Notes under the pieces: generated by a model
What the model saw: the letters and a program-made list of their open reading frames with translations, nothing else
Told to the model about the DNA's origin: nothing
The model's database searches: none
Shown: positions 1 to 64,000 of the stretch, one piece after another
How the letters are laid out: each line of letters begins with the position of its first letter
Position numbering within the stretch: position 1 is the stretch's first letter
Made by a program: the position numbers and the translations under genes
Assembly: GCF_021130785.1 (NCBI RefSeq)
Contig: NC_060213.1
Location: 66,817,001-66,881,000 of the forward strand
DNA: 64,000 nucleotides
DNA from: Homalodisca vitripennis
Lineage: Eukaryota > Arthropoda > Insecta > Hemiptera > Cicadellidae
Direction: 5' to 3'

Positions 1-925
1 ATTTGTTCAAATTTAAATGTAAACAAATGTTTCAGCCAATTTGTCGACATCAAACTGAAGGCGTGAACAGCTGTTTAGTGTCAGTTTAATTTGGATTATG
101 AAACGTAAAAACTAAACTTTTTCTTAATTTCAAAATATTCCCGGTAACTTTTTCCTTATATTTTGCTTCATAAAAGACTTCTTCGGATTTTAATGGACAT
201 TTTACAATAATAATTAACCGAATTTGTCTAGTTACTCCTGAGATTAGCGCTTACCAACAAATTTATCGATTCATTTTTATTTATAAGATTTGTGACAACT
301 TTATAATCGTGAGTTAAAACTTTATTGAAAGTTTTAAAATTGATACGTAATTCCTATAAGGATTTAAGTTTGACTTAAAAATAGGTATTTTGTCCGGACG
401 AATTTAACAGCAAGTTATTTATCAATTTAATATTTTCTTAGAAAATGTTATAAATTAAACAAATTATCTTAAATAAAACTTATAACATAAAACTCAATTA
501 AATACTACACGATCAGACGAACGAAATCAGTAAAACTCAATTTCAGTAAATTACTATACTCTAACAGAAATAAAATAAAATAACAGTACAATACGTATTT
601 ACTTTAAGTAAAGAAATATTCTATAATTTTATGAAATAAATGACATGTTAATAGGTAAATTATCTTCTAATTTAAAATCATTGTAGTAGCTTTAAAACGT
701 CATATTCCAACAAAACTTTCTTCAGTTAGCTATGCTAATTGAAGTTTTTTACATAATTTGAGAAATTAGAAAGGACACATTTTTAAAGAATACATGTTGA
801 AGTTGAAATCAGTTATAATAAAAGCGGCTTCTGAATAAGTGAGAGACGAATACTATTATCCTCGTAAACACTGGAATCACCGACTATGGTCACAGCTACC
901 CTGTTATATGTATATGCATATATAG
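1..925. other. AT-rich non-coding DNA
   Basis: No convincing open frame, splice-bounded exon or repeat was found. The missing 3' exons of the P450 gene would be expected in this direction, but none was recognised here. Confidence 0.5.
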
Positions 926-964
926 GTGTGTGTGTGTGTGTGTGTGTATGTGTGTGTGTGTGTG
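926..964. repeat. (GT)n microsatellite
   Basis: A GT dinucleotide run with one TA interruption, followed by a short GC-rich patch. Confidence 0.95.
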
Positions 965-1168
965 CCCGCGGGCGTTGGCGTGCGGCTTTGTGTGTAATTA
1001 ATCACTCCTAGAGACCCTAAAGCTGCACTGCAGGTCTTTCTTCCTTTTTGCATGTGAAAAATTCTCCCGTTTCTTACAGAGAAAGTATTATTAGATTTTT
1101 TAAATGTATAGATCTGTCAAATTTATTAAAAAAGAAAAAAACACATGGGGTTGCATCCAGGTAAGTAA

Positions 1169-1174
<6 letters not shown>

Positions 1175-1246
<72 letters not shown>
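1175..1246. repeat. (AC)n-(AT)n compound microsatellite
   Basis: About 20 AC units pass directly into about 16 AT units. Open frames across it on both strands are artefacts of the repeat. Confidence 0.95.

Positions 1247-3768
<2,522 letters not shown>

Positions 3769-3810
<42 letters not shown>
3769..3810. repeat. (GA)n array between the two non-LTR copies
   Basis: 21 GA units. They form the 5' junction of copy 1 and at the same time the 3' tail of copy 2. The two elements therefore sit head to tail in what was one or two GA tracts. Confidence 0.9.
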
Positions 3811-3813
<3 letters not shown>

Positions 3814-4273
3814 TTTGATAATTTGTTTATTTCCCCTGCCATGGTTTAGACCAATGGTCCAATCCACCACCATGACAGGCATAAAATACACATTTACAAC
3901 AAATACATGAGTTATGGCCCTTTTACATTAATATACATTTTATTTTGTCTTATCATACTATTTACTTACTATTAACACTAATTTATATTTCGAAAAAGAA
4001 AACATCCGTTTTACACACAAAACGATTCTACTATCATTATATTTTATTCTACATTTTATTACTAAAAACACAATTATATATATACACATATACATAAATA
4101 TATATACATATACATATTTTTCCATATCATTATTCTGATTCACAGCGACATGAATTACGGTTATAAGTTCTGAATTAAATTCCTCTCAATTTATATTCTA
4201 CATTTGCATTACAACTACTGTATGTTGACATGTTAAATATGCTTGTACATACACATTTGTTTCTCTCTAAAAG

Positions 4274-7154
4274 TTACAAATACCTTTCTAATAGTTGACT
4301 TTTAACTCCTCTCAAAAAAGCCTTAGGGTTTTCTGCACTTTTAGTTTCAATATCAACAGCATTTAATAATCTGACTGACTGCACATGAAAAGATTTACTA
4401 TATATCACGGTTCTGTGAATTGGAAACTGCAAGGTTTCACTACCAAAACGTGTCTCTCTAAGGTGTACATTGTTCATAAACGTATACTTTTCATACAAAT
4501 ATTGAGGTTCTTTATATGTCAAGGCCTTAAAAGCCAAAGCGAGAATATTATACTCAATTCGTTCTTTAACCTTTAACCAACCTAAATCTCTAAAATACTG
4601 AGTAACATGATCGTCCAACCGTAAATTGAAAATAAATCTAATACACGCATTCTGTGCCCTTTGTAACTTTGCTATCAACTCACTATTCAAATCACAGAAG
4701 GCTACACTAGCATAGTCAAACAACGGTTGAACAAGAGTTGATATCAATAATTTCTTAATATTCACTGAAGGACTAAAGCACAATCCTCTAAATTGATGCA
4801 AACACTGAAATACTCGCTTATGTATGTAGTTAACTTGCTCTGTCCAAGATAAAGTGTTATCAATTCTTAAACCTAAATTCTGAACCATACTTTGATACTC
4901 TAACACATTACCATCTATAATTACAGGTTCCACTAAATTAAAATCTACTGTATTTAACAACCTTCTACTTCCTAAGATAATTGGTTTGCATTTACTGATG
5001 TTTAAACTCAATCCATGATTGTGGCACCATTTAAAAAGTGTATCTAAATCTGCATTTATATAGTTAATTGAGTTATTTAAATCTTTTACATTAGTATGGA
5101 TATATAATTGCAGATCATCCGCGTACAACATGGATTTACTAAAAACAAGTGACTCACAAATTCTATTTATATACAAGCTAAACAACAAAGCAGACAAAGT
5201 CGATCCCTGTGGTACTCCTAACGGATTGTGCTTCCAATCCGACAATAATCCACTACCTGTTTTCACTCTTTGCATTCTATCCGTTAAATAAGAATTAAAC
5301 CACATAATAGCACTTTCACTAAAACTATAAGATTTAAGAATAGACAGTAATAGCCTATGTTGAACACAATCAAAAGCACGTGTGAAATCTAGCAGTACCA
5401 TTACAGTTAATTGGCGAGTGTCTATTGCACGCCTCACATCATCAGTTATACGAACTAGAGCCGTTTGTGTACTGAAGTTAGTCCTATACCCTGATTGATA
5501 CTTATATAAAATATTATTATTACTAACAAAGTTACATATTTGTTGATAGGCTATTTTATCAGTTACTTTACCCAAAACACATAAAATATTTATCGCTCTA
5601 TAGTGTTTGCACTCACTCGGGTTCGCAACTTTAGGGAGTGGTAATATCAAGGCCTTTTTCCATTGTTTAGGGTAAACACTATTTAACAGAGAAAAAATTA
5701 ACAATGTGACACAAAACACACTTTATATCATCAAAAATCAATAATAAAAACTTTAAATGAATTCCATCATCTCCCACTGCGTTAGACGAAATTTGTAAAA
5801 TAACCTTATAAATTAAGTCACAGTTTACTTCCTTAAAACTAAAACTAAAACGATCATTAAATCTATTAACAAAAGCTAAATTTTCATAATACTCATATAA
5901 TTCCTCATTAATATTATTATTAACACCACAGAAGAAAGAATTCAAGTCATTTAGAGGAACAACAGGATCAGAACGTTTTTTTGACTCTTTTCCCACTCCT
6001 TGATCTTTAACTACCTTCCACAGTGCTTTGTTAGACAAATCAGAGTTGAAATGTCTTTCAAAATATCTATTTCTTGAATCCCTGACTAATCTTTTTATTT
6101 TATTACGTAAACTTTTATATCTAACAAATAAATCATGGTCTCTTATTCTAATATAACGTTTATACAATCTATCTCTTTGTTTCATTAGTTCTTTAATTTC
6201 GCCGTCAACCCATGGGCATGGGTTTTTCTTTGTATAAATTTGCCTCTCAGTAACATTATTATTAAACAACTCTAACAATTTACTACACATTATATCCACC
6301 TTATCATCAATATTATCTCTATTATATACATCTTCCCAGCTAACAGAAGTACATTCGGTTTTGAGTTTAATTCTATCAACATGTTTAAAATCTCTAATAG
6401 TAATATATTCCTTATTCTTTCTTAATCTTAACCTTAAATCTAATTCTAAGTAAATCAAGTCATGATATGAAATTCCGGACACTGAGACTTGCCCATAACT
6501 TCTAACTCTAATAATATCCTTACATATAATTAAATCCAAGAGAGTGTCAGAATTAGGCAAGTGATAGGTTGGCTCCAATGGTAATAGACTTAAACCCAAA
6601 TTATTAATGATATTTAAAAATTCTGTTTTATCATGAAACACTCTATTAGCACTTAAATCTATATTAAAGTCTCCTAAAATAACAACATTACTATACACGG
6701 GCAAGAGGTTAGATAGAACATTAAAGAACTCAACAATATGGCCCGCTTTCGGCGGTCTATAAACTATACACAAAAGCAATTTCCAGCCAGAACAAACTTC
6801 TAATATTAAAAATTCCGGTTTCTTACAGTATAAAGGAGGCGACTTTGCTAGGACTGAAAACTTTAGGCCTAACTTTAAATACACCGCTACACCGCCACCT
6901 TCCTTACCCTCTCTATCATGCCTAATCAGTGAATAGTCACTCAACTGAAAAGGAAGTGAAGAAATTTCAGGCTTCAAAAAAGTTTCCGTTACTGCAATAA
7001 CATCACAGGAATTTTCATGAAATATTCTTATAAAACTCTCTCTGTGGACTTTTATATTTTCAACATTTACATGAGCAATTTTCATAAACTTATTAGAGCT
7101 CCTTTCAATATTGTTATGTCTTTCCAATCTGCCAGATTCATTATTTGCTAACAT
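4274..7154 (-). pseudogene. Non-LTR ORF2: endonuclease plus reverse transcriptase, one frame break
   Basis: The upstream frame (5679-7154, 491 codons) has an exonuclease-endonuclease-phosphatase fold N-terminus: IAHVNVENIK, VTETFLKP and VILGDFNIDL mark the active-site strands. The downstream frame (4274-5719) has RT motifs: KALILPLPK, YRAINIL, VLLDFTRAFD with the catalytic Asp, GVPQGSTLSALLFSLYIN and LYADDLQLY. The two frames overlap at 5679-5719, and homology passes from one to the other at a run of six A (5692-5697 on the plus strand). A single extra base there explains the break. The protein would nick target DNA and copy the element's RNA. Apart from this shift there is no sign of decay, so the copy may be active or miscalled. 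Confidence 0.9.
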
Positions 7155-7339
7155 TTAATAATATACAAAAAAAAGATACAATACCCAAAACCCCTTGAAA
7201 GGTTAAACATTATATCAACATTTTCCATTTGAAAGTATACGAACAGCAAACATTTTATAAACAAATACAATAATACAATTACATAACGAATAAAAAACAC
7301 ACAAAGACAGATAACTCTCACATCGCTGAAACACAAATT

Positions 7340-8605
7340 TCACAGTAGTCTGTCGAGATCTTCATGATTGTTTATCAGCACTGCACGATCTCCCTGGTTC
7401 TTTCTCATGAAGATGCGCCCCTCGTCGACCCATATGTAGGTGTACTGCTTGTCTCGGCGCAGCTTGCGGGCATCGTTCAGAAGTTTACGTTTTTCCATAG
7501 TCAGGCTGTAGTTGACATATATGACTGAAGCTTCTCCACCCATAAAACCAAGGTCCCTTGAATTTAGGTTCCTTTTCTCCCTTCTTTTCAACATAAACTG
7601 CTTCATATCTCGTTTCCGGACAAACTTGACAAATATCCCACCTGGCTTCGTTTCATCGTTTCTTGACGTTTTATATCTATAACAATTATCAATTTGATTA
7701 GCATCAAAATCAAATCCTATCTTCTCTGCAACCTTTCCGATAATCTCCAGAACATTTTCATTTTTCTCTGATAGCACTCCGTGAATCTCTAAAACTTTCT
7801 CTCGACTAGTTTGTTCAAGTTCATTCAACTTAGTAGTCAATTCTCTCACTGTCTTGCGCAAATTAACATTTTCCTGTGATATACCATCCATTTTGTCAAC
7901 AACCGATTTTAATTGTTCTGCCACCTCTGTAATCTTTTTATTATTCTCGTCAATCCAGTCAGAGTACTTACTCAATGAATCAGAAAACTCCTTATTTGTT
8001 TGTTTGACTTCCTTTCGGAAGGCTATCATTTCCGATAATATATCAGCCAGCGTTACGTCACCCACACTCGCCACGGCCACTGCCTTATCTCCCTGACCGC
8101 TAGTCTTATCTGATGCCGTCTCCCTGCTCATATCTTGTCTACACTGGAAACATTCCCAAATTGATTTCACTTTTAAATACTCGTCTTTATTGATAATTGG
8201 ATTACTACACTTAAAGTGAAATACCTCCTGGCACTGAATACATACGGCTCTTGACGCGTTAAAAGAAAACCCCTTCTCACATTTTTTACATTTCTTCTTA
8301 TGTATAGATCCACTCCCATGTTCAGAGTCATATTCTGAATCACTCGTTTTAGGCCCTTTCTGTTTACTAAACATTTGGGCTAACGAGTTATCACTTGTGG
8401 GAGTTAATGGTGTATTATCTCCCCTAGAACTTTTCTTTTGTGAACAAGATTCACACTTCCAAAGAACGTTACTCGCAACAATAAAGTCAAAATCGGGTTT
8501 CTTAATATTTGGTAAACACAACAAATGAAACCTTCCCGAACATTCATAACAATTTAAATAGTCTGAACCAGGATGAATAGATTCCTGGCATTTAAAACAA
8601 TTCAT
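7340..8605 (-). CDS. Non-LTR ORF1 protein with PHD-like fingers
   Basis: 421 residues starting at the ATG at 8605, 136 bp inside the element's 5' boundary. Residues 1-55 and about 107-160 form two Cys-rich C4HC3-type modules (FKCQESI...CYECSGRFHLLC; CKKCEKGF...CIQCQEVFHFKC) like PHD zinc fingers. Residues about 215-275 form a coiled coil. The C-terminal part (LEIHGVLSEKNENVLEIIGKV and a basic GGIFVKFVRKRDMKQF stretch) resembles the L1 ORF1/transposase-22 RNA-binding fold. Such proteins coat the element RNA and may guide integration. PHD modules in ORF1 are known in CR1-like elements. The frame is fully open. Confidence 0.85.
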   Translation of the reverse strand: MNCFKCQESIHPGSDYLNCYECSGRFHLLCLPNIKKPDFDFIVASNVLWKCESCSQKKSSRGDNTPLTPTSDNSLAQMFSKQKGPKTSDSEYDSEHGSGSIHKKKCKKCEKGFSFNASRAVCIQCQEVFHFKCSNPIINKDEYLKVKSIWECFQCRQDMSRETASDKTSGQGDKAVAVASVGDVTLADILSEMIAFRKEVKQTNKEFSDSLSKYSDWIDENNKKITEVAEQLKSVVDKMDGISQENVNLRKTVRELTTKLNELEQTSREKVLEIHGVLSEKNENVLEIIGKVAEKIGFDFDANQIDNCYRYKTSRNDETKPGGIFVKFVRKRDMKQFMLKRREKRNLNSRDLGFMGGEASVIYVNYSLTMEKRKLLNDARKLRRDKQYTYIWVDEGRIFMRKNQGDRAVLINNHEDLDRLL

Positions 8606-8737
8606 AATATAAAAATATTACCTTGAGACAAAACACAATTATCCAGTCCTGCACAATGCACCACTAAAACAGTCCGAACATAACCTCACTCACAGAGCGT
8701 AACCAACAAGATGTTGCTCCTTCAAGCGCTAGGCCAC

Positions 8738-10913
<2,176 letters not shown>

Positions 10914-13900
10914 ACCTGCTATCATAGTCATAAGTTCATCCATCCAATCATGGTCATCTGATACTATTGGCAAATTTTCAAACATTATATCCACCAAGTT
11001 TAGGCCTGACAAGCCTGAAAATGAAACAGTAAATATAATTAAAATATGTACATATTTAGATCTAATATTATAAAATTAAAGAGACAAGAATGGTTTCTAT
11101 ATCAAACCATAGAGTATATTTAAATATTTTTATACCCTATCAGTGGGTAAACTCACAGAATTTCTCTTTTGTATATCGGGCGAATTTCTTTTTTTGTAAG
11201 ATGTGTTTTGTTGATCTATCTGTCCACGGGTCTTATTGAGAATAAAATGAGTTGACATTTGAAATTCTGCTAGCAGCTTCAGCTAAGCCTAGTATGCTCC
11301 TACATTCTACTCAAACTACGTTTAGAAAGGTACATAGTTTGAACTGTGTCACGTTATGAAAGAGTACATTGAAAAAAATAATAATTATGTTATTCCAATG
11401 CGATAATTGTATTTTTTATAAAACATCTGCGTAAATATTGGTACGTATTCGTATGTTGTAACTTAGAGATCACATCATAACCACGTCCATTTCAACTAAT
11501 TAGATGATGTTTAATTGTTTTTGAATTAGAGTTAGCTCAGTAAAGGCGGTTATTATTATTAATTTATCACTGGATTTAATGGCCCTATATTAGAAATACG
11601 TTATTCGGTGGACTATGTACTTATAATTAGTTGCAAAGTCAGCCGTACACAAAAATCTATTTCGAACCTCTTTCGTTAAATCTTCTGTTCCTATATTGAT
11701 AAGTTTGTTTACTGTCATTCAAATCGTATAAATGTATAATGTAGAAATGCACTGCCATGCAACATTTTAAGCCTATAGAACAATTCATTCTCGAGATGTC
11801 CCCCTGTGTGACTATGCTAACGCTCACCCTAATTCATACACGGACCTACGCCATTTTCATATGTGGAAATGAAGCGTATTTAAAACAATATTTTTATTTT
11901 AAAGCCAAAATTACTGTTTTGAAAAATGATACAATGCAGATAATTTTCCAAATCGTGATATAATTTTTCTTATGACAAGGATAAGGTGATTGGAAACTGA
12001 TTCTTTGTTTAGACTCATTCATTTGACGGAGGGCTTCCCTATTGATTAAGGCTTATGAACCGTTTTGAGTCTAGTGCTCTGATTTAAGGGGAGTTCATTT
12101 AATATTGAATTAATCAAAGTAAGACATGTCCTTCCTGTAAGAGTTATAATAAATTATAATTTTAAATGTACTATTACATTTATTTACTTTTTATTTATTT
12201 ATTGTAATATTTTACTATCACCTATTAAGACTGTTGAGTAATTAATATTTAGAAGAGATGTTTGGCCCAGATGGTATGAAGTACATTGTGTTTTATGTGT
12301 TTAAAGAAGTAAAATAAAATAAAACCATAAGGATCTTTGTAAATGAATGGTGAAGTAAAGTTCTGCCTATATATTTATAGGTAAATGAAACATATATTGC
12401 ATATGTGGAGCCAGATTACATATTCGACATCTGCTTATCGCAGACACACCCGACCAATCCTCGCTTGAGTACTACGAGACTGGTTTGTTAATTCTACATT
12501 AGAAGTTGGCCTGAGGCTCACATTACCATCACATATTTTGTTAAATTTTGTTGATATCTTTCTTTTAACAACTCATTTGTAATTCGACGTGATATGTAAC
12601 TGTATATCCTACAAAAATGTTGACTAATGATGAGGTTATGAAAGTCTCAATTTATAATGTCGTAGTGTTTCATTGGGCTAAAGCCAGTGGCTCAGACATG
12701 GCCAAAGAAACACCACCCCACGTCACGATGTGGTACTGTAACACCCACACGACGTAGGCCAAGTAAAAATCCCTACACGAACAATATCTGAGAAAACTGC
12801 TTAAAACATAGATCTTATGATTAAAAAACCTTTTCATGTATTGAACGTTTAGAACCAAAGTAATCTTTTATCTGTTTTTACACCAACCTACTTATACTCG
12901 TATATTGATCATCTACGCCGCAGTCGAAGGCAGTTCGCCGAGGATCACTGCAGGAATGAAATACGATGAGTGTTGTACCTGGATCATTTAGAATTTTTAT
13001 AAAAAAGAACAATGGTTAAATACCCTATTATATTTCTGTTATTGACAGTTAAAGAATTGTGCTAACTAGATCAAAAGTTGGGCAACGTCATGTCTCTCCT
13101 CACATGCAATAAGCAGAAACCAAGACGGTGTCATCATCAACAAAAGGAACAATTGTTTCTTCCAAAGGAACAAAATGGTACTTGATTGTTTTTTAAAAAC
13201 CGTTAGTAAAAATTATAGTAACAAGAAAATATGTACTTACGTTCGCTGTTCTTATTTGCGCCTGGAATCACTTCGTTTTCAATAGTGGCTCCTTCTTTCC
13301 ATTCCTTTAAGAATCATTTATACTTTATAATGCTAAAAACTCACACATAAAATACACACACACACACACACACACACATATATCTTGTATTCATATATAT
13401 ATATATATATATTCTTATATATATATATATATATTCTTATATATATATATATATAAGTAGATATGAATGTGGCGGTCCTAGGACACTTTTGGGACAGACA
13501 GAAGAAAATCAATGTAAAATACTGTCCATTGAACCATAAACGAATCTATAAATCATGAACTAAAAATAACCGAATCTATAGCTGTTTGATTCTACTTTCT
13601 TAAGCTGAAACTTAGTGAAATATGCTTCGAATCAATCTCATATCTGCTTCGAATCTACGAAAATTCTGTTGTAAATATATTAAAAATCTTATTGAAAAAT
13701 CTTGGAAAAGTTAAAGAAAAAATTATTGAAAAAAATAGTATAAAGAATTTTAAATTGCCCCCTACAAATCAATATAGTACTATTTTGTCCTATAATTATA
13801 CTATTTTTTCAAATAGGTAAGAAAGGAGGGTTACTATACTACTTTTCAACTACTTTAAGAAGAAATCACATTTTTTGCAAAAATTATTGCGAAAACTCTT

Positions 13901-16900
13901 AAATATAGCACATTTCCCCTGAAAACTTTGTGTTTTTTGTTTAAAATTTTAGGCAAAAGATTTCAACTACTTTTACTTTCTAGACATTTTTAAGTAAATT
14001 TAGAGCTTTTTAAGTAAATATTTTAGAAAAAAACAAAAATCCTAAATTAAAAATTTTTGCTATTTAAATGGAAGTTGAAAATAAAATCTGCACTACTGGA
14101 AAATATTCTTTAACAGAACTCTTAGGAAATAAAATAAAACCAACTAACGAACGATTTGGACTATGGCTTTTAAACGAAAATTTACATAACGATAATCTAA
14201 TTACAAATATTGGAGATATAAACTATACAGAAAGGGGGCAAAGAATGAGCAAATTTAGAAGAATTACAGAACCTTTTTGCGATAATATTATGATTGTTAA
14301 AATAACAGATTCTACAGATTTAGAAGGTAAATATTAAAGAAAGACGCTTGTGGGTCATTTAATAGTTACTTAAGAAGCAAATTTTCTAGATTTCCATATA
14401 GCAAAACATGGTGTAAAAGCGAAATTGCCACAATTTTTAGATTCTAATACAATAACAATAAAAGGAGTTAAACAAATTATACATAAAGATTTAAAAACCC
14501 ATAACAAATAAATATAAAAAACCAGTTGCAATACCTTATAAAATTGAGTTAGCAGATGTAAAATTATTAACACTCTTGGAAGAATTACCAGAAATACTAC
14601 TAGAACAATTAAGCTATAGAACACTATTATTTGCTAGACTTAGACATAACACAAGATTTTGCTGGTATCTGTAATAAACAAGAAATGACCGATTATTTAA
14701 TAGAAAACTATAATTTTTGTAAACAAGGAGAAATTAAAAATAACTCTAAAATTATTGTAGATAACGACAAAACTGTTGGAAAAGATTGTTTAAACTTGGT
14801 TAAGTTCTAATTCTAGGGTAAAAAATATATAATAAATTTATCTGTCAAATAACGAGTCCAGGAATTAATAAACAATTAGGTAACCATATAGTAAATTTTG
14901 CAAATTGTCCCGACAAAAGATTTAAAAAGAAACATTCTCTTGTGAGTTAGCAAAAAATAATGGAATTACGAGATTAGAAGCAACTATTTACAATTATGTA
15001 AACGAAAATGTCCAAACTGATAAAGAATTTGATCCGCTAGATGATTGTATAAGCTTATTAAAACAAAGTAGAAGATATTTTAAGAATGCTCCATTTTATT
15101 CTGTATCTTTATCGAAAATGTGGACAAATTAACGAAGACATTAAAAAACAGTTGCTGTATAGTTTTTAACGATATTTTACAATATGTTTATTGGGGAAAT
15201 AAAAATACGAAAAAATTAAACAGGATTACAGATCAAATTACCAACAGATAAAGAAGAAAGAAGCAAGTTGATTACATACGTAATATCTGCATTTAGCCTT
15301 AATCTTTTACCAGTTAACTTAATCTATGTAAAAGAAGACAAAGATGACAAAAATTTGGTAAAGATTAAACATAAATGCTATTTAAAAGAAGGCAAAAACA
15401 TACTTTTCTAAGTCTAATACATTATTTTCGACGATTCCAAAAGAGATATCGATTTAGAAGAATTAGGACTAATAAACACCAAAAAATGTTTTTTCCACAC
15501 ATCTGTCGAAAGAGATTTAATATTACAAACAAATTATTTCCAAATACATTTAAGAAAAATTGATCCAATAAATTCTATATTTTATAAAAAGTATTAAAAA
15601 AAGAGAACAAGAATTGGAGGAAATAAATATGGGAAACTAGGAAAAGAAACTATCTAGAAAACTTAAAGGAAGAACAGGAAAAATATAAAGATAGTTTGGA
15701 AAAAGATAAACTAATTAGAGAAAATCGAAAACGAATTAGTTGATCAATTTTCGAAACAATGGAAGGATTTAAGTACTAAAGGACACTATAAAATCTCTGC
15801 ATTTGTAGTTAATAGAAAAGACTAGATTTAGCTATGTTGGAGTTTTAGCAGAAAAAGACGGTAAAAAAAGCTGTATATTTTGTTAAAGGACTTTTTAAAA
15901 ATAAGTTTATCGAATTGTACAACAACAAGGAAAATTTAAAGGAAGAAGGATTTATTTTAATTCCATACAACGATCTAAATATAATTTACTATCCAATCGA
16001 TAAACCAATTATGGAAATAAAAAACAGACGGTTTACTTCTTTTAACGGCAATACTTTTCCTAAAATTATAACACTAAACGCTTTAGATCTTTTTACAAAA
16101 TAAGGAAGATATTATTTACAAAGAAGAAGATAGAAATCAAGTACAAAAATCTAAGGAATGAATAACATTCTTGGAACCATAAAAGTAAAGGATTGTAAAA
16201 GATTAGAAGATTTACAAGAAGGATTAGAATTAAAAATAACTTGCTTTATCTACAATAGTTTATAGAAAAACTGAAAGATATATCTTAAAATTCGAAAATG
16301 TAGAAGATTGTTATATTTCTAATTATTGGTTAGAAAAAGAAATAAAAGATAGAAAAATTGATCTAAATTACAAGTTAAAAATAAAGTTAGACAAGATCAA
16401 AACAACTCCTAATAAAAATAAAGAAAGATTCGTATTTATTGGATAAATGTATTAAAATTAAAAAAAATGTTAAAAAGAATAGAAAGGACGTGTTTAGAAT
16501 TTTAAATGTTGTCTTAATCCACTACCATACTTAGAACTTCTAAATCTGTATTTATAGAGTCTTCCTCCAGAAATATTTTGTAAATCGTTAGAATCTACAT
16601 CAATTGTGCTGTTAACAACTTTTTTAATAATCTCTAATAATTTTATCTTCGTCTTCTGTATCTAATGTAAAAGAATCTGATTCTGTATTGTTTAAAATAT
16701 TTACAGAGCTTTTACTATTTTTTAAACTGTATTTCTACGAGTTCTGGCTTATATATTTTTCATCTAGAAGATTGTATAAACTTGCTCTTAAATTCTTAAA
16801 ATCTGTCTCGGCATTTTGTATTAATTCTAAAATTTTATTATTTCTTTCTTCTTCGATTTTATCTTTTTTCGCTTTGTAATAATGTTAGTGCTCTATCCAT

Positions 16901-19900
16901 TTATTAAGAAAAAAAATTTGGAACGTGGAACGCGGAACGTGGAACGTGAACGTAGAACGTGAACGTGGAACGTAGAACGTGGAACGTGGAACGTGGAACG
17001 TAGAACGTGGAACGCGGAACGTGGAACGTGGAACGTGGAACGCGGAACGTGGAACGTAGAACGTGGAACCTAAAACCTTTACATGTAAAATCACGTTAAA
17101 TTAAACGTAAAACACAAAATTTACGTTCATGTTACGTTCTACGTTCCACGTTCCGCGTTCCACGTTCCACGTTCCGCGTTCCACGTTCTACGTTCCACGT
17201 TCCACGTTCCACGTTTCTACGTTCCACGTTCACGTTCTACGTTCACGTTCCACGTTCCAAATTTTTTTCTTAATAAATGGATAGAGCACTAACATTATTA
17301 CAAAGCGAAAAAGATAAAATCGAAGAAGAAAAGAAATAATAAAATTTTTAGAATTAATACAAAATGCCGAGACAGATTTTAAGAATTTTAAGAGCAAGTT
17401 TTATACAATCTTCTAGATGAAAAATATAAGCCAGAACTCGTAGAAATACAGTTTAAAAATAGTAAAAGCTCTGTAAATATTTTAAACAATACAGAATCAG
17501 AATCTTTTACATTAGATACAGAAGACGAAGATAAAATATTAGAGATTATTAAAAAAGTTGTTAACAGCACAATTGATGTAGATTCTAACGATTTACAAAA
17601 TATTTCTGGAGGAAGACTCTATAAATACAGATTTAGAAGTTCTAAGTATGGTAGTGGATTAAGACAACATTTAAAATTCTAAACACGTCTTTCTATTCTT
17701 TTTAACATTTTTTTTAATTTTAATACATTTATCCAATAAATACGAATCTTTCTTTTTTTTTATAGGAGTTGTTTTGATCTTGTCTAACTTTATTTTTAAC
17801 TTGTAATTTAGATCAATTTTTCTATCTTTTATTTCTTTTTTCTAACCAATAATTAGAAATATAACAATCTTCTACATTTTCGAATTTTAAGATATATCTT
17901 TCAGTTTTTTCTATAAACTATTGTAGATAAAGCAGTTTATTTTAATTCTAATCCTTCTTGTAAATCTTCTAATCTTTTACAATCCTTTACTTTTATGGTT
18001 CCAAGAATGTTATTCATTCTTAGATTTTGTACTTGATTTCTATCTTCTTCTTTGTAAATAATATCTTCCTTATTTGTAAAAAGATCTAAAGCGTTTAGTG
18101 TTATAATTTTAGGAAAAGTATTGCCGTTAAAAGAAGTTAAACCGTCTGTTTTTTATTTCCATAATTGGTTTATCGATTGGATAGTAAATTATATTTTAGA
18201 TCGTTGTATGGAATTAAAATAAATCCTTCTTCCTTTAAATTTTCCTTGTTGTTTGTACAATTCGATAAACTTATTTTTAAAAAGTCCTTTAACAAAATAT
18301 ACAGCTTTTTTACCGTCTTTTTTCTGCTAAAACTCCAACATAGCTAAATCTAGTCTTTCTATTAACTACAAATGCAGAGATTTTAATAGTGTCCTTTAGT
18401 ACTTAAATCCTTCCATTGTTTCGAAAATTGATCAACTAATTCGTTTTCGATTTCTCTAATTTGTTTATCTTTTTTCCAAACTATCTTTATATTTTTCCCT
18501 GTTCTTCCTTTAAGTTTTCTAGATAGTTTCTTTTCCTAGTTTCCATATTTATTTCCTCCAATTCTTGTTCTCTTTTTTTAATACTTTTTAAAAATATAGA
18601 ATTTATTGGATCAATTTTCTTAAATGTATTTGGAAATAATTTGTTTGTAATATTAAATCTCTTTCGACAGATGTGTGGAACAACATTTTTGGTGTTTATT
18701 AGTCCTAATTCTTCTAAATCGATCTCTTTTGGAATCGTCGAAAATGATGTATTAGACTTAGAAAAGTATGTTTTGCCTTCTTTTAAATAGCATTTATGTT
18801 TAATCTTTACCAAATTTTTGTCATCTTTGTCTTCTTTTACATAGATTAAGTTAACTGGTAAAAGATTAAGGCTAAATGCAGATATTACGTATGTAATCAA
18901 CTTGCTTCTTTCTTCTTTATCTGTTGGTAATTTGATCTGTAATCCTGTTAATTTTTTCGTATTTTTATTTCCCCAATAAACATATTGTAAAATATCGTTA
19001 AAAACTATACAGCAACTGTTTTTTTAATGTCTTCGTTAATTTTGTCCACATTTTCGATAAAGATACAGAATAAAAATGGAGCATTTCTTAAAATATCTTC
19101 TACTTTGTTTTAATAAGCTTATACAATCATCTAGCGGATCAAATTCTTTATCAGTTTGGACATTTTCGTTTACATAATTGTAAATAGTTGCTTCTAATCT
19201 CGTAATTCCATTATTTTTTGCTAACTCACAAGAGAATGTTTCTTTTAATCTTTTGTCGGGACAATTTGCAAAATTTACTATATGGTTACCTAATTGTTTA
19301 TTAATTCCTGGACTCGTTATTTGACAGATAAATTTATTATATATTTTTACCCTAGAATTAGAAACTTAACCAAGTTAAACAATCTTTTTCCAACAGTTTT
19401 GTCGTTATCTTACAATAATTTTAGAGTTATTTTTAATTTCTCCTTGTTTACAAAAATTATAGTTTTCTATTAAATAATCGGTCATTTCTTGTTTATTACA
19501 GATACCAGCAAAATCTTGTGTTATGTCTAAGTCTAGCAAATAATAGTGTTCTATAGCTAATTGTTCTAGTATTTCTGGTAATTCTTCCAAGAGTGTTAAT
19601 AATTTTACATCTGCTAACTCAATTTTATAATGTATTGCAACTGGTTTTTTATATTTATTTGTTATGGGTTTTAAATCTTTATGTATAATTTGTTTAACTC
19701 CTTTTATTGTTATTGTATTAGAATCTAAAAAATTGTGGCAATTTCGCTTTTACACCATGTTTTGCTAATGGAAATCTAGAAAATTTGCTTCTTAAGTAAC
19801 TATTAAATGACCCACAAGCGTCTTTCTTTAATAATTTACCTTCTAAATCTGTAGAATCTGTTATTTTAACAATCATAATATTATCGCAAAAAGGTTCTGT

Positions 19901-21987
19901 AATTCTTCTAAATTTGCTCATTCTTTGCCCACTTTCTGTATAGTGATGTAATAGTGTTATGGAAATGTGCTATATTTAAGAGTTTTTGCAATAATTTGCA
20001 AAAAATTGATTTCTTTTAAAGTAGTTGAAAAGTAGTGCAGATTTACCCTCCTTTCAACTTTACCTATTTGAAATAGCAAAAATTTTTATAGGATTTTTGT
20101 TTTTTCTAAAATAGTACTTAAAAAGCTCTAAATTGACTTAAAAATGGTAGGGGGCAAGTAGTTGAAATTCTTTATACTATTTTTTCAAAAAAAACAAAGT
20201 TTTTTCTTTATTTAATTTTCCAAGATTTTTGCAATAATGGGATTTTAAAGTATATTTACAACAGATTTTAATAATTTATCGTAGTACTATTTCGTAGGGG
20301 GATTTAAAGCAGATTATGAGATTTTCAATAATTTTTTCTTTAACTTTTCAAGCATATTTCACTAATTTTCGTAGATTCAGCTTAAGAAAGTAGAATCAAA
20401 ACAGCTATAGATTCGGTTATTTTTAGTTCATGATTTATAGATTCGTTTATGGTTCAATGGACAGTATTTTACATTGATTTTCTGTCTGTCCCAAAAAGTG
20501 TCCTAGGACCGCCACATTCATATCTACTTATATATATAAAATATGTATAAGAATACAAGAACACTTCGTACCTTAATGATTATAACATAATGCCGTTCTC
20601 AAAAAGGATATAAAAATAATGTATACAAACGAAGAATAAATGTAAACATACAATTAATGTTTAGTGTCATCTGAAATGTTCTAATCTTATTTTAAATTTT
20701 TAGTGTAACCAAACAACTCCCTGATATATCATAATAAATTTAGGGAAGTAACCTTATATTAACATTGAGATTATAAATAACAGTTGCATTATAACAATTT
20801 AAAATTAACAGATATAAACAGTTTTGTTGTTTTTTAATTGTACATTCATAAATAGAACACGCACTATACATTTTGTTTAACTTGGACTATTTTAAAAATA
20901 GAATTTTCTTATTTAAAGCAAATGGTAATTTTTACTTAAAGACTAATTGGTAACATTGCTCTAAATTGTCCAATTCGATTTTGGTAAAATCTTCTGATAC
21001 TTTACAAATCCCTTTTAATTAGTAACAGTTATTAAATATTTCGTTACGTGCCAATATGTCTCGTGAAAACAATTGTTATTAAATCCTAATAGGTAAGGGA
21101 TTTCTTGTTAAATAAATTCCAGGGGTTAACATTTTGTATTACAGCTGGTAAATTGCATTGTTTGATTTACAGTTTATGTTATATAAATAGGAAATGTTTT
21201 ATTAGTTGCGGTACTTGTAAAAGTTTTAGATAGATTTAGAATTTTGCACGTAGCGCTATACTTGTCTTCGCAAGAATAAAAACCTAACCACTTTTTATTA
21301 GCATCCGAATTTGGAATTTGGTTAGACAATAATTGAGGTCTTACAAAAGGTGCTTCAGATTAGGGGATTTACTAAAAATAATTCTCTGGTGTTTTGAAAA
21401 CATACTGTGTGTCAAGGGAGATGATTCCAAAATGTTATCGACCGTTTGTAATATATTGCTTAGTTTTATGTAGCCCCGGGAAGTAGTGAGTAATAAATTT
21501 GGGATCATTGTATAATTATTCTGGTTGATGCTCTTGTTTTTATAACTTATAGACGTGTGAGTTTGATTTATAATAATCTTTGTAGGGTAGTTCCCATCAG
21601 TAAATGCTCTAGATAATATTTCAAAACGGCGATGTTAATCCGAGCTGTTTGAACATAAATGTTTTCCTCGGATTGATAGACTTTTTGGTATGGAATATTT
21701 TATGTGAACATGATGGTAACTGTTGTAGTGTAGTTAATACATTGTATTAGTTTCCTTGACATGAAACGTTGTTAATATTTTGTTGTATATATACGTACTT
21801 GCGTATAAAAATTTAAATAATAATGTAAATCAATATAAGTATAGGGGTATTAAATAAGCTACTTTTGGCTATGGATTGCTATTTGAGACAAACAAATATG
21901 TAAGAAAGCAAAATAAGAATGTTTCAAAATTTTGAAAGGTACAAGCTTAAATATAAAACACATACGTTTGGAGTTAGTGTCACAAAC

Positions 21988-22063
<76 letters not shown>

Positions 22064-25000
22064 CATTTTGAGAGGAACATTTTGAACACTTACTTTGATC
22101 ACAGGTACTTAAAAATTGGTGTTTACTTGAAATACTTCTGAATTTACATTGTTCAATTGTTTTAAAATTCAAATAGCTATAACTACTGAATGAATACACC
22201 TTTTGAAGTCCGGTTTGCGGCATTGTACTCTGCTAAGTAGGACCTTTACTTTGATACCAAACTTGACCTATGCTGATATTTAAGAATTTTGTCTGACTCC
22301 TTGTGGACCGTCCCCCAAAAGGATTATCCGATCGGTAATTGGGCATATGTGTGCTTTACTATCACCAGTAAGCACGTGTGAACTTTAGTATTTCTTTCTA
22401 TTGTGGTTCAAAAATTAAAAAAGAGGTTCCAGACTTAATTGTCACCCTGTATATGTATATACATATATTTACAGATGCCATTACTGACTTTTAACACAAA
22501 ATAATCCTACTGTATTTATATGCAATGTATGATGTATTTAATGTAAGTATGAGAAGAACTTATTGGAAATTATTCCATTAAGAACTCTTATGCGTGGTTT
22601 GCTTAAGCACTACTTTTACTCAGCGATCGTAAAAATTAAGATATTTCTTATTTAAGTACATTTTTGGGGCAAATGCAGTATTGAGGAAAGCTTCGTTCCC
22701 TGTGTATTATAGCTAATCTTTAAGCAACTGTAGTCAACATACCTGACTGAGATCACTCATACATTTGTCTCGAATTTTTAAACATTCGTTTATCTCCTTC
22801 CCATAGAGCAATTTAAACACCCAGTCAATATGTAACCAAAACTTGAAAAGCCGTAAGATGAGTAGCTTGCCAATACTAAGAACAGAAGGAAATGTGTGTC
22901 ATTTAGTTACAGTTTGTAGGAGTTTAAGAATAAATTACAACACAGAATAGTTTCTTTTCAAAACTCCATGTCGCAAAGTAAAAAATAAGAAGGCTACTTA
23001 CTTATGAAGTACGGATTTTGCTTCTATAAAATTATCCATAATGATTTTTCTTGAAAATATTGTTCCTGAAACAATGCATGCACCATTGTAATTAAGTAGA
23101 ATGCAACTCAATATTTTAGCTCGTTATATATCTATATATCATTGAAACATTGTGCAATAATTACAAGCAGTTGCTGTCTTAGTTCGATACCAAACAGGTT
23201 CTGACTAAGAGCAGAACAAAGGCGAGTATGGAGGTTGCCATTTTACATCACTATTTGTATATATTTCTTATTTTTAATTTTTATTTACAAATTTACCTAC
23301 ATAATATCATACACAAATGTCAAAAAAATTTGAATTCCAGCCCCAGCCTAAGTAATGCCTTTCAATTATCAAGTCAAATCGGCGATTCCCGCTCTGCTAT
23401 CCATCGACATAGCACGCTTAATTACTTCTCACATGCTTACCAATGTCTCAGTTTTAATTTATTAAACAATTACAGACAATGCAAATGTTTTTGGTCATCG
23501 CCACATCAACCTGCTGTACAGCGAAAGGGTAACCCTTCGCTACTTCTAGTCTCAACGAAATTTAGAAATACGCAAAAATATTGTTTTTAAATTATTTTTA
23601 CATTTTTTGCGAAATGAACGCAAGAGGTATCGCATAGACAGGGAGGAAGATGGACGCATATATTTATTCCATACCCCAAACCCATTGTATACGAAAACTT
23701 AGAGCTTAAGATGGCATGATAACATAATCATCTGTAATTTATATCATATGCATAGTATATTAATATAATGATGTATTGTTAAAAAGTGCTCTAGGTAGAT
23801 CTTAATATATAGTATCAAATCTAAGCCAACTAAACAATAGCAATAATATAATTACTAACAGCAAGATAAAACATTTTAACCACTAAATACTAGTAAGAAA
23901 CGATTTTCCATTAACAGAACTTATACTAGTATGTAAATTAAGCAACAACAACTATGTAATTTGTGGCAATAACATAAGGCAATTATTGGAGATTATAACG
24001 GATATATTAATATCCCTCTCACTCTCTTGACCTCAATGAGCAGGATATCGGCTATCTTTATTATTGCTGCTAAAATTGATAGTCCGAGGGAGATACAGAG
24101 AGAATCTGGTTTTTAATCACTTTCCATAACAATCACATCAAAATATAGATATATGACTTAATTTTAAACTGCTTTTATTACCCTTAGGATTTTAATTTTG
24201 CATTTTAAAAACAATAATTCTTATAAAATAATAGGATTTCTTAAAATGCATGCATTTCAAAGCTGCTTTGAATTATTTTTATTAACATTTAATGTTCTAT
24301 GTAGTCTCCATTGCGCACAATCGATATACTTACTTGTGCCAGCAATCACGGTCAATTCAAAAATCTCATCAGTGCGATCTGAAGGTGGGGAGCTGACCGA
24401 TAATTGTTCTGTTAACTTCCTACCGACTTCGTTGAAGACCGGAAGGAAGTGCTCCACATTAGAAGGATGCATCACGGGGTTCATCAGCCTCCGGTACTTC
24501 TTCCAGATGTGAACTGTAGCACAAGTGTATTTTTATGTAATTGTTTGCAGCCTAAAATAGCAATACATTTTACTGTTTATTCTTCCTTTTAAGGATTTCT
24601 GAACTAATATTTGAAACATAAAATTAATCTTAATACGGCGTTCGAAGAATGGAGGCACATACTGAATTAAAAATTTGCTAGTTTTCTTAAACAATAGGTC
24701 TAATGACCATTATTTATCTGGTACGGTAGTAAATATTTTGTAAAATCAAAATGTATAACTCGGTGGCTTTGTTTTATAACAATAGTGACTGAGATAATAT
24801 CAAAAATATGGTAATTTAAAATGTTAAATTTCTTGCTGTATTCATTAGAAATATATAGTAAGATTATATAAGTAACGTTTTGTTGGTAATAAAATATGCT
24901 CACCTGGAGACGAAATAATACTATTGCCCAAAAACACTCCGAACAGGGAGTAGAGATTATCTTTCTCTAACATACTGGAGCTGTTCAAAACAATCTGAAA

Positions 25001-28000
25001 AAAGTAATTGAGTTAATAGTTGTATTATTTAAACATATGTCTATATATGTAATGGCGACAAACCGAACAAATACGGGCAGAATTTGATTTCACGTGATCT
25101 CCAATACCACTAGAACTCAGAGTATAGTAGCATATGGTAGCATAAAAGTACTACGAGCATTTAAGTTTTAGAATAACTTGATTTTGGCTAGTGACACAGG
25201 GCAACTAATCCATAATGTTGGGTTATCAGCGTATAAAATAATCAGGAATACCCAGCATCTCGATAGTCCAGGCCTCAGTTGTATTCAATTGTATTGTGCA
25301 GATTATAAACAAAGTGGCCACGGTACAACAATTTATGACACGGGAGAGGAAAAATTACAATCGAAATATATCGACACAGCTGATCGCCTTTGGTTGTGGA
25401 CTAGAATTATATTGGAGGGGCAACCTACAATATAAAGGTTTTACAACCCTATTCTTACGCTACCTTTTAGGGGGTATTTGAGTTAATTATGACGGAAAAT
25501 ATGGTAGTTGCAATCTAATACAATAAATAAAATACCCTAGAATATACTAGTTATGTAAACTTGCAAGTCGAAATTATTACGTAGACAGTATTGCATAATT
25601 ATCTATAGCTCTAGAGCAATGATTCGACTTAAAGGATTAAATGAATAGACATTGAAGTGGACGGGTCAGCCTTGGCGGACCCGTTGAAGTATACAAACAA
25701 CTTATTGAACAAAGAGGGTTTGAAAGGGTTACAACGTGGTAAAATAGGTTTGTGGATAGTGAAAGTAACTCCTGTGTACTGTAATATTGTATACACCCTC
25801 ACAAGGCACATCACAACACTGAGTTGGTTTACGGAACTATCTGAGATTGATCTTGAAGTACAAAATCTTGAGTCAATGTCACTGAAATAAGGAACCCCTT
25901 CTGACAGCACGTAACTCGATAAACTCTTACTAAGCCAGGTTTTGCTGCAAAAGATTAAAAAAGCGTGAGCTGCAGCGAGAGAGAAAATAGGTACACAATC
26001 GATTAAGAGACTGGAATAATCCATTGAAGCTCAGCACAAGATTTAAACTTTGGGGAAGATCCGTCGGCATCAGGGGATATCTCCAATACAGCCCTAAGAA
26101 GGTCCGGCTATTCCATTCAAATATACCGTGATCTCTGACAATCTAGAGACAAAAGAAGAGATTAAGTGATCTTTTCTATCAGCAGACTGTTCGTAGTCAG
26201 CTTTTCAAAGAAGGTAGAAGGGTGTAACTTTAATTTCAAATCGCAACCCCGTAATTATCAAGGTTTATTCAGTAGAAACACAATGTCAAGAATAAAACAT
26301 TTCTACGAAAATGGGCAAATAATCCGATACATTGTAATGCTACTTAGAAAAGGTACCTCGTACCAAAACTGTGCATACCAAAAAATTTGACCCTAAGAAG
26401 AGGGATAAGCTGGCCACCTAAAAGTCTAATTGAGAGATATCACGTATACATTGTGTTAATATGCGCAAGACATAGGCATTGTCCCTACAAACTATTATTA
26501 CTATTCACCTGTAACTTAAAATTAAACATCGCAAAGTGTTAGTGTTCTTAAGGTTCTTTTTAATTAACCTTTAAAAGAATGAAACAAGATTGGGATTTAG
26601 ATTAGAAAACCTTTTAACCCCTCTTTGAAAAGAGGAGGGGGAAGTATAATTATTTTACTCTCAAAAATTTCAAAAACAATATTGTAATTCGTATGGTGAA
26701 GGTTGTACATGGATATCTCAATTTCTTAGAAATATATCCAGGCATATAATGAATTCATTTATACCCTAAAATTTAATGAGGTTTTTGCCCTTAACGTTAT
26801 ATCATTGTGTTTCTATTGAACAGACCTTTAAGTTGATATGTCACAACACAAGGGCTGCAATTTGAAAATTTAATTTTACCCCCTTATAACCTCTTTATAA
26901 AATGGGGGAGTATTTCATTCTTCAAAGAGTTCAACAAGTATTTTAATAAGTATGGTGAAGATTGTACATCAATATCTCAATCCATTTCATATGTATCCAG
27001 GCGTTTCAGGACTTAATTTACACACTGAATAAATGTATTACGGCGTTTTATTTTTATTAGCATCCTTAGGCGGTATCATTTATGTTTCGTATTATATTAA
27101 ATGGATAATAGTTATTCATGCAAGAAATACATAAGATATTTAAAAGAAGTATTTTATTCTAAAAGCGTGCTCAGTGAGTCTAACTAGATATAATTCAAAA
27201 ATCAGCAGGCTTATTTACTCAGTAAAGGATAAATTCTAACGACATGGAAATACAGGATATTCTTAAAATTTAATTTTAATATATTGTGTACGTTAGATTT
27301 TAAATGTAATGGGAAAAGAAATTTTCCTTTCGTATGACTATAACCGAATATTTAATTCCTGTGCAAAATAGTGAGAACCAATGTTTTAAGCTGTCTTCTC
27401 AAAATACCAAAAGGGTGGACTATAATAAACTCTAGGTCATTAGTTAATGTAGATTTTTACACATTTGCTTTCCTCTTACGTTTTAGTTGCTGTATCGAAA
27501 CAGTGAGCAGTGTCTAAAAATCAATAAATTATTAGTTTACACCAAAAAATTCATCATTATGTTTAAGTTATACTTACTTGAATATCCGCTGGATCTACTA
27601 CTACGAAAATAGGAATCGGTCCTATCCAAAAGCAGAATATGCCATCAGAATTTGAACTTATTTTCAGAAGATTTTTAGTCACATCTGAAATCAGACAGAC
27701 TTTGTATCATATACAGTAATTCTTCAACAACAAAAATTGAGAAGATATAAATAACTATAATAAAATATTTTAAAAGTAATGACCAACACCGTTGTAATTC
27801 TAACTAATTAGTAGTCGCCAGAGAACAAGTAAAGATTAAAACATTTGACTGGGTCTGAGTAGAAATAGTGATGGTCCAAATCCTCCTCAAACCTGAGCTC
27901 TCCTTGTAAATACTTTACCCTCATAATGCCAAATAAAATTTTTTCGTTAAGTATTATAAAAATAAACCTTCGGTAGAGTGAATTTGAAGAGGAAATTTAC

Positions 28001-29911
28001 GCTTCCTTAAAAGAAGTAAAGTGTAATTATATTCTCATGAATTTGTGATTCGCCTATGGAATCGTATCTCAAAAAAGGAGTAGATGCCCATGTAAAATTC
28101 TGCAAAGGGAGTGTCCAGTACTTAGTATCCGACAATTACATACACATAAAGAATAATAAAAATGATTTATTTTTCAATGTTTGGCACGAGTATTCGATGC
28201 GAAATTGATTTAATTTTGGATTCTTAACTCCTAGACTAATTGACACAATATTGACACAACATATTCTTCTATCTTTCGCATATAATCTATAGAAATTTAC
28301 CCAATCATGTATTAGAGGCTGAGGGGAGAAAAGTTTTCGCCTAAGGTAGGAGGGTGGGGGAGTTTTTGATAGGCGCAGGAGTAGATGCAGCGGAGGCATT
28401 CTTGCATTCGCATTAAACTTAGTCATTTTATATTGTCTTGTATGTGTTTATGTATATGTATATATGCATATAAAATGTATATACGAATGCTTATTCCGGT
28501 TCTTTCAAACCTCAATTGTAAATTTGAAAACTTGCAGTCCACCTTATAGGCTTGTGGGTCACACACTTTTTAAATATATTATTCTGCTGATGCTACTACA
28601 GTTACTTGCATTCTCCATAGGTCTGAAGCTCTTTAATTTTTATTAATAAAGGTATAAGAATCATCAATTTATTAGTATAAATAAATAATTATTTGTTCCG
28701 AGAAAAAAGTCAATTAAAATCAAACTCATTAAAAAGTTAGTTTTTAATTTGATTTAGTACTATGGATTAAACCAACCGCAATTATGACAATTATAAAAAA
28801 GCTGACTACTTTAAACAAGTCGAAATTGAAACAATGCATTAATCCATTTACATCGACTGCTGTTAATCATATAGCTAAATCAAGTCGTAATAGATTTAAG
28901 TTGTTATTTGTGTAATAGTACTATACAGTTAGTTATCTGTTTCTTTGAAGAAGGTTAATTCAATTCAATTAACAATTGAATACACAAGAGTTTGTCTTGA
29001 TTAAAACTTTACTACTAGCCAAGGTATTAAGTAATAGAGGTATGGATTCTAATTATTTGACGGTATTGTGCATATCCGACACGATTTAAAAAGAAATGTG
29101 AGAAAGTTTATAAATGTACATTGTTTTTGATACGCTTTATTCATGATTTGTCCATTTTCACCACGGTGAATAAGCAACACGTTCTAAAGGTGCGTACATT
29201 ACAAATTTAAAGTTTTGGATAGTAAATTATTAAAATTTTTGTCTAGTATAATACTGTGTCTAGATTTTACTTTTATTATATTTTGTTTTGTTGTGAAGTG
29301 ATTAAACATAATAAAGTAACTATTTGTGCCAAAACCTTTTAAACTCTTTTTATGTATTGAAACTACGATTGTAAAATTGTATTATGAATCTTATGAATGA
29401 CACAATACCTTAAAAACGATGGTACTTTTCCTAAGATGAAAGTATAGATTGTAACTGAAACTTTTCTGGCCGATTCTTGATTTATCTTTCAATGTTTCAC
29501 CCGGTTCTACTTCATCCAAATCTTAGGAGTAGTACTCAGGTACATCACAAACTATGAGTTTTTTACTCAGCAGATTACATCTGAAAATCTGCAGTTCATT
29601 ATAATAAATATATATTTCACTCCCAAACCACTAAATGAATATGAAATTCAGATTCTGCACTCAGAAAATTATTCTTCTCACAAAAACTCAAAGAATAATA
29701 GATTATATTTCCCGTAGGATAAATAACGTTTAATAAACTTACCAGTGATGTCACCAAAGAAGAGGAGTGCGTTGCCGATGATGGGCAGGGTGGGAGGACA
29801 CGGTAGTTTGGTAGCGACGGCGAGAACATGTCTGTACTGCCATCTGAACCGCAAGTACATTGTCAACAGGAGTAGACAGACAGCGTACAGTAGAACCAGG
29901 AGAACTGACAT
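10914..29911 (-). CDS. Cytochrome P450, CYP4-clan-like, exons 1-8 (3' end not found)
   Basis: A microsomal mono-oxygenase gene. Exons by splice borders and phase: 29743-29911, 27578-27684, 24904-24994, 24334-24513, 23002-23065, 22743-22875, 13241-13304 and 10914-11014, about 302 codons. Every junction is GT-AG and the phases join correctly. Exon 1 encodes a membrane anchor (MSVLLVLLYAVCLLLLTMYL) and the proline-rich hinge LPCPPTLPIIGNAL. Exon 2 has FCFWIGPIPIFVVVDPADIQ. Exon 4 has the helix-C motif IWKKYRRLMNPVMHPSN. Exon 6 has FWLHIDWVFKLLYGKEIN. Exon 8 runs into helix I (DELMTMIAG). The K-helix and haem-binding exons were not found and probably lie beyond the left edge. Introns hold the 7-kb palindrome and other insertions. 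The acceptor of exon 7 (TTAAAG) is weak. Endogenous or xenobiotic substrate is unknown. Confidence 0.8.
11015..13240. other. P450 intron 7, no feature seen
   Basis: AT-rich intronic DNA between exons 8 and 7. No additional exon or recognisable element was found. Confidence 0.5.
13352..13456. repeat. (CA)n and interrupted (TA)n microsatellite
   Basis: CA units followed by three TA blocks separated by TTCT. It borders the left end of the palindrome; a degenerate equivalent lies past the right end near 20530-20560. Confidence 0.85.
14068..16150 (+). pseudogene. Replication-initiator-like gene, left arm, multiple frame breaks
   Basis: The open start at 14068-14337 (MEVENKICTTGKYSLTELLG) continues in shifting frames to about 16150. 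Recognisable stretches, clearer in the right arm, are LLDLDITQDFAGICNKQEM, a segment around RVKIYNKF and a later RLEATIYNY. The spacing resembles rolling-circle replication initiation factors (PF02486-like: R-x-D-x-x-x-D, then I-Y-D/N-K, then R-x-E). The C-terminal half is Lys- and Glu-rich with a coiled-coil look (KKREQELEEIN). If the frame breaks are sequencing errors this would be one protein of about 650-700 residues. The family link is a pattern judgement only. Confidence 0.4.
16158..16446 (+). pseudogene. Small palindrome gene 2, left arm
   Basis: A short gene starting MNNILGTIKVKDCKRLEDLQ and ending just before 16447, with at least one frame break. The hydrophilic beta-type pattern (ERYILKFENVEDCYISNYWL) could suit a small nucleic-acid-binding fold. 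I do not recognise it. The same gene is found in the right arm at 17729-18017. Confidence 0.35.
16494..16900 (-). pseudogene. Small palindrome gene 3, left arm
   Basis: Runs from near the palindrome centre outward, convergent with gene 2. It begins MDRALTLLQSEKDKIEEE, then an acidic middle, and ends with a basic tail SGGRLYKYRFRSSKYGSG. It would give about 130 residues with one frame break. Function unknown. Its mirror copy is at 17277-17682. Confidence 0.35.
16920..17069. repeat. GGAACGT minisatellite, left of palindrome centre
   Basis: About 14 tandem copies of a roughly 10-bp unit (GTGGAACGTG with GC/TA variants). It is mirrored across the centre at 17132-17262. It is AT-poor compared with its surroundings and directly adjoins gene 3. 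Confidence 0.85.
17132..17262. repeat. ACGTTCC minisatellite, right of palindrome centre
   Basis: The reverse complement of the left minisatellite. The two are separated by a spacer of about 60 bp that has no mirror symmetry, so the pair could form a very stable hairpin. Confidence 0.85.
17277..17682 (+). pseudogene. Small palindrome gene 3, right arm
   Basis: Mirror copy of 16494-16900, with the start at 17277 a few bases from the minisatellite. The early frame is interrupted after the Glu-Lys-rich start, while the acidic middle and basic end remain readable. Confidence 0.35.
17729..18017 (-). pseudogene. Small palindrome gene 2, right arm
   Basis: Mirror copy of 16158-16446, start at 18017. 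It lies directly downstream of the large initiator-like gene of this arm. Confidence 0.35.
18025..19921 (-). pseudogene. Replication-initiator-like gene, right arm
   Basis: Mirror copy of the left-arm gene but missing its first 50 or so codons; the frame here opens at MSKFRRITEPFCDNIMIVKI (19921). Open stretches are longer than in the left arm at some points (18487-18900, 137 codons) and shorter at others, so the two arms complement each other. LLDLDITQDFAGICNKQ is intact at 19405-19590. Confidence 0.4.
20539..22742. other. P450 intron 6, right part, no gene seen
   Basis: AT-rich intronic sequence between the palindrome and exon 6. The only distinct feature is the (TA)n run at 21991-22062. 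Confidence 0.5.
21991..22062. repeat. (TA)n microsatellite
   Basis: 36 TA units in the P450 intron. Ile-Tyr open frames here are artefacts. Confidence 0.95.
25100..27170. other. Insertion in P450 intron 2 with internal tandem repeat
   Basis: This block has no counterpart in the duplicated intron (57137-57629), so it was inserted after the duplication or lost from copy 2. It contains two diverged tandem copies of about 280 bp (starts near 26600 and 26870) sharing TATGGTGAAG and the later ATATCTCAAT. No coding frame is convincing. It is probably an old mobile element of unknown type. Confidence 0.5.
27685..29742. other. P450 intron 1, no other feature
   Basis: Intronic sequence, partly shared with 57737-58774 and about 1 kb longer. 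No additional gene was found. Confidence 0.5.
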
Positions 29912-31100
29912 TTCCGTGGCTGTACTGCTGCCGGAGCTGCTGGGAGGTATGAACAAAATATATTGAACTAATAAGTGCCCCTAACTGAAACAATATATAC
30001 TAACCATTTCTGCCGAGACAATAGAAGATCGGTCACCACCACACCGTGGTTCAATGTAGTCGTGGCGTACCGTGTGTGTCTGCCTCTACTTATATCATGG
30101 TTTGTTTATATTTCTTCAGACTATATAAACCTGTTTACATAAATATTTAATTAAAATGTGATTTTCTGTAATAATATAAGTAACAGAGATAGTGGTAAAA
30201 TTAAGTATTGTGCCAGCTCTATATGGTTTTATAACTGGTACTGAATCAAAGATATTATGGAATATAAATACGATTTACAAGTAATGATTAGATATGGATA
30301 TAGATATTAAATGCAGACATTTCGTATATGCAGACAGCAGCGCCAAATCAGCTCAACAATACTACAAAAAAGAGTTCGAAATGTACGTAATACTTAATAA
30401 TACAGTGGGTGATAATAAAACCATCTACTAAAACTAATAATAATTCATTTTATGTTAAAATATAGTACAATATTAAACTTTTTTGATTTTATATTAATTT
30501 AAATTGTTATTATACTAAATCTGTTGATCTTATAATAGCCGGCGTTGACTTTGTTGACACTGATGTAGTTATAGTAGTCGTATATACGATTCGATTTCGT
30601 GTAAATCAAATCGGGTCATTATACCGAATTTTGACCCTGGTGTAAATTCATAAAAATATTAATGTGAGCGTGTAAATTAGGCTCTATATAAAATCGATTA
30701 ATTTTACATAAGATTGTAATGGTATATTTTGGCACAATTACAGTGTTTTAATAACTTCGAAGACTTACAATCACATTAAATTATTTTCTGATAACAGTTC
30801 ATCATTTTATATATTTTGCTATTAGGGTAGGCATAAGCCAAATATACATAGCCCCATTTGATCTACTTTGCAAAAATCCAAGTAAGTTATGGGCTTGGGG
30901 ACAATGAAATGTTCTCGGTGGTAATAAAAATGGAAAATTCTACAAAATTCAAAGATATGAGATTAATAATTATTTTTAGAAATGGGAAAGGAATATACCG
31001 TTAGCAAAATAGTGATAAATTGTTTTTAAAATGAAGTGAGAACCTTATCTGTCAAATACTTAGATTTTTTTCCAGTATCGGTGCATGATATTAAAACCGT
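29912..31100. other. P450 5' flank, duplicated
   Basis: Upstream region of exon 1, shared with 58944-60227. It should hold the P450 promoter, but no single TATA box or start site could be fixed. Confidence 0.45.
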
Positions 31101-31399
31101 CGTGCCTAATTTTTAAATTGATGCAGTTAGCATGAAGCCGCCTCGCACCTGGTAAATGAATCGATATTAGGTGGAAAATTTCCAATGAAAAACTATTTTT
31201 TTCACTACCAAAGGTTCACCCCTAGAAGTGTCCATCAGTTACGACCCACAGCAATATTGGCATTTCAGATTGTGGAAAATACATCATTGTACCTATTAGT
31301 TCTTTACATGAAGCATGAAAACTTTTTGCCAAACAAATAATCTAGGTTTATAATAATCTATAGCAAATGCACTGCCATAGTAAATCTTTGTAATTTATA

Positions 31400-32198
31400 A
31401 AAAGCATGTTGGAAAGTATTTATCTTTGATGATACTGGCTTATTTGCAGCCTTTTGGCTCTATAGATCATCAATTCCTAAAAGGTAAAATCTATTTTTAT
31501 GAGTTTGGCAAACATTTTTTTGATAGGGTCACGTTCTGGTAAGTAGTCAGATTACAGGTTGCTAGATTTAATTCAGCTGAACTAGCACAATATCGTGGAT
31601 TTCCTCAAGGAAACTGCCTAGGTCCAATGTTAAATAATATGTAAACCTCTGGCTCCGCTCCCATAGTTGTGTGCGGAAATGCACTATCTATCAATATGGA
31701 GATGACTGTGAGCTTCACTCGTAATATGATTTGGAACTTATTGTATGCAAATTGTATTCACCTGTTCAGTCAATAATAGTCAATTAAAGTAAATATTGAG
31801 AAATGTTATACGGGATCCACTGAGAGTGGCTTGAGGGTTGAAATTTGCTATAACTGCTTGTTGTTTATTACTAAAACAAATAAATACCTTAGGTGTCATG
31901 CTTGAGACAGATCTTATATTTTCTGATCACGTTATTAACTCAATTTAGTGAAGTGCTAAAATGACTGTATTGATTTTGGAAATTTCTGCCAGAAACTGTC
32001 AAGTTACAGCTCATGCAGTCACTGCTTCTTTAAGTATTCTATTATTGCTCTTTTTCTTATGGCAACAGCATATCGAGGGAGGTCACTAAAATAATTTTGA
32101 GATTAATCACGCTATTTTTTCGATTTTAAAGGTTTTGAACACGTGTCTTACTATCGGCATGATGCTCATAGAAGGCTACTCAATGGTTCAGCTCTTTT

Positions 32199-32200
<2 letters not shown>
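31400..32200 (+). pseudogene. Decayed non-LTR reverse transcriptase fragment
   Basis: In shifting plus-strand frames I can read FGSIDHQFL (after motif A), then RGFPQGNCLGPML (the PQG motif B), then YQYGDDCELH (degenerate YADD motif C) and NIEKCYTGS. The order and spacing are those of a reverse transcriptase. Many stops show that it is old. It lies between the two P450 duplication copies and is unrelated to the younger (GA)n-associated elements. Confidence 0.6.
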
Positions 32201-32204
<4 letters not shown>

Positions 32205-32244
<40 letters not shown>

Positions 32245-32268
32245 ATATTAACTGCTGTTAATTATATC

Positions 32269-32309
<41 letters not shown>

Positions 32310-32330
32310 ATATAATTAACAGCAGTTACT
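32205..32330. repeat. (TA)n arrays with a 21-bp perfect inverted repeat
   Basis: Two TA arrays surround a perfect inverted repeat: TAACTGCTGTTAATTATATCC at about 32248-32268 and its reverse complement at about 32307-32327. It lies at the left breakpoint of duplication copy 2. It could be a cruciform or the ends of a small foldback element. Confidence 0.7.
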
Positions 32331-33513
32331 CTTTTAGTACGAGATTATACCAGTTCTGACTGAAAGAGGAACAAAGGCGAGTATTTTCTCTAATCCTACA
32401 ATTTTCTTAACAACTTTAGCCACATCATATCATTCATAAATTTTAAATCAATCTTCACAGCCCCGGCCTAACTAATGCCTTCTAATTATCAAATCAAATA
32501 GGCGATTCCCTTTCCCCTATCCATCTACATAGTACACTTATTTACCGCGGACATACTTACCCAAGTGTCAGTATTATTTCATTTTTATATTCAATTTTTT
32601 AAACAATTAATGACAACACAAGTGTTTTTAGTCATCGCCACATCAACCTCCTCTACAGAGAAAGGGTGCACCCTCCTCCACTTCTATTGTTTGATACAGT
32701 CCACTAGTCTTATAGACTTCACATTCAGGGACCGACGAAATGAAAGTAGTAGATATCGCGTAGACAGACAGAGGGACGCATTTATTTAATCCAACGGCAA
32801 ACCCATTGTACATAAACATTTTCAGCATTAGATGGCGTGCTGACATAAACATCTGTAACTTATAACATATGTGTCATAAATATTAATACAATAATGTATT
32901 GTTAAAAAGTGCTGTAGGTATATCTAAATATATAGTAACAAATCTAAGCCAACTAAACAGTACCATTTATAAAATAACTAATAACAATATAAAAAATATA
33001 AGCATTAAATAATAGTAAAAACCTATTTAGAAATAACATAATTTCTACGAATATATCAACTAAGCATTAATAAGTATGTAATTTGTGGCAGCGATATAAA
33101 CCAATTATTGGAGATTATAACGTATATAATATCTCTATTTCACTCTCGCTATCCTTTTACTCGTTGCTAACAGTGGTAGTCATTGGGAGGCACTGAAACA
33201 TTTAGAGGCAATTTCAAGGTAAAAAATAACTAAAAACATAACCCAAATAGAACAAAAGTCTAATATTGAAGAATTCAAGAATAACAACATGAATATCGTT
33301 GATATATAACACTATATCACTTAACAGTACTCCAGAATCGGTAGGACTATGATTTTGCAAAGTTTGACCAGGATTGATAGAAGATGGAAGTTTTTAATCA
33401 ATTTGCATAACAATCAAATCTGTGTATTGGCACTGCTGCACACATAAGCAATATGATTCCAAGGTCTTGAAGACATTAGTACTCCAAGGTCTTTAAATTT
33501 ATCAATTTTGTCC
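32330..33513. repeat. Segmental duplication, copy 2, portion left of the Polinton
   Basis: Matches 23150-24160 with substitutions and small indels. In copy 1 this DNA lies 3' of P450 exon 4. Here it is separated from the corresponding exon (56474) by the 21.9-kb Polinton, so the insertion came after the duplication. Confidence 0.75.
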
Positions 33514-33519
33514 TACATG
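33514..33519. repeat. Left 6-bp target-site duplication TACATG
   Basis: TACATG immediately precedes the first AG of the left inverted repeat and is repeated exactly after the right one. Six bp is the usual Polinton duplication length. Confidence 0.95.
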
Positions 33520-33888
33520 AGTAGACCTTGCGCCCTTTGCGGACCGCGCCCTGATTGGTCGAGAGGGGGTCACGTGATCCAAGATGGCGGCTAAGCTCCG
33601 CCCCCTGCGGGAGAAATTCCCTCATGTGCGGGAGAAATTCCCTGCTCACACTCTTATCCTAGTGTTTTGGGGTGATTTGGGGTGTCAAAATCGGTGTTTT
33701 TCGGTAAAATCGGTGATTTTGGGTGTCAAAATTGTTGTTTTTCGGTAAAATCGGTGATTTGTTGGGTCCGGTGAGGGAGAGAAACGAGGGACGGAGGGAA
33801 TTCCAACATGGCTGCGCCCATGTATCACGTGATCAAAAAAAAAAAAAACCATTATGGCCGCGCCCACGTAAACATAACCTCACTTTCT
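33520..33888 (+). repeat. Polinton left terminal inverted repeat
   Basis: Inverted match to 55021-55385 with only a few differences. It begins AGTAGACCTTGCGCCC and contains a CCAAT box (as ATTGGTC), two direct copies of GGGAGAAATTCCCT, a duplicated block ending TTTTTCGGTAAAATCGGTGA and two CACGTG palindromes. Confidence 0.95.
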
Positions 33889-34009
33889 TAGATGGAGGTG
33901 CCCGTGGCGCGCGCTGGCGGGAAAAATTCCCTAGGGTTCCCCTCACACTACAAAATAATTATTTATATATAATAATAATATAGATAAAAATTAAGTAAGA
34001 CGTTATCTG

Positions 34010-34133
34010 AGTGTGGTTGCGGAACACTCGTACTGTGTATGGAACACAGTACCCAGGTTAAGCATTACCGAGGTATAGGAGTCTGTCCAGTCTGAAACTG
34101 GTTGTCACTCCACGACCCGATAATGCCCCGTCC
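34010..34133. ncRNA. Structured element copy C (multi-hairpin)
   Basis: Shares unpaired blocks with copies at 48374-48520 and 49066-49212 (GTGTGGTT, GGAACAC, CCCAGGTTAA, CTGGTTGTC, TCCCTTG) while its stems differ. Stem 1 is GAGTGT/ACACTC, stem 2 is GTACTGTG (34030-34037) with CACAGTAC (34045-34052), stem 3 is GCATTA (34062-34067) with TAATGC (34121-34126), and an inner CCAGT/ACTGG hairpin (34087-34101) is kept. It lies about 80 bp 3' of the stop of the RING gene, so it may be a 3' untranslated element on the minus strand. Strand and function are inferred. Confidence 0.6.
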
Positions 34134-34215
34134 CTTGGAAAGTGAATTTTTGAAACCAATTGAAGAATTTAAAATGGAAAGTGAATTTTGAAACCAATTG
34201 AAGTTAGAGCTGGAG

Positions 34216-36494
34216 TTACCTCGGGAGGTATATGTTGAACCTCCCCACGATTAACGCTCGGCACGTGGGACATGTGTGTACTCTGTCGGCACAGGTCCGA
34301 CAGAGAGTATGACCGCACAGCCGAAGAGCAACCGTGGGAAGATTCACCATACACACAGGACACTCAACTTTACGCGGCTGTGACAGAGGTGTCTCCTCGG
34401 CGTCCGGGGGTGGAGGAGTGGTGTTATTACGCCTGGCATCCTCCATTCTTTCCCCAACGGATCGTAGGAAATTCTCCAAGTCCTCACGAAGCTCCCGCCA
34501 AGTTTGCGGGGCGAGTCTGATCTGTCGCCTATGGTCGGTATCTAGAAGGATGCGACTGGCCGTCCATTGCAGCTCCCGCATCAGTACTCGGATACTGTGG
34601 AGGGCCGCAATACATTCCCGCGCCTCCCAATCACTGACCCTGGGCTAAATCAGAAGAAGAAGAAGAAAGATTACATCACTTGTAAACAAGTCATAATGTA
34701 CAATTCGAGTAATTCAATACCGCGTACCGTAGGCCGAATTTGTGGGAGCTCCGGTGACGGAGGTATTGAGGGGGCGTACTCTGACGACGATAGGAGCGTA
34801 GAGCCAGACTCCGTTGACGATCCGCCGGCCGGTGAGAGGCCTGAGAGGCCATCATGGGGTGGTACCGGGGAGGGCGGGCGAGTCGGAGGAGTGGTTGACG
34901 GTGCGACAGAGGGATTCGCCACTTCCACGACCCTGGGCTAAAACAGAAGAAGAAGAAAGATTACATCACTTGTAAACAAGTCATAATGTACAATTCGAGT
35001 AATTCAATACCGCGTACCGTAGGCCGAATTTGTGGGAGCTCCGGTGACGGGGGTATTGAGGGGGCGTACTCTGGCGACGATAGGAACGTAGAGGCAGACT
35101 CCGTTGACGATCCGCCGGTCGGTGAGAGGTCATCACGGAGTGGTACCGGGGAGGGCGGGCGAGTCGGAGGGGTGGGTGACGGTGCGACAGAGGTGTCTAC
35201 GGAACGGCGCCTCTGAGAGGTGTCATAGCTGTTATCGTCACTGCCCGCAGGCAGTGACCATCCCCAAACGCCTGTCCTCTGAACAGCTGCAGACTGTGAT
35301 TGAGACAGCAATGCAGGCTGCAGTGAGCTGATCTGTACATATACATACACCCTCAGATATGCTATTTATCACACATCCGTAAATTGTACTTTCAATTGAT
35401 GGAACTAACCCTTTGATCCAGACTAGTTTCATCCCAGACCTCCTGCGGCTCGTTCAGGCGATCCAGCAGTTCCGTGATCTCCCTATCGTGCTCTTGACTC
35501 TCCGCCCGGTCAAGAGCCTCGACAAGGTCGGACTCTGCAAACATCTGTAAAACACGAGGAGAATCATCAGTGTACGCCGCTAACCGTTCAAATATCGGTA
35601 CATAGATGAGAGAATGGTTATTACCTGCCCAAGATCCTCGTCACAGAACTCCATGTAGTCCTCCACACGTCTCTTACAAAAGAAAACAAACCCGTTAGTC
35701 ATAAATTCCTTAAGGTAGTACATACGTAAAGTGTAACACGTAAAATATCACAGTAAAACTCACAATAGGCCTGAAACGGTGAGGAGCCAACGAAAAGACA
35801 TCCTCTATCACGCAGATAGGTCGCGCCGTCTGCAAATAATACAGAGGATATAAAAATTGAAAAAAACCTGTCATATGACGAAAAAAAAAAACAACATTAG
35901 TACTATTTTACGTACCGTAGTGGGAATGGGTACCGGCTCACTGCGGGGTCTGGCGGGGTCCTAAAACAATATTTATAAGTTATGCGATACATGTGCTAGA
36001 CAACAACAACAACAACAACAACAACAGAAAACAAACACGAAACAAACACTCACTTCCTGACCTCTGCGAGACCACCCGCTCACCGACCAACCTCCACGCG
36101 ATGTCGATGGTCGAGTCTGCAAATAATTCTGTATCAGTAATAGATTTCATTAAAGTGTAGGGATAACGGTGTTGGATATAAACGTACCAAGTCTATGGCT
36201 CCATCATCGTCCCCTGTCCAACCGTTTGTAGACGCCGTCGAGGGTTGTTCCTAAACATTAATCGAACATTACTAAATACATCAGTAAAACAGTATAACAT
36301 TTACATGAAATTATTACATGACTTACGTCTTCACTGCCGGCTGATACCACACTCAGGAGTGCGAGAATCAACAGCAATACTGTAGTGTTCCCGATCCTGG
36401 CTCTAGGGGCACAACACAGTACTCCCAGCATGACCACGAACATGGTGGTGGCCATGAGGAAGCAGACTATGGCTAAACGTTCACAGTCGGACAT
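34216..36494 (-). CDS. Ten-exon membrane-anchored RING-finger protein
   Basis: Exons: 36327-36494, 36188-36250, 36054-36116, 35916-35960, 35764-35829, 35625-35672, 35410-35544, 35018-35332, 34728-34937 and 34216-34644; 513 codons. All nine introns (71-93 nt) are GT-AG and in phase 0. Exon 1 encodes two hydrophobic segments (residues 8-27 and 39-52), predicting a membrane hairpin. The middle is Ser/Pro/Thr-rich. Exons 8 and 9 are a recent duplication (PPSPELPQIRPT in both). Exon 10 has an IAP-like C3HC4 RING (VECPVCMVNL, CGHTLCRTC, CPTCRALI) at the extreme C-terminus, so it should act as a membrane-bound E3 ubiquitin ligase. Start chosen at the ATG 34 bp after a TATA box. The exon chain is my reading of splice signals; no transcript was available. 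Confidence 0.75.
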
Positions 36495-36527
36495 GATAGG
36501 AAAGTGCAGGATACACACGCGTCCTCT

Positions 36528-36536
36528 GCTTATATG
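36528..36536 (-). promoter_or_regulatory. TATA box of the RING gene
   Basis: Minus strand CATATAAGC, about 34 bp before the ATG at 36494. Short leader and TATA spacing match the other genes of this element. Confidence 0.65.
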
Positions 36537-36631
36537 CAGCCGGACCGCATCCTGTCACATGTGCTGGTACAAGGTGAACTTCGTTCCACACCACCCATGA
36601 GGTCAGGTCTTAGGCGCGTTCTTTTTGTTAA

Positions 36632-36725
36632 CCGAGAGCATCCCCAGTAGGCCTAACCTCTCGGGTGATGAGCCCCAACCATCGCTCATCACAGGTGGTA
36701 GCCATTCCATGACAAATTTGCTACC
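36632..36725. other. Three consecutive hairpins
   Basis: CCGAGAG (36632-36638) pairs with CTCTCGG (36658-36664). GTGATGAGC (36665-36673) follows without a gap and pairs with GCTCATCAC (36684-36692). GGTAGC (36697-36702) pairs with GCTACC (36720-36725). The block lies between the 3' end of the gene at 37115-37564 and the RING gene promoter. It has the same position type as the structured copies near the integrase but no clear sequence match to them. Confidence 0.5.
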
Positions 36726-36965
36726 TCCCAACATATTTTTTTGTACCTCACCAATGACAGGACTTCTCAACTCAATGCCGAAACCCTGTCTCTCGGTGAG
36801 ATACGTTTTATTTTATACTTTATTTTTTATTTTTTTTTATCCTCGCGAGTGTAACAAGTAACTTTACTCGGAGAAGCCTTTCAATGTAACTCGTAAAACA
36901 CTCGCAAAGACTTTTTTTATTTTTTATTTTTATTTATTTTACAGCATCTAGAGCGAGGTACATAC
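36726..36965. other. AT-rich intergenic DNA in the Polinton
   Basis: T-rich stretches with no gene. A TTTTATTTATTTTACAG acceptor-like sequence on the plus strand near 36942 leads into short, quickly closed frames, so no exon is called. Confidence 0.4.
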
Positions 36966-37114
36966 CCCTGGACTTACGGAGTTTAGGCCTGCCATAGAGG
37001 TATCTGTCACACACATACACACACACAACTGCTCCCGGTCTTACGGAGTTTAGGCCTGCCGTAAGAGCAGTTGAAAGCCCCAGGACTTACAGAGTTTAGG
37101 CCTGCCTTAGGAGC
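36966..37114. repeat. Three copies of a ~33-bp motif (left cluster)
   Basis: Copies at 36966-36998, 37034-37066 and 37077-37114 share CTTACGGAGTTTAGGCCTGC with few changes. In the middle copy CTTACGG pairs with CCGTAAG. Four more copies occur at 50282-50471 near the other end of the element. Both clusters are between genes. Confidence 0.8.
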
Positions 37115-37564
37115 TTACCACTCACTCACCCCGCCCCGCTCTAGAGCTTTTTTCAAAGCACAAGCATAAGTGAAGCCACTATTATGTTGAGGCAGAATAC
37201 AGTGAGTATCGGAAACGATAGTCACCTTACTATCTACAATATTTCTATCAACTACGTTATTATGAAAATTAGATAAAAATTCAACTTTTTCTAACCCCTT
37301 AGTATATACAGTGACAAAGGGTTTACACAGAGCTCGTATAATCCCCTCGTCGTACTCTATACCACCCTCCTCCCACTTGATGTTGTGAAAGTGGCGCTCC
37401 AGCCACCGAGCGGTTCTGGCCATTTTAGAATTTAACTCCCCCTTATCGTATGGAGGCTTGAATACGATGTGTGCACGAAAGAGATGACTGATTATTACAA
37501 ACTCTTTTACAATAAATCGATTGTCATTATCTTTAAAAGCGTGAAACTCAACTATCGCCTCCAT
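37115..37564 (-). CDS. Unknown protein, possible RNase H-fold nuclease
   Basis: About 149 residues from the MEAIVEFHAF start; the frame extends 8 codons further to 37588, and the choice between the two is open. Features visible are an N-terminal strand with Glu (AIVEFHAF), a basic RTARWLERHFHNIKWEEGG segment, VYTKGLEKVEFL and a C-terminal H-x(7)-C-A-L-x-K-A stretch. I recall similar proteins in arthropod mobile elements, and the spread of acidic residues and the His/Cys tail suggest a DEDD-type exonuclease fold, but I cannot show catalytic residues. Its start overlaps the end of the upstream gene, so translation is probably coupled or from nested transcripts. Confidence 0.55.
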   Translation of the reverse strand: MEAIVEFHAFKDNDNRFIVKEFVIISHLFRAHIVFKPPYDKGELNSKMARTARWLERHFHNIKWEEGGIEYDEGIIRALCKPFVTVYTKGLEKVEFLSNFHNNVVDRNIVDSKVTIVSDTHCILPQHNSGFTYACALKKALERGGVSEW

Positions 37565-38123
37565 TTGGCCACCGTTTGAAAAGTTCAATTTCGAGAGACA
37601 GCCTGTGAGCTATGTGACTAGGGAGGAGGTCACTGTCACTGTTTTCAATTGCGGTTTTAACAGGCTCCTCAATCAAGAACAGATCTCTCAATACGATGTG
37701 CATCAGTGGGATGTTGGCAGTGAACTGATTCCACTCGTGTTTGTTAAGCGTTAATGAATGTTCACCGTCGTAGATGAACACACATTGCTTACCAAATACA
37801 TTGATGACCTTGATATCCTCCCCACCATCCGCCTTTACGTAAAACCTATGTGAGGTCTCCAAGGCTAGACTAATGCTATTGAAGTGTTGTGAAAACTCAT
37901 TAAACACATCGAATGACCAATAAACGCAACCCTTTTTACCCTTAAACAGTATTCCGAGAGAGTCACCCCGGTTTTTAACAAAACCCACAATCACACACTT
38001 TGAAAGATCACAATCAATAAAGTAAACAGACTTAAGAAAAATTCCCGTTAACGAGTTTATAGGCTCCTTGCGTCTTGGGATCCTCGTAGGCTCCAGGTCC
38101 ATAGCCGTTGATGGGTCCTCCAT
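37548..38123 (-). CDS. Unknown protein with two PC4-like halves
   Basis: 191 residues; ATG at 38123 lies 45 bp after a TATA box, which supports this start. Two halves look alike: GILFKGKKGCVYWSFDVFNE near residue 57 and KVINVFGKQCVFIYDGEHSL near residue 105, the second followed by LTLNKHEWNQF. The pattern (strand, short turn, aromatic strand, L-T-x-x-x-W helix) resembles the ssDNA-binding PC4/p15 coactivator fold. If right, it would bind single-stranded DNA or act in late transcription. This is a pattern judgement, not a search result. It overlaps the following gene by 17 bp. Confidence 0.55.
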   Translation of the reverse strand: MEDPSTAMDLEPTRIPRRKEPINSLTGIFLKSVYFIDCDLSKCVIVGFVKNRGDSLGILFKGKKGCVYWSFDVFNEFSQHFNSISLALETSHRFYVKADGGEDIKVINVFGKQCVFIYDGEHSLTLNKHEWNQFTANIPLMHIVLRDLFLIEEPVKTAIENSDSDLLPSHIAHRLSLEIELFKRWPNGGDS

Positions 38124-38167
38124 GGTCTCGGTCTCGGTCTTGTATGACCGTACCTTCCACAGTACCC

Positions 38168-38227
38168 CTTATATACTTTTAAACCTCCAAATTAAGACCA
38201 ATCAGAGACGAGTTTATTCCGACCAAT
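38168..38227 (-). promoter_or_regulatory. TATA box plus double-CCAAT upstream element
   Basis: Minus-strand GTATATAAG at 38168-38176, 45 bp before the ATG at 38123. Upstream, 38196-38227 contains two inverted CCAAT boxes. The 32-bp element recurs with two mismatches at 54843-54874, upstream of the polymerase gene. Confidence 0.7.
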
Positions 38228-38828
38228 GAGATTTTTTAGCAGGTGGTGCTTCCCCCTCCACCTTCTCCTCCCGTTCGTATGTGAGAGGATCTATCAAAAA
38301 AGAGACATAAATTGTGTCACAATCTCTCACATCCCAGACGTCGCGATGGGATGTTAAATTAGCACAGTCAATGGATCTACACCCTTTAAATTTTCTGTCC
38401 TTGAACAAGCAAGCGTATACTCCGGCTTTTATACCCTTTTTATACCCATTCAGCTTCACATCATCCTCTCTGCAAAATCTAACCCTAATTCTGTCAAAAC
38501 CCGTCACATCATACAACGCGCTATTAGGTGTGAAATTAGCACAGTCGAGGTATTTACATATCTTCATCTTGCCGTGCTTCCACAAGGAAGTGTACACTCC
38601 GGCTTTTATACCCTGCCTATACCTATTTAGAGCCTGTTTAATAGGACTATTCTCATCATCCGTGTCGTAGGCCTCGGGCTCATCGTTTACCTCAAAACGA
38701 AGTTCAATTTTGGTAAAGTCCTTAACATCGTAAAAGTCGGTATAGGATGTAAAATTAGTACAGTCGAGGTGTCCCAATATTTTCCTCTCTTCTTCTTCCT
38801 TATAACCGCGAATGTATAACCGCGCCAT
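38214..38828 (-). CDS. Three-repeat protein, possibly beta/gamma-crystallin-like
   Basis: 204 residues if read from the Met at 38828. The frame is open to an upstream ATG at 38867, but a TATA box at 38885-38894 would place the transcript start just past that ATG. Three repeats of about 45 residues share the pattern VY-x(6)-K-x-K-x(3)-LDCANFT-x(6)-DV-x-x-FD-x-I-x-VRF; the second reads GVYTSLWKHGKMKICKYLDC. Spacers between them are acidic or Lys-rich. Alternating strands and the repeat size recall beta/gamma-crystallin motifs. No enzymatic residue is apparent. A structural or particle-associated role is only a guess. Confidence 0.6.
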   Translation of the reverse strand: MARLYIRGYKEEEERKILGHLDCTNFTSYTDFYDVKDFTKIELRFEVNDEPEAYDTDDENSPIKQALNRYRQGIKAGVYTSLWKHGKMKICKYLDCANFTPNSALYDVTGFDRIRVRFCREDDVKLNGYKKGIKAGVYACLFKDRKFKGCRSIDCANLTSHRDVWDVRDCDTIYVSFLIDPLTYEREEKVEGEAPPAKKSHWSE

Positions 38829-38884
38829 CGTTGCGAGAGTGTTCAACACTGGGTAGGTAATGTACATCGGCGTAGGAGTCGCTC

Positions 38885-38894
38885 AATTTATACC
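38885..38894 (-). promoter_or_regulatory. TATA box of the three-repeat gene
   Basis: Minus strand GGTATAAATT, about 57 bp before the Met at 38828 and only 18 bp before the ATG at 38867. It therefore favours the inner start. Confidence 0.6.
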
Positions 38895-38942
38895 TAACGA
38901 TCCCCACCACCACCACGATCCCCACCACCACCACCACCACTA

Positions 38943-40130
38943 TTACATCATACGTTTTACGTTACCGGTAAGCAGGGTGTACGCCATGTGGGAGTCATGC
39001 AGGAGGAGACAGTACGCCGTCGTGTTTGCCGGAAAATTATTTTTCGCCTCAAATTCCAATCTCACGTCTACTGGTCCCGACTTGATCGAATCGTTCTGTT
39101 TAGAACAATCAATCACATAGAGCGGTGCGCGGGACTTGAATTTTTCAAAATCAACGGTAGGCGCTCCCGGTTTCTGATAGTACGAGCTTTGGAATCTTGT
39201 AAACATCTCGTAAAAAATGCACAAGTCACCGTGGACATTGTCGTAAGGATAATATTGCGAATTCAAATACAGTCTTACATTTGTCAGGTCGCAACGGTCA
39301 AAAGAAGACGCATCCTTTTTCAGATCATTTTTTCTTCCTGTCTGAAATGCCAAAACAACGTAGCGGGGTTTCTCAATTTGAGAGCTCGTTTTTATCGTCC
39401 AACTCTGACGAGTCGTTTGTGGTAAAGAGGGGTATTCGTGAATTTCCCAGGACCGAAACGGCAGGTGAATCAGAGTATCTTTCTCAATAACACGCAATAA
39501 TTTCAATTTGTAACTGTCGGATACAGTAATGTGTGGAACACGCCAGTAGAGCGAGGTTATTTCAAAGTCGAGGTTAACCGCATCCGTGCTTTTGACCGCA
39601 TTAATGTCGGTAGCCGACCTCAAGATAATCAGTTCCTGTCTGACATTGACCACGATCTTTTTATAATCCTCGGCAAAACCCAGCAACAGTTTTAGAGGCA
39701 CTGAATATGTAAATTCACTGGCCTGACCGGTTTCACCCGGACCTAGCCAACATGCATTCAAGAGACCAGCCTCCTCCTCTTTCCTGATGGAAATCAGTCC
39801 TTTGATTGTACTTGTAATACCTACATTTTTCACCCTGTCAACCTCTATACCACCGATCTCGTACCTTATATCGTCGAATAAAAATGCAATAGCGTTGTTT
39901 ATTAATGTAACACTGGCCGCGGCCCCATCTGCCTTCTTGGCACGCACTTTTCCGCTGATGTGTAAACTGCTTTCGAACGGTGCTGTAATTATATCCTGTT
40001 GACTGATTGGAATCCTGATTTCGTCGTTATTCTTTAGAGTTGACGAGGCGTACGGTTTGTGAGAGTGAAACTCCCAACCGGTTATCGCCTCATCGTACTC
40101 GACGGCCGATTCTATCGATAGCAGAGCCAT
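38943..40130 (-). CDS. Major capsid protein (double jelly-roll, Polinton type)
   Basis: 395 residues, beta-rich, in the late cluster next to the minor capsid protein and protease, which is the standard Polinton order. Recognisable stretches are NNDEIRIPISQQDIITAPF near residue 34, FEITSLYWRVPHITVSD near 190, RLYLNSQYYPYDN near 296, and PLYVIDCSKQNDSIKSGPVD, the last part of a conserved C-terminal block. The family forms pseudo-hexameric capsomers and is the main evidence that Polintons are virus-derived. The assignment rests on position and remembered family patterns. The frame is intact, and the start overlaps a small upstream frame (40090-40242). Confidence 0.75.
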   Translation of the reverse strand: MALLSIESAVEYDEAITGWEFHSHKPYASSTLKNNDEIRIPISQQDIITAPFESSLHISGKVRAKKADGAAASVTLINNAIAFLFDDIRYEIGGIEVDRVKNVGITSTIKGLISIRKEEEAGLLNACWLGPGETGQASEFTYSVPLKLLLGFAEDYKKIVVNVRQELIILRSATDINAVKSTDAVNLDFEITSLYWRVPHITVSDSYKLKLLRVIEKDTLIHLPFRSWEIHEYPSLPQTTRQSWTIKTSSQIEKPRYVVLAFQTGRKNDLKKDASSFDRCDLTNVRLYLNSQYYPYDNVHGDLCIFYEMFTRFQSSYYQKPGAPTVDFEKFKSRAPLYVIDCSKQNDSIKSGPVDVRLEFEAKNNFPANTTAYCLLLHDSHMAYTLLTGNVKRMM

Positions 40131-40242
40131 ACTTAAAACCCAGCGATCTAATAAACTTGATGTTCTTAGGTGTTAACACCGCGGTCTTTTGTGATCGAAT
40201 GAGGGGAACGGTGTACGGCACTTCTCTAAATACTAGGCCCAT
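40090..40242 (-). CDS. 50-residue protein between the capsid genes
   Basis: A short frame starting MGLVFREVPYTVPLIRSQKT, then AVLTPKNIKFIRSLGF, ending in a basic tail (RIGRRVR). It overlaps the end of the minor capsid gene by 10 bp and the start of the major capsid gene by 41 bp, so the overlap pattern of the late cluster continues through it. The balanced composition and the hydrophobic IKFIRSLGF stretch look like a real small protein, perhaps a capsid-associated peptide. Too short for a firm call. Confidence 0.5.
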   Translation of the reverse strand: MGLVFREVPYTVPLIRSQKTAVLTPKNIKFIRSLGFKYGSAIDRIGRRVR

Positions 40243-40913
40243 TGCCGTTTCCTTATGTGTATACGTAACGATAACGGTTCGTTTCTAAAGTTTATCAATT
40301 CACCGGTCTGGTCTTTGAGAGAGACAGCTATATTGTTCACCCTACGGACGTTCACAGGTAAATAGATGACTGTGCTCGGTTTCTCGACTATTTTATACCC
40401 TGGAGCGACTTCAGGGTAAAACTCATGCAGCACGTGTCCTTCTACACCGTTTTGAAAGGATCCTCGGGCGATATTACACTCAACACGTATCGTGTTTACC
40501 GTCATAATACTGACGGGGAGGTCGGACATGTGGACTCTATTAGGCTCGAGCATTTTCGCGGTGAAACCTAGTACAGGAGCTAGGGATCCCGATATTTCGA
40601 AATGTATCGCTTCACTGCACGATACTTCGGACCTTAGAGTGTTATTGTTTGCCTTAAGACTGAACGTCACGCCTCCGTCAATGTGCGACTTGATATATTC
40701 TTCGATGTTTTCAATTTCGTACGACCCTTCATCTATTACTATCTCTTTACCGTTTCCGTAGTGAAACTTGTCATTTACACCCTTTTCAATGTTCGGAATT
40801 GTATAGTACGTGGACAGGTCAATTAGGCCGATTTCGTACTCCCCATCGCTCAAATCCATTGGTGGAAAGACCTCACAAGATACGTGCGGGGCCACACCGC
40901 TAAGTGAAAACAT
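40233..40913 (-). CDS. Minor capsid protein (penton-like, single jelly-roll)
   Basis: 226 residues from the ATG at 40913. The sequence is strand-rich: YEIGLIDLSTYYTIPNIEKG near residue 26, SYEIENIEEYIKSH near 63, and VIYLPVNVRRVNNIAVSLKD near 180, typical of the Polinton minor capsid protein that forms pentameric vertices. It lies directly after the protease gene (14-bp overlap) and before the major capsid gene, as in known Polintons. The frame is intact. Confidence 0.7.
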   Translation of the reverse strand: MFSLSGVAPHVSCEVFPPMDLSDGEYEIGLIDLSTYYTIPNIEKGVNDKFHYGNGKEIVIDEGSYEIENIEEYIKSHIDGGVTFSLKANNNTLRSEVSCSEAIHFEISGSLAPVLGFTAKMLEPNRVHMSDLPVSIMTVNTIRVECNIARGSFQNGVEGHVLHEFYPEVAPGYKIVEKPSTVIYLPVNVRRVNNIAVSLKDQTGELINFRNEPLSLRIHIRKRQWA

Positions 40914-41232
40914 TATTTGCTAGAAACTTCAAACACAAGTGTCCGCAGACTACTGAGTCATCAGACTGTTTACGCTCATAGTTATACTGTACACTGACAC
41001 CGGACCCAAAGTAAGATACGAGTTCTACCGGCGGTCTCAGATTACCAAAACTGTCAAAGTAGTACACTCTATTTCCTAGTTTCTTATAACAGACCCAGTG
41101 CGTTCCTTCACCTCGTGAACTGTCCAGATTTACTATGGCCGACTCGTACAGCCGCGGGGTCTTGGGCAGTGTGTCCCTCATGTATACACCTCGAAAGTTC
41201 GGAATATCGAGTAACCTCGCGTAACGGATCAA
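40900..41232 (-). CDS. Adenain-like maturation cysteine protease, no ATG at its start
   Basis: The visible frame gives 110 residues with the catalytic set of adenovirus-type proteases: His45 (GTHWVCY), Asp60 (YYFDSFGN) and Cys96 (VVCGHLCLKFL). It would cleave capsid precursors during particle maturation. The first usable codon at 41232 is TTG, yet conserved-looking sequence (IPIKPLTNHELIRYARLL) continues upstream without an ATG to a run of 11 A at 41274-41284, where the phospholipase frame enters. The N-terminal part is therefore either reached by a frame change from that gene or separated from it by a miscalled base. Confidence 0.8.
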   Translation of the reverse strand: MIRYARLLDIPNFRGVYMRDTLPKTPRLYESAIVNLDSSRGEGTHWVCYKKLGNRVYYFDSFGNLRPPVELVSYFGSGVSVQYNYERKQSDDSVVCGHLCLKFLANNVFT

Positions 41233-41827
41233 TTCGTGGTTTGTTAGAGGTTTTATCGGTATCGAGATTGTTGTTTTTTTTTTTACAACACCTCTTCCTT
41301 TTCCTCACCCCACCACCACCTCCCCTCTTTGGGTAAGGTTTCAGGTAGAGACCTCGCCCTTTTGACTTACCCCTCCCTCGCTTTGTCTTTGTTTTTTTCT
41401 TTCTCCCACCCCCAAACGCTGTTTTAGCTTTCATGGCCGCAGTCACTGCTAAGGCCGCAGCCTTTTCTCCTACACTAGCGTCTCCTGATTTCACCCTTTG
41501 CCAAGCTCTTCTGGCCAATTCTTTGTCGGCCTCTCGCCGGTGTTCCAAATCCGTATATTTCGAGTACGCTATATCGTGGATTCTACAGAATTCGTCCAAC
41601 TTATTAATACCCTTATCGCCACGTGCAAGTCTCTCAGACAACCTGGTGCCTGGCCCACAGTACCGAAAACCCCCGGGGAGGTGTAACTCAACTGGTAAAG
41701 TGTCAACAGCACGATTTATTATGGTGCCTACAGCGGGCAGTGCGTTTCTCAGCGCGCTGGTCACTATACCTCTGCCCCGCTTGACAGCTCGTTTCACTCT
41801 GTTTGATTTACGCTTGTGATTCGCCAT
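41108..41827 (-). CDS. Phospholipase A2-domain protein (parvovirus VP1-like)
   Basis: The frame runs 239 codons, but only about 180 look authentic. Residues 1-25 are basic. Residues 50-95 hold the phospholipase A2 core: calcium loop YCGPGT (56-61) and catalytic CRIHDIAY with the His-Asp pair at 84-85. An Ala-rich helix and a Lys/Arg/Gly-rich tail follow up to the A11 run at 41274-41284; beyond it this frame is the protease N-terminus read out of phase. In parvoviruses and adintoviruses this domain is carried by the particle and breaches the endosomal membrane. The start ATG lies inside a TATA-like sequence (41825-41836), so it may be read from the transcript of the upstream metalloproteinase gene. 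Confidence 0.85.
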   Translation of the reverse strand: MANHKRKSNRVKRAVKRGRGIVTSALRNALPAVGTIINRAVDTLPVELHLPGGFRYCGPGTRLSERLARGDKGINKLDEFCRIHDIAYSKYTDLEHRREADKELARRAWQRVKSGDASVGEKAAALAVTAAMKAKTAFGGGRKKKTKTKRGRGKSKGRGLYLKPYPKRGGGGGVRKRKRCCKKKNNNLDTDKTSNKPRIDPLREVTRYSELSRCIHEGHTAQDPAAVRVGHSKSGQFTR

Positions 41828-43367
41828 TTATATACCGTATCACTTTATACAACTGTTTGAGTAGCGATTCACGCACACAAGTAATCTGCAGTACGTCGAA
41901 GATGTCCGCCTCGGATTTCGTGACAGTACCGGTAAACTCGTCAAACTCCAGCACGTAACTGTCTGTTATAAAGTAAATACGACCGTTTATATACCTGAAT
42001 CCACCCTTTATAGATCCTGGAACACCTGGGAGTACGCTTGAGGTCATCCCTAACATGGTGCCTGTGAGGGTGCATTCGTTCAACTCTACGACAAACTTGT
42101 CATCGACAAAGAAGTAGGTCTTACCCATATTACTGTTTAACGCTGCATTGACTTTCTTAATTCTGTTATGTACGATTCTGCTAATGGGTCTTTGATTGGA
42201 CAGTCTAAGTGACGGGTAATCTATAACGTATAAAGTCCTGTCCACAATCATGACTACGTCTCCGTCCGGTCTCTGGTACACGGCTGAGACATTATTAAAG
42301 TTCGACGGTAAGAACGTCAACCACTCTGTAATTATCAGAGGATTGGTAAACTCTTCACGCGTTCTATGGGCTTCGTTCAGGCTGAGTATCCAAACGTATT
42401 TACCGTAAAACGCGTACAGTCTGTTTCTCACTACTAAGAACGTGTTGAGTTTGTGCCGTAAATTACAAATGTCCAATTCTGTAGGTGTAGGCGTGGTAGG
42501 CCTAGTGGTAGTTGATGTTGTTGTTGTCGTAGTAGTAGTGGATGTTGTAGTGGATGTTGTAGTGGACGTGGAGGAGGAGGAGGAGGAGGAGGGGACAGGC
42601 GGTCCGTACAAAACCTGAATTGCAAGCTGATCGTCTCTGTCCAAATCAAATTCGTACAAGTTGTTGATACCCGATGGCTGGTAATAGGACGGAAACATTA
42701 CGGATCGTAACACAGACGAATGCTGAAGACCGAGAGCATGGCCTATTTCGTGGACCATCACTGTAAAGAACGAAGTCTTCTCCGGTGCGGGTATATTCAT
42801 TGTAAAGTCCCAGTCCTCTTCGAAATCAAGGTGTATATCCGATTGGTTCAGCCACGGTCGAGGGAGAAAAGCGTGGCCGAGAACACCGCCCGGACCGTCA
42901 AAATCGTAACTGCAAGTGCTTTTAAGGTAGTACGCCACGTGTTTCTTAGGGGAAATCACTACCATTATAGTGGGATTACTGTAACTTCTACGGAATTCGA
43001 GAGCAGAGTGCTTGGAGTACAAGGAAAACGCTCTCTCAACGATGTTGGCATACTGGATGCCAGAGCCAATCATGTTCCACGTGACCCGAGTTGAGTTCCA
43101 TTTAACTAATGGGTTCACGGAAAACGGGGCTATGCCTTCGTCCGAGTTACCGCATCTGGGTGTGTCCATCAGCTTCAGCGTCTCCTCGTTTTCATATCCG
43201 GTCACCTGTAGTCCGAACGTCTCCTGAAACCTCGTAATGGCGTTCTTAATATTGTTAGTCAGCGATGTTTCGTTGCTGTTGAGATAGCCGTATTTCTCCA
43301 AGTACAACAAAGTTTTATTAGCAGCTATCAGAGGAGCTACACACAGAATTAATACCGAGAACCGCAT
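41808..43367 (-). CDS. Secreted matrix metalloproteinase (M10A)
   Basis: 519 residues in MMP order: signal peptide (1-16), peptidoglycan-binding-like prodomain (about 20-68), cysteine switch PRCGNSD (70-76), catalytic domain with zinc motif HEIGHALGLQH (206-216) and Met-turn SVMFPSYY (222-229), a Ser/Thr-rich hinge (about 258-290), then a four-bladed hemopexin-like C-terminus. No furin site is obvious after the prodomain. It would be a zymogen that digests extracellular matrix once activated. A TATA box at 43414-43422 and a short leader support the start. It overlaps the phospholipase gene by 20 bp. Baculoviruses and entomopoxviruses carry MMPs; capture from an insect host is likely. All key residues are present. 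Confidence 0.95.
   Translation of the reverse strand: MRFSVLILCVAPLIAANKTLLYLEKYGYLNSNETSLTNNIKNAITRFQETFGLQVTGYENEETLKLMDTPRCGNSDEGIAPFSVNPLVKWNSTRVTWNMIGSGIQYANIVERAFSLYSKHSALEFRRSYSNPTIMVVISPKKHVAYYLKSTCSYDFDGPGGVLGHAFLPRPWLNQSDIHLDFEEDWDFTMNIPAPEKTSFFTVMVHEIGHALGLQHSSVLRSVMFPSYYQPSGINNLYEFDLDRDDQLAIQVLYGPPVPSSSSSSSTSTTTSTTTSTTTTTTTTSTTTRPTTPTPTELDICNLRHKLNTFLVVRNRLYAFYGKYVWILSLNEAHRTREEFTNPLIITEWLTFLPSNFNNVSAVYQRPDGDVVMIVDRTLYVIDYPSLRLSNQRPISRIVHNRIKKVNAALNSNMGKTYFFVDDKFVVELNECTLTGTMLGMTSSVLPGVPGSIKGGFRYINGRIYFITDSYVLEFDEFTGTVTKSEADIFDVLQITCVRESLLKQLYKVIRYINGESQA
41825..41836 (-). promoter_or_regulatory. TATA-like sequence overlapping the phospholipase start
   Basis: Minus strand GGTATATAAATG includes the ATG of the frame at 41827. 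A transcript started from it would begin downstream of that ATG. The same arrangement occurs at 45356-45366. Confidence 0.45.
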
Positions 43368-43411
43368 CTCGCCAGGTTCTAAAGTAAACTGACGGTAAAA
43401 ATGTCAACAAC

Positions 43412-44332
43412 CTACTTATATCTCGATCTCATCACCCTGCTCACCGGGTCTCTAAAGTATGGGTTGACAATGTTGAACCTGATCCACTCGTCTTTATCGG
43501 TTAAGTGTATAGCGTCCAGCGGCGGAGCCAGTAGTTTGTACATACCGTAATAGACTTCGCTCAGTACTCTCACTAGGTAATTCACGGTCACCGCGTCACT
43601 CATGTCGGTAGGATCTCTCAGATTAGTGATTTTACCGGTTTGCGCGTTCCAATCTTGCACCGCTCTGGTCATGGCGTGTTTTTGAAAGTATTTGAGATTA
43701 ACAGCTTCACCCTCGTATAGAGGCTCTTCAATCTCGCTCAGACGCTTATGTCCAAAACTCCAATGCCCGTCTTTGCCCATTTGGGGTATACGACTATCTA
43801 CATACCGTTTAGTCGTAGCGTCCTTAGGCTCGACTGGCCATCCAACGCTGCGCAGTCTGAAATTATTGAAAGTAACGGTAGAATCTCTAATACTCTTCAT
43901 AGGTGTAAGAGTATGTAGTTGTGACAGAGTGACAGCGTCATTTAATCCTTCACCATCGCTCAGGTTGATTATTCTTCTCTTTTTAGCGTCTATTATCTCA
44001 GTATCGAACGTTAATGTTCTTTTATTTAGCGTTCGCAAATTGACGGCATCCGCTTCGTTCGTAGGGTTAGCTACGTTAGGTATTCTGTTATTTCTGGCAT
44101 CGAGTTTGAGTGTCTTGAGCATAGACCGGGTCATATCCGTTTTAGTGCCATTTAATTTCTTGTCCAAGGTCTGCAGGTTTATAGCGTCTAGACTCTGCTG
44201 GGCGTCGGCCACGTTACATAACCGCTTGCCCTTGATATCGTAATCACCGTCTACCGTTATGCGAAACCCGACCCCAGGAGGGCCTCTTTTACCGGTCTCG
44301 CCACCGGTGCGACCAAACTTGTCCACGCTCAT
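43412..44332 (-). CDS. Fibre-like protein with collagen-like start
   Basis: 306 residues. The N-terminus has a short Gly-Pro-rich stretch (GGETGKRGPPGVGF), then about six degenerate repeats of 40-45 residues with the pattern (I/L)-x-N-(V/L)-x-(D/N)-P-x(4)-DA-V-x-L-x(2)-L, for example IPNVANPTNEADAVNLRTL. Such repeats form trimeric shafts in phage and adenovirus-like fibres. The C-terminal part (EVYYGMYKLLAPPLDAIHL) may form the head. It would sit at the particle vertices and bind cells. A TATA box 33 bp before the ATG (44365-44375) supports the start. The frame is intact. Confidence 0.7.
   Translation of the reverse strand: MSVDKFGRTGGETGKRGPPGVGFRITVDGDYDIKGKRLCNVADAQQSLDAINLQTLDKKLNGTKTDMTRSMLKTLKLDARNNRIPNVANPTNEADAVNLRTLNKRTLTFDTEIIDAKKRRIINLSDGEGLNDAVTLSQLHTLTPMKSIRDSTVTFNNFRLRSVGWPVEPKDATTKRYVDSRIPQMGKDGHWSFGHKRLSEIEEPLYEGEAVNLKYFQKHAMTRAVQDWNAQTGKITNLRDPTDMSDAVTVNYLVRVLSEVYYGMYKLLAPPLDAIHLTDKDEWIRFNIVNPYFRDPVSRVMRSRYK
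43414..43422 (-). promoter_or_regulatory. TATA box of the metalloproteinase gene
   Basis: Minus strand GATATAAGT, 47 bp before the ATG at 43367, with an initiator-like GTCAGTTTAC about 30 bp downstream. It lies at the very end of the fibre gene. Confidence 0.65.
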
Positions 44333-44364
44333 TTTGAAACTGTAATCTAAGAGAACATCCTTTA

Positions 44365-44375
44365 CTTTTTATACC
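44365..44375 (-). promoter_or_regulatory. TATA box of the fibre gene
   Basis: Minus strand GGTATAAAAAG, 33 bp before the ATG at 44332, overlapping the end of the preceding frame. Confidence 0.7.
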
Positions 44376-45322
44376 AATGCTCTATACCTGGAATTTCCTC
44401 TACCACGGATGAGTTTCAACTCCCTCAACTCTTCCACGATGTTTATAATTTCGTTTTTATGACCCGTATTACCCGCCTCAGCTGAACCTATTAAAACCTT
44501 TAATCTCTCACACAATTCATTCGGATCGTCGTAATACACGGGATCAGGGTTTGACATGTCCTTGAAGCCTTTGCCCGAGTAAGCTTTGGGAAATAGTTTT
44601 GAAATGACAAGTTCGTATTTTGTCGATTTGTTACGGTTTATGGTACTTTTATAATTGTAACCTCTTTTGTGAGCGTGTGTCCTGTTCAATATATCCTTGT
44701 AAGTGACCAAATCAGTTTCATCGTAATGTAACGGTGCGCGTTTAAAGACTAATTCGTACAGACCTTTCGTAGGTTTGTAGTACACATCATCTATGACTAT
44801 ACTGCCGTTACTATCGAAATTTAACACTTTGTTTCCAATCATTAGTGTGCCGTTATCATAGCGTGGTCCGTATATGGAATCAATCTTTCTTTGACTGGGA
44901 ATGTCCTTCATCAGTGACTTCATGTACTTGACTGTAAGTGCATTTTGGAATGTGTTTTCCACCCATTGTGAAGCCTCTAGTTGTCCTTTAGCGGTGGAAA
45001 GGATATCGCTTGCTTCGGGTAAAGGTGGATCACTAGTCTCCAGCACTTCGTCGTCCTGTAAGTAAGCGGGTACTCTCGGAGATGATGTTACAGCGGGAGA
45101 GAAGAGTTCCTCTTTTATCTCCTGCTGCTCTTCCTCAGGTTCGATTTTTATATTTTCGGAATTCTTGGTTTTCTTTCGCAGTTCAGACAGGAGTGGTTTG
45201 TACTGGTTTTCCAGACGTATCTCGGTAGACAGAGTCCCTTGTTTAAACTCCTTATACTTTCGCCTGATGGCCGTTCTCAACTTTGATATCTCAGCTGTAA
45301 GCTGTTTCTCGTTCCGCTCCAT
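44369..45322 (-). CDS. Conserved Polinton protein of unknown function, coiled coil plus C-terminal domain
   Basis: 317 residues if read from the Met at 45322; an upstream ATG at 45358 is part of a TATA sequence. Residues 1-70 are helical and highly charged (MERNEKQLTAEISKLRTA), a likely coiled coil. An acidic linker follows. The C-terminal half has a compact domain with DNGTLMIGNKVLNFDSNGSI, GLYELVFKRAP and NRTHAHKRGYNYKST. I associate this last pattern with uncharacterised proteins next to integrase and ATPase genes in arthropod Polintons (possibly the DUF8207 group, not checked). It probably works in particle assembly. The frame is intact. Confidence 0.6.
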   Translation of the reverse strand: MERNEKQLTAEISKLRTAIRRKYKEFKQGTLSTEIRLENQYKPLLSELRKKTKNSENIKIEPEEEQQEIKEELFSPAVTSSPRVPAYLQDDEVLETSDPPLPEASDILSTAKGQLEASQWVENTFQNALTVKYMKSLMKDIPSQRKIDSIYGPRYDNGTLMIGNKVLNFDSNGSIVIDDVYYKPTKGLYELVFKRAPLHYDETDLVTYKDILNRTHAHKRGYNYKSTINRNKSTKYELVISKLFPKAYSGKGFKDMSNPDPVYYDDPNELCERLKVLIGSAEAGNTGHKNEIINIVEELRELKLIRGRGNSRYRALV

Positions 45323-45485
45323 TTTTATCAATGATGTCACCATCTGTCCGTTTAACATTTATATACGCTTTCCTCATTTGCTCAAAAACATGTGATACAT
45401 CAATACCTCTGCACTCATCGTATCTTGAAACGAAATGAACCTTCACTCTGTCGTCAAATCTTACCTTCTTCTTGTTTGGCTCCAT
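45291..45485 (-). CDS. Short PPP1R15 (GADD34)-like PP1-binding protein
   Basis: 64 residues from the ATG at 45485. Residues 5-19 read KKKVRFDDRVKVHFV: an RVxF docking motif for protein phosphatase 1 (KVRF, 7-10) followed at the correct distance by the V-x-V-H-F segment of PPP1R15 proteins. A later FEQMRK (34-39) sits where that family has its conserved aromatic-Glu-Gln helix. Family members recruit PP1 to eIF2-alpha and keep translation running under stress; herpesvirus ICP34.5 and African swine fever virus DP71L are short viral versions. It overlaps the next gene by 32 bp. No promoter of its own was seen. Assignment by motif only. Confidence 0.7.
   Translation of the reverse strand: MEPNKKKVRFDDRVKVHFVSRYDECRGIDVSHVFEQMRKAYINVKRTDGDIIDKNGAERETAYS
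45356..45366 (-). promoter_or_regulatory. TATA box for the 44369-45322 gene
   Basis: Minus strand GTATATAAATG. It lies inside the PP1-binding gene and 34 bp before the Met at 45322. Confidence 0.6.
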
Positions 45486-45526
45486 ATTGCACACTGACCG
45501 AGTCCGTGTTGAGTTGACACTTTTAA

Positions 45527-46663
45527 CTACGGTAGTTCGACTTGTCTGAAAAACATTGCGCGTTTCTTGTGTTTTCTAAGGTAGTGTATAATGTCACCAA
45601 GTGACGCTACCGTACCCAGTTTCCTGAAGTAGACTGATCTCGGTATTTGCACTTGCGCTCGTGATCTAAATACAAACGTTCTCTTCCATCCGTCTCTCCA
45701 CTGCGGGATCTCGGCCACCGTGTACTTGTCATTCTCTACCGTCTTATCCATGTACTCTTTTAACCGAGCGATAGGGTTCCTCACCCTACCGTGTATATGG
45801 ATCAGGTATGAGTTGAGTAGCCAGAACTCACAAGGATTGGCTCCTGTAAATCTCCTCCACGCCTCAAACTGATCACGGTTTGTAATACTATACACTCCGT
45901 CCGTCAGACTTATTCCGAACATTTCACAGTACATAGGGACAGTTGGTAAGGCCACCTTTAGAAATTCTGAAGTAAAGAGGCTCTGGCACAGATTATTTAC
46001 AGCCGCAAACTCTTTGTTTCTCTCGCCTCTCGGTAGTCCACGTGGGGTCGGCCCGTACGCCACGTTATAGCTGATGTCGCTGTAGCATTTCGAGGCCAGT
46101 GCTTGTCTGTAGATTGTAACGGGTTTCCTAATAGGTATAGTTCGCTCCGTGAGAATGATGCAACGTGAGGTGTGTGGGACTTTACAAGCGTACTCCAACA
46201 TCTTTATACAGACTTGGGCAAAGTATATACCGCCGTGTGCGTTTCTCAACGGTACAAGCTTACCGAATTGGTCTGGAAACGGTCTGAATCGGGACAAGAG
46301 GTTCTGCGATTCCCGCACAGTACACTTTAACATGTCTTCGTGGTATACAACGAGTTCAAACGGTACACCTTTCTCCTGGCTCTTTTTCAAAAATTCTATC
46401 CAGATATCGCGGTTATAAAACCGTTCGCTGGACGAAATCATTAACAGAATTACAGGAGGAATGGTTGCACTGTACTGTCCTTGGCGTTTGTGTCTCCAAC
46501 ACCTTCTATTGAAAAGGAAACCGTGTGGTGGTCGTCTGCTACAGTAATTACCGCAAAATTTTTTCTTGTCCGGGTAGTACCACGTACACAGATTTGAGTT
46601 GACTTTGTGGAGTCTCTGGTCCGAGAACCCTCTGATGTCGTTATAAGTGTAGATCCTCACCAT
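45527..46663 (-). CDS. Glycosyltransferase-like protein (GT14/core-2 branching type)
   Basis: 378 residues. A Cys/His cluster at 26-57 (C26, C37, C41, C55, H58) suggests a zinc site. From residue 70 the pattern is glycosyltransferase-like: hydrophobic strand VILLMISS, WIEFLKKS, VVYHED near 106-110, then a helix (FAQVCIKMLEYA) and the strand CIILTERTIPIRKPVTIY (168-185), which matches the L-S-E-x-x-I-P block of core-2/I-branching beta-1,6-GlcNAc transferases. A downstream WRRFTGANP region also fits. It might modify fibre or host glycans. No membrane anchor is visible, so cytosolic or nuclear action cannot be excluded. Its ATG overlaps the stop of the ATPase gene (TAATG). Confidence 0.5.
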   Translation of the reverse strand: MVRIYTYNDIRGFSDQRLHKVNSNLCTWYYPDKKKFCGNYCSRRPPHGFLFNRRCWRHKRQGQYSATIPPVILLMISSSERFYNRDIWIEFLKKSQEKGVPFELVVYHEDMLKCTVRESQNLLSRFRPFPDQFGKLVPLRNAHGGIYFAQVCIKMLEYACKVPHTSRCIILTERTIPIRKPVTIYRQALASKCYSDISYNVAYGPTPRGLPRGERNKEFAAVNNLCQSLFTSEFLKVALPTVPMYCEMFGISLTDGVYSITNRDQFEAWRRFTGANPCEFWLLNSYLIHIHGRVRNPIARLKEYMDKTVENDKYTVAEIPQWRDGWKRTFVFRSRAQVQIPRSVYFRKLGTVASLGDIIHYLRKHKKRAMFFRQVELP

Positions 46664-47385
46664 TATAGATCTTGAACAAAACTGTCTATTCCTACTCGGT
46701 ACCTCCCTTTATCAATGTCATCGTCCTTGCTAATGACGATAAAACCGTGTTTGTCCTTCCACGCCATACTGCACAACTGTTTGAATTTTTCAAATCTCAT
46801 ATCGGTATTGACGTGATCACTGTAAGCGTGGTGTAGATTCATATCATCTTGTTTAAAGAGTATTATGAAATTTGCATTGTCTCTGACCAGCTGTTTCGGT
46901 ACGTGACTGTAGGTTTGACCGAGATAGAATGTATCTACGTTCTTGTGCCTCCCCATAGCAAAGTAACTGCGGATATTGCCGTGCTTTTCGCAAGCTATAT
47001 CGTCAAAAATCATCAAAGAGTTTTCCTTAGCCTCGTCCGGTTTAATGACCAGGGAGCTATCGTCGTACGCGAAATACCCTACTTCCTTCGGTATCATTTT
47101 AGCCAGTAATTGATACTTTGGTTGGTATAATGACTTTGAAAATACGTACACATTCTCGAATCGTAATCCGTTCGGATCGGTGATCAGATTGAATAACACG
47201 TTTGTTTTACCACAGTTTGAAGGACCTACAATTAAACCTCTTATCGAGTCTGGTAAAAGCGGACCGTTTTTGTTTTTGCGACTTAAACCGCTACCTATAT
47301 ACTCGTCCATGTTGTGGACGTTAAACGTCGTGGCTTGCTTTACGAGCTTCATTTTGGTAATGACGGTTCCACGGTATTGCATCAT
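46663..47385 (-). CDS. DNA-packaging ATPase (FtsK/HerA type)
   Basis: 240 residues with Walker A GPSNCGKT (54-61), Walker B LMIFDD (124-129) and a later LGQTYSHVPKQLVRDNANFI segment with the sensor-type Gln. It would pump the genome into preformed capsids. Length and motifs match Polinton ATPases. The start could be the ATG at 47385 or the adjacent one at 47382. It lies 10 bp downstream of the integrase stop and overlaps the next gene, so the three are probably co-transcribed. Confidence 0.92.
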   Translation of the reverse strand: MMQYRGTVITKMKLVKQATTFNVHNMDEYIGSGLSRKNKNGPLLPDSIRGLIVGPSNCGKTNVLFNLITDPNGLRFENVYVFSKSLYQPKYQLLAKMIPKEVGYFAYDDSSLVIKPDEAKENSLMIFDDIACEKHGNIRSYFAMGRHKNVDTFYLGQTYSHVPKQLVRDNANFIILFKQDDMNLHHAYSDHVNTDMRFEKFKQLCSMAWKDKHGFIVISKDDDIDKGRYRVGIDSFVQDL

Positions 47386-47395
47386 GTTTTATAAT

Positions 47396-48328
47396 TTACT
47401 TTCTTTTTTTAGGTTTAATAATATCTTTGGAGTTTACCCAGCTATTGTGAGTATCGTCAAAACCACGCCACCGCACCAAGACCTTGGAGCCTTTCCGCCG
47501 GAGTACTTTATCAACGAGATAGGCATTTCCTGTTGCGGTTCTTATCAGTTCCTGTTCATAGAAACTGCCTTGTAAAATATCACCTCTTATGTCTTGTAAT
47601 ATATACGTTACAGGTTTTGTAGGTTTTATCGCAAATATTGTAAATATTTCATTTGACCAGTTGGGTAGATATCCTTTTTTAAATACACCTTTGTATTTGC
47701 TAATTCTAACCTGATCGCTTACACGGAATTTGGGATTTTTTGTTTTAACCACTTTATTATGTTTATTTATGCGGGCGAGAATCTGTTTTACGTGTTTTCG
47801 TCTAACATCTTTTGGTTTCATACCGATTGTCCTGTGCACACTACTGTTGTACTCCTTGACTATGTCTGGTAAAATACTTAACCACTCGTAGCTACCGTGT
47901 GCCGTAAATCTCTCGTACATTTTTTCTTTCAGGGTTCTGTTTAGACGTTCCACAATAGAACTTTTCAAATGTGATTGGGTAGAGTAATGGTTAATGCTGT
48001 GTTTGTTTAAAAGTTTTTTAACGTGACTGTTGTACCATTCTTTACCGTGGTCCGTTTGAAAGTTTTTCATCTTGTGTTTAGACAGTATAGATTCTAGTGC
48101 ATGCACGACTTCAGCGCCGGTCTTGTTCTTTATAGGAACGGCAAACGCAAATTTTGAGAAACAGTTTAGCATCGTCAGTATATACTTGTAACCTCTGTTT
48201 ACTCTCGAGTAAGGTATCATCTCTACAAGGTCGGCTTGATACAGGTCATTAATTCCTTTCAGCGTAACCCTGCGTCTGGGGTAGTTACGCCTAGCCGGTT
48301 TGTGCAGTTCTTTCGCTATCGCGTCCAT
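47396..48328 (-). CDS. DDE integrase with C-terminal chromodomain
   Basis: 310 residues. The retrovirus-type core has Asp33 (QADLVEM), Asp93 (QTDHGKEW) and Glu127 (SSIVERLNRTL). A basic SH3-like region follows, then a chromodomain (AYLVDKVLRRKGSKVLVRWR, with W in GFDDTHNSW) at about 267-303. It would cut and join element ends, giving the 6-bp TACATG duplication seen at 33514 and 55386; the chromodomain may steer insertion to marked chromatin. A TATA box at 48361-48370 stands 33 bp before the ATG. No HHCC zinc-binding domain is visible at the N-terminus. The frame is intact. Confidence 0.95.
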   Translation of the reverse strand: MDAIAKELHKPARRNYPRRRVTLKGINDLYQADLVEMIPYSRVNRGYKYILTMLNCFSKFAFAVPIKNKTGAEVVHALESILSKHKMKNFQTDHGKEWYNSHVKKLLNKHSINHYSTQSHLKSSIVERLNRTLKEKMYERFTAHGSYEWLSILPDIVKEYNSSVHRTIGMKPKDVRRKHVKQILARINKHNKVVKTKNPKFRVSDQVRISKYKGVFKKGYLPNWSNEIFTIFAIKPTKPVTYILQDIRGDILQGSFYEQELIRTATGNAYLVDKVLRRKGSKVLVRWRGFDDTHNSWVNSKDIIKPKKRK

Positions 48329-48360
48329 TTTGTAAATGAAGAAAAAATAATCTGTATACC

Positions 48361-48370
48361 GGTATTTATA
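48361..48370 (-). promoter_or_regulatory. TATA box of the integrase gene
   Basis: Minus strand TATAAATACC, with an identical copy at 49051-49062. Both stand immediately downstream (minus strand) of a structured repeat. Confidence 0.75.
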
Positions 48371-48373
48371 TTC

Positions 48374-48520
48374 GTCTAAGTGGTGTGGTTTGGAACACCT
48401 ACATCGAACACTAGCATGCTCGATGCCCAGGTTAAACAGTATTTGATTTTGAGGACCAGTCCAGAAGTAACTGGTTGTCGCCCGGTGATCAAATACTGTC
48501 CCATCCCTTGTTGCTTAGAC
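48374..48520. ncRNA. Structured element copy A (cloverleaf-like)
   Basis: A 147-bp block closed by GTCTAAG (48374-48380) and CTTAGAC (48514-48520). Inside are GGTGT/ACACC, CATCGA (48402-48407) with TCGATG (48420-48425), and a perfect 12-bp stem ACAGTATTTGAT (48436-48447) with ATCAAATACTGT (48488-48499) enclosing CCAGT/ACTGG. Copy B is nearly identical; copy C keeps the loops but changes the stems. It covers the stop of the zinc-protein gene at 48515 and precedes the integrase TATA box. It could be an RNA structure in the 3' untranslated region or a separate transcript; the strand is not known. Confidence 0.65.
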
Positions 48521-48886
48521 AATGGAATGATCGCACATGCAACGCCCGGTCGTATAGTAAAAGAGGTGAGTTTTACACAATGCGCACTCCCATAAACTAC
48601 GCATTGTGTAAAATGTATCTTCCGTGAAGTAATACGTGGACGTCAATCCTTCTTGCCAAAGAACAGGTAAAAGGTCACGAGCACACATATGACAAAGTCT
48701 GCGTAGTCTGCGTCCGTCGTAAACTTCTTTGTATCTGACTATCAATTCAAAGCAGTATTCGCGATGTTTAGATTTAATTTCCCGACGGATGGATTCGGGG
48801 ATCTGGATATGTCGTAAGAAGTCAATACGGTGTCGGGCAATTTGCCGTAGACAAAGATCATAGAGGCTCTTTGGGTTCCACGCCAT
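48515..48886 (-). CDS. BC-box/zinc protein 1
   Basis: 123 residues. The N-terminus SLYDLCLRQI (7-16) fits the elongin BC-box consensus (S/T/P-L-x-x-x-C-x-x-x-I/V/L/A), and IQIPESIRREI (27-37) fits the following cullin-box pattern of SOCS-box proteins. The C-terminal part has CHMCARD, ECALCKTH and CMCDH, probably one or two zinc sites. Such a protein could link a target to a cullin ubiquitin ligase. It is a tandem relative of the gene at 49216-49776; each is followed by a structured repeat. Assignment by motif; the zinc region has no named family. Confidence 0.55.
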   Translation of the reverse strand: MAWNPKSLYDLCLRQIARHRIDFLRHIQIPESIRREIKSKHREYCFELIVRYKEVYDGRRLRRLCHMCARDLLPVLWQEGLTSTYYFTEDTFYTMRSLWECALCKTHLFYYTTGRCMCDHSIV

Positions 48887-49050
48887 GATTGAGAATGAAG
48901 TGCTCTCCCACTACCACCACCACTGTCTCCACGATTACTCTCCCACCACCACCGACTCCCCCACTGAGACCTCACACTTTGCACAAATATAAGTGTTTAC
49001 AGTGATATCAACACTATATACAAGTTTATACATTTTTAATCTGTATATCA

Positions 49051-49062
49051 CCGGTATTTATA
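49051..49062 (-). promoter_or_regulatory. TATA box upstream of BC-box/zinc protein 1
   Basis: Minus strand TATAAATACCGG, part of the duplicated unit that includes structured copy B. The ATG is 165 bp further on, a longer leader than elsewhere in the element. Confidence 0.6.
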
Positions 49063-49065
49063 GCC

Positions 49066-49212
49066 GTCTAAGTGGTGTGGTTTGGAACACCCACATCGAA
49101 CACTCGCATGCTCGATGCCCAGGTTAAACAGTATTTGATTTTGAGGGCCAATCCAGAAGTAACTGGTTGTCGCCCTGTGATCAAATACTGTCCCATCCCT
49201 TGTTGCTTAGAC
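49066..49212. ncRNA. Structured element copy B (cloverleaf-like)
   Basis: Near-identical to 48374-48520, with the same closing stem GTCTAAG/CTTAGAC (49066-49072, 49206-49212) and 12-bp stem (49128-49139, 49180-49191). The inner CCAGT is CCAAT here, so that small hairpin is weakened. It lies directly after the stop of the gene at 49216. Confidence 0.6.
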
Positions 49213-49215
49213 GAT

Positions 49216-49776
49216 TTAGCGGAGGCACTCACAATAACCCCCTGTAGACCTCCTGTAGAACTGTGTCGGGAGGTCTAAGATTTGCTTATGACACACTGGA
49301 CAGCGGAAGCATCCACAAAAACCCCTCCACCCAGCACCGGCAAGGGTCCTATCGCAGACTATACAACGAAATGTTCTTTTTACATATAGGAAATCCTCTC
49401 TTGATAACTCATGGTAAACAACACGTTCCACACAGTACCAGATATCGGGTTCTATTCCAGGCTCTCTTTTCAAAAACAAGATGGTACAGTGGGGGGTTTC
49501 ATATGTAATATATATTTCAACCTCGGGCTCTATATCCATATCACTTCTCAAACACGGGATGCCACAGTAGATGTTTTGCGAACCGAGTGGTACGTAGAGT
49601 GTACACATCACTTGAAAACAGTCGGTTTCAATGTGCTCTTCGATGAGAGCGTCCATGACCGTCAGCGGTACTTCTAAACTCATAAGGGCACTCCCATTGT
49701 TAGAGAACTGTTTGACCACGGTTTTTTTAGCGAGGTCAAACAGGGAGTGTGGCTGGAATGCTCTAGACTCGGCCAT
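49216..49776 (-). CDS. BC-box-like/zinc protein 2
   Basis: 186 residues if started at the Met at 49776, which aligns with the start of protein 1 (frame open to 49818). SLFDLAKKTV matches the BC-box frame of the neighbour except that the Cys is Ala, and LEVPLTVMDALIEEH corresponds to the cullin-box segment. The C-terminus is Cys-rich: RCIVCDRTL, FCGCFRCPVCHKQI, YCECLR, likely two zinc sites. A middle segment of about 80 residues is absent from protein 1. The loss of the key Cys suggests elongin binding may be weakened. The two genes arose by duplication together with their downstream repeat. Confidence 0.5.
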   Translation of the reverse strand: MAESRAFQPHSLFDLAKKTVVKQFSNNGSALMSLEVPLTVMDALIEEHIETDCFQVMCTLYVPLGSQNIYCGIPCLRSDMDIEPEVEIYITYETPHCTILFLKREPGIEPDIWYCVERVVYHELSREDFLYVKRTFRCIVCDRTLAGAGWRGFCGCFRCPVCHKQILDLPTQFYRRSTGGYCECLR

Positions 49777-49888
49777 GGTTTGAGTTAGAATTAAACACTC
49801 GCACCTCCCCGGTGACATTGACTTGAGGTCATGTGACCTCTCCCTTCCATAAAGCTCTCGCGTTCTGTAACGCAGTCAGTCAGTTACA

Positions 49889-50214
49889 ATGTTGGCAACT
49901 GTGCTGGTGGTATTGTGGCAGTACCTCGCCAAGGAGCTACCGCCTCCACCGCCACCGCCTCCACCGCCACCGCCTCCTCCGCCACCGCCTCCATCGCCGA
50001 CCGCTAAAGGTACGTAATACTTGTTTCAAAAGTTTACTAATGATTTTCAATCAGATAGATACTCAGAGTATCGGATTTTTTTTCAGCATCAGGGTCTCGT
50101 GTCCCTTTCGAGGGACCTATAGAAGACTACGACGTCGGGTGGTACTCCGACGAAGAGGAGGACAATGCAATGTTCTTGAAATACTTGGAGGCTGTAGGTA
50201 AGTCCTTAAGATAG
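49889..50214 (+). CDS. Spliced poly-proline membrane-anchored small protein
   Basis: Plus strand, opposite to most genes here. Exon 1 is 49889-50009 and exon 2 starts at 50087, joined by a 77-nt GT-AG intron in phase 1. The product has a hydrophobic start (MLATVLVVLWQYL), a run of about 18 prolines and an acidic tail (DYDVGWYSDEEEDN), 82 residues to the stop at 50212-50214. Alternatively a GTAAGT donor at 50198 and CTCTCTCTAG at 50216-50225 would remove 28 nt and add an in-frame segment to 50420, but such an intron would be exceptionally short. The promoter region is shared with the divergent gene at 49216-49776. Function unknown. Confidence 0.5.
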
Positions 50215-50281
50215 TCTCTCTCTAGGTCAGGCCGTGCCAGTGGGGTACCTCCAGGGGTTCTGTCGTACGCACAACATTCAG

Positions 50282-50471
50282 GTCCCAGGGCTTACAGAGT
50301 TTAGGCCTGCCTTAGAGACCTTCATTCGTGACCCCAGGGCTTACGGGTTTTACGCCGGCCTTAGAGGTCTCATTCACACACAACATTCAGGTTTACGGGC
50401 TGTTAGGCCGCGCCAGTGACCTTCATTCGTGACCCCAGGGCTTACAGGTTTTACGCCGGCCTTAGAGGTCT
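50282..50471. repeat. Four copies of the ~33-bp motif (right cluster)
   Basis: Copies at 50282-50319, 50331-50370, 50389-50421 and 50432-50471. The first matches the left cluster (GGCTTACAGAGTTTAGGCCT) and the others are variants (GGCTTACGGGTTTTACGCCG). Part of the cluster, TTCATTCGTGACCCCAGGGC, is itself duplicated. Located between convergent transcripts: the small plus-strand gene and the polymerase gene. Confidence 0.8.
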
Positions 50472-50802
50472 CATTCACTCGCGCTTCCAGAACCCCTGAA
50501 GCTGTCCGGGGCATAGCCTTGTCATGTGCAAGTCTTTAAGAATCAATATATGGAACAGGACTCACGCTTGCGATTGGTGACGGTGATAGTGGGGAGTATG
50601 AGGCTCGTGCGTCTTTATAAGTCAGTCAGTTAGTTAGTTAGTTAGTGTCAGCATGTCAGATGAACAAAGAGTTATTACCTTGACTTTGAAAAAGTTCACT
50701 GATATGTGGAAGGCGGGTCTGTGAACTTACGGAGGATCGGAGGAGTGTACTTAGAATAGCAGAGGAGATGCGAGCGAATCGACTAATGGGATCAGAGTGT
50801 AG
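50472..50802. other. Intergenic DNA with a plus-strand TATA box and a 23-codon frame
   Basis: TTTATAAG at 50614-50621, then GTCAGTCAGTTAGTTAG, then an ATG at 50653 opening MSDEQRVITLTLKKFTDMWK and closing at 50724. The GTCAGTCAGTTA block also precedes the ATG at 49889, so both plus-strand units seem to use the same start region. It may be a first exon, but no convincing donor was found. Confidence 0.4.
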
Positions 50803-53800
50803 TTACTTGTAAGTTTTTAGCCTTTTACTGTAACGGAATGGTAGAGTTTCATACTTACCTTCGTGTTTGCGTTTTGGTCCAGTCACTTTAAACATTTTAG
50901 TCTCTTCTACGGTAATTATGTTTCTGTCTTTAGTACGCCTAATGCGGTTCTCAGTGATCTCTAATGATTGCTTGCTTTCAGAAAGTACCATTTCTTTTAA
51001 TTTTGAAAAATTTAGTTTTTCACTAGTTTTTAAATTTAGAGTAAGGCCTTTTATTTTACAAACTTCAACTAGTGCGTTTTTATTAGTGGACCAAACAAGA
51101 TAGGCATAAGTCTTGGGGCCTCCGGAAACAAATTCTACTATGTATGAGTCTGGACCATAGTCGGCCAACTCGTCGGTCATTTCGCCCAAGTAGTCCCCTG
51201 TGGGGACACTGTACGAACCTTCCTTACGTATGTACAATACACTATCGGTATCATAGTAAAGTACTTGTTTGCCTATTCGATCTAAGTAACTGTACAGCTT
51301 AAGTCTAGCGTGTGCGGTGGTGAAGGCCGCGAGCACAACATTTACGGTTCGCAGGGATTCACCGACTTCGTCTATGTTCTGCCAGTTAACAAGGAGGACC
51401 TCTTCGTTAATTTCTTGAATGACGTTTACTTGTGTCCCGGGACTTGTTAGTAATTTAAAAAACTCGTCGGGTTCTCTAATGATGGAAGTTTTAGTTTGGT
51501 TCTCCCTCTGTCCAAATTTTCCCCAAAACGAATTTAGCATCAATTTTGCGAGAGAGCGAACACCCCCGTTTTTTTTCAATTTTGGAAGGGTCGAGTCTGA
51601 CACCTTCGTGTTTATAATAATTTTGAATATACACGGCTTTATCCTCTTCTGTGAGGCACCAGGAGGGGTAGCCCGATGCCTCCTGTTTAATTTTTAGAAA
51701 CTTATTTACAAAATCGGTAAAAAGGCCACCGTCTTCGTAAGTAATGATTTTATAATCCCAAAGCTCGTACATTTCTAAGATGGTATACCCCTTCTCTACA
51801 GCCTTTCTCATTTCCTGCATCGTCCATGTCCCTGTCAATGCTCTTTCTTCGGTGCTATGATTACAGTCTGTGTTTAGCATTTCTAGACCACATGTACGGC
51901 ATAAGACAAACATTAATTTATTGTTCATACGTGTAGGGAGGACGGGGTGGTACAAATTTAGCGGAGGCGATACTTTACATTTTAGGAGTCCTTCGGCCTC
52001 CATGCCTCTTTCTCTACACTCCTTGTCACCTACAAAGATTTTTGGATGGGATAAAACATAAGGCAAAAACTTATTGACAAACGGGTACAAGGAGCAAACG
52101 TCTACATACTGAATTGTTTCCCTGTCCTCGCACTTGTGGAAGGTTTTAGCATTACCTGTCCTTCCCCCGAAGAAGGCATCTCTGGGATTGAGCGGGAGTG
52201 TGTTTAGGATGGGGAGAGAATTTAGATAATCCAATTTTTGTTCTTTCTTTATTTTATTGAATTCACACTCCCACATTTCAATTACTTCATAGTCGGATGC
52301 TCGGAGACGAGCCATTTTAGCTTTGGTTCTCTCGAACCTTAAGTGCAGGGAGTCTGAGGGATCATCGGGCAAGGATGCTTCCCTATCGTATCTGAAACAT
52401 TTTGGGCACCCATGGAAATAACAGCCCTGAAATTCGTATACGCGCTCCCCGTCAAAACCGTCTACTTTTAATCCCTCGATTTTTACTTCTCTTTCCCGTC
52501 CTGCGTGTTGGATCCTAATACCGCGCTGGTCTTCCTCCCAAGTAAGCCATTGTAAAGCAATAGGCGATTGGTTATCAACCATACGGTATCCGTTTTTAGG
52601 AACCAGGCCAATTGTGTTGGGTTTTAAGAAATTCCGTCTAAAAACCAAATTACAGGCGCTGGCAATGGTGACGGCTTCTATGAACGGATCTACATTACAT
52701 TCTTTCAAAAACATGTTTCTAAACTTAATACACGCTTGCGCCAGTATCTCCACATCGGAGATACAGTACTCGACCAACTCTTTTTGAAAGTCAAAAACTA
52801 CATTTTGGTTAAGTTGGTCGTTGTGCCAATTTTCAAAATCTTTGTAAGACTTCTCAAACATGGATTCAGGGCAATAGTACTCCTTGGGTGGTATGGGGCC
52901 CACATAATTTTGGTTTGCCAAAGTGTTGAAAAGATGAGGGAAGTAACCCTTCTTCTTCTCCGGGGGGAGATCAAAGGCTTTGGGTAGTGCAGAGAGGGCC
53001 ATGGGGAAATAATTTAGCGAATCGATAAATCTGACGTTATCTAATTCCATAAGAATGACTTTAGTGCCACGCATAATTAGTTCTGGAGTGAATTTTGATT
53101 GTTCGAGAACGTACTTTAACAGAAATTGAAAGTCGAAACCCTGACCGTTATGAGCCATTACACATACGTTTTTGAATTTTTTTCTCTCCTCCATTACGTA
53201 ATCCATGAATCTTACTACAGGGTCTTGTCTAAACACACGAGTGCGGGAGGTACAATTTTGGCAATTTTCCCCACCAATGCATTTCCAACAAAATTGTTGA
53301 GAAACACAAAGGTTAACTTTATGAACTCTAGATTCTTCCGTTAAAATTTCATCTTGACGGGTCTCTAAATCAAAGAAAATGAAAAGAAAGTCTTTGGTTT
53401 TGGGTTTTCCTGTGTCGACCCGCATGTAGCACTGGTGGTTTGGGGCCATGAACTCGTTACAGATTTTACAAAACACTTCACCGCACACATGTTTTGACTT
53501 ACGATTGTTCAAAAACACAAGTCTTTGGCACTGTAAGCATTTTTTTACCGACTTACAACGTTCACTCTTGTGGGCCGCGAAACAAATCTGATTTTTCATG
53601 GTCATGTTACAGTCAGGGCACAAAATTCCCCCATGCTCCTCTTTACAAGGCGGAGAAACGGATTGACATGTAGGACAGATATTTGAACACCTATGTACAC
53701 CTTTGTGGTCGTAAGGGACATGGCATGCTTCACAATAGAAACGGCACGCAAAAGCTGCAGTTAGGCTAGTTATTACATTATAATGGTTTTCGTGATACAA

Positions 53801-54595
53801 CAAGTTAATTTTGTACAAAGCACTTTCATTATTACCATTAAAATACACTTCTCGGCCTTTACGGTTGTAGTTATAAACTGTAATATTATATTTTTTGAGG
53901 TGGTCTTGGAATTTATTAAGTTCGGGGACCCCCGCTCCCTCTTTCGGTATTTGAACTCGGGCTTTCGCCATCAATTTTTTCGCCTTTGTTGTTTGTCTCG
54001 CGCCTTTGTCTTTTTTTATCAATTCATACTCGGGATCTTTTTTAGCATTGGCCTTTGCTACCACTATAGCTCGGGGCAGACACAGACTATCGCTATTCTT
54101 AATGACTACGATACCTCTACGTGCTTTACATTCTTCTTCAAAGTTATTATAAAAACCTGGTCTTACTCTAGCACTACCTACAGGAAGATTAATTCTAGTA
54201 CACTCTACTCTAAACGTATCAGCTGACTTTACGGAATCGGCATTACTTTGAATTATGCCACCAAAAATTTCGAATAAAACATCACTTTTGACTTGATGAG
54301 CCGGCCGAAACGCTACATAACCTGGCTCTTTGGTTTTCAAATTTAAACTGTGAAGTGTAAATCCCAGGTAGTCTGAATCTGAACAGTTTGATTTTATGTC
54401 ATCGACTAATTTGGAAAATCCGGTTTTTATCCAGTCTATTTCACTTACGTTATCTGGTACTGTATTAAATTTGAAGGTGGTCTTGGTACCGTAAACTCTG
54501 TATCTTTTTACATACGTCTCGTATTTTCCTAGTACTTTTACAGGATCCAGTTCCATACGAGACTCTGGACCCACTTCAATAGGTTGAGATTCCAT
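50803..54595 (-). CDS. polB: Protein-primed type B DNA polymerase, one frame break
   Basis: Two frames: 51491-54595 (1034 codons) and 50803-51603. Together they hold an N-terminal region with an OTU-like look (GIVVIKNSDSLCLPRAIVVA), a Cys/His zinc cluster (about 288-390), 3'-5' exonuclease motifs DLET (409-412), HNGQGFD (481-487) and YCISDVEIL (609-617), and polymerase motif A DVCSLYP (831-837). Motif B NSFWGKFG and motif C YYDTDS are in the second frame. The switch lies at eight T (51569-51576, plus strand): one base too many for a continuous gene, so a sequencing error or a recent inactivation. The enzyme would replicate the element from a terminal protein. Start at the first ATG. Confidence 0.95.
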
Positions 54596-54599
54596 TGCA

Positions 54600-55020
54600 A
54601 CAGTAATATATTAAAAAATAATATCTGGGTAACTAGGTAGGTAAGCACTGTCTTATTTATTTTATATTAGTAATTAGCGAGGTTTACTTGTCTTGATAAT
54701 TTTACACAATGTTGTGCAATATCAAGGAACAGAGCGACATAGGTCTTACCTCTTTGACGTTCACCTCCAGACTGGCGAGACAGGGAAATCTCTGCCGACT
54801 GTGTAGAACACCGACCAATCAGAGTGCTTGGCGGCTATTTTAGACCAATCAGAGACGCGTTTATTCCGGCCAATAGGAAGTTTGCGGTTGCAGTCGTTAC
54901 ATGTCTGGTTTTTTTTTACAGGTAACCGCAAGGGACCCGGAGGCTGACCACGGTGACCACTGATTATGTAGCAATAAATAGCTTATCTTTACTGAGTCGT
55001 TTTATTTGAAATCCCCGCCG
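54600..55020. promoter_or_regulatory. Right subterminal region with CCAAT boxes
   Basis: Contains GACCAATCAGAG at 54813-54824 and the 32-bp double-CCAAT element at 54843-54874, shared with 38196-38227. It lies upstream of the polymerase gene (ATG 54595), so it is a plausible promoter; no clear TATA box was found. No gene is called here. Confidence 0.55.
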
Positions 55021-55385
55021 AGAAAAGTGAGGTTTGTTTACGTGGGCGCGGCCATAATGGTTTTTTTTTTTTATCACGTGATACATGGGCGCAGCCATGT
55101 TGGAATTCCCTCCGTCCCTCGTTTCTCCCTCACCGGACCCAACAAATCACCGATTTTACCGAAAAACAACAATTTTGACACCCAAAATCACCGATTTTAC
55201 CGAAAAAACACCGATTTTGACACCCCAAATCACCCCAAAACACTAGGATAAGAGTGTGAGCAGGGAATTTCTCCCGCACATGAGGGAATTTCTCCCGCAG
55301 GGGGCGGAGCTTAGCCGCCATCTTGGATCACGTGACCCCCTCTCGACCAATCAGGGCGCGGTACGCAAAGGGCGCAAGGTCTACT
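55021..55385 (-). repeat. Polinton right terminal inverted repeat
   Basis: Inverted copy of 33520-33888. It differs by single bases and short length changes in A/T runs, and ends ...AAGGTCTACT before the target duplication. Confidence 0.95.
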
Positions 55386-55391
55386 TACATG
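55386..55391. repeat. Right 6-bp target-site duplication TACATG
   Basis: Exact repeat of 33514-33519. Confidence 0.95.
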
Positions 55392-56473
55392 GACTTGTAC
55401 ATTTAGGTCATTTGCCATCCTTGTGGCTACAAAAGATATAACACAACGTTTCGAGGGATTCTAATTTGTATCTTCGTCTGGTGGAGGAGGTATTAGTCCA
55501 TATAAAAATAAATAACAGAAAAAGGAAAAGAAGGGAAAAAAGGGTTCAAACATTCCCAAAAGCTGCTTGGACTCTACTCCATGCAAGTCCCATGCACATG
55601 TCATAAGCACGAGAAACACGATTGGACATCACAACGGCACAGTTGAAAGTGGAATTTTAACACTAAAAACGATGTCGGCTCTTTCTTTGGCACCGCATCA
55701 CGTTATCTGAAACAATGGGACAGGAAGACGATTGTCAGAAGTAGGAATGGTTAAAGGCAAGCCGCTTTTGGCCCTATATTTTGCTCCTAAAAGTGTCAAG
55801 GTTTATGTATGACTTTTGTTGTTGGAGGTTTCCTTAACTGGTATAATCTTTTAGCCGGACGTGAAGTTGGTGTTTTTTAGTTAGAGATAAGATTCTTTGG
55901 GTGAAATTCATTGTTTTCTTTGAAACTCTTTACATCTCGTAATCTACGGTGCCGATAAGTTATGATAAGTCAATTATATGAAGTAGAAAGTAAAAAAATT
56001 CGATAGTAAATTATTATTTATAGACCGACATTATAATCGTTACTCGAAACTTACAAGCTCATGTTTGTACTCTAGACAGCTTTTTGACATTGAACAGAGC
56101 CTGGATTAAGTGTAGAAAATCATGGATAAACATTGTTGACGACAAATCGTCAACCAAAGTAGCTAATACTTATTCTGTTAAACACTTAGTCATATTACGG
56201 CATATACAAGGTAATATCTTTATAATGGTTAATAATCATCTACAACCGGAAATAATATAATTAAACTATAAATAAACTAAAATTAAAGGATCAATTAATT
56301 TTACACTGCTTTTATGACCCTTAGGCTTTCAATTTTGCATAGGATAAACAATAAGTATTCAAAAATAATATAATTTCTTCAAATGCAATGTATTTTAATG
56401 CTGCTTTTGAATGATTTTTTTAATATAATTTAATTTTCCATACAATCTCCATTGCGAAAATTAACATACTTAC
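55392..56473. other. Host DNA right of the Polinton, no gene
   Basis: Continuation of duplication copy 2 between the Polinton and P450 exon 4. From about 56290 it matches 24160-24334. The rest shows no gene or known repeat. Confidence 0.5.
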
Positions 56474-58943
56474 TTGTGCTAGCAGTCACAGCCATTTCGA
56501 AAATCTCATCAGTACGACCTGAAGGTGGGGAGCTGACCGATAACTGTTCTGTTAACTTCCTACCGACTTCGTTGAAGACCGGAAAGAAGTTCTCCACATT
56601 AGAAGGATGCATCACGGGGTTCATCAGCCTCCGGTACTTCTTCCATATGTAAAATGTAGCATAAGTGTATTTTAAATGTAATTTTAGTAGCCCAAAATAG
56701 CAATACATTTTACTGTTTATTCTTCCTTTTAAAGATATCTGAACTACTATTTCAAACATAAAATTAATACGGCGCTTGAAGAATGGAATCACATACTTAA
56801 TTTTAAACAGTAAGATTTCTTAGAAAACAGGTCTAATGACCATTATTTCTCTGGTATTGAAGTAAATATTTTGTAAAATCAAAAAACTCGGGAGCTTTGC
56901 TTTACAACTGAAAATAGTGACTAGGTTCATATCATGAGTATGGTACTTTAAAATACTAACTTTTTTGCTGTATTCATTAAATATATATTCATAGATAGTA
57001 AGATTATATAAGTAACGTTTTGTTGGTAATAAAATATGCTCACCTGGAGATGAAAGAATATTATTGCCCAAACACACTTTGAGCAGGGAGTAGAGATTAT
57101 CTTTCTCTAGCATACTGGAGCTGTTCAAAATAACCTGAAAAACAAGTGATTTAGTTAATAGTCGTATTATTTAAACGTGTGTCTATATATAATAGGGAAA
57201 ACCCGCACAAAGGTGGGCAGAATTTGGTTTCACGTGATCATTTTATAAGCATGGTTTTAGAGCATTTGATTTTACTCAATAAGGGATCGTTTTCTAACGA
57301 CATATAATTAAGGATGTTCTTACATTTAATTTTATAACGTTGTGTATGTTAGATTTTAAATGTAATGCTAAAAAAACTTTTTCCGAATTACTATAACCAA
57401 ATATGTAACTCCTGTGCCAAAATATAATAGGAAACAATGTTTTGAGTTGTCTTCTCAAAATGTCAATAGGGTGGATCGTAATAAAACTCTAGGTCTTTAG
57501 TACATGTAGATTGTAATACATCTGTTTTCATTCTAATTATTAGTTGCCGTATAGAAATAGTGAACAGTGACTAAATATCAATAAATTATTACACCTAAGA
57601 CTTAATCATTATGATTAGGTTATACTTACTTGGATATCCGCTGGATCTACTACTACGAAAATAGGGAGTGGGCCTATCCAAAAGCAAAATATGCCTTTGG
57701 AATCCGAACTTATTTTTAGTAGATTTTTAGTCACATCTGAAAGCAGATAGCCTTTGTATCATATACAGTAATTCTTCAACATCAAAAATTAAGAATACAT
57801 AAATAACTCTAATAGGATTTTTTTTAACCGTTGACCAAAACGCTTGTATTTTTTATGTCTGTAATGGAAAAAGGCTGTTCTATTGTCTTGGTAGAGGAGG
57901 TGGACTGTAGGTTGCTGGCATTCTCATGCAAAAGATCTGCTTCTTTGTAAAAGAGTAATCCAATAATAATACATTCCAATTATCAATCGACATAGAACAG
58001 TTTTTCTGGACGACAACTCTATTAAAACAATAGGTTTTAAATAATTGAGATAGGGGTTTTAATTATTTGACGGAGTTGCATATAAGTCACGATTAAAAAA
58101 AATTTTTAAAGAGTTAAAGAGTGTAAATGCATATTGCTTTTGATACGCTTTATACATAATTTGTCCATTTACACCATGATGAATAAACAACACGTTCTAA
58201 AGGTGCGTACACTGCAATTTAAAATTTCTGATTATGAATCTTTAAATTTTTTTTCTTGGTTAATTCTGTATTTTATATTTTCTTATATTTTTATTTATTG
58301 ACAAGTGATTAGATATAATCAAATAAACGTCTGTTCCAGTGGTTTATCGCTCTTTTTATCTATAATGACATTGTTTTACTATTTTAAACTTTTATTTCTT
58401 ATGAATGACACAATATCTTCAAAAAGAAATTAATTTTCCTAAGATGAAAGTATGGTTTGCATCTGGATATTTTCTGGCCGATTCTTGTATTATCTTATAA
58501 CGTTTCATCCGGTTCTACTTTATCCAGATCCCAGGAGTAGTCTTCAGGTACATTACAAACTATAATGTTTCATTTTACGCAGCAGATTCCATCTGGAAGT
58601 CTTCAGTTAATCGCAATAAATATATCTTTTACGACCAAACCACTAAATTAATCTGATACTACAGCATCCTACATCTGGTCTAGACCCTCAGATATTTCCG
58701 TTTCTCACCACAAACCCAAACAATAATAGATTAGTTATAGTTCCCGTACGATATATAACATTTAATAAACTTACCAGTGATGTCACCAAAGAAGAGGAGT
58801 GCGTTTCCGATGATGGGCAGGGTGGGAGGACACGGTAGTTTGGTAGCGATGGCGAGAACATGTCTGTACTGCCATCTGAACCGCAAGTACATTGTCAACA
58901 GGAGTAGACAGACAGTGTATAGTAGAACCAGGAGAACTGACAT
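56474..58943 (-). pseudogene. Cytochrome P450 duplicate, exons 1-4, splice acceptor lost
   Basis: Exons match the first gene in size and phase: 58775-58943, 57630-57736, about 57041-57136 and 56474-56653. Exon 1 (MSVLLVLLYTVCLLLLTMYL) and the helix-C exon (IWKKYRRLMNPVMHPSN) are open. The acceptor before exon 4 is CTACAT where copy 1 has CTACAG, and no close substitute is seen. Exons 5-8 have no copy nearby: the duplicated unit ends beyond the 21.9-kb Polinton at about 32330, before them. The copy therefore cannot give a full P450 unless it splices to distant exons. Confidence 0.8.
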
Positions 58944-60227
58944 TGCCGAGACTGTACTGGTGTCGGGCTGCTAGGAATATGAACAAAATATATTTAATTT
59001 CTAAGTATACCGTAACACACGCCTAACTGAAACAATATACACTAACCCTCCACCCCCCTGACAGAAGACCGAGGCAATAGAAGGTCTCTCACCAACACAC
59101 CGTGGTTCAATGTAGTCGCGCTGTACCGTGAGTGTCTGCCTCTAATGATATCTTGGCTTGTTTATATTGTCTTAAACAATGTATGCTATTCATCCCTGTT
59201 TGTAAAAATATACAATTAAATTGTGGTTTTCTGTAATAATGTAGGTAACAGTGGTAGTGGTGAAATTGATATATTTATTTATAACAAGTATTGTGCCACC
59301 TCTTAATAGTTGTATCACTGGTACTCAATCAAAGATGATGTTGAATATAAATACGATTTACAAGTAATGATTGGATACGCATTAAATGAAGAAATTATGC
59401 ATATGCAGCCAGCAGCGCAAATTCAGGAACATCAACAATACCATAACCAAAGAGTCCAAAATTGACATAATATATTATAATACAGCGAGTAATAAAAAAA
59501 ACCATCTACTAAAATTAATAATCATTCATTTATAAACTTGTGTTAAAAATAATATAATTTAAAACTTATATAAACTCATCGTAAATCAAATTTGTTATTT
59601 TACTAAATTAGTTTATCTTGCAATATCCTGCTTAAAGTTTGTTGACACTGTTGTAGTTTTATAGTACTCGTATATTAAATTAAATTTCGTGTGAATGAAA
59701 TCAGGCCATTATACGAAATTTGGTGATCATACAGTAGGTTTTCTTAACATATTTCGACACTGATGTAAATTCATAAAAATATTAATAGCAGCGTGTAAAG
59801 TAGGCTCTATTTTAAATTGGTTAATTTTACAATAGGTTTTAATGGCTATTTTGGCACAAGTAACGTTTTTTTATAACTTCGAGGTCTTAAAATCACATTA
59901 AATTATTTTCTGATAACAGTTGATGATTTTATATATTTTGCTATTAGGGTAGAGTGGTATAAGTCAAATATACATAATCCCATTTGGTCTACTTTACAAA
60001 AATCCAAGTAAGTTTTGGCTTGCTTAAGACAAGATCATGTCTCGGTGGTAATAAAGATGGAAAATCGTACCAAATTTAAATATAGAAGATATTAAAAATC
60101 ATATTGTGAAATGGATGTACAATTGACGAAACTGTGATGAATTATTTTAAAAAATGAGAGTAAGAACTTAATCTGTAAAATACTTAGATTACTTGGCAGT
60201 ATCGGTGCATAATATTAACACAGTCAT
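58944..60227. other. Upstream region of the P450 duplicate
   Basis: Matches 29912-31100, including the region just before exon 1 (GTTCAATGTAGTCG in both). Homology ends near 60225, where the LTR begins. Confidence 0.6.
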
Positions 60228-61138
60228 TGAAAAGAATGGAATTTGGTTATAGAACCGTGAAATAATATTTTAGAGGCTCGACTAAGAAGGACCACTTCAC
60301 ACTAGGCAGTGAAGACGCCGAACACACTGATTTTAACAAGAGTTCACTAGGTTACACATAATGAGTTTATGAACAGTGCATATTCAAATAAAGTGTATAA
60401 AATAAACAGTTACCTTTATTTTCATGAGAGGTACCTAACCGTAGTCTGCTGTTGTTGAGGGCCAGGTTGTGATCAGTAAGTGTTGGAAATAGGCTGCTGT
60501 CTTGTAGGCAGGCGTGAAGACGGAAGATGTCCTTCACGGATTCACTCACGCACAATACGACCGCAAACGAATAGTTCATAACACTGTGGCCAGTCCTGTA
60601 GAGCACGGTAGACGCGGGTGTCCGGGAGCAGAGACGTTCTGGTAGAGATTGCCAATCCAGAGCACTGACTTTAATGTTAATGTAAATGTACAACAAATAG
60701 AATAAACTAATATTTAAATGAGAGAGTAACACATGGGGGAGAGAGTAAGTATGGTAAGCAGTGGCTAGAGAGTACATAAGTGCCCCAGGCGGGATCGAGA
60801 GTATAACGAGCAAGCGTGCCGTCGCTTGCAAGGTAGGCAATTGATAAGTCAACCGTTGTGATTGGTTGGTCAGTGTACAGTAAACAGCTGATTCGTGAAA
60901 CAATGGTTCATTGGTCTGTCACTGTACGTGAATATTTTAATCCAGTAAGGAATGGTATTGTAGGCACTAGGCCGCAGAAAGAGATATAGAATTAATGTAG
61001 TATATACAGATTAGTAAATAAAGGCTAATATAGAGTATAAATTGCCCAAAAAATATATACATAATTATTATTCAATAAAAGTAGCCTTTTCATATTAGGC
61101 AATAAAAAACAAGTTATTTAATGCAATAATACTTAACA
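60228..61138 (-). repeat. 3' LTR of a BEL/Pao retrotransposon (one border tentative)
   Basis: On the minus strand a purine-rich AAGGCGGCCGG (about 61141-61151) precedes TGTTAAGTATTATTGC, the expected start of the 3' LTR after the polypurine tract. The other end is placed at about 60228 because similarity to the duplicated flank stops at 60225 and a TG/CA end fits there. The second LTR is outside the window, so the borders cannot be confirmed. The 178-codon frame at 60367-60903 inside it looks non-coding. Confidence 0.6.
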
Positions 61139-61234
61139 TACCGGCCGCCTTGAATCACCTTGGGATTCAATGAGAGAAAGAGCAACATAGGCTCAAATTA
61201 CAAAGGTTATAGGCGGTGGTAGAGAGACAGTTAA
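61139..61234. other. Polypurine tract and pol 3' spacer
   Basis: Short untranslated stretch between the pol stop (61235) and the LTR, with the purine-rich tract on the minus strand next to the LTR. Confidence 0.5.
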
Positions 61235-63999
61235 TTAATTGTAGAGGTGAGGTAAGAGAAACACCTTCACTGCTGGACGAGTGAGAGTTCCACTTGAGGT
61301 CTTGAGATGTACCACTCGAACTGTACCATCTTGTCCTGGAGTGACATCAGTGGCCCGTGCAAGGGGCCATGAGAGAGCGGGAGTATCCTGATGCACCAGG
61401 ACGAGGTCTCCAGGTTGGAGGTTGCGGGAAGGAGTGCTCCACTTGAGGCGCTGCTGAAGAGTCTGGAGATATTCTCGCTGCCAACGCTTCCAGATACGTT
61501 GGTGCAGCGCTTGAACCAGATGCCAGTGAGAAAGGCGGTTCGTGGGTATGTCCAGCAAGTTCTCTTCAGGCACGGAAACCAGAGGAGAGCCGATCAAGAA
61601 GTGTCCAGGCGTCAGTGGGAGAAGGTCGTTGGGATCACTGGAGAGAGCGGTGAGCGGGCGAGAGTTGAGCATCGCTTCAACCTGACTTGTGAGCGTCATG
61701 AATTGAGACAAAGTTAGTATGTGGAGTCCCATGACACGTTTTAGATGGTGTTTAGCACTCTTGATGGCACTTTCCCAAATTCCACCTTGATGGGGAGCAG
61801 CAGGAGGGTTGAAGTGGAATCGAACTGAACGGTCAGCAGCAAAGTCTTGGACTTTGCGCTGGTCAGCCGTGAGGATTTTGTGTAGGGCATTTTTAGCACC
61901 TACGAAGTTTGTGCCACAGTCACTATAAAGGTCTGTGCACAGGCCACGACGAGAAACGAAGCGAGTGAGAGCACCAAGGAAAGCTTCGGTGGACAGGTCC
62001 GTCACCATCTCAATGTGAACGGCCTTCGTAACCATACAAACAAAAATACAAATATAGGCCTTAATAATGCGGACAGAGCGTAAATTATGAACCTTGAGCG
62101 AAAAGGGGCCACCATAGTCCATGCCGGTGGAGAGAAAAGCTCGGGCTGGAGTAATGCGAGCTTTGGGGAGGTCGCCCATGAGAGGGGCGTTATTTTTAGG
62201 CCGATTCTTAAAACATGTGAGGCATCTAAAAATGCGAGATCTCACCACGCTGCGTGCAGAGAGGATCCAGACTTGCTGGGAGAGCAGAGAGAGAGTAAGC
62301 TGCGCGCCAGCGTGGAGATGTTTGACATGGACATGGTCAATGAGGAGGTCCACGACAGGGTGCTTCTTGGGCAGGATGCACGGGTGAGACATGTTCGGCG
62401 GGAGGTCAGCGTGGCGCAGTCTGCCGCCGACGCGGAGAAGTCCATCCGGACCCTGGAATGGGGCGAGGCGTTGAAGTCTGGTAGAACACGTCTTTCGGTC
62501 TCGCAGTAGAGCCAGATCTTCAGTGAAAGCTTCCTCTTGCACGGTCTTGAAAATTCGCAGCTGGGCGGAGTCCCGTTCTGTCTTGGAGAGAGGTCCGAAG
62601 TGGCGGTTTGGTGAACGACAGTTGTGATTAAAACGCAAGACGTAGGCCATCACGTGCAGCAATTTCCTCCAGGAAGAGTACTGGATGAGGAGGTCCCACG
62701 TAGGCGGTGCTGTGGCCAAGGCAATGACAGGAGTGGAATGCTTCAGCTCCCCTAGCTCCTCCAGAGAGACCGAGTCCAGGCTGGAATCAGTATCTGGCCA
62801 GGCCGAGGAGGGGAGACGCAACCAGTCGGGTCCATGCCACCAAAGGGGATGATCCACCAATTGAGAGGGAAGGATCCCACGGGAGGCGCAGTCAGCAGGA
62901 TTGGAAGCACTGGGTATGTAGCGCCAGCATTCCACAGCCACAAGCTCTTGAGTTTGCGCCACACGATTAGCCACATAGGTTTTAAGGCGATAAGAAGGTG
63001 TTTTGATCCACGCGAGGGTCACAGTAGAGTCGCACCAGCAGACAATAGAACCAAACTTGTGGGTGGGAGCTAATTGAGTAACACAATATTTCACAAGTTG
63101 GGCCAGGAGATGAGCTGCGCATAGCTCCAGTCGGGGCAGCGTCACTCTTTTGAGAGGAGCGACGCGAGTTTTAGCCATAACTTGGCTTACGTGCACCGTA
63201 TCATTGGAGGTAGAGCGGATGTAGACTACAGCAGCATAGCCTAGTTCTGAGGCGTCAGAGAAACCGTGCAAGTCCCAGTGAGTAGCAGCAGAGTAGGGGA
63301 TAGTACGAGGAATTGTAATAGTAGCAACGTGCTTAAGTTCAAATAAAAATGCGTGCCATTTTTTGTATATTTCTGGAGGGAGCGGATCATCCCAATCTAT
63401 GCCAGAAATCCATAGGAGTTGCATGATATTTTTTGCGAGCATTATGCAAGGCGCCAAAAAACCACAGGGGTCATAGACTTGAGAAATGAGACTTAACACT
63501 TTACGCTTAGTGGGGTTTTCACAAGAAAAATTAAAATTAAACGTAAACGTGTCAGTCAGAGGGGTCCATTTAAGGCCCAAAATAGAGAAATGAGGCTCCT
63601 GAGAGGGTTGCAGAAAAACTGGGATTTCCCGATGATCTTCAGGAAGGTGTTGCAGAAGTCTCGGAGAGTTCGAGACCCATTTCCGGAGCTCAAAGCCACC
63701 GAGCCGAAGGAGTTGATGAGTTGATCTTGAAGTTCAGCGGCGAGTTCTTCAGTCTCAGCCCCGCAGATCAGGTCGTCGACGTAGCTCTGGTGCTTGAGAA
63801 TCTCAGCAGCATGGGGGTAGCGGTGACCTTCGTCTTCTGCCAATTGATGTAGCGTTTTGATGGCCAAGTAGGGTGAACAGTTCAGGCCGTAGGTAACTGT
63901 CGTGAGCTTGAACGTGGACATCAAGTCGGTAGGGTGATCACGCCATAATATCAGTTGAAAATGTTGATCGTCAGGATGCACCTTGATTTGGCGGTACAT
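61235..63999 (-). pseudogene. pol: BEL/Pao retrotransposon pol (RT end, RNase H, integrase), partial, one frame break
   Basis: Minus strand, cut by the window edge. The outer frame (63556-63999) has RT motifs MYRQIKVHPDDQHFQLILWR and YVDDLICGAET. A missing base near 63690 shifts to the frame 61235 to about 63690, which continues with QVYDPCGFLAPCIMLAK (Pao-type RT connection), FSDASELGYAAVVY (RNase H), an H-H-C-C zinc region ending CLTCFKNRP, integrase residues in GMDYGGPF, YSDCGTNF and PPAAPHQGGIWESAIKSAKH (DDE), and the terminal domain GDLVLVHQD. It would encode copying and integration functions. Only the one shift is seen, so the copy is young. Confidence 0.93.
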
Positions 64000-64000
64000 C

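What the first reader, a model, noticed from the sequence alone, without database searches (positions are those of the whole stretch)
34216..36494. Ten-exon RING gene with every intron in phase 0 inside a mobile DNA element
Nine consecutive introns of 71-93 nt, all GT-AG and phase 0, join exons as short as 15 codons into one 513-codon frame with an N-terminal membrane hairpin and a C-terminal IAP-like RING. Standard single-frame ORF calling misses it. Such a densely intron-split accessory gene is unexpected in a Polinton and suggests modular exon assembly or capture of a host gene with its introns. I know of no described equivalent.
Basis: partly seen in the sequence, partly recalled or inferred. 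Interest (0 to 1): 0.9.

Follow-up and report, generated by a model that had tools for sequence, protein, structure and literature searches.

The report
Intron-rich RING gene in insect Polinton
A virus-like mobile element in a leafhopper genome carries a probable ubiquitin-ligase gene split by nine short introns, although such elements are described as intron-free, so making the protein should depend on the host's splicing machinery.

Summary
On the minus strand 36494-34216, ten exons join through nine GT-AG introns (71-93 nt), all phase 0, into 513 codons ending in a C3HC4 RING. The gene lies in a 21,866-bp Polinton with inverted repeats and target-site duplication TACATG. Protein matches place it in Homalodisca vitripennis or a close relative.

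Comparison supports splicing. Of 39 other near-identical copies, 25 keep the joined frame open, 24 of them with all 18 splice sites intact. One older copy (L091) keeps all eight non-duplicated introns; one distant copy (L092) has six phase-0 introns, the first and last at matching places. Intron 9 is a tandem copy of intron 8. No transcript was examined.

Best reading: an accessory gene with its own TATA promoter, spliced by the host, encoding a membrane-anchored RING E3 ligase, changing quickly and by exon duplication. Two surveys state that intact vertebrate Mavericks, or endogenous viruses, lack introns. Capture from a host gene has no support here. Target and activity are unknown.

The parts
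33520..55385 (.). Whole Polinton, 21,866 bp, with terminal inverted repeats of about 345 nt (339 of 350 alignment columns identical) and 6-bp target-site duplication TACATG on both sides
36529..36534 (-). TATAAG box 40 nt upstream of the ATG; also in L091 (-40) and, as TATAA, in L092 (-52)
36327..36494 (-). Exon 1: two hydrophobic segments (19-residue windows above 1.6 span residues 4-32 and 32-56)
36188..36250 (-). Exon 2 (21 codons)
36054..36116 (-). Exon 3 (21 codons)
35916..35960 (-). Exon 4 (15 codons; 25 codons in L091)
35764..35829 (-). Exon 5 (22 codons)
35625..35672 (-). Exon 6 (16 codons)
35410..35544 (-). Exon 7 (45 codons)
35018..35332 (-). Exon 8 (105 codons, S/P/T-rich)
34728..34937 (-). 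Exon 9 (70 codons), tandem duplicate of the 3' part of exon 8
34216..34644 (-). Exon 10 (142 codons plus stop): predicted helical stretch (low confidence), then C3HC4 RING (protein residues 466-499) and C-terminal tail
34938..35017 (-). Intron 8 (80 nt)
34645..34727 (-). Intron 9 (83 nt), near-identical copy of intron 8 (one substitution and a 3-nt insertion)
35333..36326 (-). Span holding introns 1-7 (36326-36251, 36187-36117, 36053-35961, 35915-35830, 35763-35673, 35624-35545, 35409-35333), all GT-AG and phase 0; positions kept in L091
50803..54595 (-). Family B DNA polymerase (DNA_pol_B_2), split between two frames in this copy
47396..48328 (-). Retrovirus-type integrase (rve) with chromodomain
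46663..47385 (-). Packaging ATPase (Pox_A32)
38943..40130 (-). Double-jelly-roll major capsid protein
40900..41181 (-). Weak adenovirus-type protease match (Peptidase_C5, E 0.0024, below Pfam's cut-off)

Best explanation
This is a genuine, spliced accessory gene of a multi-copy Polinton family. RNA polymerase II transcribes it from its own TATA promoter in the host nucleus, and the host spliceosome removes nine minimal introns. The product is a membrane-anchored RING-type E3 ubiquitin ligase: an N-terminal hydrophobic pair, a long S/P/T-rich linker, then a helical segment and RING. It most likely marks host proteins for removal to favour the element. Because every exon is symmetric (0-0), whole exons can be duplicated, lost or skipped without breaking the frame, and at least one duplication has happened. 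Shown: gene structure, conservation of introns and frame across copies, one intron gain by duplication, location in the element. Inferred: splicing in vivo, membrane topology, E3 activity, role against the host.
For: Structure. Forty copies match over the whole gene at 95-100% (40 scored of 114 candidates); 32 of these 40 show the repeat terminus beyond the stop, followed by 32 different 6-nt flanks, that is independent insertions. Of 39 copies other than the window's, 25 keep the joined frame open and 24 of these have all 18 splice sites GT/AG; 2 of 39 have a changed site. Indels present in 3 or more copies: 1 in exons (9 nt) against 18 in introns; single-copy indels: 39 against 20, in proportion to length (Fisher p = 2.2e-6, or 0.016 when intron events in simple repeats, picked by eye, are left out). 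L091, 82-85% alike, keeps all 8 non-duplicated introns at the same places; exon length differences are 9, 30 and 33 nt, while 6 of 8 intron differences are not multiples of 3; dN/dS is 0.545 over 443 codons. L092 has 7 exons and 6 phase-0 introns, the first intron before EQPST and the last 5 residues before the conserved W, as here; dN/dS over the last 98 aligned codons is 0.154 (dS 2.1, saturated, so rough). Sequence 364-634 nt upstream of the L092 start matches window 37134-36861 at 89%, so the gene sits in the same slot. GenBank predictions use the same exons: 3 of 26 window-type models keep all nine junctions. RING: PF13920, 33.8 bits against a cut-off of 27.
Against: No transcript evidence could be examined. 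Within the young family amino-acid changes are about as frequent as expected without selection (changes shared by 3 or more copies: 13 silent, 31 replacing; random expectation 2.6 to 1), and exons and introns differ equally (1.4% and 1.2%). 14 of 39 copies are broken. Indels found in exactly two copies include 4 in exons, 3 of them frame-breaking, against 7 in introns. L091 carries stops in exons 2 and 3, and its exon 10 has dN/dS 0.90 against the window. Most shared intron indels lie in simple repeats, which mutate fast. Older copies: one each was read. The model of exon 10 is poor (pLDDT 58.8). GenBank models differ in exon use and may be software output only.
Confidence: 0.72

Rival explanations
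1. A host RING gene was captured as genomic DNA with its introns already in place, and then diverged.
For: An intron-rich gene among genes that read as single frames is what DNA-level capture would leave; the first and last introns are shared by the two distant families, so some introns predate their split.
Against: No relative outside this family was found: all 38 protein hits are from H. vitripennis. At least one intron arose inside the element by duplication. The search for host relatives was shallow (7994 candidates scored; 150 of 619).
Confidence: 0.3
2. The gene began with few introns inside the element and gained most of them there, by tandem duplication or another process that favours phase 0.
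For: Intron 9 is a duplicate of intron 8 and is absent from L091. The two families differ in the number of introns in the middle of the gene, and all 12 distinct positions (8 plus 6, 2 shared) are phase 0.
Against: Only one gain is documented. Among all 36 pairs of the nine introns only 8/9 are alike (z 25.2; next best 2.3). Intron sequences of the two families are not convincingly alike.
Confidence: 0.35
3. The introns are not real: the pattern is a chance chain in a decaying element, or the RING exon alone is translated (121-codon ORF from an internal ATG).
For: Gene models in GenBank are predictions; the 34216-34581 ORF exists on its own; 1 of 200 shuffles reached the any-phase chain.
Against: Same borders and phase in L091 and two shared borders in L092; shared indels avoid exons; 0 of 200 shuffles reach the phase-0 chain.
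Confidence: 0.05

Closest known systems
Polinton/Maverick elements (adintovirus-type)
   Same: Integrase with chromodomain, family B polymerase, packaging ATPase, double-jelly-roll capsid, inverted repeats starting AG, 6-bp target-site duplication
   Different: Carries a ten-exon gene; intact vertebrate elements were reported without introns, in agreement with Kapitonov and Jurka (PMC8097293, passages)
MIB1 third RING and IAP RINGs (BIRC2, BIRC3, BIRC7, XIAP)
   Same: C3HC4 RING near the very end of the protein, the match running into the short C-terminal tail
   Different: No BIR, ankyrin or MIB domain in the Pfam scan; H-x2-C spacing as in MIB1, one residue less than in the aligned IAPs
Viral membrane-bound RING ligases such as the K3/K5 proteins of herpesviruses (recalled, no call)
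   Same: Viral accessory protein joining membrane segments and a RING
   Different: Those have an N-terminal RING-CH domain; here a C-terminal C3HC4 RING after an N-terminal hydrophobic pair
Polydnavirus genes of parasitoid wasps
   Same: Intron-containing genes in insect-associated integrated DNA viruses (PMC2646287, passages)
   Different: Different viruses; no gene comparison was made here

Membership tests
Polinton/Maverick | rve integrase | tested here: met
   PF00665 E 3.5e-10 with Chromo E 9.3e-6
Polinton/Maverick | Family B polymerase (DNA_pol_B_2) | tested here: met
   E 2e-36; frame broken in this copy
Polinton/Maverick | Packaging ATPase and DJR capsid protein | tested here: met
   Pox_A32 E 3.1e-8; DJR-like E 1.9e-109
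Polinton/Maverick | Adenovirus-type protease | tested here: inconclusive
   Peptidase_C5 E 0.0024, below cut-off
[quoted passage not shown]
   TACATG both sides; 32 of 40 copies show the terminus with different flanks
Polinton/Maverick | Genes without introns (reported, not definitional) | tested here: not met
   Nine introns in the RING gene; the listed core genes other than the polymerase read as single frames
RING-type E3 ligase | Eight zinc ligands in C3HC4 order | tested here: met
   C-x2-C-x11-C-x-H-x2-C-x2-C-x6-C-x2-C, residues 466-499
RING-type E3 ligase | Ubiquitin transfer | not testable with these tools
   No assay
IAP family | BIR domain | tested here: not met
   None in the Pfam scan at E up to 0.1

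The most novel reading that the evidence does not exclude
Some insect Polintons have turned an accessory E3 ligase into a cassette of symmetric phase-0 exons that is duplicated, lost and replaced as units, so that the protein's non-RING part diversifies far faster than neighbouring element sequence. The element thereby makes the protein only where the host spliceosome is available, breaking the reported rule that Polintons carry no introns.
Probability: 0.4. Interest if true: 0.78.

Novelty: new variant of a known kind. Interest (0 to 1): 0.62.

Why it matters
One survey of endogenous Polintons used a single-frame gene caller on the stated ground that endogenous viruses do not contain introns (PMC10120064, passage). 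A gene with nine introns, kept in many copies, means that such surveys can miss accessory genes, and it makes intron gain and exon shuffling inside a mobile virus-like element directly observable. It also points to nuclear transcription and splicing for at least part of the element's programme; virus particles of these elements had not been observed (PMC8097293, abstract start in search listing).

Tried and rejected
Chance chain of splice sites: rejected. The first shuffle run used cut-offs too strict to admit the real sites and was replaced.

Exons 2 and 3 as duplicates of each other (both 63 nt): best local match 9 nt. Similarity of intron sequences between the window gene and L092: none convincing (best z 4.1, window intron 3 with L092 intron 1, of 48 pairs).

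A target hot spot for insertion inside other Polinton copies seemed to appear; it was an indexing error in my script, and the corrected one search shows unrelated flanks.

Relatives in viral contigs: the capsid protein and the RING alignment gave none; the capsid in phage records gave none; records of the window's own genome may be left out of those collections. The model of exon 10 is too uncertain for a fold search. Selection within the young family is not detectable. The papers by Kapitonov and Jurka 2006 and Starrett et al. 2021 are not held, so statements on them are second-hand. One on fish intron insertions only names a Polinton repeat inside an intron (PMC3151243, passage). Passages only were seen of PMC8496328, PMC10120064, PMC12220804, PMC11071296, PMC12721341, PMC2646287, PMC8097293, PMC9683012, PMC11071308, PMC9952930, PMC3151243; term searches without a hit in PMC10328495, PMC4028283, PMC6035795.

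Full report
What is there. Exons are GC-rich (59%) and introns AT-rich. The protein starts with two hydrophobic segments in exon 1, continues with a long S-, P- and T-rich stretch, then a predicted helical stretch (low-confidence model) and a C3HC4 RING in exon 10 (PF13920, E 3e-8). A TATAAG box lies 40 nt before the ATG.

Surroundings. The gene occupies one end of a 21,866-bp Polinton (33520-55385) with inverted repeats of about 345 nt and the target-site duplication TACATG. The element carries integrase with chromodomain, family B polymerase, A32-type ATPase and double-jelly-roll capsid protein. These core genes read as single frames, except that the polymerase frame is shifted in this copy.

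Host. All 19, 34 and 23 hits of three protein searches come from Homalodisca vitripennis, at 61-99% identity, several over the full length at 88-96%, so the window is from that leafhopper or a close relative. The genome held here has 2.30 Gb in 14,901 contigs. The predicted proteins come from an annotation by Funannotate whose predictors were trained on RNA-seq (PMC8496328, passages); this is not proof of splicing at these loci. Of 26 window-type models, three keep all nine junctions; others skip, extend or lack exons (the 8 models of the distant type were left out).

Copies. Forty near-identical copies were scored of 114 candidates. Thirty-two of the 40 show the repeat terminus beyond the stop, each with a different 6-nt flank; for the other eight I did not find it in the stretch read. 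Of 39 copies other than the window's, 25 have an open joined frame and 24 of these have all 18 splice sites; two of 39 have a changed site, one by a base change and one by a deletion. Single-copy indels fall on exons and introns alike (39 and 20, for 1542 and 737 nt), but indels shared by three or more copies number 1 in exons (9 nt) and 18 in introns (p = 2.2e-6). Indels in exactly two copies number 4 in exons (3 frame-breaking) and 7 in introns. Many of the shared intron indels are in simple repeats; leaving out those, picked by eye, the shared fraction is 1 of 40 against 5 of 21, p = 0.016. This pattern is expected if exons were held in frame while the element was replicating and decay came after insertion. 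Amino-acid changes within this young family, by contrast, show no constraint, and exons and introns differ equally between copies, so selection on the protein is not visible at this depth.

Older relatives. A six-frame search with exon 10 scored 150 of 619 candidates: the 50 best rows cover at least 141 of 142 residues at 90-100%, several others lie at about 71-86%, and a large group is at about 59-64% over residues 42-142. Only two older copies could be read, so the next statements rest on one copy each. L091 has the eight non-duplicated introns at the same positions and phase, of 71-92 nt, and no exon 9; exon lengths differ by 9, 30 and 33 nt, introns by -1, 7, -7, -10, 1, -3, 14 and -9. Its dN/dS against the window gene is 0.545 overall (0.19-0.38 for exons 1 and 3-7, 0.70 and 0.90 for exons 8 and 10, and above 1 for the short exon 2); it carries two stops. 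Introns differ at 8.0% of aligned sites, less than silent sites (dS 0.20); part of this may be the many CpG in exons (118, against 19 in introns 1-8), but it is not explained. L092, of the distant group, has seven exons and six phase-0 introns; its first intron falls before EQPST and its last intron five residues before the conserved tryptophan, as in the window gene. The last 98 aligned codons show dN/dS 0.154, with dS saturated at 2.1.

Same slot, different gene body. A stretch 364-634 nt upstream of the L092 start is 89% identical to window 37134-36861, which lies 367-640 nt upstream of the window's start. A predicted fusion protein of the distant family (P0022) begins with a polymerase segment 79% identical to the window's over 146 residues. 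Yet the RING parts are about 62% identical and the middle exons do not align clearly. The RING gene therefore changes faster than its neighbours, or has been exchanged. Whether polymerase and RING lie together for the distant family genome-wide could not be tested.

Intron gain. Exon 9 with intron 9 is a tandem copy of the 3' part of exon 8, intron 8 and the first nine bases of exon 10 (introns 8 and 9 differ by one base and 3 nt). L091 lacks it. So at least one intron arose inside the element without breaking the frame. No other pair of the nine introns is alike. Counting L092, twelve distinct intron positions are all phase 0. About half of animal introns are phase 0 (recalled), which would make this unlikely by chance (about 2 in 10,000) if the positions arose independently, which is not known.

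Mechanism. From the anatomy I infer nuclear transcription from the gene's own promoter, splicing by the host, and a membrane-anchored E3 ligase that acts on host proteins. The RING is closest in sequence, among solved structures, to the third RING of MIB1. The match to MIB1 and IAP RINGs runs to the C-terminal tail, which is needed for activity in IAPs (recalled). Fast change of the gene body fits an arms race with the host, but no target is known. Splicing and ligase activity are unproven.

Known or new. A survey of vertebrate Mavericks states that no introns were observed in genes of intact elements, in agreement with Kapitonov and Jurka (PMC8097293, passages). A survey of protist elements used a prokaryotic gene caller because endogenous viruses 'do not contain introns', with one host treated separately (PMC10120064, passage). 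In Oxyrrhis PLVs splice sites were looked for in gaps and not found (PMC12721341, passage). Cryptophyte PLVs have group I introns, a different kind (PMC12220804, passages). I saw no report of a gene like this in ten searches of an open-access library (listed under Tried and rejected), which lacks most subscription papers. I file the element as a Polinton and the gene as a new variant: a spliced accessory gene built of symmetric exons.

Noticed in passing
41808-43367 (-): A single-frame matrix metalloprotease (Peptidase_M10 E 1.4e-31, with hemopexin and PG_binding_1 matches; best solved match stromelysin-2, 9.7e-31) inside the Polinton, without introns, in contrast to the RING gene.
   Followed up: partly
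51491-54595 and 50803-51540 (-): The polymerase reads in two overlapping frames, a frameshift in this copy.
   Followed up: partly
43412-44332 (-): Protein with phage T7 tail-fibre N-terminal and YadA-stalk matches (E 4.9e-15 and 6e-11), perhaps a fibre gene.
   Followed up: no
41108-41827 (-): Phospholipase A2-like domain protein (E 4.5e-11).
   Followed up: no
48358-48523 and 49050-49215: A 166-nt direct repeat, 95% identical, flanking a cysteine-rich ORF.
   Followed up: no
L091 against window 34216-36494: Introns differ less (8.0%) than silent exon sites (dS 0.20); not explained.
   Followed up: partly
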